From Gavia stellata (lineage: Eukaryota; Chordata; Aves; Gaviiformes; Gaviidae): a stretch of 64,000 bases of DNA. The stretch spans positions 129,122,668 to 129,186,667 of the forward strand of contig NC_082594.1 in the NCBI RefSeq assembly GCF_030936135.1, written 5' to 3'. The notes below the pieces were generated by a model. It did not search any database and was not told where the DNA came from. It was given only the letters and a program-made list of their open reading frames with translations. A program made the translations under genes and the position numbers. Of the stretch, positions 1-64,000 are shown one piece after another. Numbering within the stretch: the stretch's first letter is position 1; each line of letters starts with the position of its first letter.

Positions 1-282
1 AGGGTGTCAGTCTGGCCAGTGGCTTTCGTCGGGGGGCTGCGATATGAATCCCCAAAAGTGAGCCCAGCAGGGAAGGTGGTGGGCTGGAAAACCGTCTTTG
101 ACCCTAACCGTCCCTTTGCTATCGACATGGCTGGATTTGCTATCAGCATCAAGCTGATCTTGGAGAAGCCTCAGGCCAGTTTCAAGCTGGAGGGAGTTAA
201 AGGAGGCTACCAGGAAACCAGTCTGCTGAAGGATCTAGTGACTATGGATGGGCTGGAGCCCAAAGCAGCCAACTGCACAAAG
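1..282 (+). CDS. B3GAT1-like penultimate coding exon (5' cut by window)
   Basis: The exon encodes the acceptor-side half of the GT43 fold, from VSVWPVAFVGGLRYE to EPKAANCTK. It ends at a phase-0 GTGAGC donor. The open reading continues three codons past the donor and then meets a stop in the intron, which supports the splice call. Confidence 0.88.
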
Positions 283-868
283 GTGAGCTGGACAAGAGAC
301 CTTTAAAATACATTCTCCTTGCTGGGTCCTGGCTGCTTTTGCAGCCTCCTGACATGCTCCTTCCACTGTGCCTGCCCTGTGCTGGCGCACATCAGCGCCA
401 AATGGTGCTGGGACAGATGGGCAAAGCCTGCCAAATTCTTCACAGATGCGAAGCTCAGAGAGTGCTGAGGAACAGTTAGTGCTATGCATTCTAACTGTGT
501 TAATAAAGAGCCTCAGCTGTACAATTCGCACCCAGATTGCTTCTCCAAAATCCAGGAGGATAGGCAGAGGGTTGAGGCTGGGGTTTCAGTCCAGAATGAT
601 CCCTCCTCCTTGTCACCGTTTCATGTGCCTGTGAAGTCTCCCTCCTAGGCTCAACCCCTTTGAATCACATGCTTCAAACAGCTGCGAGCCCCAGTTTGCT
701 CAGGATCCCACCCGATGGATCCGCTGCTCTCGGCATTTCCATGGCATCCAGAGCCCCTGACCTCTTTGTGATTCCCTCTAGGTGTTGGTCTGGCACACAA
801 GAACTGAGAGGCCCACTCTGGTTAATGAAGGCAAGCGTGGATTTACAGACCCCAGAGTAGAGGTGTAA
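1..868 (+). CDS. B3GAT1-like beta-1,3-glucuronyltransferase, 3' end of gene (partial)
   Basis: These are the last two coding exons of a GT43 galactosyl beta-1,3-glucuronyltransferase, a Golgi type II enzyme that transfers GlcA from UDP-GlcA to terminal galactose. The visible exons are 1-282 (open at the window edge, frame 1, donor AAG|GTGAGC) and 782-868 (acceptor CTCTAG|GTG, stop TAA). Together they give about 122 C-terminal residues. Family signatures seen are GKVVGWKTVFDP, RPFAIDMAGFA, EPKAANCTK and VLVWHTRTE. From family knowledge of GlcAT-I, the Glu in GGYQETSLL matches the catalytic base, and the His/Arg of WHTRTE match UDP-GlcA contacts. The tail NEGKRGFTDPRVEV resembles GlcAT-P (B3GAT1) far more than B3GAT2 or B3GAT3. 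Several substitutions relative to remembered B3GAT1 suggest a paralogue rather than B3GAT1 itself, so no symbol is assigned. The upstream catalytic half, including DxD, lies outside the window. Confidence 0.9.
782..868 (+). CDS. B3GAT1-like terminal coding exon
   Basis: This is a 29-codon exon including the stop. It begins VLVWHTRTERP and ends DPRVEV. The acceptor is a pyrimidine-rich CCCTCTAG. It joins in phase 0 to the preceding exon and restores the family motif NCTK-VLVWHTRTE across the junction. Confidence 0.88.
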   Translation: MLVWHTRTERPTLVNEGKRGFTDPRVEV

Positions 869-1736
869 GCAGAGAGCCAGCTCCAGGGTGTGAGTACCCT
901 TGTCTTTATTGGTTTTGGCAAGGCAAATAATCTGTACCTGTTTCCTTATTTATGCTATTATTTCCTCAAAGACTGCATATATGATTGTCCCAGTAACTCC
1001 CTTACCATGCCACCCTTTGCACAAGAAGTAGATCCTCATCTTTACCCACTTATGGTCTGCATTTCATACTCATTCAAGCCTCCTTGCAGTCCACATGGAA
1101 GCTTTGCCTGCATACAGACAGGGAGAAAAGCGGCAGAAGAATCCCACGGTTTCACTCGGTAATGACAAACCAAATTCCTCGCTCCCCTATTTCTGCCAGC
1201 TCCAAACTCTCTTTAACGTGGGAATTGTCCTACAGCGTGTGGAAGGAGATCACACTCCTGCAGACAAGCTTTTCCCCAGCAGCCCTGCCACTTCTGCAGT
1301 GCTCCATGCATCCACCTTCGGCTTTTATCCTGCATGAACAACTGTGGTGTGGATGCAGCAGGGAAAGGCTGATGGGACACTTAGACCACCTCAAAAGAGG
1401 AACTAGCAAAGAGTAACCTACACAGACTCCCACAGAGTTTAGGGGCTTGGTACCAACATTACCGGAGCTAGGAATACATCTGCTGCTGAGGAGAAATAGT
1501 GAAGGCACTAGGAGTGCCTTTGTGGTCCACAGAGCCAGGTTTAGCAGCAGGAAGGGGGATTATGGCAACCACCACAGGTGAGGGCAGGAATGTATCAGAG
1601 ATCAATGATAAGTTCCTAGAAGTAGAGACTGATGAAAAACAGGCTTCAGAGGAGCTATGACCTTCTCTGCCAGCTGCCATGCCCTCTGATCCCAATGTCT
1701 GCCCTTGGCAGATTCCTAGCCCAAAAGTCCCATAAG

Positions 1737-1907
1737 AATAAAGGTATCCAATTTGGGAGTACCCAGCTCTTTCTGGAGACTGGACTCATATCTGTGGCAA
1801 GATACAGGATGCTGAATGATTTACTCCTACTTCGGAAGATATTCCAGGGCTGTTTTCAGTCCTGACCCCAATATACACCTCAGCTCAGCTCTACCAGTGG
1901 AAATAAA
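1737..1907 (+). terminator. Candidate polyadenylation signals for the B3GAT1-like gene
   Basis: AATAAA hexamers occur at 1737-1742 and 1902-1907, about 0.9-1.0 kb after the stop codon. These are the first canonical hexamers downstream of the CDS. A 3'UTR of roughly 1 kb would be ordinary, but no transcript evidence is available. Confidence 0.4.
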
Positions 1908-4900
1908 ACTGACAGCTTTTATACAGGCAGTCATGAGTATTTCAACTTCTGCGCTGATCTGCTTTGTGCATTACTAGTTGCTGCATACAGTATTTCCACA
2001 TCATCTCATCATCTCTGAGTGACAGCCATACAAAGAGCGCAAAGTAATGCCAGCGCCTGCACCCCCAGCAGCAGATGGGAGGTTCAGGAGTCAGTTGCCT
2101 AAAGATAGACACCTGGTGCCACCGTCGGGACCCTGGGGTAGCCTACCTGGCCCTCCTGTAGGGCACAAACTGTGTACCATATCTGCCAGCTTTTCATTGA
2201 TATCCCAGATGTCCTAGCGATCCGTAAATGATGCTAGACACCTACACTTAGGCAGCAGCCCCTCTTTTAACCTGTGCTTCTGTGGAATCCACTAGCAGTA
2301 ACGAGCTCATTTTACATGACCACCCATGCTGGGTCTGCAGTAGGCTAAAGTTATGATTGCCCAAACTCAGCTCACAAGGACTCGGAATCCAGTTAGCTGG
2401 TCTGGAGGTACCACTTACTTTGTAAAGGATGAGCAGGCTTATAAAAACGGATTAGATCTGCCTTGCCTACTTGTCAGAGGAGGGGTTGACTGCTCCACTA
2501 CAGAGTGTGGATGTTCTCATAAATGTGCCATTTAGGTATCGGCGCTTTTGTCCTCACCTTCTCTCACCAGCCAAACACTCAGCCATTCTCAGTGAGAAAG
2601 CCACACACCTGCTATGGATTCTCATGGGAATGGCTCCCCGTAAGTCATTTTTTGTGGCAAAGGGAAGCGACAAGTCTGAGAGATCAAGACAGTGCCACCC
2701 ATTCACCAGGAGGACTTGCACCCTTATCCAGAGCCATCCACTCAGGGTGCTTTCAAGCCAGAGTCTCGGCTGGGCCAGCTCTGTAGATTTTGAAGGGGCT
2801 CTTCCACCTGCATTAGCAGAGAATTTGACTTCTGCACTACCGTCTGCCATGTGTGGCGGCTGCTCTGACCTGCCAAGTGGGCAGGTGGCATCCACTCCAG
2901 GAGACACCTGCATGGTAAATTGCTTGACTGGGCAATCAAGTAAAATCATTAGATTCCCCCCTGCTTAAAGTTTTAAAATGAGATCTCTGCTGATGTCTGT
3001 GGTGTTTTGGAGGTCCTTACTATCAAGGCTGCTGAGCTTCAGAACCTTGACAGACATGATCTAGATAAGCCAGCACTGAGAAAAAAAAGAGGTAAAATTG
3101 CTCCCCTGAGGATGTTCTGTTCTCAGACACAAAAGGGAGACTATTTCTGTCTTCCCCTCCTGGCAATTAGTCCTCGCTGAGGTCCAGATCGAGCCAGTCA
3201 AGTCCCAGACCTCCCAGAGACCTCTTTCCCCTTGAACACCTGCAGATGTGAGCCAGGCAGACATTGCTTGGTGCAGGATTTGGTGCTCTGTTAATCTCTA
3301 GTTGGGGCACTTGCATGGCTGCTTGGCACGTGTGCCTACTTGGTGGATTGCCACACACAAGGGACCTGCCGATCACATGAACTGCAAAGACCAGGCTTCA
3401 ACGGGTGCTGCATAAAAGGCAGTTATTTTGTCCCAGCTGGAATTCACTCTCTTCCCTGCCTGCATTCCCACCACCCTTAGCTGTGTCCAGCTGAACCACA
3501 GCAGTTTTTGTGAGTCTGGGGGAGAAAACTCTATGGGCCAAATCAGAGCAGATCCGCAAAGGGGAAGCAATAAGAGACATCAGGGTTTTGCTTTTCACAA
3601 GAGACAACAAAAAGAAAAAGAAGAGCTCAACATTTAAAAAAAGGAAAGTGTTTTTTCTTTTCTGCACTAGAAATTCTGCTTTTTTTGCTGCCCTGAGAAC
3701 CATTAGGCAGGATCTGAGATGTGCTGGGATTGAGGATCGGGGGTGAGATCCTCAGCTACTTCCCCAGCCTCTCCATGCAAAGTGGAGGAGCGGGAGGGAC
3801 AAAAAGAGGATCTCTGAGCCCATCTTCAGGTGGACAAAGGTTTTCAATGTGGAGATATTGTAGGAAATGGCTGTAAACCTGGTCTCTGAGAAACACTGTG
3901 GGGACATGCAGAGTAGGAAGGGGACTGTGGAGGATGGGGGAAATCCTTGGGGTTGTCTGTATTGCAAAAGGGGCCACAAAGCAACCAAAAGCTATCACAG
4001 CTATACAATCCCTGCCGACTGTATTGAAACCCCCTCAAAACACAGGCTTTGGCATCTGAGAGCAGGAGACGGAAATTAATTTCATTTCATATATTTCTTT
4101 GTTAAAATCCTGAAAATTATCACTCAAGATTGCTAACATCTATTTACAGGCATCAGAGAGAGAAGAGTTTGCTTAGGTTAGCATAGGACTCCTGCTGCCT
4201 TGTGATATTTGGTAACAGGGAAAGAAGTTCACCTGCATTTCAGAGCTTCCAGACAGACTGAACAGGGATCCTCAGATCTCATCCTCCAGCTCTTTCTTTA
4301 AAAAAATATCAGAGAGGTTAAAATAATGATTTTATGGGGAGAAAAAAAAATCCTTCAAAAACTTTTTCTAATTCATAAATAAAATACCCCAGCTAGGACT
4401 CCGTATTGCAGATAGGACAAGCAGCTCTTCAGCCGTATCCCCAGCCCGAAGCTGTGCGTAGCGTGGTTGAGGAACCTGGTTACTGTTGCCTGCCTCCTGT
4501 CTCCCTGAGCCAGGGGACAGCCCTGTTGGAAATGCGTCTCCTGCCCTGTTGTACTGGATGTGGTATCAACACCTCTATCTCCTTCTTACCTCATCTTGTG
4601 TTTGTTTTGACAGAGGCAGAGGGCAGTGATCGTTCCTGAAATTTGTCAGCAACCACAGCAGCTGCGCACACTGCCTGTTCTGCCCGGCCCTCTGCTCCGC
4701 CGCCGGAGGATGATAAACACCCCCAAACGCAGCCATGCCGATCAGCTCCCACTGCCCGAAACCTGGTAACAAGCAGGGACAGAGCTGATGTGATGCCCTG
4801 CGATCCTACAGCTCTTCACCTTTGACTTCGTGCCCTGGCTCCCGTTCCCCACCTGGGAGAGGAGTGCTTCCCTTCCCCTGCGGGCTCTGTGTTTTTAACC

Positions 4901-6966
4901 ATTCGTTAAAATTTATTAGATGCGATCTCCATTCTTGGCTGTGCCAGCACAGAGGCTGAAATCCAGGATGGGTGCAGGTGCCTCTGAAGAGCCCTCCTGG
5001 CATATCATCAAACCTGAGCTTCAGTACAGCAGCCGCGAGCTGCAGTGGTTCAAGGACAGGAGTTGTCACAAAAGCACAAATGTGGACCTGTCGGCCTGAG
5101 GTTGGTATACTCTCAAAACAGCTATAAAACAAAGCTGGCCTGAGAGAGGCTCTCCCTCTGAAGGATGCACTCAGATGCCTACACAGATCAGCCTTCAGTC
5201 TTGGGGAGGGAGCTGTGCTGAAGCGCCTCATTTTGGGTTTGGGACTTCAGAAGGGATCTGGTGCCTGCGCCTCAGCTGAGAACTAGAACTGCCCTCACTT
5301 AAGGTTGTTTTGGAAAATGCTGCCCCAGATCCCCAGGCCCAGAGCCCTCTGGATAAAGTTCCTCTCCCGCTCAGGGAGACCCGGCAGGTACTGCACCTCA
5401 AAGGCCATACCTCCATGTCTCGCTGCAGAGATCAGAAAGCAGGGGCAAAGATGGGTGGACTTGAAAGTGTTGTTCCTAGCCTAGAACCCTGCTGCAACAC
5501 TGTCAGGCACTTCAGTAGCCTTGGATCACGCATACAGACTTGCTTCCTAGACCTGCAGAGAGGAAGACACCTCTCTGGGGTGGAGGTGGGTGAGAAGTGC
5601 TCGGAGAAGAGGAACCCTCAGCCTGCATTCATCTCCTGTGAGAACGTCAAGGAATATGGAGAGACATCATCAGGAAACATATCTTGAGCACGTAGATGAC
5701 AACTGAAATAGCAAATGTGACAAGGTTTTCCAGCTGGACTTTGAAAGGCATGTGTGGTCCTGTGAAGAGAGAGGAGACAGCGTCATGCGGAAGGGTTTCC
5801 CTTTCCCTCAATAAAACAGGAAGACAGCCAGGTGGAAAGCAGCCCGCAGAGGAGGAGGTGGCAAACGAGGACCGAAGGAAGGATGCACTGGATTAAAAGC
5901 ACAAGTGTTGGTACCATGTGTGCGCGTGGGGAGTGGTGTTGCTGTGACTTTTCTAGGCAGGTTCCTTGAATGACCCAGAAACCCCTCCGAGCACATCTTG
6001 AAAACCATCTTCACTCAGGCCATGAGAAACAAGGCTTTAGGCATTCAAAACACATCGAGGATTTCACAGCTGGGGGAAAGTTATGGGCAATTGACTCACC
6101 CCCCGCCCAAGAAATTCTGGGCTGGAAGGAGACTTATTTATTTGTTGATTTATTTATACTAGAATTCTTCTCTGCCTATTCCTTGTTTAGTTTTGGTTTT
6201 TAGCTTAGATCACCTGACATGCTCATGAAGAAAGCATATTTTCCCCTCGCCCCAGACTCTCGCAGAAGAACAGTAGAGCTCGGCGTTCACCGATGAATGT
6301 CGTATGTTCTGCGCTCCCTGGGGTTTCTTTACAGTGGTGTCTTAAACTGGCAAAATAATCAGAAACACAGCAAGGAGGAGAGTACAGCGAATGGAATTAC
6401 AGTTCCTTTATGCAAGAGACGTGGGTGGCACTAAGTTTCTGGCTCCGCAGCAATCATAGTGAGGTAAAAACTTGTGCAAAAGAGTGCCTCACTCAGCATA
6501 GAGACCCCATGAGATCTCAGGAAGCCTCCATGAAGGGGGCTCTTCAAAGGGTATCTGAGAGAGGGAGTTGGTCCATGTTCCCTCACATGGGGAAGGAGCA
6601 GCCGTGCATCCTGCTGTGGGAGGGGGGCTAAAGTACAGGAGGGGGCAAAGGGGGGAGATGCCTCCTATCAGAGAGGAAGGCAGGAGAAATCAAAGAATAG
6701 GCAGCAAATAGAGAAATGGAGGATGCATTTAGTGAGACTTAGGCCAGGGTCTTTCTGGATGAACACACCCAGCACTACAAGGCCACCCTGCCAGCCATCT
6801 CAGCACAAATGAAAACTGAATGGGCCATGCAAATGGTGTCTTCTCTGGGCCCTAGAAAGGTCCTTAAAGAGGAAGGGTCTGGTATACTGGCACTGGATAG
6901 CATGAAAGAAGCCTGGCGTCTACAAAACACTTTTCATTCTCCGTTTCTCAGAGCTTTGTGTCCTGT
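1908..6966. other. Intergenic, no gene recognised
   Basis: Short open frames occur on both strands (for example 2471-2968 plus and 2554-2949 minus), but they overlap each other, show no family motif and lack splice or codon-bias support. I see no repeat family that I can name. Confidence 0.5.
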
Positions 6967-7561
6967 CCTCTTGTGGTGGGTTGACCTTGGCTGGATGCCA
7001 GGTGCCACTAAGTTGCTCTATCACTCCTCTTCCTCAGCAGAACACGGGGGGAGAAAATAAGAAAAAAAACTCATGGGTCAAGATAAAGGCAGTTTAATAC
7101 AGCAAAAGCAAAGGCCGCGCATGGAAGCAAAGGAAAACAAAAGATTTATTCTCTACTTCCAATCAAAGGGCAATGTCCAGCCACTTCCCGGGAAGCAGGG
7201 CTTTGGTACGCGTAGCGGTTGCTCCGGAAGACAAACGTCATAAATAACAAATGCCCCCCGCTTCCTCCTCTTCTCTTAGCTTTTATTGCTGAGCAGACGT
7301 CATATGGTATGGACTATCCCTTTGGTCAGTTTGGGTCAGCTGTCCTGGCTATGTCCCCTCCCAAGATCTTGCCCACCCCCAGCCTACTGGTGAGGGGGGA
7401 ATGTTGGAGAGACAGCCTTGGTGCTGTGAGAGTGCTGCTCAGCAGTAGCCAAAACACTGGAGAGGTGTCAACACCTTTCTAGCTACCAATACAAAGCCCA
7501 GCACTATGAGGGCTGCTATGGGGAAGATAAACTCCATCTCAGCCAGACCCAATACACCTCT
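6967..7561 (+). mobile_element. Solo LTR, avian ERVL-like, with 5-bp target-site duplication
   Basis: The element runs from TGTGGTGGGTTGACC at 6972 to CCAGACCCAATACA ending at 7556, so it has TG...CA termini and is about 585 bp. It is flanked by the direct repeat CCTCT (6967-6971 and 7557-7561). A 5-bp duplication is typical of ERVL-class integration. Two related copies lie at about 43131-43608 and 57165-58091. No internal gag/pol sequence is attached, so it is a solo LTR left by recombination between paired LTRs. Assignment to an avian ERVL family is from memory of the terminal sequences. Confidence 0.85.
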
Positions 7562-10500
7562 GCAGAAGGTAACAGGCCTTGCACTCCAGTGGGCTTGGCC
7601 ACCCCATCCCTGCCACCAGGCAGGTGGGCTCAATGCTTCCACCCAGCATTAAACCAAGATTAAGTCCACTTCTCTGTGGTTTTGATGAATGAGCGAAAGT
7701 GAGGGAATAAAGGATTTATGATCCTCCATTTTCCCCTCTGAGATGGGCAGAATTTCAGCCCGTATGAACAGGAGGGGATATGGTGATTAATTCCCTGGCC
7801 TTTAATCTCACGCAGGTCCTACACAGGGTTTTCGCACTGCCAGTGTGTGTTTGTAGGAAGAGTCTATTCCCATTGCAAAGGACGCCCTCCACATAGGTGT
7901 TTTTAGAGAGTTGTTCTCTCTGCACCCCTATAAGAAAGAAATATTATTATTCCTGGTTTTCCCACTGGGGACCTGGATTCCAGTGATATGAGCTGCACTA
8001 TCAGGTCAGTGCCAGTCGGAGCCTGCTCTCACGGCCAGCCCTATCGCACCATCTCCATTCTTGCCCCAGCCTGGCCCTGTGGAAGACGGTTTCTGTGAAT
8101 CAAGAAATTCTGTCAGTCACTAAATTGTGCAGGAGCAAGACCTTGTATGGACAGCGTGGATGTACACAGGTGATATTCCAGGCTAGCAGACATTTGGACC
8201 TGTTCAGCACAAATACTCTTTTCTCTGTAGAGCAGCCTAAGGACAGCAAGGACTACTGCCGGCCAAGGCGTATCAGCTAAGGGTAGGTGAGTAAGAGACA
8301 CCACAAGTTAAGATGGCTGTTTGTTAGCAGAGCTGGGTGGGAGAGGCCAGGAATGGAGCAGCGGTCAGAGTTACAGGCTTCAGGGAAAGTGAATACAGTG
8401 AATGCAATAAGGAGGGAAGCTGAAGATCAAGCCTGAAATGTTTAAAGAAGAGAAGGCATCCCAGCGCCTCATTTTTACTAGCATATTAGTATCTGATATT
8501 CATATTCTCTGAGATTCATCCAATTAACCAACCAATGAATATTCCTAACATTTCCTGTTGCAGAAAATACTATTGACGAAGGAAAGAGAATGTCAAGAAA
8601 GTAATTTTTAATGGTTATTTATTTATATTGAATGGTACTAGAGCGTTATTAAATATTATGTGAATAGTACGATATTGCACCATTGTCTGGTCTTGCAGCA
8701 TAAGTGCTTACTTCTTTTCCAGGAAAACACAGCAGACTCTGTAATCAAGAATGTATCAGTTTTAGTTGTTCTCATTTTAAGGGTACTCCCTTCAGTCTTC
8801 ATCTGACCCAAATGCCACAAGACAAATTCAAGCAAGAACATTTCAGGTCCTTGAGACTGCTGCCTGCATTATGGAGATGAAGGAAAGAGACAGGAGGAGA
8901 CAGGAGAGTATAGCCTGAACTCCATAGTCTTATGGCATCTCTAGCAGCAAGTTTGTCATTTTGGTGATGTGGTGATAGTCCCTACCGAGATTGCCCTCTA
9001 AAGGTGCTGACCACAACTCAGAAGTGGGTGGTGGTCAAAACATAGGGCAGGCAGTCAGATCTCCATCACAAGGGAGAGGGGAAAGGTGCCACAAACTGTC
9101 TCAGTGCAATGGCAAGCTGCGTTGCACGGTCATGCCTAAACAAGGCTGCTGCTGGCAGTGAGCAGGCTGCCCAATTTCTGTGGAGGTCTACTGGGACGTT
9201 ATGAAATCTGTCCTGCAGGGTTCACGGTATCCACTCCAGCTCTGTTGGGCCAGCCAGCTCCTGCAAACTGTCCTCCCCTCTGGGAAGAGCCAGGACAAGC
9301 TCTCCTGGCCACAGTATGGTAAGACACAAGGGATCTCCTGCAGGAATGTGCACAAGCATCACATCTCAGGTCTCAGCAAAAATTGATCCAAGGTCATATA
9401 TCCATGTTGCCTGTCTGCTCTGTGAAAAGTCTCTCCCAAGTGGTTCTGGCGGCCATGAAACCTCTTAAGACATGTTTTTCAGTTTCCTTCCTTCCTCCTG
9501 GAGGAGGACCAGTTGCTCAGGACAGGAAGCAATGGGAAGCAGGCAAGGGCAGTAGCTTGTGGTGCTCTGCAATACAGCCCCACTGCATCTCCTGGGGCAA
9601 GGGGGAGACACCCAGGAGCAGCACCAACAGGGTAAGGAAGGGCAAGCTAAGGCATGACAAGGTCTAGTCTTCCTCACCAACTGCACACTGTTTCAGTCCC
9701 TGCTTCTGCCAGTCCCTGTAAGCCACAACCCACTGGGAAAAGTGTATGAACTCTCATTGGGGCACTGGATGTCAGTGCAATGGGATCAGGTAGGGAAACA
9801 ACTCTAGTCTCTTGGTTCCTCCTTCTCTCTCCAGACCAGAGCAGAATGGATGGGCCTATTTGACAGGAGCCCACTGTTGGCTAATCCAGAAGCCTGGGAG
9901 AAGCTAGCAGACCCAGGTCCTGTTTCTAATGTTCTCACCGATTTACTCTTGTCAGTTGGCCAAGGTACGTCACATCAGCTATCTGTAACTTTGGGGTTTT
10001 TTAACAACAAGGGACCCACCTCCCAGAAACATGGAAGCACTTTTAAGACTCTTTTGAGGAAGCACTGCTAAAAATGTAGCATACTAGAGTACAAGTCATT
10101 CCATCCCTGTGTAATAAAAAAGTCACATTCACAAAGGCTTTGCTTAAAGTGCAATGCGAAATTCACAAGCCAAGATCCTGTGAAAGGCTGAGAAAGAACT
10201 GCCGTGGCCACAGGTACCTGAAATGTCCACCCCACTAGAAAACACTGTCACCCTCAAAAAAGAGGGACAGCTCTGCTTGGCTATGGTGGCTGAAAGCCTC
10301 TACAATGCCTCAACAAGGATGAATGCTACCTTCCTCTTCCCTTGACAGAAACCTCAGGGATCAGGAGGGCAGTGGATAAGACACATTGACTGACGCTGCC
10401 TGAGCACCCTGTTTGGTAGCCCTGTGTTACACCAGCGCATTGTTCCTCCCCTCCTTGGGCCCTCCGTTTTCAAGGCCAAGCTTCCCAGCCACTCTGCTGT

Positions 10501-12445
10501 ATTTTCAACAGGGGTCTGGTGCAGGCCCCAGGAGACAAAGCAGGGAGGAGAAGGGGAAGGAGAAAGAGCAAGCAAGAATGAATCTTATTAAACGGAGCGA
10601 GGTACTTCTCTCAGTCTCTCATCACATGCGGGCTGATTGGAGGTGAAATTACACTTGGAGGAGGGGAAGCCCCCCTCCCCTGGGACAATCCAGAGGCTCT
10701 CGCACAAACTTAATTTCAAGCTCTGTTGAAGATGGTGTTTGTCTTTTTTTTTTTTTTTTTACATGCATTCAATTTAATTTCTCAGGCAGACATGTGAAAA
10801 TGAGAAAGGCAGACCTTTGACTGTGAAGACAGCCCGGTGCCTGCTTCTTACAGATCCAGTCTCACATTGTTTTCCTCCATCACTGCCCTCAATAAATCTG
10901 TGCGCTGGGGTTGCTAAAATGCCCACCACCTCCCTTCCATGCTTCAGTGGAGACAGTTAAATTATTTTTCTTTGCATTTAAGCAATGCAGTTCATTTTTA
11001 ATTCAAAACACCCCTCAGCTTTTGACAGCTCTGCTTAAAACAGGAGCACTGTGACCTTGAAAAGGATCGGACGTGCTGGCACCATGAAGTTCTGATCTGT
11101 ACCCTGCTCTCCAGTCCGTACTTGCTTGCTCTCTTGAGAGAAGGTGGCTCATGGTGGTTTCTGATCCACCCATATCAGTGTTGATGGTTGAAGGGGAAGG
11201 AGAAAAACTGCATTTGGTTTCGGAAGGCTCCCGACGGAGATGTTCCTGGAAATTCAGCTCTCCCAGCCCGCACAGAAGCACGTGCTGTTCGGCTCCTCTG
11301 CAGAGAGTTGATCTGGCTAGTTGCATGCTAGTTTTCCAGTCTTGAGAGCTATATATACACAGGTAAAAAACCAGCTTGGGGTAGGCTGTTGCCTTTCCAG
11401 CTGACCTGCTTCTTGTGCCCAGGAACAGATGCAAGGTGATGATTTTTACAACTAAGCCCTGACTGCCAGGAAGTTAGAAGAGCTGCTGGTGCAGGACGGT
11501 TCCAGTGGGTCCAGCTTCTCCCTGCCTCTGAGACAGATGGAGGCAGACAAGCCTTGCCCAACGTACTTCTGCATCACGATTTCCTGCTGTGACCCAAGGG
11601 AGGATCACGAGCAAAGCATAAAGCGTAAAGCAGTACAACTGCTGTCTGCAACCCCATGTCATACCATGAAAATCCTGGTTCCTCTGTTTGTTTCATGGTT
11701 GACGCAGGGATTAATTCTGTCCTGTCCGTGGCATGGTACTTGCTGGAGCTTTCAGCAGAACAGTGAGCGTTGCTTTGTTTTATGGAGGGGAAGACAAGAA
11801 GGGCGGGTTCGCCATGGTCAGGTGGGGAGTGGCACAGGGAGAACGTAAATGGTAGAGACTCACAGCGGTGCGCAAGAGAAGCAATCTTTGCAGCAGCAGC
11901 ATTAGGTGGGTTTCAATAAAGCAAGACTTTGCCCAGGCAAAAGAAATGTTAAATACATTTTTTATTTTAAAAAGCAATTAATTTAAAATTAAATGTGAAA
12001 TGATGACAATTTATATCCAGGCCTTAAGCAATCCACTTAAATTGAATAATGAGTTGTTCTGCGCAGCAGAATGATTGAGGTCACGTTTCCTGCAGATACG
12101 TCCCTTACATCTTAGTCCAGCTCTGAAGCAAGAGTAATCCCATATCCCCGTAAAAATGCTATCACCCTCTCCCCTCATCTTTTTCACATGCCACCCCATT
12201 TGGAGGGCAAACAGCAGCACGTGCTTTGCCTGGTTTGGGGCCAGGTGACAGGAGCTGACTGCCCAGCCAGTAGCTACGCCTTGGAGTGGGACGGGAGGCT
12301 GAGCTAAGGGTGCCTTCCCCTTCTGGCTCACACAAATTTCCTCTGCTCTGCTCAGTGCAAACGCAGCCACTGACTTTTCTTTGAAGCCTTGTAGGAATTT
12401 AATATCGGTAAGACTTCTTTTCCTCTGCCAAATTTAAGTGAAAAT
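7562..12445. other. Intergenic, no gene recognised
   Basis: Only shadow open frames are seen. It includes a T17 run at 10744-10760 and AT-rich stretches near 8460-8660 and 11940-12010. Nothing with splice-flanked coding character was found on either strand. Confidence 0.5.
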
Positions 12446-13286
12446 GAGCAACACCATTCAGTGTGACCTGGACAGGCTGGAGAGTTGGGCGGAGAGGAAC
12501 CTTATGAAATCCAACAAAGACGATTGTAGGGTACTGCACCTGGGGCGGAATAACCCCGTGCATCAGTGCAGGTGAGGGGCCGACCTGCTGGAGAGCAGCT
12601 CTGTGGAAAGGGACCTGGGAGTCCTGGGGAACAACAGGACGACCATGAGCCAGCAATGTGCCCTTGGGGCCAACAAGGCCAGTGCCATCCTGGGGTGCAT
12701 GGAGAAGAGTGCAGCTAGCAGGTCGAGGGGGGGTTATCCTCCCCCTCTGCTCTGCCCTGGTGAGGCCACATCTGGAGTACTGTGTCCAGTTCTGGGCTCC
12801 CCAGTTCAAGAAGGACAGGGAGCTGCTGGAGAGGCTACAGCAAAGGGCTACAAAGATGATTAGGGGAGTGGAATATCTTTCTTATGAGAAAAGGCTGAGG
12901 GACTTGGGCCTCTTAGTCTGGAGAAGAGAAGACTGAGGGGGGGATCATATTAATGCTTATAAATACTTCAGGGGTGGGTGCCAGGAGGATGGGGCCAGTC
13001 TTTTTTCAGTGGTGCCCAGTGACAGGACGAGAGGCAACGGGCACAGACTTGGTCATAGGAAGTTCCATCTCAACATGAGGAGGAACTTCTTTACTTTGAG
13101 GGTGGCAGAGCACTGGAACAAGCTGCCCAGAGAGACTGTGGAGTCTCCTTCTGTGGAGATACTCAGAACTCTCCTGGACACATTCCTGTGCGATCTGCTC
13201 TGGGTGACCCTGCTCTGGTGGGGGGTTGGACGAGATGATCTCCAGAGGTCCCTTCCAACCCCCATCATTCCGTGACTCTGTGATTT
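12446..13286 (+). mobile_element. CR1 LINE fragment, 5'-truncated, sense on plus
   Basis: This is the 3' end of a CR1 non-LTR retrotransposon. It starts near GACCTGGACAGGCTGGAGAG and ends in the CR1-type tail CATTCCGTGACTCTGTGATT. A broken piece of the ORF2 C-terminal region is readable around 12740-12930 (motifs [15 protein letters not shown] and [13 protein letters not shown]), with the frame shifting between neighbouring segments. The element is dead. It sits about 150 bp upstream of the CpG island of the next gene. Confidence 0.92.
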
Positions 13287-13669
13287 CTGTCATCTGGTAT
13301 GAGAGCGGGCAGACGGACTGACAGCACGATCTCGTAAGGCCCATCTCATTAAGAAATCGCCCACTAAAGAGACGGGTGTGGAAGGAAAATGTTTCCGAGC
13401 AGTGAGGCCGTGACAGGCGGTCCCTCGCTGCGGAGGCCACGCAGTCCCGGCAGGCGCCCGTAGGGAGTATTGGAGTCACTCAGCCCCTCTCGCTCGGCTC
13501 AGCTCAGTAAGCAATTCAGAGTCGGGACAGCGGCTGCGGGCTGACAGAGAAGAGCCGCGGTACACCTCAGCAGCCGTCCCTACCCCTCTCCCCTCCGCCC
13601 CGGCGCCGTTACTCGGCGGCCACCCCTGCCGCGGGCCCTGACAGCGGCGGGCGCTGAGGGAGGCCGGGG

Positions 13670-13688
13670 ACTACATCTCCCAGCATGC
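13670..13688 (+). promoter_or_regulatory. ZNF143/Staf (SBS) motif 1
   Basis: ACTACATCTCCCAGCATGC closely matches the established ZNF143/THAP11 promoter element, roughly ACTACAATTCCCAGCATGC. It lies inside the CpG island about 0.75 kb upstream of the start codon. Confidence 0.75.
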
Positions 13689-13733
13689 CGCGCGGCGGCA
13701 CAGCCCGGCCGGCCCGCGCCCCGCCCCGCTTTC

Positions 13734-13751
13734 CATGCTGGGAGCCGTAGT
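13734..13751 (-). promoter_or_regulatory. ZNF143/Staf (SBS) motif 2, inverted
   Basis: Read on the minus strand this is ACTACGGCTCCCAGCATG, a second match to the same element. It faces the first with about 45 bp between them, giving a convergent inverted pair. Confidence 0.7.
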
Positions 13752-14407
13752 CTCGCCGGAAGGCGGGAGGGGGGTGCGCGCGGGCTCCCGCATGCAAACC
13801 GCGGGCGCCGGTGGCGGCTGCATGACGGTCGGGCGGTAAACGGCCGCGCGCCGCCGCCCGCCGGTTCCGCGGGCTGGGGGAAGGCCGCGCTGCCGGGAGC
13901 CTCCGGGGTGGGGTGCGGGGGGTTACAGGCCAGCCTGCTCCACACGCCCCCCGCCCTGCCGCGCGTTGGCCGTCCCGCCGGGCCGGCTGTGCGCCGCTCC
14001 GGCCCCGGGCGGGCGGGCGGTCCTTTTCCGGAGGCGCCCGCGCGTGCTTCCCGCCGTTGCCTCCGCCTCAGGCAGCCTGCCCCGCGGCGGTGGGCGTGAG
14101 GCTGTGGGGGGGCGGCCGCTGCGCCTGTGCTGCTGTGGGCCGGGCTCGGCTGCCGCTGCCCTCGGGGCTCTTCTCCGGGTGGGCTTGAGCGGCTTCTCCT
14201 CTCCTTCAGTCCGGCTCGTGGAGCTCGTAGCGGGGCGGCGTGGTTTGGCTGAAAGCGTCCTGACGAAGCCGTGCTGGAAGAGCAGGCTGCCGCCTCAGAA
14301 GGTCTGAAGAGGAGGTCGAGGTCTTCCCTCCGCAGCCGCGTAGCGCTGGAGGTAGCACGGCGGCCCGTGGAAGGCGGTTAAACTCCTCGCCGGTCTGATA
14401 GCGGAGC

Positions 14408-14494
14408 ATGGGTGAAAAGCCATGTCCCTCTCTCGTGTCGAAAATCCTTGTTTTCTGCTGTTTCTGTTTGTCTTCCAAGCGATATTCATCCTGA
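14408..14494 (+). other. Overlapping upstream ORF, 28 codons
   Basis: An ATG with A at -3 and G at +4 (GGAGCATGG) lies 14 bases before the B4GALT3-like start, in a different frame, and stops at TGA inside the first coding exon. Its context is stronger than that of the main start (G at -3, T at +4). If the transcript includes it, it should lower main-ORF translation by forcing leaky scanning. Transcription start and any 5'UTR splicing are unknown. Confidence 0.55.
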
Positions 14495-14659
14495 TACTCT
14501 ACCGAGGTGGACCTTCAAATGTGTTTCGTGGGTTTTTAGACTCGCATCAGGCTCTGGATTACTCAAAACCTCACGATGTGTACACAAACCTCAGCTTGTT
14601 TACCCAAGCTCCTAGTGAAGAAGCTATGCCGTACTGCTCGGTGCAGTCACCAATATTTG
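14422..14659 (+). CDS. B4GALT3-like coding exon 1: anchor and stem
   Basis: It encodes residues 1-79 plus one base. It contains a Phe/Leu/Ile-rich membrane segment (FLLFLFVFQAIFILILY), the sequon NLS in the stem and the first disulphide Cys (MPYC). The donor is G|GTGGGT, phase 1. The frame stays open into the intron, so the donor was fixed by the VGP junction with exon 2. Confidence 0.9.
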
Positions 14660-17600
14660 GTGGGTATAAACCGGTAGTGTTTGAAATAGCTGCTTTGGTA
14701 CGTGATAACACGGAAGGCTTTGTAAATATAAGTATGTTTTTCAAACTTTCCCACTTTAAAAGTGGTATACTGATGTAATACTTACACTGACAAAACTTTC
14801 TCGTGTTCATTAACTCATTTTTATTGGTTATACGAGAAAAAGTATTTTACTGATCCGAAAACTTCCAACATTAAGGACTTGGCTACATAGAGATTGTAGA
14901 ACAAGAGCGAAAACAGTGCATGCTGTTAATACGAACATAGTAACACTTTTTACTTTTTCCTTGGCGGTCCTGTATAAAATGGGCCAGCGATTGTACTTCG
15001 GGAACTGCATAATTTTGATGTCTGACTCACTGTAACTCCTGGGTTCTTTATCTCAGCCTCATACCAAGCCTGTAGTTCAATATGAATTGATTAAGTCGGC
15101 TTTAAAGACCATTCATATGAGAATGTGGCTTGGCACCTTGCTCTTCATGGTGATCTTTTTGACCTATGGTTGTTACGCGTCCTTTAGACATAGAAACTTC
15201 TTTAGACTTAAAAATCTGGTCACAAGTTAATTTGTATTTACACTAGGACCAAATTAGAGCTGATCCTAGAGGCAGCATTAATCCGGCTACTGAACTACTA
15301 AAACAGTTGAGAAACTTCTAAGTAAATACAAAGTCAAACCCATAAAGCAAGTTTGTTGGTAGTAAAGTGGCGCATCTCTGGTAATAGTGAGTCAGTTCGA
15401 CTCAGCCAGCCAAGAATGGACGAGTTCTGTAAGCATGCACTTACAGCTGATTTGGGGATGCCTACTTCTTCAAGTACTGTGTAGTAAGTTACCCTTGCCT
15501 GGTTTTCCATACTGCACAGGTTTCTCCACATCTAAGTCTTGCATATAACTAGTCTGGGAGCACTACTTACTAGTTGCCCTGCTGTTCTAGGGAAGCTGAT
15601 CACTGCACGTGGAGCAGAGTAAGCAAACGGTTCACAGGTGGAAGTATTGTGGAAAGCCAGTGCTGTGGTTACTCTTGGTCAAGTTGCTTACTTTGGTTAG
15701 AGAACTCTCCTGGGACGCTTTGGATGAGCCTTTTTAGACTGCAATCTTCGTAATGATGCTTGTTCTTTTGGGAAGTTTTCTTCCTTCCTCTGTTGCTGAA
15801 GTTAAATGAAATACATGCAGTATGTATAACAAAATGGTATGATAACTTTTGGGTATATGCTTCAGCGTTTCCCTTGGAAACAGCTCTACTAAGTAAATAC
15901 TGAAATACTAATAGTACAGAGCCTTTTTGCACAGGCGCCAGTTGTAATGGTCTTAGTGCAGTCTCTGTTCATCACTAGCTACAGCCCATCGGTGCTTTTG
16001 GGAAGCTACAATTCTGTGTTTCAGACTTAATTGTTTTATTTGAAAAAGCACAGCAGAAACATGCCTGCATCCTGTTTGTCTCCACTACTGATGAGAATCC
16101 ACTGTCCTGAAAAGAGTCAAATGAGAAAGCTTTGGTCTCAAAAAAAGAAAAACAAACAAAACTAGGTGCAATTCTGTGCAGCTTGCCTGCAAACCATCAG
16201 ATAAGCAAGAGTAGTGACGTATATGGAGGAGGCAGATGCAGAATGAAATTACACTAAAGTAATCGATGCTCTTAGACCTCTTAGATCACTGCTTCTGCCC
16301 ACCCTTGAGAGCACTGAGAACAGAGGGGGTTGGCCTGCATGTGGTACTTAAGAGCTAAAATGAAACCAGAATGTTAGTTATAGACAGAAACAAACAGTAA
16401 AGTTGACTGGGAGAGAAAAAAAATATTAGGCAAAGTAATTGTGGAAGTTTTGCTGCATAAAAATTAGAGTTGAGCATGTGAAGCATTGTTGCTGTGAAAC
16501 ACAAACCCTTTGGAGCATTGATACAGATTCAGCTTAAGAAAAATGAGCGCTCTGCTACAATTTAACTTTTACTTGGTGATATTTCCATTTAAGTATAAGA
16601 AGTAAATTTTTCCTTCTGGTATTACTATATGCCAGCCTCTTCCGGTTTTGGGGTTTTTTTTCACCCTGAGAAATGCATGCTACTCTGCAAGGTGCTTGCC
16701 CTTTGTTTTGTATGTCATGGGCATATATGAATAGATACATAAATACTTTCATAATGTCTTGATTGGTTTTTATCATCTCTCATGGGACTGATCGCTCTTG
16801 GAAGCATTACATCAGCGAGAACGATACCTTTTAATATTAATTTAATAAACTCCATTAAATGAAATTTCAAATCAAGTCTGGAGGACTCCAGTCTCCAATT
16901 CAGAGCTGGTAATAAGTCACTGTGTCCACCCCAAAGCATGTTAAAGTAACTGGAAGAATGCCAAATGGCTTAAGTGGTTTCTGCATCAGGGCTTTTCTGA
17001 AATGCGGCACTTCTTCCACTTATGTATATAGTAGATCATTTTGATAACTGTTTGAATGTAAGATCAGCTTGCAGCTCATCTGTCTTTTTCCAGCCTCTTG
17101 AATCTACAGCATCTTGGTTCTTCCAGGGCTGTGGAATAAGAATTAAAGTATAATTGCTAAAGATGTACTAGAAGTTTTGCATCTGCCTTGGAGGAACTAG
17201 ACTCTTGCTGACTAATGTTACTTTTGTAATGCTTAGTGGTGTCTGTTGAACATTCTGTGACTGACAACTTGAAAATGGAAATTGTACTAGATATTCAGTG
17301 TCTTCACTAATATTGTGAACAAATTACTCAAGTTCCCTTAAAAGTTAAAGTTTCTACACAAATAACCAGTTGCCTGTTTCTCCCTTCTTTGTTTTTGGAA
17401 AAAGCAAAGTGCTTATATGCTAGAGTTGTGCTTATTCAAACTTGACAAAGTAGCATTTAAATTCAAAACCTGACTTTCTCACATGGCATGCAAGATGTTT
17501 TGTTTCGGTTCATCTTTTCCTCTTTCACAGGAAGAAGCTTGATGCCGGAAGACTGAGGTTTTTATTTTTTTTTAAGGGGTACTTTCATGCATGTTTTGCG

Positions 17601-20600
17601 CTGAACGACTTGGTTTGGCCCTTGAGGACTTTCATAGTTGCAAGTTCTGTCTGTAACTCTGCTGTTTTAAATAACGCTGATGCTATGGAAGAATTTTTTT
17701 CCATGCCCTTCTTATAGTAGTTACTCCCTTTCAATCCCGTCTGTCATAACCTTTTCATGAGTATGACTGTCTGTTGTGGTGATGAGTTGCTCCTGCTGTG
17801 TTTTCTAGTGGATGCTCTTCTACCAAGGTTTCTTTTCTTCGATTGAAAGAGAAGTAAAAAGGTGGTAATGCTGAGATTTCTTTTCAGCTGTAGTTGGGGC
17901 AGCCTTGTATTCTGTCATTAGAAACTGCTGCTGAAATTAAGGCTGTTGGTCTGCTATTTTTTTTTTTTTACTTTCATTCAAACAGTGGTAGAACTATACA
18001 AATGTGACTCTGTTAATGTAGCATGAGGTGCTGCACTTTGTCGGCAAGATACTCATTCATGCTAGTGTTCCTGTTTGTTGAGCTTGTGTAAATTCTGCTT
18101 ATTGTGGTTGAACTCAGTAGTTATAGCTGCTAACTCTAAATGTGTAGCAAGGAGTTTGGAAGTCATGTAGTTTCTTTCTTAAGATGGGATAGATCTGGTC
18201 AAAACCAACAGATCCCCCCAGTCAAATGCGTTGCCTGGAAAGTAAAGCAAGCAGGGAGTATGCTGTCACTGGCACAGCTAACAATACAGGCAGGGAATTG
18301 GGAGTTTTAACTCTACACACTAAAGTTTCATAGTAATTAAACGCCTTCTGTGTGATGGTACAGGCACAGAAAGAGCTTAGGAACCAGGCTGCGGAGAAAT
18401 TGCTTGCACGCTTCAGGGTGTTGATTCTGTACCTTGTCTGAATTGGGATCCTGTGCTTTCTAGCACGTCTAAGATGGGGTTTTCCTCCTTTCCCAAAGCT
18501 GTGCTTTAGCAGGTTTATTTTTCCCTATTTGGTCCAGGCTGCAACTGCTCTGTTCACATCTGGGATTTAACTGGATTACAGTGCATTAGCCTTTTGTTAG
18601 TTGGGCGGGAAGGAGACCTGAGAGCCAGAATTCAGCTTGTAGCCACAGAGCGTAGGGCAGCCAGAGGTTTGGGGGATGTAAGTCACAGACTAACTTCTTT
18701 TTTCTGTGTTTCCTTGGCATATACTAGATTGAGTTTCTGAGCTGAGTTGTTTGAGGTATGGAGCCAGGCAGCTCGGGAGAACATGACATCTTGAAAAAGC
18801 TGAAAAATGCAGATATACCTTCAAGAATTGTACGTTTGGGTATGGAAGGAGGCAACAGGAGTGAAACTATTGCACATTATCTTACTCATACTCTTATGTC
18901 CAAATTTAGATTTTATTTTTTTGGAATTTAAGGATTATCGCTAAAGAATCTTACTCTGCAATACAAAGAGCCCCGACTGTATTATAGGAAACAAAACCCT
19001 GCCTTTCTGGGAGAATAAAAGGGATTAATTCCCATTCTTTTATTTTCCTTGAAGCAATGATCTCTAGTTGAAATCCAATCCGAAAGTAACATTTCTAGCA
19101 AGCTCCGGTTATCATCAAATCAGTGGTTAATGGTGCTTTAGGTAAAAGATCTGATAATCAGGGAGTTCATAAATCTAAAAAGCAACATAAATTACAGGTT
19201 AAAAACAATGTTGGATTGAAATGTGGTGGTCTTTAAGGCAGAACAGGAAACTCTCTGCATTGAAGTAGGTAATAACATCATAAAATTTTAACAATAAACG
19301 TGACCTAGATTCATGGGCCCACAGCGTGATTCTCTGAAGAACTACTCTTCTGTTTCAGGTACAAAGGTATGGCAACGTACTCCAGTTCCCTACTGAGGGT
19401 AACACAGTCAAAATCAAATCCCCCCTGCATTTTAGATACTTAGGGAAGGATTGAAAAGTGATACTTAAGGTTCAGCTATTGCAAGATCTTGTTGACAAGC
19501 AAAATTCAGCTTTTCCTTTTAAAAACAAACAAAAACCAACCAACAAAAACAAACCATGAAATCACATTCACAGCAGCTACACCTTTTTGACAGTGTGAAG
19601 AATGGGATCACCGGCTGTTCTGACCGACCTTCAGGAGATGCCGTTATGTGTGTTCCTTGAGGAGGAAAAGGAGATCAAGTATAGGTTTGCCTGTCAGAAA
19701 TGTGAGATATCCCAGCTTCCACATCCTAGCAAAATGTTTCCCAGTTCTGAATGGACAGCTTGAATCTTATGCCAAATTTAGTCCCTAAGCCTTGTCAGTG
19801 CTCAAAAAAGAAAAAAAAAAAAAAAACCCAAACAAAAAACAACCCACCCCCACCACCAAAAAAAATAGTGGAGGGATGTTGCTTCCTTCTGTGTCAGTTA
19901 AACAGGATGTGGGTGAACACAGACTCAATTTTTTTTTTATTAGAACTGTAGCAGAGATGTGAATGTAGGATGGGCTGGAAGAGGTATCTTCTGGACTCAC
20001 CTGCTTAAATATTTAATTAGACTTAAGACACCCATACCTTTCCCTGCTCAAATGAACTAAACACCAGGCTGAAATATTTGCTCTTTCTCTCTCAGGCTTC
20101 ATTATCAGAAGTTTTTTGAAAGAATAATTTATTTCAGTGGTTTAAGAGGGAGTCTGACTTACAAGATACTGAAAACTTGCTTCAAGAGAGCCATAGGATT
20201 AACTATGAGCTTGGAAGGAAAAGAAAATCTTATCTACAGCTATTTAAAAACCCCAAAACCCTAACAACTTGCCTCACAGGCTTCTGGTGCAAAAAATATT
20301 TTGTCTTTAGGTAGCATGGCCTGCAGAGAATTGTTGGTCCTACTTAAAGCTGTCATTTGAAATTGTCAGCTTTTAATTGTGATTTAAGTAAAGGGTTCCT
20401 CTAGCTCATTTAAGTAATACATTTTAATCTTGTTCTGCATTTGTGCTTTATTTTCTTAGAAGTTGACAGTGGTTGGAAACTATTAAGACAAACTGATTTG
20501 TCTATTAATATAACTCTTCTGCTAATTCTGGAATCTTTTCTCACTACCCAGAAGGAGAGGTATTTAAATAATTGTAGAATTTGTTTATTCATATTATTAC

Positions 20601-23600
20601 AATGTGAGACTTGTGTTAAAGTGGTGATTGACACTTTATATTGATTTTTTCTTACTTGTGACTTGTCAAGATTTTTTCCATCTGAAGAATGGAGGAATTC
20701 AGATAAAAATGCAGATTATTTTTTTTAATTAGGTAAAAACTGTTAAACATACTGGATATGCTTTGCATTTTAAATCAAGGTGCTGAGTAGAGGAACTATC
20801 ATATGTAGTTTCTTTCTACCCTGCACCTGTTCCTGAAAATACATAACATCTCTCTTCTTCCTTCTCAGTTCTTTTTGTCTGCTTTTCCCAAGACTTTGAA
20901 GTACTGCCTGTGTATAATGTCTATAATTAAATAATATAGCAAATTCAGCCCTTGTGGCGTGTGATTATAACATCAAATTGAACTTGAAACTTTTTTTAAG
21001 GTAAAGCTACCATTTCCTAGAGCGTTTGTATTCATGCAGGCTTTAAACTACTTCTCCCCCAATCTGCTGAATATCCTTTTGGGCATCTTTGTCCTTGAAT
21101 CTCCTCTGAAAGAGGCTTAGAGACATTTTCCATATGGGTAGCAAAAGCAGTTATGTCTGTTCATTTTGATTCATTTTCAACGCTATTCTTACAGTGAATA
21201 GATTTCTCCAAGGATCCCATCTAAGCAACACAAGGCAGAAGGTTTGCTTGTGTAGTAGGGAGCCAATACCAGGAAAAAGCAAGCTGTGCGGGAGCCCCGT
21301 GAGGCTTGCTGTCTGTGCTGGGACTCGGGGTGCTGCTCTGGCAGGTCACCTGCCGGCCTGATGCTGAGCCCGGCACCCCGCAGTGGGGAGGTAACCCTCA
21401 GGCAGGGTGGAATTCATCGTGTGGGCACATCTGCGTGGTGGTGTTAACTGTTCCATGCTAGAGTAGGGCTGGTGTCTTTAGTAAACATACGTAGCTAATC
21501 TGATAGGCTTGAATGAAGGTTGAGAAACATCACTGATCTTACTTTTATTTTTTTCCTGTCTCTCCTTACAGTTGGTCCATTAACCATCACCTTCAGGGTG
21601 CTCCCTAGTGAAAGAATGATCATAAAAAAAAATCCTTTTGTTCAGCCTGGTGGCCGCTACAGGCCACCTCACTGCTTGGCCCGCTACAAGTCAGCCATCC
21701 TTGTAGCCTACAGGAACCAGGAGAAGTACCTTCACCATCTTCTCTACTATATTCATCCTTTCTTGCAGCGCCAGCAGCTCAGTTACAGTATCTACCTGAT
21801 TCAGCAGGTAAATCTAAATCAGATGTGCCTGGTGGTGTAGCTGAGCTTCCCAGTTAAGGGTTAGGTTTTGACCAAGAAATGTGAATCTTCTTACATGTAA
21901 GTATGGTTTTATGCAGAGCAGGTCAGTTAGATGCTGTTCCATCTCCATGGCTGCTAATGATTGAAATATCATACCACTTGTCAAGATCATCATTCTGCTA
22001 TTGATTTTTTTCTACTTTTTTTTCTTTTAGAGGGATAAAGTTGTCATTAAGTGGTAACTTGTATTTTCAGTTCAAGAGTTGAATGTGATTTGTCTGTAGC
22101 TTGTCAGTGTGGCTACTGAGCAAAACTGTTGAGACTAAATGCTGAAGTGAAGTTGAGTATTTTTAGTCTTTATCAAATAAAACCATCTGGCTTGACCCTG
22201 CTGTGGGGCAATCTGTGCAGGTCAAACAGTCATTTCTAACTGACGTGGACTGGTGTTGCAAAAGATCAGTGGTGAGAGAACAAGTTTTGGATTCATTAAT
22301 TAAAACTGATAGATGATTGGGAGGGAGAGGAAGCTTTTTTGTTTGACCAAGATCTGTTTTCTCATTTCTAAGCTTTAATGAGCAGTAGTCAGGGCAGAAG
22401 TGTTGATGTGCAGATGTACACCTGAGGATTGACTTACTGGTCTCTTAAAAAGTCAGCTTCCTTCAGGTGCCCACGGTATACAGACCCTGACACAACAAAG
22501 CGTACAATTGCTGAGAATACTGTGAAGGGAATGGGTGAAACTTTCAGAGTCTGGGGCATGAAATTTGCGGCCAGTATTGATTCATTCCAGTGTCATTCAA
22601 TTGAATAAGGCTTTTTTACTAACATAAATTTTAATTGAGTTATCCTCTTTGTTGTTTTGGTGAAGAAATGTAGGTTTTCTTTTCCAGGTGGGGAATGGTA
22701 CCTTTAACCGAGCAAAGCTGCTTAACGTTGGTGTCCGAGAAGCCCTGAAGGATGAAGACTGGGACTGCCTTCTTCTGCATGATGTGGACCTAGTACCTGA
22801 GAATGATTATAATCTCTATGTTTGTGATGAATACTATCCCAAGCATATGGCTAGTGCCATGGATAAGTTTCAGTACACGTAAGTGCCTCCATTTGCTTTG
22901 GATATATATATGCTAATGGGTTCACTTTATGCATAGAAAGTATGAATGGGGACAGTGAAAGATCTAACCTTTTAAGAGGGTTTGTGTTTGTTTTGCACTA
23001 GTGACTTTCCCAGAAAAGGGTATTCTTGACCTAAGCATGCAATCTTGAGCGGTTTCTTGCCTGCAGTTCTCTGTTCCACTGATAGGTCAGCTTGGTGACA
23101 AATGACTGGCAGATTTCTGTTTGCCTTTCCTTCCAGAATAAAAGTGTAGGGTGGGAATTACTGGATTACGTGGAAGATGTCTGATAGGATGCAGGTATTT
23201 TGAACTAGCCCAAGCTGTGAATTTCAAAACGAGCTTTTCTTTGGTCTGGCGGGGGGGGGGGAAACCATGGAGGGGGACATCACATGATAGAAATGACACT
23301 GGTATTGCTCTTTTGGGTTTTAGCACTGTCATGACTGTAAGGTATGCGATTAATATGTGTGTGACTTGGATCACTTTGCTAGTATGTGGAGGACTGGTAT
23401 TAGCCTTCAATATTGATGCTTTTTTTTTTTCTTTCTCTTTTAGTCTGCCATATAAGTCCTTTTTTGGGGGTGTATCTGCTCTGACTCCAGAACATTACAT
23501 GAAGATGAATGGGTTTCCAAACACGTACTGGGGCAGTGGTGGTGAAAATGACGACATTGCTACAAGGTACTAGTGCACAGGACAGGCTTAAAATAGAACC

Positions 23601-26600
23601 AGGCTGGCTAGTGAAACATGTAGCATTACCCTAAGAAAGGAACCAAGATGATGTTCCTTAACGTGCTTACAGTCTCGTTATAATCCAAAAAGCTGGTGGT
23701 ATTGGGAATGGTTTATGATGTCAGAAGATGCTCGGAATCTATGAATCCAATTATTGTGTGCTGGGAGGACAGAGCTTTTCTCAGATTTTGGAGGGTGGAA
23801 TGTTACTTCACATCCTTCTGCCTTCAGTTGCTCTGGAGCGTACAAGGGGTTAGAACCACCAGTAGTTGACAAGTGACTCCATTGACATTAACAGCCCCAA
23901 GGGAAGGAAGGAATTTGCAAGCTTGACGAATAAGAAAAGCAAGAAGGTACTTAGTAATTCTCAGACAGTTGGGAATTTAAGTTATGTTAAGTGCATCTAG
24001 GTTGCTCCAAGTATTACCTAATCACCACTACTTGGAATTAAGGAACACAGGGAATTCTAAGGTCTGTCTTCAGTGCTGGGTGATGGAGAAGCCTGGGTAC
24101 TATTGTGAGTCAGTGACAGCAAGAGCTGATGTTTTTTCTTGTACTTCAGTTGCCATGGCAGCAGCACGCTATAGAAATGAATACAATGAGTTTAGTTCTA
24201 GGTACTCTGCCTAATGCAGAGTACAAAATCATGGTTGTAGCTTCTTTATTCAGCTTTGTAGTTGCACTGTGCACCTTCATCATCCTGCACTGAGGCAAGC
24301 TCTTGGGGAGTTTATAAAACTAAACTGACAATAAAAGCCTCTTGTGTGTTTTTTGGTCTTGCACAGTGTGACAAGTTACACAGTTCTGGTGGAATGTTCT
24401 GTTTGAGGAGTGTAGGAGTTTTTACAAAGCAGTATTGTTATGGGAATTGAAAGTCAGATTTTCTAACATAGAATTCCTCCTTTTCCTTTCAGAGAAAGCT
24501 AACTAAAAGGGTGTATGATTGTTTAGAGATTTGGCGTTTACTAAAGGAATGGAATGCCAGGAAAATAGGTCTTTACATCAAACACTACAATGCTGGGTCT
24601 ATTCAGCTGTTCTTAGTACAGCTTAGGCATCTAATGTGGTTTTCAGTACCGGTGGTAGAGAGTCATGCCAGTTATGCATAGGAGTGTAAGCAGGTTATGT
24701 AAATCCCAAAATAGCCCTTTCTTGAAGGGAAATAAATCATGTGTTGTTTCTTTGAAAACTTACACTAATGATGAGCAATGTTCTGGCCCATAGGTACCTG
24801 GAGGCCACGGACAGTGCCTGTTCATGATTTATTCACATACTGAAGCCTCAACCTGCAGAAGTTAGGAATGAGCTGGCTGGTTTTGAACGGCCAGCTTGAT
24901 GCACCTACTGGGATTTGGATTGTAGGAGGTGCTCAAGCACTTCTTACCATGTAGCAACACAATTAATTAGTATTTGAAATTGGACATTGAAATGTCAAAA
25001 AAAAAAAAGTCCTGTGTAAAGATTTTCTTGCTGGGATACTGCTTATTAAAGCAGAGTTAGTGATAAAACATGCTGGCTGCTACTTACAGTTGGCAGACTG
25101 CAGTACTCTCTAATGTTAGTCCTAGCAAACACCAGGGTCTACCTTTTATTAGAAGAAAACACTACTCTGATTGGAACCACTTATGTGTTAACATTATCCA
25201 CTACAGGAAAGTCTGTTGGGTTCTTCTTAACAGTAAATGAATGTATTAACTGTTTTGTATTATGGTTTTAGTTTAGTCTTGCACTGCAAAAACTGTAACA
25301 GCAAAGCTAGGTTAGCATTCTTGCCTTTTCTTTTTGATTGAATGTGCAATAAGCTTATCTTTAGAAAAGAAGAAACCTTGCCTGAAACTCAATCTGAAAT
25401 AATAGTACTGTCAATGAAGTGTTGTAATCATTTGATGGCTCTGGACTAACAAATATTTTCAGTTCTGTAGCTTCTTTCGGCTATATAACATTCCTGCTTC
25501 AGTGCAGCTTGCTGCTGTACCAGATCTCAACGGAAGGCAATCAAGTGTTGCAAACATGCCAGTTAGATAACCTCAGTTGAGCAAACATTCATTCTTACAT
25601 TCACAGGAATTTTCTCTGCCTAAGAGCTGCCCTGTGATAACGAAGGTTTGCTAGCCCTAGTACTGTTACAGGCACTTTTTATTGGTAAACTAACATAGAT
25701 GCCATCAGCACTGGGTAGCTTGAAAGTCACCCCAAATGCTGGTTTTAGGAGCTCTGTTCTGGAATTCTGAGCTTTCAGTTCCCTTTTTTCTTATCTGTCT
25801 TGCAGCTGAGCAGCTCATACTTTTTTGTCTGGTGCCTGTATTTGTCACTAATCTTTTATGAAGCCAGTCCTCTAATCGGGCCATCTGAATGAATGGCATT
25901 TCTCAAAGAACAGAGAGAGGCTTAATCTGGATCTGAAACTCAGGACTGGCTTCCTTTCAGAAACTGCAGGTTTGGTTTGTTGGGTTTTTTTAAGTTTAGG
26001 TAATGGGCCTCTAGGCAGCAAAAGCTCTGCTTCTACAAGGAAGTGAAAATAATGCTCAATTGTCAGATTCATGGGAGTTGCTCCTGACTGCTCTGTATGC
26101 TGTTGTTCATTCCCTGCTTGCTATAATCCTCTTTGTACCCTGTCAAAGTGCACTGCAGCTGGGAGCTTTCTAGCCTGAGCCTGATTAGAACCTGCTAGAG
26201 AAGATAACATGGCACTGTGGGGTTAAACTTGCTCCCTTCAGCTTCTGCATTTTGCTTTGATTGCATTAACACTGAAAAATCATCTCTGACTTTGAATTTC
26301 CTATAACTAAGCCTAGAAACAGCATCTTTATGCCTAAGCAAACATTTTGTTTGTTGTTTTAAAGGATTCAGTTAGCAGGAATGAAAATAGTTCGGACATC
26401 ACCTCACCTTGGACGCTACAAAGTGATGGACTACAATGAAGAGACAGAGACACAAGAGCCTTGGAGAAGGTAATTATTCTGGGGGGGCAGTTAGGAGGCT
26501 ACTCTCTGCCTTGTGGCAGGTTGACTGTTACCATCATCTTCCTCAGAACAGGCAGTAAGTATACCTAATGCCACTGCTTCTTGTTCTGCTTGATTGTGGC

Positions 26601-27586
26601 TATTTAAAGAAGGCTTCCAGTCAGTTTTAACCGAATCATTCTGCTTCTGTCTCTGCATTTGAAGGGTTTCCCCTAGTTTCCTGGTTTTTTCCTATTGTTA
26701 AGGACCTGTGCTAGCTAGGAAGCTAACACATAGCAGACTTAAGCATCAAATTCTTCAGGGAATAAAACTTTAAAAATAATAGCACCTGACTTGTAAAGAG
26801 GGAGAGTTCAGGTTGAAGAGGAGCTTTGTTACAAGGTCCCTATAATAAAAACTTGCCCTTCAACCTGTGGATTTACAAAGTGCCATTAAAACAGTGGAAA
26901 GCAGCATTCTAGTTTGAAGACATGAGGAAGGTGCTATGAGAACCTTAGCAAAGACTCAGTTTACATGAAGGAGCTGGAGGAGGGGGTTAGGTCAAGTGTG
27001 GTGGAGGCTTCTCACACTGGCAGTGCAGACTTCCCTCTATCATCTCAAAACTCAGGTTTCCATAATAACCCTGTCTTAAAAACCTACCTACAGCAGCCTG
27101 TGTACACTATTGCTGCAAGCCTCTGCGTTGCGCTCCCAGGTCTCACTAAGCTGCTGCCAGTTTCTTGGTTTTTTTGCACACTGTAGTTGTCATCTCACTG
27201 GTCTCCCTGTCTGATCAGGTTCCAGTCCAAATTATCTTCCTTGTTTAGAATACTCAGTATGAACTTAGTCTAATCTGTTTAGTCTGATAAATGCTTTCCC
27301 TCTCTAGTCTGTATTATGTGAGAAGAATTTCCTTGGGGCTTTTCTGCTAGCAGCTTTCACCTGCTAAGCCCTTGCCCCCTCTGGAAGTCTGTTTCTTCTG
27401 CAGCTTCAGCTGCAAACATCACCTTTGTTCTCTTCCTTTTTCAGGCCTACTTCCCGACACGACACCAGAAAAACATGGAAGGATGATGGAATGAATTCGT
27501 TAGAATTCAAGCTCCTTTCCAGGACAAAGCATCCTCTTTATACCAACATCACTGTGGATATTGGATACGTTCCCCCATTTTCTTAA
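14422..27586 (+). CDS. B4GALT3-like protein, divergent active site (probable pseudoenzyme), six coding exons
   Basis: The coding exons are 14422-14659, 21572-21807, 22688-22878, 23444-23566, 26365-26469 and 27445-27586, total 1035 nt, 344 residues plus stop. All junctions are GT-AG and keep frame. The start aligns with the B4GALT3 N-terminus (MxxxxxExPC). The architecture is a short cytosolic tail, a Golgi membrane anchor (about residues 11-27), a stem, then a GT7 domain. The closest family member is B4GALT3, from DYSKPHDVYTNLS, PGGRYRP and [19 protein letters not shown], but the long Pro-rich B4GALT3 tail is missing. Retained are Cys72/114 and Cys185/204 (family disulphides) and [10 protein letters not shown] (residues 189-198). 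Changed, in bovine B4GALT1 numbering, are P187A, F188Y, R191Q, Y289F, W314S, D318N, M344V and H347Y. UDP-Gal transfer is therefore unlikely by the normal mechanism. It converges on B4GALT4 downstream. It could instead be an enzyme with altered chemistry. Confidence 0.92.
14660..21571 (+). other. Intron 1 of the B4GALT3-like gene
   Basis: This is a 6.9-kb AT-rich intron. It holds an A-rich low-complexity stretch at about 19804-19866 and T runs near 17960. No repeat family, nested gene or second promoter was recognised in it. Confidence 0.7.
21572..21807 (+). CDS. B4GALT3-like coding exon 2: nucleotide-binding start of GT7 domain
   Basis: It encodes residues 80-158, ending [18 protein letters not shown]. 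The canonical VPHRxRE / IPFRNRQE motif that contacts UDP reads VAYRNQEKYL here, so Pro, the aromatic/His position and the second Arg are all changed. The acceptor is CTCCTTACAG and the donor CAG|GTAAAT, phase 0. Confidence 0.9.
22688..22878 (+). CDS. B4GALT3-like coding exon 3: DVD motif
   Basis: It is 191 nt, the same size class as the B4GALT3 exon and one codon longer than the B4GALT4 exon here. It carries [10 protein letters not shown], the metal-binding HDVD motif and the second disulphide pair (WDC...YVCDE). This is the best conserved part of the protein. The donor is AC|GTAAGT. Confidence 0.92.
23444..23566 (+). CDS. B4GALT3-like coding exon 4: flexible loop with W and D lost
   Basis: It is 123 nt, identical in size to the B4GALT4 exon. 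FFGGVSALTPEHYMKMNGF is canonical except Phe for the acceptor-site Tyr. The loop motif [10 protein letters not shown] reads YWGSGGENDD, so the conserved Trp and the catalytic Asp are replaced. The donor AG|GTACTA is weaker than the others. Confidence 0.9.
26365..26469 (+). CDS. B4GALT3-like coding exon 5: metal-ligand region lost
   Basis: It is 105 nt, the same size as in B4GALT4. It begins IQLAGMKI like other family members. The segment normally MVKHRGDKGNE then reads VMDYNEETETQ, so both the Met and His metal ligands and the basic lid segment are replaced by acidic residues, with no gap in the alignment. Confidence 0.9.
27445..27586 (+). CDS. B4GALT3-like coding exon 6: C-terminus
   Basis: It is 142 nt including TAA, identical in length to the B4GALT4 terminal exon. 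It retains TWKDDGMNSL and HPLYTNITVDIG, with a conserved sequon NIT, then ends abruptly after YVPPFS. Confidence 0.92.
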
Positions 27587-28050
27587 GAGAATGAAAGCAG
27601 AGTTTGGGCTCAGCATGGCAGCATGCCTCTGGGTGTTCAGCCTCTACTGCCTGGTGTGTGTCCGCACCACTTGAGACTAATCCTTTTGTCTTTCAAGCAT
27701 TTCACTTCTGACTATTTCAGATCTAGAAGAAAAGGCTTCAGCAGTAGGGTGTGATAGCTAATAAACAGGCTCTGGCTTACTGTAAAAATTGTCCAAGCAC
27801 TGTATAACCAACTGCTGAGCCAGACCCACCTCCCGGTCCTTGGGGAACAAGGTCTGCTTGAGAGTAAGCTGACCCAAGTTTTCTGGAACCTTTGTTCCAC
27901 AGCTGGATCACTCTGTCCTGCTGCATACTTAAGTGTTAATGGGGGTGCAAGCTGTGGTGTCAGACAGGCCCCTGAAGTGCTCTATTTTGAGAAAGGGTTA
28001 AAGCCAGGTACAGTTCTGTAAATATCTTTTGTGAATTTAAGTAAAATAAA
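27587..28050 (+). terminator. 3'UTR and poly(A) signals of the B4GALT3-like gene
   Basis: AATAAA occurs at 27760-27765 and again at 28045-28050, 0.17 and 0.46 kb after the stop. The second lies in an AT-rich context (GTAAAATAAATTGAG) and is the likelier main site. Confidence 0.55.
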
Positions 28051-28204
28051 TTGAGTTACATGTTTGGGTTAAGGTTTTCTAGACTATTTAATAAGAGTCT
28101 AACAAAGGAGAAAGTTGCCCTGAAACCAGACAAAACCAGAGCTTAAGCCCTTGGTTTTTTTCTGGCCTGATCCGTGAGTGTTTAAATGTGTTTATTGTAG
28201 CTGT

Positions 28205-28270
28205 AAGTAATTCAGGCTGAATGGGACCTGAGGCTGTCACCTAGTCTAACCTCCTGCTCAGAGTAGGGAA
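28205..28270 (-). mobile_element. Old short CR1 fragment
   Basis: The segment AGGCTGAATGGGACCTGAGG followed by CACCTAGTCTAACCTCCTGC matches the reverse complement of the conserved CR1 3' region. Only about 65 bp remains and it is diverged. It lies in the gap between the two convergent genes. Confidence 0.6.
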
Positions 28271-29179
28271 ATGAATCTAGTATTTCAGCTGTTGCTCAAA
28301 CATTAATTATCTTTCAAGGTTGATCTGTCTTCAGTATGAAATACCTCAGAGAAATTAAATACTGGAGGAAAATCTAAGTCAAACATATCAACAGTGGAGC
28401 TGTGACCCTGTCAGGAATGCACTTGTACTTACCTGACTGTGAGACTGACACAGTCTGCTCAAGACCTTGCCCTTTCTCTGTAGAGTCAGGCAGTAGCACT
28501 GCCTACCAGGTCCAATTATTTCCACAAGCATGACACAGAGTATTTTTGCTTATTAGTTGTAGATACTAAAATTTCCTGTTCACTGAAAAGCTGTATCTAT
28601 CCCACTAAACACCAAAGAACTTATTCCAACTGTAGAGAAGACTGAAGCTTTAAATAACATGTCAACCAGCTGGAGAACCATTCCTTCAATATTCTAGTAA
28701 GCAAAAGTTGCTTTTTGTCATGTCATTCTTAATATATTGTGTCCTAAAAGAAACTCTCCCAAGCGTGGCTTCACATCTGCCTGCAAGGGATGCATAACCA
28801 ACAAGCCAGGGTAAGGGAAGTGCTCTAATCAAGATTTTCACAGAAATCCTGTAACATAGTGGAACGGTTAGTTACCCACAGACTTTCACCAGGCTTCTAA
28901 AACAAGAATCACAAATAATAATGGCCTAGGTATGTATACAAATACGCACTCTGCTAACAGTGTGGCCCAAAGCATTAAAAAAAAAAATATATGGACATGA
29001 ATTTCTCTCCATCTGACATAGCTGGCCACTGCATTTCCATCCACATCCCTCCAGAACAATACACAGCCTACTGCAGAACTGAGACTTTCATTCCGCCACA
29101 GGACACTTCAGCAGGCCGAGGGCAGGGTGAGTTGAGCTCATGAAGGACAAGAGAAGCCTTTTGAATTCAATGGAGTGTA

Positions 29180-29185
29180 TTTATT
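29180..29185 (-). terminator. Poly(A) signal of B4GALT4
   Basis: AATAAA on the minus strand lies about 545 bases after the B4GALT4 stop codon. It implies a 3'UTR of roughly 0.55-0.57 kb and leaves about 1.1 kb between the two convergent transcripts. Confidence 0.6.
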
Positions 29186-29729
29186 GAGAGATTTTTAACA
29201 TCTCCTTACCCATTACCATTGTTGCCCTTCCTTCACTCATAAGCAGTTTTTCCTCAGGCTGGACAAAATAAGCTTTTCTCAGTGAATGTGTAGTTGGTGA
29301 AGAATTCTTGTGCTTTTAATGAGGAAAGACTGGCCTGTTCCTTTTGAAGTCATGGCAATGTTGGCAGCACGAGGCAGCCTTCCCCCTACAACAAATAAGA
29401 AGTTTAGGAATAGCTGCAACGACAATTCTTTTTTTCAGAAGACTTAGTTCAAGTCCTTCCACCGGACGAGCCCAAACAAGGACACTTTCACAAATGTCGC
29501 AGCAGAAAGTGCATAGAAGAACACGAGGACCTGTCCCTCAGGTCAGTCCATACCTCCAGTCCTCCCAAAAGGAAATTCTCAACCGATCGACTAGATGCTG
29601 TGAAAAACAACTTTCTTCTGTGCTACGGAAGTACTCTTTCAAGCAGAGCGCCGGGAGTCATTTGCTGTAGCAGCAGCAACCCCACAAAAGGTCTGTTGCC
29701 ATTTCCTATAACCTGAGCAGTGCTCACCC

Positions 29730-29871
29730 TTATGAGATCTTGGGCTGCATGCTGAAATCCACTGTGATGTTGACATATAAAGGGTTATGTTCCACTGAGA
29801 GCAGTTTATACGAACAAGAGTTCAGCCCATCTGTTTTCCACGTTCTAGATACCTGACGTAGAAGCTTCATC
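29730..29871 (-). CDS. B4GALT4: B4GALT4 terminal coding exon
   Basis: It is 142 nt including TAA. It encodes [19 protein letters not shown] and [11 protein letters not shown], then a tail (SMQPKIS) longer than the human WFGA ending. The acceptor is TTGTCCTCAG. Confidence 0.93.
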
Positions 29872-32800
29872 CTGAGGACAAAAAGGAGAAAATCTTCATT
29901 GATATGCAAACGAGAGGAGTTTTGAGCTCTTTCCCGTGACTAGTAAACTTGGAGGCAGAGCTGCAGCCTTCCTGTATCTGCTGGGAATGTAAAGTCATGC
30001 TTTTCCTGTCCTCAGCAAGTCAGACACAGGGGGAAAAAGGCCTTTGGTTTAATCTCTGAAGTCATATACTCAAAACATATCCATGTAACCGTAACTTTGG
30101 AAGTTTGTAAGGAACATTATCCGGTCAGTTCTAGGCAGATCTCATGTACAGAACAAGAGCTGCCAGCTGTGAACAGGGGTGTCACACGGGTGTCCCCCAG
30201 GGCCTCTGGGTACCACAAAATGCCCATTTGGCCTAGAGCAAAGAACCTGGCCCTCAGGTGCCTGGCTCCCAGTCACATACCAAGACAATGCAAGGTGGAA
30301 CACTGTTCTTGACTCACCTCTCTCCGTTCTCCTCATTACCGTGGTCTCGTTTGTGGAAGATCATCGTGTACCTGGCTACATCAGCAGATGGCCTCACCAC
30401 TCTCATCTTCTGCATCTCAACCCTGGAAGAAGCAATAGTGCCATGAGCAAGACATCACCTATAAACAAGCTCTTAAGTAAAAAAAGAGCCCAACATTTGG
30501 AGACTTTATCTCTTGTAGATGCCATGGAAGCAAGCATAGAGAACTGTAAGAAACTTATCTGTGTCTCTTCCACACCGATTTTGCCAGAGAAATGGGGCTC
30601 AGAGTTGCATTTCTGGAGAATAGGTCCAGTAGGGTGACAGATACCCCTTTCTTTTGAACAGAAGCTGGTAGCTACCACAGTAGAGGTTGTGTAGAGCTTT
30701 AAGCACACATTATACAACAGAGTACATTTAAATTAGTATTGTCTGGTCTAGTTTGTACTGCCCTGTATTAACCTAGGAGGTCTGTAGCAGGATTCCACAC
30801 GTTTTGCAACAAGTTCATCTCAACTCCTGCAATAAAGCTCCTATACTTGGTAGTTCTCCACTTAAAAAGGAAAAAAAAAGCTTGTTTTCTTTTTTAATAG
30901 CTGCAAAGTTTTTGTTTGTTCACATGAAGAAAAATTTCTTGGAGAACAGTACCAGAAACACTAAGCCCTGTGCATGGATTTAAGTATCTGACATCAGGCA
31001 CTTGATTGGAGCTTTTGACCTTAAACATATATGTGGAGCACAACAATTTTGCTCTGTCAGCAGAAAGGGTTAGCTTCATGACAATGGAATTAAGGAATAA
31101 GCCTAGGTCTTTGCTAGTCACATCAGCAGCTGAAAGAGCAATAGGAAACTACGAATTGAAGAAACTGAGCCCCTTACAGATTTCCAATGGCTGTAGCAGT
31201 AAATTATCAAACAAATACAACAAACTATCTGAAAAATCTCTTTGGCATGCACACCTTAGGAAGGGGCCCGAAAGAGACCACCACATTTAGCACAGAGGCA
31301 AAGCGGTAGGACCTGAGAGCACTCTTGAAGTTCTTGAAGATACCGAAGGGGCTGCTGCCATCTGCTGTCTTCGCAGAGGAAGGCTGCAAGGATCTCCATC
31401 CAACACCCCACCGAGACAGCAAGCTTCCCGTTGCCTACCCGCTGCAAACTCTGTCACCAGCCCAGTCCAAGACCCACCCAAGAGGAAAGGCATGAGCCAA
31501 GCCCAGTTGCAGTGCGCGTTCTGGGTCACACAATGTGGTTTCCTCACCAACACCACAACAGCTGCAAAGTTAGGAGGCACCACATGCGAGCAAGCATCGC
31601 TTTTGAGTCCAATCACTTGCAAACATTGTGGAGACCCTCAATAAATCCTGCTGATCTGCTGCACAGCTGGTTCTCTGCCGCCCACAGAAACATTTGAAAG
31701 AACACCGCTATCACCTTTGTCCGCTCATTAACTGTGACGCTTCTCAGGACGCTGGGGAATAAGATGGTACCAAGCCATCCCCTACCACTATAAAAGCCAG
31801 CTCCCAAGAGGTCACAGAGAAGACGTTGGTGTCTCTAGTGAGAAGTAGGGAGAAATGAGAAAAGTTATGATTAAGAAGGGACAGAAACCCATGTCACCAG
31901 CAGAGCTTTTAGATTTGAGATACAGCTGACTGATCTGCTGAACTGACACAGAGAACAACTTTCATTTGGAAGTTCCTAACTTTAACACACTTGATTTCAC
32001 CAGTGTAGTTATTTAGTATCACCAGCAGTATGAATTTTATGTCCCCCAAATGTTTGTTTACACATTTAAGCAATTGAAAAGGATAAACGTTTAAGACTGA
32101 CAGAGTATACCCAAGTTACAAACTGACAGGCTCTGCCAGCAGAGCTTGCGGGGTTGTGGGGTGGTTTTTTTTTAGTTGTTGGGGATTTTTTTTTTTTCCT
32201 TCCTCCACTAGCAGCAATGCAGGATTAGAGGTTTCTTCCTAGGCAAAAGATCAACGTAAAACTTTTGTTGACTCCTTTGTGCCACTAAAACTCTCAAACT
32301 AACAAGTTTCTCCTACATTGACAGGCATGTCTGCAAAACTGGTTTTAACAAGAGCAAAGGGCATATGCATATACAAGCAGTCTTTCTAAAATTCAAGTTA
32401 TTCACTATCTTAACTATAATCAACACCACCCACATACAAACTAAGCCCTGCTTGGAATAAATCATGGTAATCAATGAATGCGAAAAACCCAATCCCACCA
32501 AAACCAAAACACTCCCATGCTCTTCTCTTGCAAAGTACCGGAAGTCAATACTTGTGTCTCTTTGGCAAATCACACTCCAGACTTAAATCATATTATTTCC
32601 ATTATAACCAATTTCCAAGTGAGAATACAAATACTGTGTAGCTGAGACAAAAACAAAACAAAGCAACTGGAAAAAAAACCCGCAACAAAGCCCACACCCA
32701 ACCAACAATGCTGTCAGGAGGAGGACCAGGTCTCAGGCACGCCTAACCTCTTCAAAGAGGAAACCATTCACAGAACTGCGTCACACACTCCAAAATCCCA

Positions 32801-35800
32801 ATGCAACGCTGTTTTAAATTGAAGCCTCCTGTACTGTTCCGTCTTTGGAGGCCAGGTGTGGAGTCACACCAATGTTTTTATTTTTTAAATTGGTACCTCC
32901 CCCTCTCATGCCCATACCTCTCTAGCCTTTTATGTATTTATTTATTACCTGATTCGAAGGTCATCATCTTCTCCACCCCAACCCCAGTAGTTGTTAGAGA
33001 ATCCATTCACTTTGAAAAACTGATCTCTTGTTAGAGCAGTTACACCTCCAAAATATCCCTGGTACCGTAACCTAGAAGTACACAAAAAAAAGAGAATGAA
33101 GAATTAAAAGTCAAATTCTACCAACAATGAAAATATCACCCCGAAAACTCTGGATCTAGACCTGTCTTTCGCAGAGTTAAGGGTGCGGAAATCCATGACG
33201 TAGGTCCTGTTCTTTTCCTCTTTTCAGGAAGAGAAAGTGATTTGCTTTAGGCCAGAAAAAGTTAAGTCTCCAACAGAGAGAACGGAGCCTTCTTCAGTAG
33301 TTGCTTGCTCTCTTTATACAACTCCCCTTGCCAGTCAAAATGGCACTTCACTTCAAGGATTCTGATGAGTAGAAAAGGAACAAAGCTGCACGCTAATACA
33401 GCGGAAGCTTTGCAATAATGATAGCAAGCCATTGGCTATCTTAGAGCTGAATCTGAAAAACCTGGAATGAAATCAGATCACAGCAAGGGGGCATGTGCTA
33501 CTGGACCTCAGCTCCAGCTAGGAATATTGCAGGACCAGTTCCAAGTAAGGTACAGTGCAGGTTACTTAGTAACATAATATCATGGAGCTCAGCTCTAAAG
33601 GAGGTTAATTTCTAACTTCTACCTTCCTTGTCCTGGAAACTGCACCGACTTTTAAAAGGTAATTACATACCATGCTTATTTATCTTCTTATACCATTTTG
33701 CTAATCGCTTTTTATTATATCCTCCTCTCTCTTGCCCTTTAAGGTAAGCATTACAACACAGCCTCTGCCACATTGCCACTGCCATCTTCAGAGGTGACGT
33801 GCACATGGCTGCAGATGGCATTTTTTGCATTTTCTAGATGTATGTGAATCTAAACAGATGAACAAGTTGCCATAATGGATACTTTCTAGCCCTGTCAATT
33901 TACATGCCAGATAAGCAAAGGTGCAATGCTTATTATCATTTCTGGTTTGTCATAAATTTAAAACCAAACAAAACCAACAAAAAATACCCACCAAAAAAAC
34001 AACACACGCAACCTCCCTCATGGACTGTTTTTCCTGGCTGATTTTTGCTCATGTCATAGGATCACAGAAGAATTGGAGAGATTGAAGGGGCCTCTGGAGA
34101 CCAAGTAGTCCAACCCCCCTGCTCAGAGCAGGGTCTGCTAAAGCAAGCTGCTGAGGACCATGTCCATTCAGGTTCTGAGCATCTCTAAGGATGGAGACTC
34201 CACAACCTGTCTGGGCAGCCTGTTCCAGCATTTGACCACCCTCACAGGTTTCTTTTTGTACTTTTAAATGAAGTCTCCTGTATTTCAGTTTGTGCCTATT
34301 GCCTCTTGCCTTTCACTGAGAAGGGTCTAGCTCCACCTTCTTTATTCCCTTCCATCAGGTATGTATGCACTTTGGTAGGATTCTTCCTGAGCTGTCATTT
34401 CTCCACACCCAACAGTCCCAGCACTCTCAGCCTCTCTTCATAGGTCAGATGCTCCGACCCCATAATCATCTCCATGGCCCTTCCCTGGACTCACTCCAGT
34501 ATGTCCACATTTTTATCATACTGGGGAACCCAGAATTGGACACAGCACTCCAGATATCACCTCACCAGGGCTGTGTAGAGTGGCACAATCACCTCCCTCA
34601 ACCTGCTAACGTCCCTTCTAATGCTGCCCAAGATGCTACCGGCCGCCTTTGCCACAAGGGCACATTGCCGGCTGATGTTCAACTTCTTGTCTGCCAGGAC
34701 CCTGGGTCCTCTTCCGCAACGGTGCTTTCCAGACAGTTGGCCTCCAGCATGCACTGGTCCATGGAGTTACTCCTCCCCAGTTGCAGGACTCTGCATTTCC
34801 TTTTAGCTGAACTACTTGAGATTCCTGTTGGCCAAATTCTCCAGCCCGGCAAAGTCCCTGGTGCATCAACCACCACTCCAAGATTGAGATCTTCTGAAAA
34901 CTTGCTGAGGGTGCACTCTGCCCTATTCTCCAGGTTACTAATGAAGATGTTAACCAGTACTGGCCCCAGTATCAACCCCTGGGGTAAACCACTAGCAACT
35001 GGCCTCCAGTTGGACTTTGTTCCACTGATCAGAACCCTTGGAGCCCAGCAGTTCTGCCAGTTTTCAGTCCCTCACTGTTCACTTACGTAGTCCATACTTC
35101 ATCACTTTGTTAATTGGGATGTAATGGGAGACAGTGTTGAAAGCCTTCTTAAGTCAAGATAAACACTACCCAGTACTCCTCCCTCATCCACTAAGGTACT
35201 CAACTCAGAGAAGGTTATCAGGTTGGTCAGGCATGACTTGCAAGTAGATTTTCTTCATCACCTTCCCAGGGATTAGAAGGTGAGGTTGACCAGCCTGTAG
35301 TTCCTCAAATCCTCCTTCTTGCCTGTCCTGAAGATAGAAGTGACATTTATTTTCTTCCAGTCCACAGGAACCTCCCCCAATCACCGTGACCTTTCAAAGA
35401 TAACAGAATGGCCTCCCAATGACAGCAACCAGTTCCCCAACTCATGGATACCTCCCATCAGGTCACATAGTTTCATGGGGTATGCCCAGTTTGATCATCA
35501 ATTCACTTCAGAAATCTCCTGGATTATTTGTGCCTTGTTGTGTTGCCCTTCCAGCAGATACCAGGAGGATTAAAGTCCTCCAAGAGGACCAGGGCCTGTA
35601 TATGTGAGGCTTCTTCCAGTTGTCTGAAAAAAAATCTTCAACTGTCATTTGCTGGGACTGTGATATACTTCCCAAAATATAGTGTTATCTATATAAACAT
35701 ACAAAAAAGGATTGCTCTAGGCAGATGCAGTCTCTCAGGTGCTCTACCTGCATTTTTTAATACCTCTGGAATTTTTTACTCTTCCTTGCTCTCTCCCTTT

Positions 35801-38800
35801 TATCTCCTCTCCTAGAGGAGACCAACCATAAGGTAGGGGAGGTCCTATTGAGTTTTAATTATGGATTACTACCTTGAGATTTCTGCTATGGGTACTCTAG
35901 AGAAATGCAGTGAACAGGTGGAATGGACAGCAAGGAGGTCCCACATAAACAGCAACAGCAGGGAAGAGCCCTCCCCAGCCATGCTTTCAGGCTGCACTGC
36001 CAGTCACCAACAGTACCACATCCCCCTGTTCCAGCAGCCTGGTAGGGTTGGGGAGCTGACTGCCCACCCACACATCCATATATGCACCCCACTGCTTCCT
36101 TATGCACCCTGTAATTCCCCTACACCACTGGAGAGGCAGACACTGAAGGAGCCAGAGCTGTAACAAGGACAGTGCTGTCCACTCAACCCTCCTCAGGCAG
36201 AGCAGAACTGGCAGGGCCCAGGGATATCTTGCTCGTAGGTGACATCATCTATAAAAATGCACCTCTGTAACAATGATCAACCACCTCTTCCCTGAGGACA
36301 AGAGAATATCAGCTCCTTTGGGATTTTTAAAATAGGACTGAAGAAACCATACAATAGAAATGGTCATTAGGAAAGGATGCTGTGCTGGTCTCAAGGAAAT
36401 AGCTTAGCTAAGCTAGGCAAGTTTTTCCCACCCTTACCTTCAAAGTTCGAGTATATAAAGCTTTTCCTAAAGAATCTAAACCCAAGCTGTAGTTTATATA
36501 ACCAAACATAGGGTACTTGCTGTCCAGAGGAGCACAACTGTTAAGATTAGCGTGCACTGCATCACCATAGAGGATATCGCCCTGGAAGAAACACAAACAA
36601 ACAGAACGCCCCAAGAAATCCACAGAAAACCCACATTCCTGCCCAGGACACTGTGTGTTAATGCAAACCATGTATGACTTCCATTTCCTCAACCCCATCT
36701 GAGCAACATGTCTCAGTGTGCTCACCTCAGCCTAAGCAGAACACTGAGGTCACCCAACTGGGATTTCAACCTGTGGGCTCAGCTCAGTTTAGGTATCATT
36801 CTTGAGTTCAGGATCTGAATTCCTTCAGACGTACCCAGGAATTCCCTTGGAAGTAGAGCATTATCCCCACTTCACAGATATGTAAACAGAGGCAGTGACA
36901 CAGAAAAAGTATGAATCTGATTCAAACCACCAGTATCCTAGCGAATACTGGTGCAGGGTATTCACAACACCCTAGTGCCGGCTATTCACAACAAAAGCAT
37001 TTTGTCAGCGTAAGACTCTCTAAAGCCAAAGCTTAAAGCTGACCCATAACTAACAGCGCCTTTCCACAAACAGGAGAAACCTGAGGAAATTAATAGTAAG
37101 ATGATCCCTTAGTAAAAGCAAAAAAAAAAAATTTCCATCTGCATGCTTAGCTAAGCTAAACACTTGCAGTAACTGAGGCCCAAAAGGTTAAGTAAAGCAC
37201 CTCAAGCTTTGTGCCGTGTTCTTAGCCTGGATTCTACATGCCTGTCAATTAGCCAAAACAATGTTTCTGTTGCTTTGGTGCACAACCATCCTGTAGCCCT
37301 CAGCATTCTCTCTGCAAGGCACAGTGCTCCAAAAACTTGTCACAAGCCTAGTCCATTTGTGCTTGTTCCTGTTTTCACTGCATAACTGGAAAGTGAATGT
37401 TATTCGGTAGAAGAATCTGCACATCCCAACCCTTTCTCATATATATTTCAGAAAGGAAACACAGAAATTAAGCAGAACTATACTTCAAAGTACTCTGAGA
37501 TCAGCTTTTAAAAAGCCCAGTTTAATTAGTATTTAGAGTGACATGACATAAGAGGTGACTCTTAAACGAAACACATTCAATGAAACCACTCTAGTCATTA
37601 AATTCACCAAGCACAGGAGCCTTTTTTTCTCTGAGGTAGACTGAACCTGACTTTTCCCTTAAATAGTTTATATCACACTGTTACTTAGGGGACCCATTTA
37701 AAAATCAGAATGATCCGGTATTAGACACTGTACAGCCAAATAATTAAAGGACAAACCTATCCCTTGGCAAATTCTCCCACTTGAGCTCCCAATATCAGAA
37801 GTTACCTCTTCAACAACAAAAGCTAAGTGGCAAGTTTCATTAGCACAATAGTAAGATCATACCGTCAAATCACAGGACCAGGAGACTGCAAATGTATTTC
37901 TAGCTTTGACAGAAGGTCTTCGCACCACCTCTGTCACATTGCTTTCCCCTCAAAACGCCCTTTACCTCACCCCAGAAACCAGAATGATGACAATGATCAC
38001 TCATACAGGTGACCACGGAGCTGACTTCAGAGATGTCTGTGCAGTTATCTTTCGTCAGAAGGCACTCCAGAGAGGCAGAGCATTACCACCAGAAACCTGG
38101 TGTCAGAAGGAAGGGTAGATACCAGCATACAGCTCCATCAGAAGAGGAACATTATCAGTAACGTGGCATTTCCCAGTTGGTATTCTTTCCGTATTACTGG
38201 TTTCCTACCTGTATCCAGTATTGTTCCTGCCAACTACAAGGTGCTTTGGTTGTCTGTCACACATGTAAATGTTAAAGTCATTTTCTGGCACCAGATCCAC
38301 ATCATGGAAAATGAAACAGTCCCAGTTCGCTTCCTTTAGGGCCTCTAGGTATCCTACATTCAGCAGTTTAGCTCGATTAAATTTGGTGTTGCCAGCCTGT
38401 GGAAGAGAATGGAAAAAAACCTCTGAAGAAGGTGTCAAACCTTTTGAACCAGAACTGCTCCCAGGCATTTGTTCTGATCGCGTAGCTCACAATCGCATTT
38501 GTGCGTCACAGCCTTCACAGCAGTAGCTACACAAAGAGCTACCCCATAACATTAGATACAACATCACAGTGGCCAATGATGCAACGTGTTTCTTTAGTCT
38601 CTACTTTTTTTTTTCTTTTCTACAGAATCACTACAGTTGGAAAAGACCTATAAGATCATCAAGTCCAACCATCAACCAACTTGTCATGAACAAACACAGC
38701 CAGGGCCAGGAGAGTCTACAGTTATCTGGGCACCAGAAGTATGCATGCTGCACGATGCAATTTCACTGTTATTGCTGCTCCTGTCCTGGAGTTCCCATCA

Positions 38801-41800
38801 GGCTACATAACAAAAGAGATATCAGTAAACAGTTTAGGAACTGGTGCTCTATACAACTGTGTCAGTAAGGCTTATGGAAGTTTTTTTTTTTTTAAAAAAA
38901 AAAAAAACAGCAAAACAAAACACCAAAACATTACTCACATACTGATTGGTTTATAGATGTCAGAGCACCTGCCACAGGTGATTTATGCTTGTCCACTCAG
39001 TTTAGAGGATAGCAATGCTTAAAGAGTTCACTGTATTTCCTTAGGTCACACAGTAGGTGGCAGAGCGGGAAATAAAAAGCAGGTCTCTCCATTTTTAACT
39101 CCTATCTATAACCTAATTATTTTGCTACACAGGGACTCCCCCTAGCACAGAGCTTCACTTGACTTTTAGGAGTCTTCATTGTTTGCTTTTGCTTTAAGTT
39201 AGTGCATCTTCGCTTTTCAAAAACACCATTTTTCACCTTTGAGGTATACATACATATGCACACACCTGGCAGTTTTGTAAGCTTACCATATCACCGTTCC
39301 CTCTGGAGCAACGGGTGTGCTTATCTTGCTATTTATTTTTTACTGGGCTGTACGCACATGCCAGTCTGTGGAAGGCTTTCTGGTCCTGAGGACAAGGTGG
39401 TGAGTTGCCTCAAGTTCCCACCTGGGAGTCAGAGAGCCAAGCCCTGTGCTCCCAGAAACTGACTGGACAGTCATTTTCCAGAGCTAGGAACCTGATGTAC
39501 TTAAAAGAATAACAAAAGCAATTTTCAAGAGAAAGTGGTCATTTGCTAGAAGGTGCCTGGACTGAAAGAGGCTCCATGGAAGATGAGAAAAAAGCTGGCC
39601 TCCCCAGACTGAGAGAAGGTTAGCTGTAGGGAAACGCAGTTGTATACAAAGCATGATTTATCGTTCTAAAAAGTAACGCTTTGCTCTGAAGAAGCAATTT
39701 CTTTGTTCACCATCACTAACAGCCACCTGCTCCTGCACAAAGATTTATGGGATTTACAGCTCCACACCTGCAGTTAGGGAAATACAGGCCAGTACGAGCT
39801 CTGAGAAATTAAGAGAGGGATAACCAATTGCTTCCATTCTCAGTAGGGAAGGAACGCGCTTTCGAAGAAAAATTTAGATACAATTCACCCAAAACCTATG
39901 AAGTCCAATTCCTGACTTTTTTTTTTTTTAATGTGTCCTGTATATGAAAATATCTGTCAGAAAATCTTCTCCTGATGATGAAAACATATGTTATTGAGTG
40001 AACAGAACAATTCAGATGACTGGTCAAGAACATACTAAGAACTTCCCTTGTATTGGGTATCAAAACTGGCCTAGTTCAGCAGCAGCATTTACCATCTGCT
40101 GCTGTTGTGTCTCTCCCATCAGTACAGTCAGCCACCACAGCCCACGTCCTGCACAAAGGTAGCCAACCGACAGCTAAAATTGCTTTCCAGGAAGGACAGT
40201 TGTCAATGTTAGACCACATGCCAAACAAATAGCAAAGTTTACTCCCATCTTTTATTGAGGAGAGGATTGTCCTCCTTTGTTTCTATGGAAGGAGAACACC
40301 AGTCACAAGACAAACTTATGTTGGGAAAGAAATTATTCACCCTTTAGGGATTACAAACTCACATTTTTTTCAGCACTGCCTTCACACATTTGTGCAGAGA
40401 AACACGATTTTCAAGATGTTACACATAGCCCATAAAGAAGAGATCTGGAGTATGCCCTTCAATGGCTCACAGAGAAAAGTATAAAAGGCCCACTTCTTAA
40501 TCTTCTTCCAAAGTAAACTCTGTGTATTTTAATAGTTAAATCCTGTTTTTAACTATTTCTTTCCTCACAAGATACTTAAAACAACTAATGACATCACAAA
40601 TGGAGAGTGAAAATGGATTTGCCATAAAAGAGAGTTTTGTTAGATCCACTTTCCAGTCTCTGGGTATGCCTATCTACATGGAAAGGTTAAGCAAAAGCTT
40701 CCAATCTTCCAAGTAAAAACGCTGATAGAACAAGTCCAGACTCAACATTGCTGCTCACACCAGACAAAACTTTCATACTTCTGTGTTACTTTTTGCTAAC
40801 ATGACAACAGCCATTCTCCACCTCACTTATTTCAATAAAGAAAGTATGCACATTCTACCAACGATTTATTGCTAACCGCTGCTTGCTAGCTGGAGTGAGC
40901 CATTATATGTACAGTTACAGTACATACTAACACAGAAAAACAGCCTCACTTTTTCCATTCTACGGGCCACATGATGGCTCTAAACAATGAAAGAACAGTC
41001 TATTCCAACTGAAAATATATGCCATGACTTTTGTTGCTGTTCTGCTGTGCCGTTGAGCAAAAGTGTAAGCTTTCATCTAGAATGCAATGCCTCATACTGG
41101 TTAATTGACTCTAGCCTCTTTAAACAGAACAGAAGACAAACCATATTAATCACCTTTTTCTCCTGCTGTCTGAAAAATCAGTTTAGAGTCAAAACAGAAC
41201 AGGTAAGTAAATAATAGTAAAAGAAATCAAACACCATAAAAGATCAAGAAAAAGACAACATATTACAAAAGAGAAATCTATACCACTTTTAGCTCATGTG
41301 ACCAGAACATAAGCACCTTAGATGAAAGACAATGTGGCACAAGTGTGCATGCTCAAATTTTAGCTGCTGACTCAGCAGACCTAGAAAGAATGCAAATAAA
41401 GAAATTAATAAACCTCTCAGGAATCAAATGCTCTGCCATGACTACTTCTTCCCACAGCCCTTGCTGGGCAAGTAAAGCACCTACAAGCAGTAGCTGGTGT
41501 GTTTAGTTTGAGACAGCAGAAGTACAACCACATGATACACACAGCTTACTAAGCACGACAGCCAGCAAGCAGATGGGAGAGAAGAGCTGGATACAAACTG
41601 AGGCCTTCCATCCAAACAACTCCAAATTTAAAGACAGGCGGTTACAGTATGTGTATACTGCAAGAGAAGGGAGTTGCATTAGTAATACAAAAGTTGCTCA
41701 CCTTGAACACTAACTCAGTAAGTTACTTAGACTGAGAAATGGACACCAGTTAAAGACACTGTTTGTTAATACTTCCCAGCTTTGCTAACAGCAGCTGAGA

Positions 41801-44051
41801 TCCTGTAGTGCTACCAGCAATAGCTGCATGCACTGTTGCATCTCTCAACAAGTAGAAGTGATCGAAGCATGCTTGGAGGACTGATGTCAGACAGCAGAGG
41901 CAGCAGCTTGCCTCTCCTTGGACTGCGGAGCACTGACATCATCCCCACCCGAACACATCTCTGCACAGTTGCCTCACCTGGTGAATAACGTAGATGCCGT
42001 AGTCCAGCTGCTGCCTTTGTAGGAAGGGGTGGAGGTGTTCCAGGAGGTACAGCAGATGCTTCTCTCGATTGCGGTGGGGGATGAGGATGGCCACACGCTG
42101 CAATGCTGAGCACTCCGTAGGGTGATACCGGCCCTTGGCTACCTGAGGGTTCTCCTTTTGCACTTCTTCTAGTGTGAGAGATGCTTTGAACGTGAGTTTG
42201 CTGGCACCTCCTGTAGAAGCACAAGAAGCCTTCCTGAGATGTTTCCGGTTGTGGCTAGTCCAGTCACCTAATGAGGCACTCTGTAACCAGCATAAGAAAC
42301 CCAGTTTCAAGCCCCAATTGGTTTCCCTGCCTTTCCAAGAGAAAAGTAGTGCTACAAGGACATTATGCAGGCAGTGGAAGGAGAGGGTGTTGAGTGTTTA
42401 GTTGCTTAAACTAATTATAGAGTAGTGATGACAAAAAAAAAATATATATTTAAAAAAAAATAAAGATAAGTTCCACCCTACTGCAGGAGGATTGGCCAGA
42501 AACGGCTGCCAGGGCAAAGCAGAAGAGAACAAAGTAGAAAGAGACATAGGACTGTGGCTGTGAGAAGTCATCTCTACTCCAAGCATGAACAAAAGCATCA
42601 CAGGCTTAAGGCTATAGATTTGTAAGATAAAATATACCAAGCCTCTCTGTAGCCAAATGAAATTTCCATCACTTCTTTTGCACTGAGCTATCATTCCAGC
42701 CCCTCTGGACTCGGACAACCCATGAAAGAGAACAATGCAGACAACTATGATGGCTACAGCTGCCATGCATTCACTTAAGCAAATACGCCTTGGGGGCAGG
42801 AGTGGGGGTGTGCAGCTAGACAGCAGCTTTTTGGACTACACTGGGGAGGAGGGAAGAATCCATCTTCCCAAACAAATCCCTAATCAGGTTCACAAAAAGG
42901 AAGAGGAAGAAGACAACGACATGGTTCTGCAAAGCAGAAGTCTGGTGCTGTGAGCAATACCAAGACAAAAAAAAAAGTGGACTAATAAAAATGGCCAAAC
43001 CAAGGTAACAGTCACCTCATTGAACCTTCATCATAAGTAGTGCCAACCCCAACACAGCTGTGAAGTCCTTCAGTTGTCAAGATAGAGAGACAAAAGTACA
43101 TCTAATAATGAAAAGGCAAAAAATGGAGGAAAGGTGAAAAGACTTCTGGTTGAGATAAAGCTAGTTTAATAAGAAAAGCAAAAGTTGCGGGCGTGAGCAA
43201 GGCAAAAAGAGAAATTCATTCGTTACTTCCCATGGGCAGATGCCCAGCCATGTCCTGGGAAGCCGGGCTTCAGCACATGTAGCAGTTGTTGGGAAGACAA
43301 ACACTGTAACCATGAACAGCCCCCCCTTCCTCCTTCCCCTGAGCTTTTATTGCTGAGCATGATAAATGGTATGGAATATCCCTTCAGTCAGTTAGGCTCA
43401 GCTGTCCTGGCTGTGTCCACTCCCAAACTCTTGCCCCCCGCCCCCAGCCTACCAGATTTTAGGGGGCCGGAGAAGAGAGACAAAGCCTCAACAGTGTGCA
43501 GACACCGTTCAGCAGTAGCCAAGTCACTGGTGTGTTACCAAAGCTGTTTTAGCCACAAATGCAAAGCACAGCACCATACGGGCTGCTATCCCAGCCAGAC
43601 CCAGCACAGGCACTCTGTGCCACAAGTCGCTTCCTCACCTGGAAGTGCTTACTGCAACTGGTTGCGCTGTATTTGTTTCACAGGAAAAGTGTCTAACTGT
43701 AAAACAGCTAGGAAGAAAACTAAGTCAGCAGTACCAAAGCAGATGTAACTTATTAGATAGGAGAGGAAAGCACCATCACTTACGCAGGTATGGAGACAGA
43801 GCTGGGCAGTGAGCCTGAAATGACTTCACTGTGGGAACTTCCGCAATTGATTCGATCTTCTCTTCCTTTTGACTGTCCTCCAGGCTAGTTACCTTTCTGA
43901 AATCCTCCACCATGCTCTTAGCTTTAGAAATTTCCTGTCTGGGGTCCACAAAGTAACTGAAAGTGGCCCATAGCACCATCAAACACAAAATGACAAGCAC
44001 CATCATTTTGAACTTATAGAAGAGGTGAAAGACATACAAGCTCAAGGCCAT
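29730..44051 (-). CDS. B4GALT4: Beta-1,4-galactosyltransferase 4, six coding exons
   Basis: This Golgi type II GT7 enzyme transfers Gal from UDP-Gal to GlcNAc; B4GALT4 is known to favour 6-sulfo-GlcNAc (keratan sulfate type chains) and glycolipid acceptors. The coding exons, in gene order, are 44051-43784, 42210-41978, 38396-38209, 33071-32949, 30422-30318 and 29871-29730. They total 1059 nt, 352 residues, against 344 in human. The start ATG has a GCCATGG context and is the first in-frame ATG after the acceptor. A membrane anchor lies at about residues 16-34. Motifs are [10 protein letters not shown] (133-142), [10 protein letters not shown] (198-207), [10 protein letters not shown] (258-267) and [13 protein letters not shown] (289-301). 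The Trp, catalytic Asp, DVD, Met291 and His294 metal ligands are all present, so it should be active. It is convergent with the B4GALT3-like gene. Its promoter is probably the CpG island near 63.3 kb. Confidence 0.96.
30318..30422 (-). CDS. B4GALT4: B4GALT4 coding exon 5
   Basis: It is 105 nt. It reads [11 protein letters not shown] then [18 protein letters not shown], keeping the Met and His metal ligands and the basic lid motif. The donor is AG|GTGAGT. Confidence 0.94.
30423..32948 (-). other. B4GALT4 intron 4
   Basis: It contains scattered short open frames without family signal and T-rich stretches near 32164-32200. I see no repeat family or gene in it. Confidence 0.6.
32949..33071 (-). 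CDS. B4GALT4: B4GALT4 coding exon 4
   Basis: It is 123 nt. It encodes [20 protein letters not shown] and the canonical [10 protein letters not shown] loop. The acceptor is TACTTCTAG|GTTAC and the donor AG|GTAATA. Confidence 0.94.
34050..35640 (-). mobile_element. CR1 LINE fragment in B4GALT4 intron 3
   Basis: On plus it starts with the reverse complement of a CR1 3' tail (ATAGGATCACAGAAGAATTGG). It continues through diagnostic stretches such as CAGCCTCTCTTCATAGGTCAGATG and CCCCTGGGGTAAACCACTAG, which are CR1 ORF2 read backwards. About 1.6 kb of the 3' half of ORF2 is present, with multiple stops and frame breaks. The 5' limit is uncertain; similarity fades after about 35640. It is flanked by an A/C-rich low-complexity tract at 33958-34010. 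Confidence 0.9.
36438..36581 (-). other. Exon-like 144-nt segment inside B4GALT4 intron 3
   Basis: It is bounded by a strong acceptor (TTTCTTCCAG|GG) and donor (AAG|GTAAGG) on the gene's strand. One frame is open throughout, beginning [14 protein letters not shown]. The frame it would take if spliced after exon 3 runs into a TAA. I do not recognise the peptide. It may be a poison exon, an exon of another transcript, or chance. Confidence 0.25.
38209..38396 (-). CDS. B4GALT4: B4GALT4 coding exon 3
   Basis: It is 188 nt, running from [15 protein letters not shown] to [10 protein letters not shown] (last codon split). It has the HDVD metal motif and the Cys194/Cys213 pair. The acceptor is TTCCACAG|GCTGG and the donor AG|GTAGGA. 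Confidence 0.94.
38621..38700 (-). mobile_element. Short CR1 3'-end fragment
   Basis: AGAATCACTACAGTTGGAAA, then GACCTATAAGATCATCAAGT and CCAACCATCAACC, match the reverse complement of the last 80 or so bases of CR1. It is a severely 5'-truncated insertion. Confidence 0.8.
38881..38907. repeat. T13-A14 palindrome
   Basis: A run of 13 T is followed directly by 14 A. It can fold into a perfect A:T hairpin. Such tracts vary in length and are error-prone in sequencing. Confidence 0.9.
41978..42210 (-). CDS. B4GALT4: B4GALT4 coding exon 2
   Basis: It is 233 nt. It opens [18 protein letters not shown] and ends [10 protein letters not shown] at a phase-0 CAG|GTGAGG donor. The UDP-contact motif IPHRNREKH is intact. 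Confidence 0.93.
43131..43608 (+). mobile_element. 5'-truncated solo LTR in B4GALT4 intron 1
   Basis: It is collinear with the LTR at 6972-7556 from GAGATAAAGCTAGTTTAATA through GAGCTTTTATTGCTGAGCA to the end CCAGACCCAGCACA. The first 85 or so bases of the element are missing or unrecognisable, and internal indels are present, so no target-site duplication can be read. It lies antisense to B4GALT4. Confidence 0.8.
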
Positions 44052-44262
44052 GGCTCTCCCTGATCCACAACTGCTTCCTCTGCTCCGACACCGAGGCAGG
44101 CCACTGTGCACCCAGTGGGAATGAAACCAAAGGTCACAGGAAGAACGTCACAGTAAGGAAGGAAAGCTGGAGGTAGGGAAGGCTGCCACACTTCCTGCGG
44201 TTTTGTAATTCATGGAGCCATGGTGCTCTTTGCTCTTCAAATGCCAGAAAATACAACCTAAC
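43784..44262 (-). CDS. B4GALT4: B4GALT4 first coding exon with 5'UTR part
   Basis: The acceptor TTTGTCCAG|GTTAGG puts the exon start at 44262; coding begins at 44051. It encodes residues 1-89 plus one base: anchor and a charged stem ([14 protein letters not shown]) like human B4GALT4. The donor is C|GTAAGT, phase 1. The upstream in-frame extension has no ATG, only a GTG, so 44051 is the supported start. Confidence 0.88.
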
Positions 44263-45727
44263 CTGGACAAAGAAAAAAAGGAAGGAGAGAGTTAGTTGCT
44301 ACCACCCTCCACTGCTGTACCTTCACAAACTTCATCAAAAGAACTTATGACAAAACATGAAAGAAACAGCAAGTGTGAACTACTAGTCAAAAACTAAGAC
44401 ACTGGGCTTTGGACCTAGCTCAGCCACAAACCAGCTGCATGATTTTAGGCAAATCACTTTCCTGCTTTGTTCTCCACCCCCAGTCTTTTTTTTTCTGATT
44501 AGAAAGTGCAACCACTACCCCATGTTACATCTGTGTACAGTGCCTGGCAATACACAGGCTTTACTATTTCTATTCCTACCAAAATTAACAAAAGCTGCAA
44601 GGCAAGGGATTCTGCTGGATATGAGTAAGTCAGTTCCCCTCACCAAAATGAAAACTACATGACATTATCTCTGCAGATTTAAACTGTTTTCTTCTGAAAG
44701 AGAGTATTATTGATGCTACATTGCTCTGCACAATGCGGTGTGAACCCCGCAATATTCAACTGGCATTAGAAATCATTCCTCTGTATCTGCTGCCTGCCCG
44801 TACCACCTTGCGGGTCTTTGCCCAGTATTCCCCTCTCACATGATGCTGCTGCTGTAATGAGAAATAAAAAAGACAAGGGCAAATCTTCCTGCTTTTCAAG
44901 GGAAAGGTTCAGCCTTTCATTGTTAGGTCTGTGAGGATCCAATCCTTTTTTCTTTCCTGCCCAAGAGCTCCATTTTCATACAGCCTTTCGCTGCCATCAT
45001 ACTGTAAAGTTACCATGCTAATACTTTTGTCTGTTATTATCATCTCATAGCAGAGAAAGAATGAAATGTTAATAAAAAGAGAGCTTTGATATGGAAAACA
45101 CACAAGAAAATTGCCACCTGTAAGAAGAACAAGGACTGAGGCTATGTGATGCAAAGGCAGTGATTAAAGACAATGTACACAAAACAGGCTGGATCAAAGA
45201 GAAGAAACACAAAAACACGGAAGGCTATTTTATACCAGCTTTCAAAATATACATGAGACCCTGGAGAGATATCGCAGGCAGAAGGAATACAGTAACTCTA
45301 CATTCCCACTAGTTTCGCCCAGGTGCCTTCTGGAAAAGTTTGTTGATTCATGGGGATGTATGTGGGAGCCAGACCTAGGACTAACAAGATGAACTAGTCA
45401 ATTTACTGTACTTCTTGGGATTCACTGGGAATGACCAGCTGCTGTCCCTCCCGGCAGGCACTACACAGAGAGGCTAACCTGCTCTCTCCATCCACGTGCA
45501 CTGCAGTGCTGCTCTAAGGAAGCAACAGAAGAGTTTTCAGTGACCTTACCACTAACAGTGAAGGATCCCTACATTCACTTCAATCACAAACAGAGAAGAG
45601 AGCAAAAAAAAAAGGGAGGCTACACTGGAGAAGAGAATATTACTTACAAGGAAAAAAAATAAAGATGAGAGGGAGCAGTTCTCAAGAAGAAAAAAAAAGC
45701 CATGCAGTCATACTAATAACCACAGGT

Positions 45728-45754
45728 GGGGGGTTTTTTTGGGGGGTGGAGGGG
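45728..45754 (+). repeat. G-rich tract, possible G-quadruplex
   Basis: It consists of G6-T7-G6-T-GG-A-G4, followed by a T-rich/C6 stretch at 45763-45796. Enough G runs are present for a quadruplex on the plus strand. This is a compositional observation only. Confidence 0.5.
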
Positions 45755-47729
45755 AGCATTTGCTGTTTTTTGTTTTTGTTTTGTTTTTTCCCCCCTCTGG
45801 TCTTCAAGAACACAAAGACAGAATCACTGAAACAAACAAGAAAGGAAGTCTGAGTTCCTCTTAGTCCTCCCCTCCTTGTCTCCTGATCCTTGAGACCAGG
45901 TTTTCTAATGAATTCTTTCTGTTCTTAGGTAAATTACACTGGAGACCGCCTGGGTGTCTGCCTCATTTTTCTGTGTCTTTTAAAACAGTTAGCTTAGTGC
46001 CCTCATTTACAGACTTTCCCCTGATTTTCCACGTGGGAAATCATCAGAATAGCCTGTAAGGTATTGACAGCATGGGTCTCTACTACTCTCTAAAGGAAAC
46101 CTGAGAATGAACAGAACTAATTTTCCTTCTGTTGATACCCATTAGCTCTGTTGTCAGAACAGGAAAGAAAACACCAACCACAGAGCAACACCTAACATCC
46201 AAGTGACCTACAAAATAAGGAAATCTACACAGTTCAGGACAGCTGTATACATCTGAAAAAAAAAAAAATCTCAAGAGGATCATCAAATTTAAGCTGCATG
46301 CTGATAGCACACTACTTTCTACTGTCAGCTTGTAATAAACAACTGGAAAGCAATTTTGAGGGGCAGTCAGTAACACATTTCACAGATACAGTAAGCTCGA
46401 CTACTTGTTTCTGAAGGTAATTAATTTCATAATGCTAAGAGGAGTAAAACACTATCCAGCTCCCGCACTATCCAACAGAACAGAGTTCAGACCCAAATGC
46501 AAACAAATTTCAGGCCTCAGTTATAAAAATCTTCACACTCACTTAGCGCACCTCCTTGGTGTATTTACTTACATACTGTGGTAGAACCATACCTCCATCA
46601 CTTCTCTCTCCTATACCACCAACACTGACAACTGAAAAGCGAACTGGAAATTTTTTTCTCCTTCTGCATTATCAGAGCTATTCAATGAATTCTTACTACA
46701 GAATTAGCTGGCAGAGGTCTCACGTACCTTTATAAGAGTACTGCTCTCACTGCTGACAGCTACCCCAACAAGCCACGTTTCTGCTAACACTCAATACTCC
46801 TTTCACCACAACCCTGCGACAAGCAACGTTCAGCCTCAGCGTCACACTATGTACCACCACCACTCTGGCAGCCACAATACAGTCTCATATTAAAAATATA
46901 CGTACAAATGGTGATGTCTCAGAACCACCACACACGCCCCAAGAGGAAGCCCACCCCAAGTATTTTGGAGTGTGCTTTCTGACAATCTGCTCCAAACGCC
47001 AGATGATGCTAACCCTGAGCAGCGTGCACATGAGCCTGTCTGCACCAGCTCACTTGGCAGCCTAATTCTCTTTCTGGTACCGTCACTTACAGCACAGACT
47101 ACAACACATACTGGTTGAGCGCTGGAGAGAGTACCATTACCACTGTGAAACCAATTCTCAAGTCTCTGATCTTTCTGCAGCACTCAGCAACTTTACCCTG
47201 GGTATTACAAACAAATCCGGACTGGAATGCAACCAGATGGAGAGATTAATGGTGATTAATACAGTCACGTAGATATCCCAAAGCCTGGAGATCAATGCAA
47301 GAAACAGCAAGGATTTGCCCCTCTTATTTCCCCCTGCCCCAAAAAGGGCCACTTTAAACACACGAATATTCTTTTGACCTGCTAACCTTCCTACTGGTCC
47401 TGGGTTTTGTGGACAACTGTCCTAACACAGCCTTGGTGGTACTCAGAACAGAATCCATTAATCCAGAGAGATGAGGGAGATGTCAGCAATTGAGGGGGAC
47501 TCTCCAGCTTCCACACCCTGCAAGGGGGAAATCTGACAGATCTGTTCTACAAAAGCTTCATCACCTTTGGAAGTGTGGTGGTCCTGCATATTTTCAAACC
47601 AGAGGTTGAAATGGACCCCCTCACTCCACTGTTTTCCATGCTAAGACCAACTACAAAAAATCATTATCTCTAGGGTCCTGCAAGATAAGAATCTCCATAA
47701 GCACCAAATACTATTTTGTTTTAACCCCC

Positions 47730-47749
47730 TTTTTTTTAAAAAAAAAAAA
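47730..47749. repeat. T8-A12 palindromic tract
   Basis: Eight T are followed by twelve A, the same arrangement as the tract at 38.9 kb. Nothing else nearby explains it. Confidence 0.85.
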
Positions 47750-50721
47750 GGTACTCGGGCAGTTGCTGTCAGTAACCAATACTATTTATTCTGACAGTCT
47801 TTATTCTGCTTTTCCTTGTAACAGCTGTAGGCTATAGCTGAAGTACTGAACCAATATACAAAACACACTCCTGGGAATGCAGGCAGATGGGGGCAAGAGG
47901 ACTAAGATGTGAAAAAGCAACAGGAAAAGAAGGAAGAGAAAAATCTCAATCAAGGAGAGAGAGAAAAAGCACAGGGGCAGGGGGATTCACTTCCCAGCAA
48001 ACAGGACACTCCAGTTTGCCCAGGAAAATAGATGAGAGTAATTGCTGGTTTACAGTTAAGAAAAAAAAAAATCAAAAAGTTTGAAGTGGATTCAAGCAGA
48101 AAATAGATTAAACCTAGTTAAAAATCTCCCCATGTTTCTAGAGTCTCAATTCAATCAATCAGTCTCTGCAACAGGTGTGGAGCAAAAGCCCCCTAACTAA
48201 ACAGGAAAATAAAAAGTAAGTAGAAGGAAATTAAATGGGAAAACTAAATGAAGGGAAGACAAAAATGCCGAGATTTTCAATGACCATATTTTGTTTCAGC
48301 AATGAATTTTACTTCTTACGTTTTGCCGAGTCTTGCTGGCCCACATGCCATAATAATATAAATTAGCAGCCACGGTGCCCTAAGAGGTGGCAGCAGAAAT
48401 ATCATATGCATACAGGTTGAGTTAAATAGTTCCAGTTTTGAGCTCAGCTAATGTCTATTGCCAGCTAAAACATCAGTGCGTGTCTTTCAGCCCAGAATCA
48501 CTTCCTAGTTAGCTGTCATTAGCTGTCACACCAGGGAAAGACTTTTGCAGGACAGAAGTGATTCTGAACTTTTTCAAAATTTTTCTTTGTTCAAATTTCA
48601 GCTCAGTTGCTTAGGACTCCATAACTGTAGCAACTGAGGAAATAATGGTCCGAAATGCTTTACCCTATTATCCCATTGTGTATCATCACCAAAACAATAG
48701 GGATTCAAATAAAAGAGAAAATGTCCACCACCTCCTGCCAGTTTACGCTCTGCAATAGTTGCCTACACGAAATCAGTGATAAGCTATATGAACAACCTGA
48801 GAACAGTAAACACTGTGGACCCCATGGGTAATATTAGCCTGTAATTATTAAATCAAAGACCTTATCATTTGCTCATCTAAACTCTACTTGCACGTTTCTG
48901 TGGAATAATCTGAATTGCTGCCTTTCATAACCTCTTAGTTACTGTGCAATGTGCAGAAGGTAGAGCACTTCCCCAGAGGGGGGTCATCTCTCCACAATAA
49001 ACCAAGGGTATCGCTGCACAAAATACACGCATGAGGAGGGAACTGCCATCTCACCACCCAACCCAAATGTGTTCCAGATTAACCTGGGCTGAAAAGGACA
49101 ACATAAAGTTAAGATACTGAACTTAATGTGCAGGGAGTGACTATCAACAGGTATTTGCTAAAAATCAATTTATTAAATTCATAGCCTCCCACTTTATCAG
49201 AAATGGACTGCATTCTTAAAAAAAAAAGTTAAGACAGTCACTTACCTCTGATGCACAGACTACTGCAAATGGGCTGTCCCCCCCCCCCAAGAAATTCTTT
49301 TTTGTTTTCACAAATAAAATAAAAAATTAAAAATTAACTATCCATGGAAAAAACCACAATAAACCAAGAGGAAGCAATTGGCAGTATTAGCCAGAGGAAC
49401 AAGCTTCTGAAATACCTTTTTTTTTTAGTATCAGGAAGAGCACGCAGGTGTAAAATTGCTAAGGTATAAGGACGTTAAATTAGGAACATAAACTTTGAAC
49501 TTACTGAACCCACCTTATTTCTACCCTCCTCCCCTCCTAATCAGTTAGGTGAAATCTCCCACATACAAACTTCCTTTGTCAGCTTTGCAAGATTCCTTTA
49601 CAAGCAGATGTCAGTAAAAGTTCACAGTACTTGCCTCTAACAAATATTCAGACCATACAACCATCAGCGTGAATTATTCCACATAACTAAAACTACATCT
49701 TCACTGAGTCCTGTGTCAGCTACGGAATGTTGCTCTTCCTTAAAATACACTTCAGCACTTCAACAGAGCAGCATAAATATGCATGCATGATCACAACAAT
49801 TAGTCATTTTCAACTCATTACAACACACACGCCGAAGGGCATAATTCATATTTCATAAACTTGCAGCTTGGTATTTTGATGTTTTCTATGGAGAATATAG
49901 TATGTATTTCAAAATGTGGGAAGTATGGATATATTTTGGGTATTTTAAAATGGAAAAACATACACGAATCAATTCACCCATTAATTTACCTTACGTTATT
50001 ACTTCACAGGTTAAATCTTGTCAGTTTTTTTTCCCCAAGACACAAGAATGGCACATGCACAGAAAAGCATGTCTGATTCTACTAACAAACGATAAAGAAC
50101 TGCACCCTTATGAATGAAGGCGACTGAGAAACACAGTGAGGAGCTGGCACTTTTATGACTCCCACCAAAGATGGAGAACTCATGAACTTAAGTGGACAGT
50201 AACTGGAAATAAAAGGACAAGCAAGAGGTTAAGCCTCAATAAAAACTTGCTTGTCAGAGAAATGAAAGGAAAACTTGATCATTGCCCCTCTGGAGGATGT
50301 TGCTTTACTATTTTATACTAAGGACTCTTCATCTGAAAAAATGATTTTTCACCAGCAAGCTTAAAATACCCAGGTTGCTAAGTCAGGCAGCTAACCCAGA
50401 ATCAAGAACACTGGAGCTTGGGCGCTGTTAAAGGAGGAAAGGAAAAAAAAAAAACAAAACGTGTTAGGCCCAGGGCCTGCTGTTAGAAAGCCACACTTGG
50501 AGAAGTAGTATAAAAGCTGGAGTTGTAATACATTCATAAAATCATTATTAATGGACTAGCCTTAATAAAATACTGACTAGAATAGTCATGCAGAATCTCC
50601 TCCAACAATAAAGCCCAACAGTCATTCTGCAATTCACATGAAATAATGGAGCAGATGCTTTGCACTTCATAACTTCCAATTAGATAAAATTAAACCCTTA
50701 AGTACAGGTTAAGGATACGCA

Positions 50722-52423
50722 AATCACAATCACAGGATGGCTGAGGTTGGAAGGGACCTCTAGAGGTCATCTGGTCCAAGCCCCCTGCTCAAGCAGGGCC
50801 ACCTAGAACCAGTTGCCCAAGACCGTGACCAGACAGCTTCTGGATATCTCCAAAGATGGAGACTCCACAGCCTCCCTGGTCAACCTGTGACAGGGCTCAG
50901 TGATCCTCACAGTAAAATAAGGGTTTCCTGATGTTCAGGTGGAATCTCCTGTGTTTCAGTTGTGCCTATTGCTTCTGGTTCTGTTACTGGGCACCACTGG
51001 CTCCATTCTCTTTGCACCCTCCCTTCAACCATTTATACACATTGGGAAGTTCCTCCCTGAGCCTTCTCCAGGCTGCAGTCCCAGTTCTCTCAGCCTTTCC
51101 TCATAGGAGAGATGCTCCAGTCCCTTCAGCATCTTCATGGCCCTTCGCTGGGCTCTCTTCAGTACTGGGGAGACCAGAAATGGACATGGGACTCCAGGTG
51201 TGGCCTCACCAGTGCTGAGTAGAAGGGAAGGATCACCTCCCTCGACCTGCTGGCAATACTGTGCCTAACGTAGCCCAGGATACCACGTGCCTTCTTTGCC
51301 GCAAGGGCGCATTGCTGGCTCACATTCAGCTCGGTGCCACCAGCCCTAGGTGCTTCTCTGACAAGCTGCTTTCCAGCTGGGTGGTCCCCAGTGTGTAATG
51401 ACGCATGGGGCTGTTCCTCCATCTGGACGGCAGCACGACCCTCTGGAGTATCTGCCGCTCTTCGCTATTTGGTGTAGTGTGCAAACTTGCTGAGGGGACA
51501 GTCTGCCCCATCATCTACATCATTAATGAAGATGTTAAACAGGACTGGACCTGGTATTGACCCCTGGGGTGCACCACTAGTTACTGGCCTCCAACTAGAC
51601 TTCATGCCACTGATAACCACCCTTCAGGCCCAGCTGTTCAGTCAATTTTCAATCCACTTCACTCTCTGCTTACCCGGCCCGCATGTCAACAGCTTCTCTA
51701 TGAAGATCTTATGGGAGACAGTGGTCGAAGGCCTTCCTGAAGTCCAGGCAGACAATATCCACTGCTCTCCCCTCGTCTACCAGGCCAGTCACTTCATCGT
51801 AGAAGCTTATCAAATTGGTCAAACATGACTCCCCCTTGGTGAATCCATGCTGACTACTCCTGATGATTTTCTTGTCCTTCACATGCCCGGAAATGGTTAG
51901 CTGCTCCATCACCTTCCGAGGTATCAAGGTGAGGCTGACCAGCCTGTAGTTCCCTGGCTTGTACTTCTTGCCCTTCCTGAAGGCAGTAATGACATTTGCT
52001 TTCCTCCAGTCTTCAGGCACTTCTCCCAGTCGCCGTGATCGATCAAAGATTATCGAGAGTGGCCTCGCAATGACATCAGCCAGCTCCCTCAGCACTCATG
52101 GGTGCATTCTGTCGTGGCCCATGGACCTATGTATGTCCGATTTGCTTAAGTATTCCCTGACCTCTTAAGTAATCCTCTTCAACTACGGAAGGGTTCATCT
52201 TCCTTGCTCCAGCCTTTCCTCCTGGTCTCTAGAACCTGGGATTCTTGAATCCCAGTCTTGCTAGTAAACACTGAGGCAAAGGCGGCAGTCGGTAGCTCAG
52301 CCTTTTCCATGTCCTGCGTAACCAAGTCCCCCATCCCACTGAGCAACAGGCCCACATTTTCCCTTGTCTTCCTTTTGTTACCTATGTACTTACAGAAGCC
52401 CTTCTTGTCATCTTTGATATCCC
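50722..52423 (-). mobile_element. CR1 LINE fragment, about 1.7 kb, in the B4GALT4 5' intron
   Basis: It begins on plus with the reversed CR1 3' region (CACAGGATGGCTGAGGTTGG, then AAGGGACCTCTAGAGGTCAT). It extends into the reverse-transcriptase region of ORF2. On the minus strand at 52095-51709 a piece of the RT domain is readable, with motifs PEDWRKANV, YRLVSLTLIPRKVMEQL, QHGFTKGESCLTNL and DFRKAFD. Beyond that the frame is broken and the catalytic core downstream is scattered over different frames. It is the least decayed CR1 in the window but not functional. Confidence 0.93.
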
Positions 52424-55400
52424 TAAATTATGGCTGATATATTGGTTGGGGGGTGAAAAAAGACCACCCAGTCAGACATGAAACATGTGCAAACAATAAT
52501 TCAATCAAAAATTCAATACTAAACAATTCTTGCTATAAACAATAATCCCCAAGATGCTGGAAATGTGGTTCTTCCTTCTTCTGTCCTTTGTAACTCAATG
52601 TGGCTATCCCTCAAATACAGGTGGGAAAACGTCTGTGGTGCAGCTAAACTTTTCTCATAGCTCTCAAACCTGTCTCTAGCTAGATCTGACCTTCATCAAA
52701 GGTACCAAGAAACTTTCAGAGGAACATGGAGTGCAACTCTTCTTGTGAAATAAATTCTCAGTGAAGCATAACCAAACCTAGTTTAGAAAGTTACAGATGA
52801 CTACAAGGGCACAGCACTTCGTGCCACAAAGTTAAAAACACCACAGTACACATTTCAAAATCCATGACAAAAAATTAAACAGAAAAAAACATAGTTATCC
52901 AAATATGATGTCAGCCAGAATTCTAAAATCAATGAAAAATGAGAAAGGTCTCCACCTGTATGTAGACATACTCATATCTAGACAGATACTACAAACACAT
53001 TTCTAAATATATCCATGATCATATTGAGGCACATAAATACTGCATGATCTGTATTCCCCAACATCGTATCTGTACTGATAACTGTCCCTGTGCTCTGCAG
53101 CTTGTCTGCCAACTCAAGCTCTGTAGCCTGCTACGTCTTTTGAAACATATGCCAAACCCCACTTGTTTGCTCCAAGGTTCCTAGCACTGTTCAGAATAGG
53201 CTACCTGCAGGAGCTGATCAGAAATGCAGTGCTGTAAGACTCACCCCAGGAACAGGTGGGTTCAGTTCTGATCCTTGAGCCTGTTGGCATGAACACAAAG
53301 CCTTAACTTTCTCTCCATCCAGGCAGCCCAAAATAGTAAGCAAGGTTCCAGTGTGGACAAGACTTCTTCCTAAGCAAACTAGAAAGAACAGAGCCACCCA
53401 TTTTCATTCAGGGTTTTCCCCAACAGAAATATGCATGCACTGGAGTCCAACAGGCTGTGCAAGCACAGAGCAAGTGAGCAACATATGTGCAAGCTGGTTC
53501 CCCGTGCAAGGGCTGCAAAGTCAAGCTACCCATATGCAGTGGGCATTTGCCTAGCAGCCTGATTGAAGCCACTAGCATTACCAAGCTCGGAGATACCCAG
53601 AAATTCTAGACTAAAGGCTGTTCCTTTTTCATCTAGGTAAAATTCCTAGGTAGACCAAGACAGTATCAGCAGGAAGATGGATTACTGGTAGCCCTGATCT
53701 AGATATTAGTGAAAGAAAGTAACCTTATAAACAAAATTTGATAGGCAATTGGAGTTGATAAAAACTCATTATTTTTCCAAACACTTCTTTTTCCCTGATA
53801 CATTTTTAGACAAAAATTGTTGTTATAACTATGCTAAAGCCTAGAGTCACATGATTACTTACCAAAAAAGTTATGCTTAGCAGTATAAATAATCAGTGAG
53901 AACATACTTTCTGCCTAAATTTTATTCTTCATGTGTTTGTATTTAAAATAATTCACCCTGTATGGAACATCTGCAGAACAGCTCCAGAGAGATACTTTCA
54001 TGTGTTGCATGGAAAATCAATTTTTAATTTACACAAACTAACTTACTGACTCTACCTGTTTCACACTGTCCAGCAAGGACAGGTCTCCTATCATGCAAGA
54101 TTTTCCAGAAGCCCTTGCAACCTCCTCAAGCTCACACACAAATTCACAGATTGCAGAACAAATTCAGCAGCAAAAAGAACTAACTTCAATCTAACTTTAA
54201 AAACCCTCATAAGTTCAAGCAGGAAATGAAGCATGAAAGAGTTCCTTAGGACTGCATTTATCAGCTCTGTACTAGGCAGACTATTACTTAGTATTTTATC
54301 TAGGCCAAAGTCAAAAGCAGCAATAGGTTAGCTCTGGGACTATGATGAAGCATTATAGCAAACTTCTTCATTAAAACTTCCAAGAAAGAATCAAATTCTT
54401 TACAATTGACAAGGCAGAAAGATCACTGTACAGCATCAGCTTTTCTATGCAAGACAGTTCAAGTCCTCAAGTTTTACAAGAGTCTAAACCTGCTCCTTTC
54501 ACAGGCATTTCCTTCTTTTCAGGAGATTAGTAGGGCATTAAGCTAATAGTTTTTAACACCTCTTTTATACACCACTTACAATCTTATTACCTCTTCCTAT
54601 TAAAAAAACCACCAACTGCACTGAGAAATTATGAAATCATGAGCTATGTAAAAAAACAAACAAAAAAAACCCCAAAAGAAACCCAATCGTCAGACAAACA
54701 CCCCTTCCACCCCACTTCCCACCTCTCAGGATTTCAAGCCAAATGAAGCAAGGGCATTAAACCACTCACTGCCGCTGCCACATCCCTTCTTCCTGTGGAG
54801 CAGTCACTCCAAGAAGTATGGAGAGCGCTACACAAACAGCTGACACATTTCATCCAGGAAACCCCACACCATAAAGAGACCTCTGTTACCTCTCACATGC
54901 TGCAGGGAAGAGTCAGCTCAAAACTCGCAGGATGACTAGAAAAAAAAAAGAGCCAAAGACCCAACACGTCCCGCTTTTCCCCAGCCCTAAGAGGCTCCCT
55001 AGTGCCGTCCCACACGCTCCTCCCTCGGCTTACGTCCCAGCCCAGGATGGCAGACAGCCTCTCTCCTTTCCTCCCAGCACAGCAGAACCAGCATGGGGGC
55101 ACTCAGGCATACCTTGACCGAGAATTGTACCAGAAGCAATACTGCATACAAATAATTACTATAACAAACCAGCTGATTAGAAACAAAGGCTCAAGCCTTT
55201 GCTCCTAAAAGGAAACCACAATTTCTGTTGGAGCCTGTTTGGTATCCGCTCCATTTGGAGATTTGTAATGTTAGAGATGCCATTCTTACATAGCTCAAGC
55301 TGCCCACCCTCTTGTCATACCTGTGGAGAAGTCCAGGTGCTCCCACTGTACTTCCTCTCCGTTATCACCCAGGCATACCTGCTGATGACAGTGCCAGCAC

Positions 55401-57164
55401 GGACAGAAGTGTATACTTCATGCAAGGGTGTTTCAACCATCCTGGCTTACTGACCAGTCTTTTCACAAAGGTAACTTCGAATAATAAGGTTGTCCCTCAC
55501 TGGTGCTTTTTCCCCCACTCTGCCCCGTAACACTCCGCTAGCAATCTCACAGAATCAGCAGGAGGGGAACAACGGAGGTGTCTCTTTGCCACCCTGCCCA
55601 TCTGGGGCTCTCCCAGGCGACCAGGGCAGCAGCACCACAACATGAGCTGTGCTGGCCAAGCTCCGGTCCAGCACACAGCTCCCAGGAAGAGTTTTGCTGC
55701 CAACCTACCTAAGCCTCCTCCCTACCTGCTACATATTAAGCTGACAATCATACTTCCTTCAGTAGAGTTGCACCTACATTAGAGGAATTTATAAGCGCAC
55801 CTATGTCAGGTAAGGGGTGGGATTTTCTCACGCTTCCCGTCAACATACAGGTAATGACAAAACATATAGAAAGGGTGAGACCTGAGTACACACGGGGTAC
55901 AGGGCTAAGGTGGATTGTATTAGAGGTGGGGACAAAAAGGACAGGTACAGGAGATTAACACTTGTCATGAGGCTGTAACTCAAACCTGTTTGAATTCTTT
56001 GTGCAAGACATACATTCCAAGCAGGTACATATTTCAAAGCTTCCCCAGTAAGCTTCCTCTGTGCCACAAAAGTCTTACTTATTATCAGGACTGCACAAGA
56101 ATTTTGGGGAAAAACTTCCTTGTTTCAGACACTTAGTAGTGTGGAAAAAAAAACTTTCAACTGGTCAGCCACATAAAGTCAGACCAGCCTGGATCTCGAC
56201 TGGCACTGTCTCACCTTCCTCTCCGCCCCAGTCCCCAAACTATACTTTCTCTGCCCCAGCTCTCATAAAAATACGGGGTCAGCCGGAGCAGGAGGCAAGT
56301 AGTATTTCTAGCAACCTTCTGTGATCCTCTGTCTACCCTTCCCACTGAAGAATGTCAGAAGACCTGGTATGACTACCTGCAGAAAAATAGCAGCTCAGCT
56401 TTCAGTTCAAAGGAATGGTTATTTTAGGAGGATGATAATACACATTTCCAGGCAATAACTGGTAACATTGTACAAACTGCCTGGAACCAGACAATTTCAA
56501 AGAGGAAAGGTATGAGTTAAAAAGAAACAGACCAAGGTGCATTTGTGGGGCCTGATTAGAGTAACAGCCACTGCCAGATAAAACATTCCAGTTGTGTTGA
56601 GAATACAAACAGATGTGCTGTTTCCACACTCTTTTCTTGCTATTTATTACTTGATAACTGCTTGATACTCAATGTAAAAGAACAAAAGTACTGGCAGCTC
56701 CAGGTCCCTGAATTACAAACCAAAAAAGATAAAGAATACATAATACACCAGGAAATAACCTAGATATTTAGCTTACATAACTTATTGTCTCCATGCGTGT
56801 GGGCATCACGGAAGAAGTGATTGCGACAGACGTAAATAAGGAAAGGCCTGGCAGGCAAATACAATAAATCTATTTCATACAAAAGGAACATCACAGCAGA
56901 AAAGCACTGAAAGAGGACTCTCCATACATCTTTAACTCTGACGTGCAGGACAGAGAAGAAAATAGGAGCGTCTCTCACCTATCCCTAACAGGGATGCCAT
57001 TGTTCTTCCACCCAACGCTACCCCAACCGAGGGGTGCTATTCCTGTGTTCCAACCTGCTTTGGTTTATGCTCAAAGAGCTGAACAACTTGCTCCACAGGG
57101 AATGCACTGGACAAAAGCAGCAGTATCTGAGCGCTGGTATGCGTGAAGTCTATTGCCCTTTCAA

Positions 57165-58091
57165 TGTGTGTCACAGATTTTCTGGCTGCCAGACACCCAC
57201 CCAGCCACTTCCTCACTTCCGCCCTCCCCAACAGGACTGGGGGAGACAATAAGATGAAAAAGTTCATGGGTCGAGATAAAGACAGGGAGAGAACTTATCA
57301 ATTACTGTCACAGACAAGACAGACTCGACTAGGGAAAAGTAACTTATTGTCATTTAAAAATAGAGTAGGATGGTGAGAAACAAAAATTACAACACTTTCT
57401 CTCCAGTCCTTCCCAGGCTCAACTTCACTCCTTCATTCCCACCTCCACTACTCCCCACCCCACAACAGTGCAGGGTGATGGGGAATGGAGGTCAGTTCAT
57501 ACCAGTTCCTCTCTACCACTCCTTCCTCCTCACATTTTTCCCCTGCTCCAGTGTGGACCCTTCCCATGGGGCACAGTCCTTCACTAACTGCTCCAGCACA
57601 GGTCCCTGCCACAGGCCACAGTTCCTGCCAGAAAATCTGCTCCTGCGTGGACTCCTCTCCACAGGCTGCAGTCCCCACCAGGAGCCTGCTCCGGCATGGG
57701 CTCTCCACCGGCTGCAGCTTCCTTCGCGGCATGTCCATCTGCTGTGGCATGGAGCCCTCCACAGGCTGCACGGTGGGTATCTGCTCTGCACCAGGAGTGC
57801 CTCCTCGCCTCCTCCTTCTGACCTTGGTGTTCACAGAGCTGTTTCTCACTTTTTTTTTCCTCACTCACTCTCTCCTCACTCCTCTCTCAGAGCTGCTGTG
57901 CAGCATTTTGCCCTTTCTTAAATACGTTTTCCTCAAGGCACCACCAGCTCAGCTGATGGGCTCAGCCTTGGCCAGTGGTGGGTCTTTTTTGGGGCTGGCT
58001 AGAAGTGGCTGTGTTCAGCACGGGTGCAGCCCCAGCCTCTTCTCACAGAGGCCACCCCTGCACCACCACCTTGCCACCTGCACCCGATACA
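57165..58091 (+). mobile_element. Long variant of the same LTR family, with internal tandem units
   Basis: The 5' part (TGTGTCACAGATTTTCTGGC, then ATGGGTCGAGATAAAGACAG) aligns with the LTR at 6972, and the end CCCGATACA resembles CCCAATACA. Between about 57545 and 57790 there are several imperfect units of roughly 40-60 bp built on CTGCTCC..GCATGG..CTCTCCACAGGCTGCAG. Long open frames here (for example 57370-57921) are by-products of that repetition. The exact ends are uncertain and no clean target-site duplication was found. Confidence 0.75.
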
Positions 58092-61000
58092 GCATTTCAT
58101 TAGCTGAAGTGCAATACTGACTTAAAAGTGGTTTAGAAGACCCAACGCATTGCTTGAGATGTATGGCTTCTTAACGATTACTCATATCTATTTACTCAGA
58201 ATGTGTGTCATTTTCTGACTGCTAGTACACCCAGGTGACAGAGTCCTCTCTACTCTGTACTTCCAGCCACAGCATGTACCTGTGTGCTTTGCTGTCCTCT
58301 ACTGATGTTCAGAATAATAACTACACACTTCTACCACCTCAGATTAACCAACTGACACTGTTCATCTAGACAGTCATTGCTACATGGCATAACTATTCTG
58401 CCATAACTATGCAAACCTATCTTCAGGTGGACAAACTTGAGGCAACAATTTCACCAATGCAGAAGAAATTCCAGTTGACATTTTCACTTAATACGGGGCG
58501 CTAGAGGAATCTTGGCTTTAGCATTACTCTTGTTCCAGTGCTTTACATCTATATTAGATAGTGGATATACAGCTGCTTTTAACATTTCCAGACAATTTGG
58601 TAAGCAAGCAGCAGACATTTTTATATAGTCATGTTTCACTTATAAAAGAGAGGCCCAACTCTTGGCAAATACTCAGTGCCTAAAACATCACATTAAGATT
58701 TCTGAGATTACCAAAGGAAAAGTTCATGCTTTCTTTACTAAAGAAGTACAGAGCCTTTGCTGCAAATGGCCCAACATCATTACCAAGCACAGGCCAATTG
58801 AGCAGGCCCTACTCCAATACTCCAGTTCAGTTTTCACTTTCCTAGGATGTAACAAACTCTGATTTTATGCTAGGAAATGCAATCTAACATCTCCAGGCCA
58901 AGGAGCACACTTATGAATGGCCTCTCTTGTTACACAGCTACAGCTGAGCCACTGACCTCACTGTAAAAGACACAGCACTGTCAGACTGAGTGCAGTTAAA
59001 GAGATGGAGCAAGGCATTCAGCAAACAGTATTGGCACACCCTGAAACTACCTAACTGCTTATCACGGAAATATCTTTTTAAAAAATACAGCACAATTTAA
59101 AAACACCTTCCCCCCAAGGTTATTGGAATAGCCTGAAAACGCACATGGTAAAACAGATTTCTGAACACAGGAATCTCATGTATAACAGAAAGCTAAGGTC
59201 GTGATTCAACTCAGCAATACCCTATCTTTTTCTGGCAGCTGCTGCCTTGCTCGAGTGGTATCAGTCAGTATGGCTGCCAGATGTCAGAGACCTTGCCACT
59301 TTCAAAAAAAAAACCAAACAAAACACGCAACCACAAAACTCAACACATTTCTAGCCAAATTCCTCACTCACCTCTCTCCTGCACAAAAGATTACACCTGA
59401 GAAAAACATTATACTAAAACAGTGCACATTCTTATTTCAGCTTTAAGTGCTTCACAACATGTTTTTTAAACCGAAGTGTTAACCACAGATAGCTAAAGCA
59501 ATACCGGACAGAAGTTCATGTGAGAAGTACAGACCTGTGGCTACTTAACACATTTATAGTTTTCAGTTTACAAGTATCTGCGAACAAAGCTGTAAAAAAA
59601 TGAAAACTAATAAAGTTGTCCACGTATTATGAATGCATAACTAAGAACAGAATCCCATTATTTGTTTCTTATGGAGGTACTTCGGCATGAGAACTGCACC
59701 AAAGACATTCCAGTTGAAGCTTCCTTAGGCATAAACAGATTTTACTTTTTACTTTTTTATTTTTGCTGTCTTATCTCAGTAAAGATCACAAATTGTCAGT
59801 GCCCACTGCAAAGGCAGCTATCAAGAAACTGTGTAGATGGCATGACTTTGTTAAGCTATTAAATGTGCAGGACCTTTTCCATGTTAGAACACAATTTAGA
59901 TCCATGCTGATTTTCAACCCATCTGCAGCTGGACTTTTATGCAGGAGAAAAGTTTCAAACATATAATTTAAGAGCTCTGACTCACATCCTTTGAAAGTGT
60001 TATGGCCTAGAACAGCATTTGACAGAATTCAAAACTGTTCCAGCAATTCTAGTTCAACCTAGCAACAAGCAATTTTAATCAAATGCTTGTGGAAGTAATT
60101 CTAAAAACATACCCCCCCACAGAATGAGGATACTATTAAACCTTTTGGACGAGCAGGTCAGTAAAATTTCAGGTAGTGGGAGATGGCATATCACTCTTCC
60201 TCCCACTCAGTTACTCATCTCTTTTCCCCATCTCACCAGATATTGCTGGGGAGTCTGGAGGACTAAGGGCAAGATGTGATGTGGACTCCTCCTCTCCTAC
60301 TCCCTCAGGGTTAAAGAGCTCCTGTCCCTCTACACTCCTCCTCCTCACCCAAGCAGCAGCCAGGCTCTAGCTCTTTCCAGGGACAAGACAGAAGGTCAAG
60401 GGGGATGATACTTAACTCAGACGCAGTGTAGGGGAAAGTGGCTCCTTTCCGACCCTTCACTTCTCCTTTCTGTGGAGGTATTACCCCTGCCCATCTCACT
60501 GATGAATGGAAGTAGCTGCAAGAGTTCAGAAGTCAACTACAGGACTGAAGACTGAGGGGGACACAAGATTAGTGCTGCAGATGCTCCAGCAACATCAGAT
60601 CCTAAAATTTTGCTATTATTTATAACTGCGTACATTTACAATCATCATGATATGAGTTTAAAAGGATTACCTGAATTATAACGCATGATAACTTTATCCC
60701 ACAACTCACTGCCTGACAAATAAATACTACCCAGTTGTTGCTCTCAGCAGCAGCACTGCATATATGCTAAAAAAGTATTTAAGGATACCAAGATGACACA
60801 ATCATAGCTGTAAGGCATGTTACTTATAAGTATGCCAAAGCACTTCCAACAGGGAAAAAAAAAAAAAAGAGGCACAATACTTATAAAAATCCCCTAAATA
60901 TGCCAAAACTACAAAGAAAAGAGTGATGGAAGTTCTTTCCCACTGTTTTACAAAACTTTCAAGCTCCCATTTATACACAGCACAAAGCACACAGCCTCTG

Positions 61001-62799
61001 GAGCAAAAAACAGCTAGCCCAGCTGCACACCTGCTGGGTGACTTTTGGACAGCATATTTGCCTGAACAAACACATTTTTAACTGAACTCTTGCATCAAGC
61101 CAGGCAGTCATTTGACCACTCTTCAGAATCTCCAGGCACACCATCTTCAAACTACTAAAACCCAAGTTCACCAAACTCATTCATGCAACTTAGATTTAGG
61201 AGCATATCACAAAAGACAGAAATCAAGCACCCCTCAACTTCTTCTCTTTTAAACAATATGTAGGAAAAAATAGAACGTGGCAACTCAAACCAGAGAGAAA
61301 AAGAAAAATCCAAGCCTTCCGAAGTTGAAGTAACATATTTCTTGCTTCTAACTGAAAAGTATTTGTGAAAATGAAATACAGCTGTTACAAAAATGACAAG
61401 GAAATACTTACATAAATCAAAACCAAGATCCAGCATACTTAAAGAAAGTCTTTATCACAAAAGCTCATTTACAGTAACAGTATCTTGGATGAAAGGTGAT
61501 ATACTTCACAGTGTTAAAGAAAAGTTCATGAAACATTATCTATGTTGAACAGTGACAGAGAATTATACAAAACGCCAAAGCTGTGCTTTTCAGTATTCTA
61601 AACCTAATCAGAGTATTTGTAATAAACAACAGAAGACTTACAGAATCATCACTGCATTGCAGAGCAAAAAAATCTTTAGAGAAAGAGCATCTTAAATAAC
61701 TGCCAACTTTACTGATAAAAAATGTAAATATTTAAAGAATGTGAACAGATCCTGAAGTTTATTTCTTTGGGTTTTTTAATGTTAACCATCTCAATGACAT
61801 CAAACTTTCACCTTCCTTTAATCTTCTTTGGTGAAAACTGAGCACTGCTAAATTGACTCAGCTGTCCCTTGGGAACTTCCACAGCTGTTAAGTGAAAGGG
61901 TGGAAAGAATGTTAAATCCACAAGAGGTCTTCATTGTTCACTCTGAGACAAGCAGGTATTGGTAAGAAATTGAATATCTGTATTCTCTTTTTTGACTATT
62001 ACTACCATAGTGCCATGAAAATCTTAAGTCTACAAGGTTTCTAATCATACCAGAGCTATACTTTAAAAGTGTTTGCATTATGACTCAGAAATCAAACCTT
62101 CTCAAATACTCCCGCTAGGAGCCCCACTTCTGCTTTCGCTCACGACCGGCAAACACATTTCCATCATCGCTAGCCCACCCGGGGCATTTTTGTCAAATGA
62201 GGGCTCCCATGAACCTGTGCAAGTCTTCACTCAAGCCCTCTGATTACTTTTCTGGCCCCTCCAAAATAACATCTAAAGCAATGAGTGAAGAAGTTTGTCT
62301 CAGCAGTGAGGAAATTTTAGTGAACTGCATCACTTGCCCGTGCTCTAGCTTCTCCATGTATGAACAGAGAAAAATAATGCCAAGTACTAGATTTACTTTA
62401 CCGCAAAACCGTTCAAAAGCTTTAGTTAAATAAAACCACCAGCGCACTACATCCATCCTCCTGACTTACAGTCTCTGAGCCTGACACAGTAAGCACTTCC
62501 ACCGGGTACATAATTTTTAGATACGTAACTGTTCCCGGTTATATCAGTAACACTACACTGCAAGGGAATTACGTACCAGCTTATGTGCTGGCAGGATCAC
62601 ATCCCCAAGCCCTGCCTTTGACGTCCCTGAGGGATCACTAAGAGGGCCTCCCTGCAGAGGCAGCGGGCTGCCGAGAAGCGATGAGCGCAGGAGGCAGCCA
62701 AAGTTCCCTCCACGCACCAGAGGCTCGAAGTACGAGGCACAATTCCAGCAAACCCCCTCCGCTCTTTCGCTAAGGATTTAAAACTGAAACACCGCCCGG

Positions 62800-63500
62800 A
62801 AATGCGCTGCCCCCACCACTCCTTTGCACCTTTTCACCCCTCCCTCCACAATTTCACCCAGTCCCAACGCCCCGCTCCCTCCCCTACTCCCACTCCCGTC
62901 TCCGCCCGCCGGCCTCGGCGGGGGGGGCAGGCCCGCCCTCACGGCGGGCAGCTCCCCGCCGCGCTCCCACCCCGACTCGTACTCACGGGGCCCGCGCCTG
63001 AGGGCGCCCACGGGCCGGACGCCTCTCACCCCCCGGGCCCGCGCGCCACCCAGCCCGCTCCCGCCGCGGTCGCGCGGCCCCCGGCCAACCGCCGCCCCCG
63101 CGCGCAGGCGCCCTGCCGCACGCGCCCCCCTCCCCTCACGGCCCAGCGCCGCGTGCCGGAGGCGGGGCGCGCGCGCCCGACGGTTGCCGGGGGCCCGCGC
63201 CGCCGCGGCGGCTGAGGGAGCGGGGCGAGGGGCGGGGTGGAGGTGCGGCGGACAGGCCTTCCTTCCCGAAGGGCGCGGGCGGGACGGGCCGCGGCCGGCC
63301 CTTACCTGTCGGCCGCGCTCCGCCGGCAGCGCCGGCGACCCCAGCGCCCGCCGCCGACCATAGAGCGCGAGATAGAGCGGCCGCCTCCCGCCACAGAGAC
63401 CCCCGCCGGAGGGACAGAGCGGCCCCGCGCTGGCGGTCGCTCTCGTGTCCGTCCGCGCCCGCCGCCATGGCAGCTCCTTGGCCTTGCGGGCCAGCCGGCC
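62800..63500 (-). promoter_or_regulatory. CpG island, probable B4GALT4 promoter
   Basis: It is a very C+G- and CpG-rich block, with no TATA box. It contains G/C boxes (GGGGCGGGGTGG near 63228) and an NRF1-like CGCGCAGGCGCC at about 63101. On the minus strand it contains the first convincing donor upstream of the B4GALT4 coding exon. The orientation call rests on that donor and on the absence of a recognisable plus-strand gene to the right. Confidence 0.6.
63306..63480 (-). other. Putative non-coding first exon of B4GALT4
   Basis: The donor CGACAG|GTAAGG at 63306/63305 is a near-perfect consensus. Joined to the acceptor at 44262 it gives a plausible 5'UTR. The exon contains an ATG at 63468 (GCCATGG) opening a frame that would end at a TAG immediately after the junction, a uORF of about 55 codons. 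The transcription start is unknown, so the upstream limit is a guess. It could be the first exon of some other transcript. Confidence 0.42.
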
Positions 63501-64000
63501 TTACCCGCTTGTTTGCTTGAGGCTTTCAGAGCAAACTCGAGAGGCGTAACTTTCATCAGCACGGGTCAGAAGGTGCCGGCGGCCCCGCACGCCCGGGGTG
63601 TGCGTGGCTGGCTGCCAGAAGCCTGCCGGGTCTCGGCATTTGCGGGACTGCAGAAGTACCAGGGTTTTTTGAAGGTGCAGGGGAGCTTTGAGGGCCGTGG
63701 GCGTGACAGCATTTGCATTGCTGGTGCTCATTAAAAGTGGAGAGTTTCACTTCCTCTCAAAATGTGTTCTCTTTAGCACTTTTTTACAGCGGAACTAGGT
63801 GAGGCTTGGCAGGAGTTCTTAGGCTCTCAGAAATCAGAACTTAAGACACCTGCTTCCAAAACCTAACTGCTCAGGAAAGAGAAAGGTGTTCCCCTCTTTA
63901 ATCCTGAGTGGAATCACAAACGGGCTTCTTGTGTCAAACCCTAACAGTGCAGGCAAAACCCCTTCGAGGGTGCGTGCACACGTGCAGATGGCTGCAAGCG
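63501..64000. other. Sequence right of the CpG island, nothing recognised
   Basis: No coding, RNA or repeat feature can be supported. Composition falls back to genome average by about 63720. Confidence 0.5.

Follow-up and report, generated by a model that had tools for sequence, protein, structure and literature searches.

The window analysed here, a stretch of 64,000 nt from Gavia stellata, carries on its forward strand a B4GALT3-like gene of six exons between 14422 and 27586, which join to 1035 nt with no internal stop and encode a protein of 344 aa. All five introns are of the GT..AG type, with phases 1, 0, 2, 2 and 2, and this structure bears out the first-pass annotation of an intact six-exon gene. 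Exon 1 (14422..14659) encodes the cytoplasmic tail, the membrane anchor and the stem with sequon N56, and exon 2 (21572..21807), where the luminal domain begins, holds C176 and the substitutions P187A, F188Y and R191Q. R228, the DVD motif (252-254), C247 and C266 fall in exon 3 (22688..22878). Exons 4 (23444..23566, 123 nt) and 5 (26365..26469, 105 nt), both in frame, contain respectively Y289F with a degenerate Trp loop, YWGSGGENDD (W314S, D318N), and M344V and H347Y with a degenerate closing lid, and exon 6 (27445..27586) supplies the C-terminal part with sequon N332 and the stop codon. A CpG island, the presumed promoter, overlaps the 5' end of the gene (13201..14600, no strand assigned); its GC content is 0.56-0.80 and its CpG observed/expected ratio 0.70-0.98 in 400-base windows, compared with a ratio of 0.24 deeper in intron 1. 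The first AATAAA past the stop, a possible poly-A signal, is at 27760..27765 on the forward strand.

Tail to tail with this gene, with 2.1 kb between them, lies B4GALT4, an intact paralogue of the active type with its CDS at 29730..44051 on the reverse strand (exons 44051-43784, 42210-41978, 38396-38209, 33071-32949, 30422-30318 and 29871-29730). It retains PHRNR, WGGEDDD, M344 and H347, and its position 188 is H. An intact B4GALT3 is also present elsewhere in the genome (locus L006), and the idea that the window gene is B4GALT3 itself was therefore rejected. Pfam gave no match for 20 window ORFs outside the known exons of the two genes, and a six-frame look through the window for short motifs of ARHGAP31 and tetraspanins found none.

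The window protein scores 184 bits for Glyco_transf_7N and 82 bits for Glyco_transf_7C (cut-offs 27 and 23), which places it in the GT7/B4GALT fold family, and it conforms to the B4GALT1-like tertiary fold. It has sequons at N56, N161 and N332 and a predicted membrane helix at about residues 9-27 (9-27 in the falcon model). The falcon protein is of equal length and 94% identical, and sequencing or splicing error was rejected for this reason.

Residues of the catalytic site are numbered as in bovine B4GALT1, anchored on the solved W314A mutant chain. All eight substitutions that the first-pass annotation listed, namely P187A, F188Y, R191Q, Y289F, W314S, D318N, M344V and H347Y, are present in the window protein, and the lid is altered too, at the conserved residues D350, N353 and N356 and at F360 and I363, which bind the acceptor. 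Position 188, however, is no family constant: among the intact B4GALT3 and B4GALT3-like proteins aligned, most have H or Y there. The Trp loop has S in place of W314, a residue described as strictly conserved in B4GALT1-7 (PMC6198961), and the metal-ligand set D254/M344/H347 now reads D254, V344 and Y347. On the other hand, the view that almost the whole catalytic site has been lost was overstated, since D252-V253-D254, R228, G292, E317 and D319 are retained, and the protein keeps 12 of the 18 active-site positions at which the intact family does not vary. The six that changed compare with 7 changes at 67 other invariant positions (Fisher p = 0.027, with a list of active-site positions compiled partly from general background). 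The four cysteines C134, C176, C247 and C266 remain, and the DVD motif, cysteines, sequons and anchor are indeed all kept in this protein, although for DVD the same cannot be said across the sauropsid clade.

As judged from the sequences, the window gene is a member of a separate B4GALT3-like clade, an old jawed-vertebrate gene related to B4GALT3, which comprises sharks, ray-finned fish, amphibians and sauropsids. In the quick tree this clade has an SH-aLRT of 93 and sauropsids join amphibians with 96, while the careful tree gives the sauropsid clade 100/100; the window protein thus groups with the amphibian and shark B4GALT3-like proteins, not with B4GALT3. The database matches considered were the best 120 of 1159, the best 120 of 3507 and the best 120 of 2495, and no mammal was named for the clade among the best 120 of 1159 and of 2495. 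Sauropsid orthologues come from birds, crocodilians, turtles, tuatara, lizards and snakes and include full-length proteins: 24 of the 51 cluster representatives have at least 340 aa (three of these, P0010, P0011 and P0039, with odd ends or inserts), and the clusters P0001 and P0038 stand for 287 and 146 sequences of birds and reptiles. The rows are 90% clusters and the counts given here are not species counts; moreover, intact models are over-represented among the database proteins. We assigned 38 non-sauropsid orthologue rows, including one invertebrate-looking protein (P0263). The trees and the active-site comparison used 22 of the 51 sauropsid representatives together with the window protein, fragments, isoforms, unnamed and odd-ended models being excluded by our own choice, and the coelacanth sequence, a partly degraded short isoform, was excluded from the careful tree and the intact-type set.

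Across this clade, the same residues are lost in birds, crocodilians, turtles, tuatara, lizards and snakes, as the first-pass annotation had proposed to check, and a recent decay confined to birds was rejected because the other sauropsid lineages share the losses. W314 is kept in none of 46 sauropsid sequences, compared with 36/36 other orthologues with a letter at the site, 73/73 B4GALT3 and 117/117 B4GALT4 sequences; the tree needs a single loss event, and nine different residues now fill the site in sauropsids. H347 is kept in 35 of 36 non-sauropsid orthologues, the coelacanth being the exception. Nearly all sauropsid sequences have F289 (44/46), which falls narrowly short in the fixed-difference test, and within birds A187 and Q191 occur in 11/11 rows and V344 and Y347 in 10/11. 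Other parts of the site are mostly retained: D252 in 39 of 51 sauropsid sequences (N in 12), D254 in 43 of 51 (N in 8), R228 in 50 of 51 and E317 in 41 of 44. Among 23 sauropsid rows, E317 is found in 20, R334 in 22 and Y286 in 20, and every letter present at position 359 is R (21 sauropsid rows). In the gharial, the EDDD stretch is one residue short. As far as residues can tell, the galactosyltransferase machinery is retained in the orthologues examined from amphibians, ray-finned fish and sharks, and in the coelacanth only in part.

The change in constraint is focused on the same region. Relative to amphibians, sauropsid diversity (20 representatives and the window protein) is shifted by +0.34 in the pocket and +0.26 in the closing lid, compared with -0.003 at the other 227 positions, and B4GALT3 has no pocket shift of this kind. 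Position 313 joined the 26-site active list only after the alignment was seen, whereas it is absent from the 12-site and 14-site lists, which come from papers; another sauropsid comparison used 17 representatives. By the set thresholds, none of 43 pocket and lid columns is newly tight in sauropsids, yet lid position 364 is tighter (0.27) than in amphibians (0.81). In its luminal domain the protein evolves at roughly twice the rate of B4GALT4 (2.04 vs 0.96; 13 representatives and the window protein). The ratio of anchor to luminal diversity is 0.55 in sauropsids (11 representatives), 1.66 in amphibian orthologues and 2.30 in shark orthologues; however, the active-looking amphibian B4GALT3 has a ratio of 0.24, at least as tight, so that a tight anchor is not unique to the sauropsid clade and is weakened as proof of an anchor-borne function. 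Galliform and passerine proteins are 81-82% identical; provided that the genome-wide dS published for such a comparison, 0.418, holds for this gene, omega would be about 0.25. Neutral simulation with 0.40 substitutions per site left 46% protein identity and a stop in every simulated copy. Taken together, the clade-wide catalytic loss and the constrained fold are, on these protein-level measures, those of a pseudoenzyme, and the earlier suggestion that selection has maintained the fold while the reaction was given up gains support at this level from the shared losses, the relaxation of pocket and lid, and the omega value.

Birds and reptiles apparently keep the B4GALT3-like gene under selection, and since its body is conserved as in the frog relatives while the working parts started to decay before birds and reptiles diverged, the protein probably works now without catalysing anything. 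The best explanation overall, which we hold with moderate confidence, is an ancient pseudoenzyme of sauropsids that serves in the Golgi as a partner or regulator without catalysis. In the simplest reading, the donor-clamping W314 of the Trp loop, Y289 and the metal-binding H347 would have been lost first, on the sauropsid stem, with later erosion of D318, the catalytic aspartate, of M344 and of the lid that binds the acceptor. The membrane anchor, the disulphides and the GT-A body stayed conserved through the sauropsid radiation of about 280 million years. The product would be a type II membrane protein of the Golgi (or ER), presumably incapable of normal beta-1,4-galactosyl transfer, which may act by binding another Golgi glycosyltransferase as its partner, chaperone, inhibitor or retention factor, with B4GALT3, B4GALT4 or B4GALT1 as the first candidates. 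The contact surface might consist of the anchor, the stem and the domain's unchanged body, and not of the face of the B4GALT1-type closed dimer, whose loops have drifted. A bolder version, that in the ancestor of living reptiles and birds a galactosyltransferase became a dedicated Golgi regulator with a tightened anchor and has controlled a living galactosyltransferase since, is tentative and in our opinion rather doubtful.

As D252, D254, R228 and E317 are present in the window bird and most sauropsids, residual nucleotide binding or weak activity may persist, and a new constraint may act on part of the former pocket because F289, the four bird residues A187, Q191, V344 and Y347 and lid position 364 vary so little. 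F289 and the four bird residues, with D319 as well as DVD, R228 and E317 all present in the window bird, could also mean that another donor, acceptor or mechanism is served in the old pocket through DVD, R228 and E317; according to PMC7185993, activity in GT-A families can survive the loss of the metal-binding histidine or of the xED aspartate. Such new chemistry is less likely, and we consider it unlikely as a full account, because the pocket drifts across sauropsids, with nine residues at site 314, N at D252 or D254 in several lineages, the gharial gap, and no newly tight column apart from the hint at 364. A second alternative makes the protein a structural partner, the second subunit of a B4GALT1-type closed dimer. 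The E317-R334 salt bridge at the rim, described as highly conserved in GT7 (PMC6198961), is mostly kept in the sauropsid rows, but E317 doubles as a donor contact, which weakens the pair as proof of dimerisation. This dimer is improbable here because the human B4GALT1 mutation H343A (bovine H347) is reported to abolish homomers in cells (PMC6198961), and H347 is gone; conservation at the interface otherwise says little, since its hydrophobic residues already differ in intact B4GALT3 and B4GALT4. Also hardly probable is a lectin or nucleotide-sugar sensor that binds UDP-sugar or terminal GlcNAc without transfer: against the retention of Y286, R359, D254 and R228 stand the loss of W314, a contact of both donor and acceptor according to PMC6198961, the changed F360 and I363 in the window bird, and a pocket still drifting, unlike a binding site under selection. 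Finally, a dying pseudogene that is open by chance in the window bird would agree with the active-site decay and the fast luminal domain, but is very improbable given the five introns and open frame, the many long representatives (including full-length P0007 and P0008, whose longest contigs are given as 2349 and 2357 bases, where the gene spans 13 kb here), the galliform-passerine identity far above the simulated value, a body as constrained as in amphibians, the CpG island, and the focus of relaxation on pocket and lid with 227 positions unchanged.

Clusters that represent several hundred bird and reptile sequences are named galactosyltransferase, and the protein is very probably not a normal one. 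We found no paper on the B4GALT3-like gene or on a pseudoenzyme in the B4GALT family in one open-access library, and this would be, as far as known, the first clade-wide pseudoenzyme among B4GALT1-7. Its frog and shark orthologues have an intact site and an intact paralogue lies 2 kb from it, so that it offers a clean natural experiment on the non-catalytic roles of a Golgi transferase; if the regulator reading is true, sauropsid and mammalian glycosylation would be wired differently at the step of galactosyltransferase control.

Among known systems, B4GALT3 shares the domain order, a related anchor and stem, and 53-57% identity over the rows listed, but it forms a separate clade, is intact in the same genome and keeps W314 in all 73 sequences assigned to it. 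The amphibian and cartilaginous-fish B4GALT3-like proteins (Xenopus 'beta-1,4-galactosyltransferase 3-like 1') belong to the orthologous clade with 57-62% identity in full-length rows; unlike the sauropsid members, which lost both residues, the non-sauropsid ones keep W314 and, with one exception, H347. CHPF, in the CHSY3/CHPF chondroitin polymerase, differs in being a polymerase subunit, much larger and no B4GALT. C1GALT1C1 (COSMC), the GT31 pseudoenzyme and chaperone of C1GALT1, is likewise a retained GT-A gene whose catalytic motifs are lost, as described in PMC7185993, but it belongs to another GT family and lost the DxD motif, which most sauropsid B4GALT3-like members keep. GnT1IP (MGAT4D), a GT54 homologue and MGAT1 inhibitor without shown activity in the account of PMC4572887, is similarly a Golgi membrane protein that resembles a transferase and binds a live one; it is of another family, and the same source describes its transcripts as mainly in mouse spermatocytes and spermatids and its inhibition as needing the luminal domain, not the anchor.

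The six exons of the B4GALT3-like gene on the forward strand (14422-14659, 21572-21807, 22688-22878, 23444-23566, 26365-26469 and 27445-27586) join into an open frame of 344 residues with zero internal stops and GT..AG at all five introns, which bears out the intact gene of the first-pass annotation. Both exon 4, which holds the Trp loop, and exon 5 form in-frame cassettes. Pfam finds both GT7 domains, B4GALT1 provides the nearest solved structures by sequence, and a CpG island lies over the 5' end at 13.2-14.6 kb (CpG observed/expected 0.70-0.98 vs 0.24 deeper in intron 1). As had been claimed, the neighbouring B4GALT4 (reverse strand, six coding exons, CDS 44051 to 29730), tail to tail with it and 2.1 kb apart, has an intact catalytic site.

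With numbering anchored on the bovine B4GALT1 W314A chain (solved structure), the window protein carries all eight substitutions reported earlier, namely A187, Y188, Q191, F289, S314, N318, V344 and Y347, though position 188 is no family constant. The accompanying claim that almost the whole catalytic site was lost holds for W314, D318, M344 and H347 but goes too far, since D252, D254, R228, G292, E317 and D319 are kept; R189, K279, Y286, V253 (hence the DVD motif, as described) and the disulphide cysteines 134, 176, 247 and 266 are likewise kept. Among 85 positions shared with bovine B4GALT1 and invariant (at least 97%) across 48 intact-type rows (protein clusters), 13 are altered (P135S, L141F, P187A, R191Q, H194Y, L202I, W314S, D318N, M344V, H347Y, D350E, N353T and N356P), thus affecting three modules, namely the Trp loop, the site for metal and donor, and the lid, or closing loop. 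Passages of PMC6198961 report that the Trp loop is strictly conserved across B4GALT1-7 and animal orthologues, that W314 contacts both donor and acceptor, and that lid residues M344 and H347 build the Mn2+ site together with D252 and D254; an excerpt of PMC4202792 reports from mutation of D318 or D320 that both are essential.

Three protein searches (best 120 listed of each) yielded 282 proteins, which were sorted by best identity to anchor rows into 51 sauropsid B4GALT3-like, 38 non-sauropsid orthologue, 73 B4GALT3 and 120 B4GALT4 rows. Two trees were built, a quick one of 73 rows and a careful one of 72; the B4GALT3-like clade (support 93 in the quick tree) comprises sharks, gar, bowfin, bichir, amphibians and sauropsids and stands beside B4GALT3, the sauropsid clade has support 100/100 (careful tree), and an eel sequence groups with B4GALT3. 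An invertebrate-looking protein, P0263 (eukprot Tk03317, 550 aa), also occurs among the best 120 of 2495 matches in the B4GALT3-like profile search and was counted, by identity, among the 38. No mammal is named for the B4GALT3-like protein among the best 120 of 1159 and the best 120 of 2495 matches, some rows being nameless, although mammals do occur in the database (seen in the B4GALT4 search); judged from the listed matches, the gene was therefore probably lost in mammals. A GT7 scan of the same genome found seven further family genes among its eight best matches, with nine weaker matches behind them: one is the B4GALT4 of the window, an intact B4GALT3 is on contig C33, those on C44, C10, C20, C3 and C16 would from resemblance be B4GALT1, 2, 5/6 and 7, and all seven keep the motif W-G-(G/R)-E-D-D. 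Canary, emperor penguin and condor records name the sauropsid B4GALT3-like gene 'B4GALT3' without '-like', so that bird 'B4GALT3' data may concern either gene.

The loss is old and clade-wide in sauropsids, where the same residues proved lost in the orthologues. W314 is kept in 0/46 sauropsid sequences, compared with 36/36 non-sauropsid orthologue rows, 73/73 B4GALT3 and 117/117 B4GALT4; H347 in 1/44 (a gecko), compared with 35/36, 72/73 and 118/119; and Y289 in 0/46, with F in 44. Retention is 13/45 for M344, 15/45 for D318, 7/49 for R191, 39/51 for D252 and 43/51 for D254, and the gharial protein misses one residue of EDDD. On the careful tree a single loss of W314 suffices, and the letter there changes 11 times overall. 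Sauropsid sequences now show nine residues at this site (D, S, R, H, T, K, A, N and Q). A short coelacanth isoform, P0108, has W314 and has lost R189, R191 and H347, perhaps because this gene decayed independently a second time, or because the gene model is poor.

Constraint was compared as per-column diversity in 21 sauropsid minus 13 amphibian rows. The difference is +0.337 in the active site (26 columns, p = 2.6e-7 against other columns), +0.257 in the rest of the lid (16 columns, p = 0.02) and -0.003 in the others (227 columns); the like comparison in B4GALT3 gives -0.001 (p = 0.19), +0.036 (p = 0.046) and -0.025. A 12-residue set taken from papers gives +0.342 vs 0.015 (p = 7e-4), and 14 contacts from passages of PMC6198961 alone give +0.304 vs 0.008 (p = 4e-4). 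With tight columns at 0.1 or less and variable ones at 0.4 or more, 17 tightened and 14 relaxed outside pocket and lid, compared with 0 and 17 inside (p = 8e-5). Overall, the body is under constraint equal to that of its amphibian counterpart, and the pocket is for the most part abandoned rather than rebuilt.

New chemistry in the old pocket would be favoured by the near fixation of F289 in sauropsids and of some replacements in birds, where 11 rows have A187 (11/11), Q191 (11/11), V344 (10/11) and Y347 (10/11), with 314 and 318 variable. For birds taken by themselves, the 12-residue set shows a diversity of 0.148 vs 0.108 for the rest, suggesting that the bird pocket drifts just modestly, and lid position 364 is tighter in sauropsids than in amphibians (0.27 vs 0.81). 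No fixed difference was found at the tight/variable thresholds, Y289F (44/46 sauropsids) narrowly missing, and we regard new chemistry as rather unlikely. Lacking W314, H347 and the lid motif, the protein cannot credibly catalyse the normal reaction by the known route.

More probably, the protein would partner or regulate some other Golgi transferase, aiding or inhibiting it, with no catalysis of its own; this explanation, the best one, we favour with some reserve, from the implausible catalysis, the expected delivery and known precedents. Excerpts describe transferase-like Golgi proteins working through a partner, namely COSMC (PMC7185993), GnT1IP (PMC4572887) and the heterodimer of CHSY3 and CHPF (PMC10570366). 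Human B4GALT1 with the change H343A (bovine H347) reached the Golgi in cells and formed no homomers, according to passages of PMC6198961; the anchor would thus be expected to deliver the B4GALT3-like protein to the Golgi, and by analogy a homodimer of the B4GALT1 type is doubtful. Most sauropsid rows keep the rim salt bridge E317-R334 (20/23 and 22/23), E317 doubling as a donor contact. Relative to the luminal domain, the anchor is tighter in sauropsids (diversity ratio 0.55) than in the amphibian (1.66) and shark (2.30) orthologues, which is a hint and no more, because amphibian B4GALT3 reaches 0.24.

Pseudo-glycosyltransferases are a known kind of protein, of which the B4GALT3-like protein, on its sequence, appears to be a new member. 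The one open-access collection searched yielded no described pseudo-glycosyltransferase in the B4GALT family; distinctive here are the sauropsid-wide extent, the outgroups with intact site, and the relaxation focused on pocket and lid.

Over 14 matched lineages, in 8 of which the species differ between the two proteins (once within a genus), tree length is 2.25 for B4GALT3-like and 1.62 for B4GALT4, being 2.04 and 0.96 in the luminal domain and 3.12 and 4.37 in the N-terminal part. Neutral simulation from the window coding sequence at 0.40 per site brought protein identity down to 46% and put a stop into each copy; an excerpt of PMC2911116 gives a chicken-zebra finch dS of 0.418. Galliform and three passerine B4GALT3-like proteins share 81-82% identity, matched in simulation at omega about 0.25, and a turkey-wrentit B4GALT4 pair 80%, all these being proxies distinct from codon dN/dS.

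For two database clusters with full-length proteins, P0007 (nameless, galliform by tree) and P0008 (bearing a goose's name), the longest contigs measure 2349 and 2357 bases, against a gene span of 13 kb in the window, so spliced transcripts are the simplest reading; we take the database label 'lgn' to mean assembled public reads. Isoforms P0012, P0014, P0019, P0020 and P0021 (301-304 aa) lack the exon 4 stretch with the Trp loop, and B4GALT4 probably has similar ones (P0211, P0212 and P0222, 311 aa), from length and a missing Pfam domain.

A second strong CpG island at 62400-63600 (GC up to 0.81, observed/expected about 1.0), has no gene assigned to it and zero Pfam matches on its ORFs; it may serve as promoter either for B4GALT4 or for the gene beyond. 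An interspersed repeat, which by eye looks like an avian CR1 element, has three copies 73-78% alike in aligned pieces (34041-35620, 12525-13255 in reverse, and 50743-52101), of which one sits in an intron of B4GALT4 and one a short way upstream of the B4GALT3-like CpG island.
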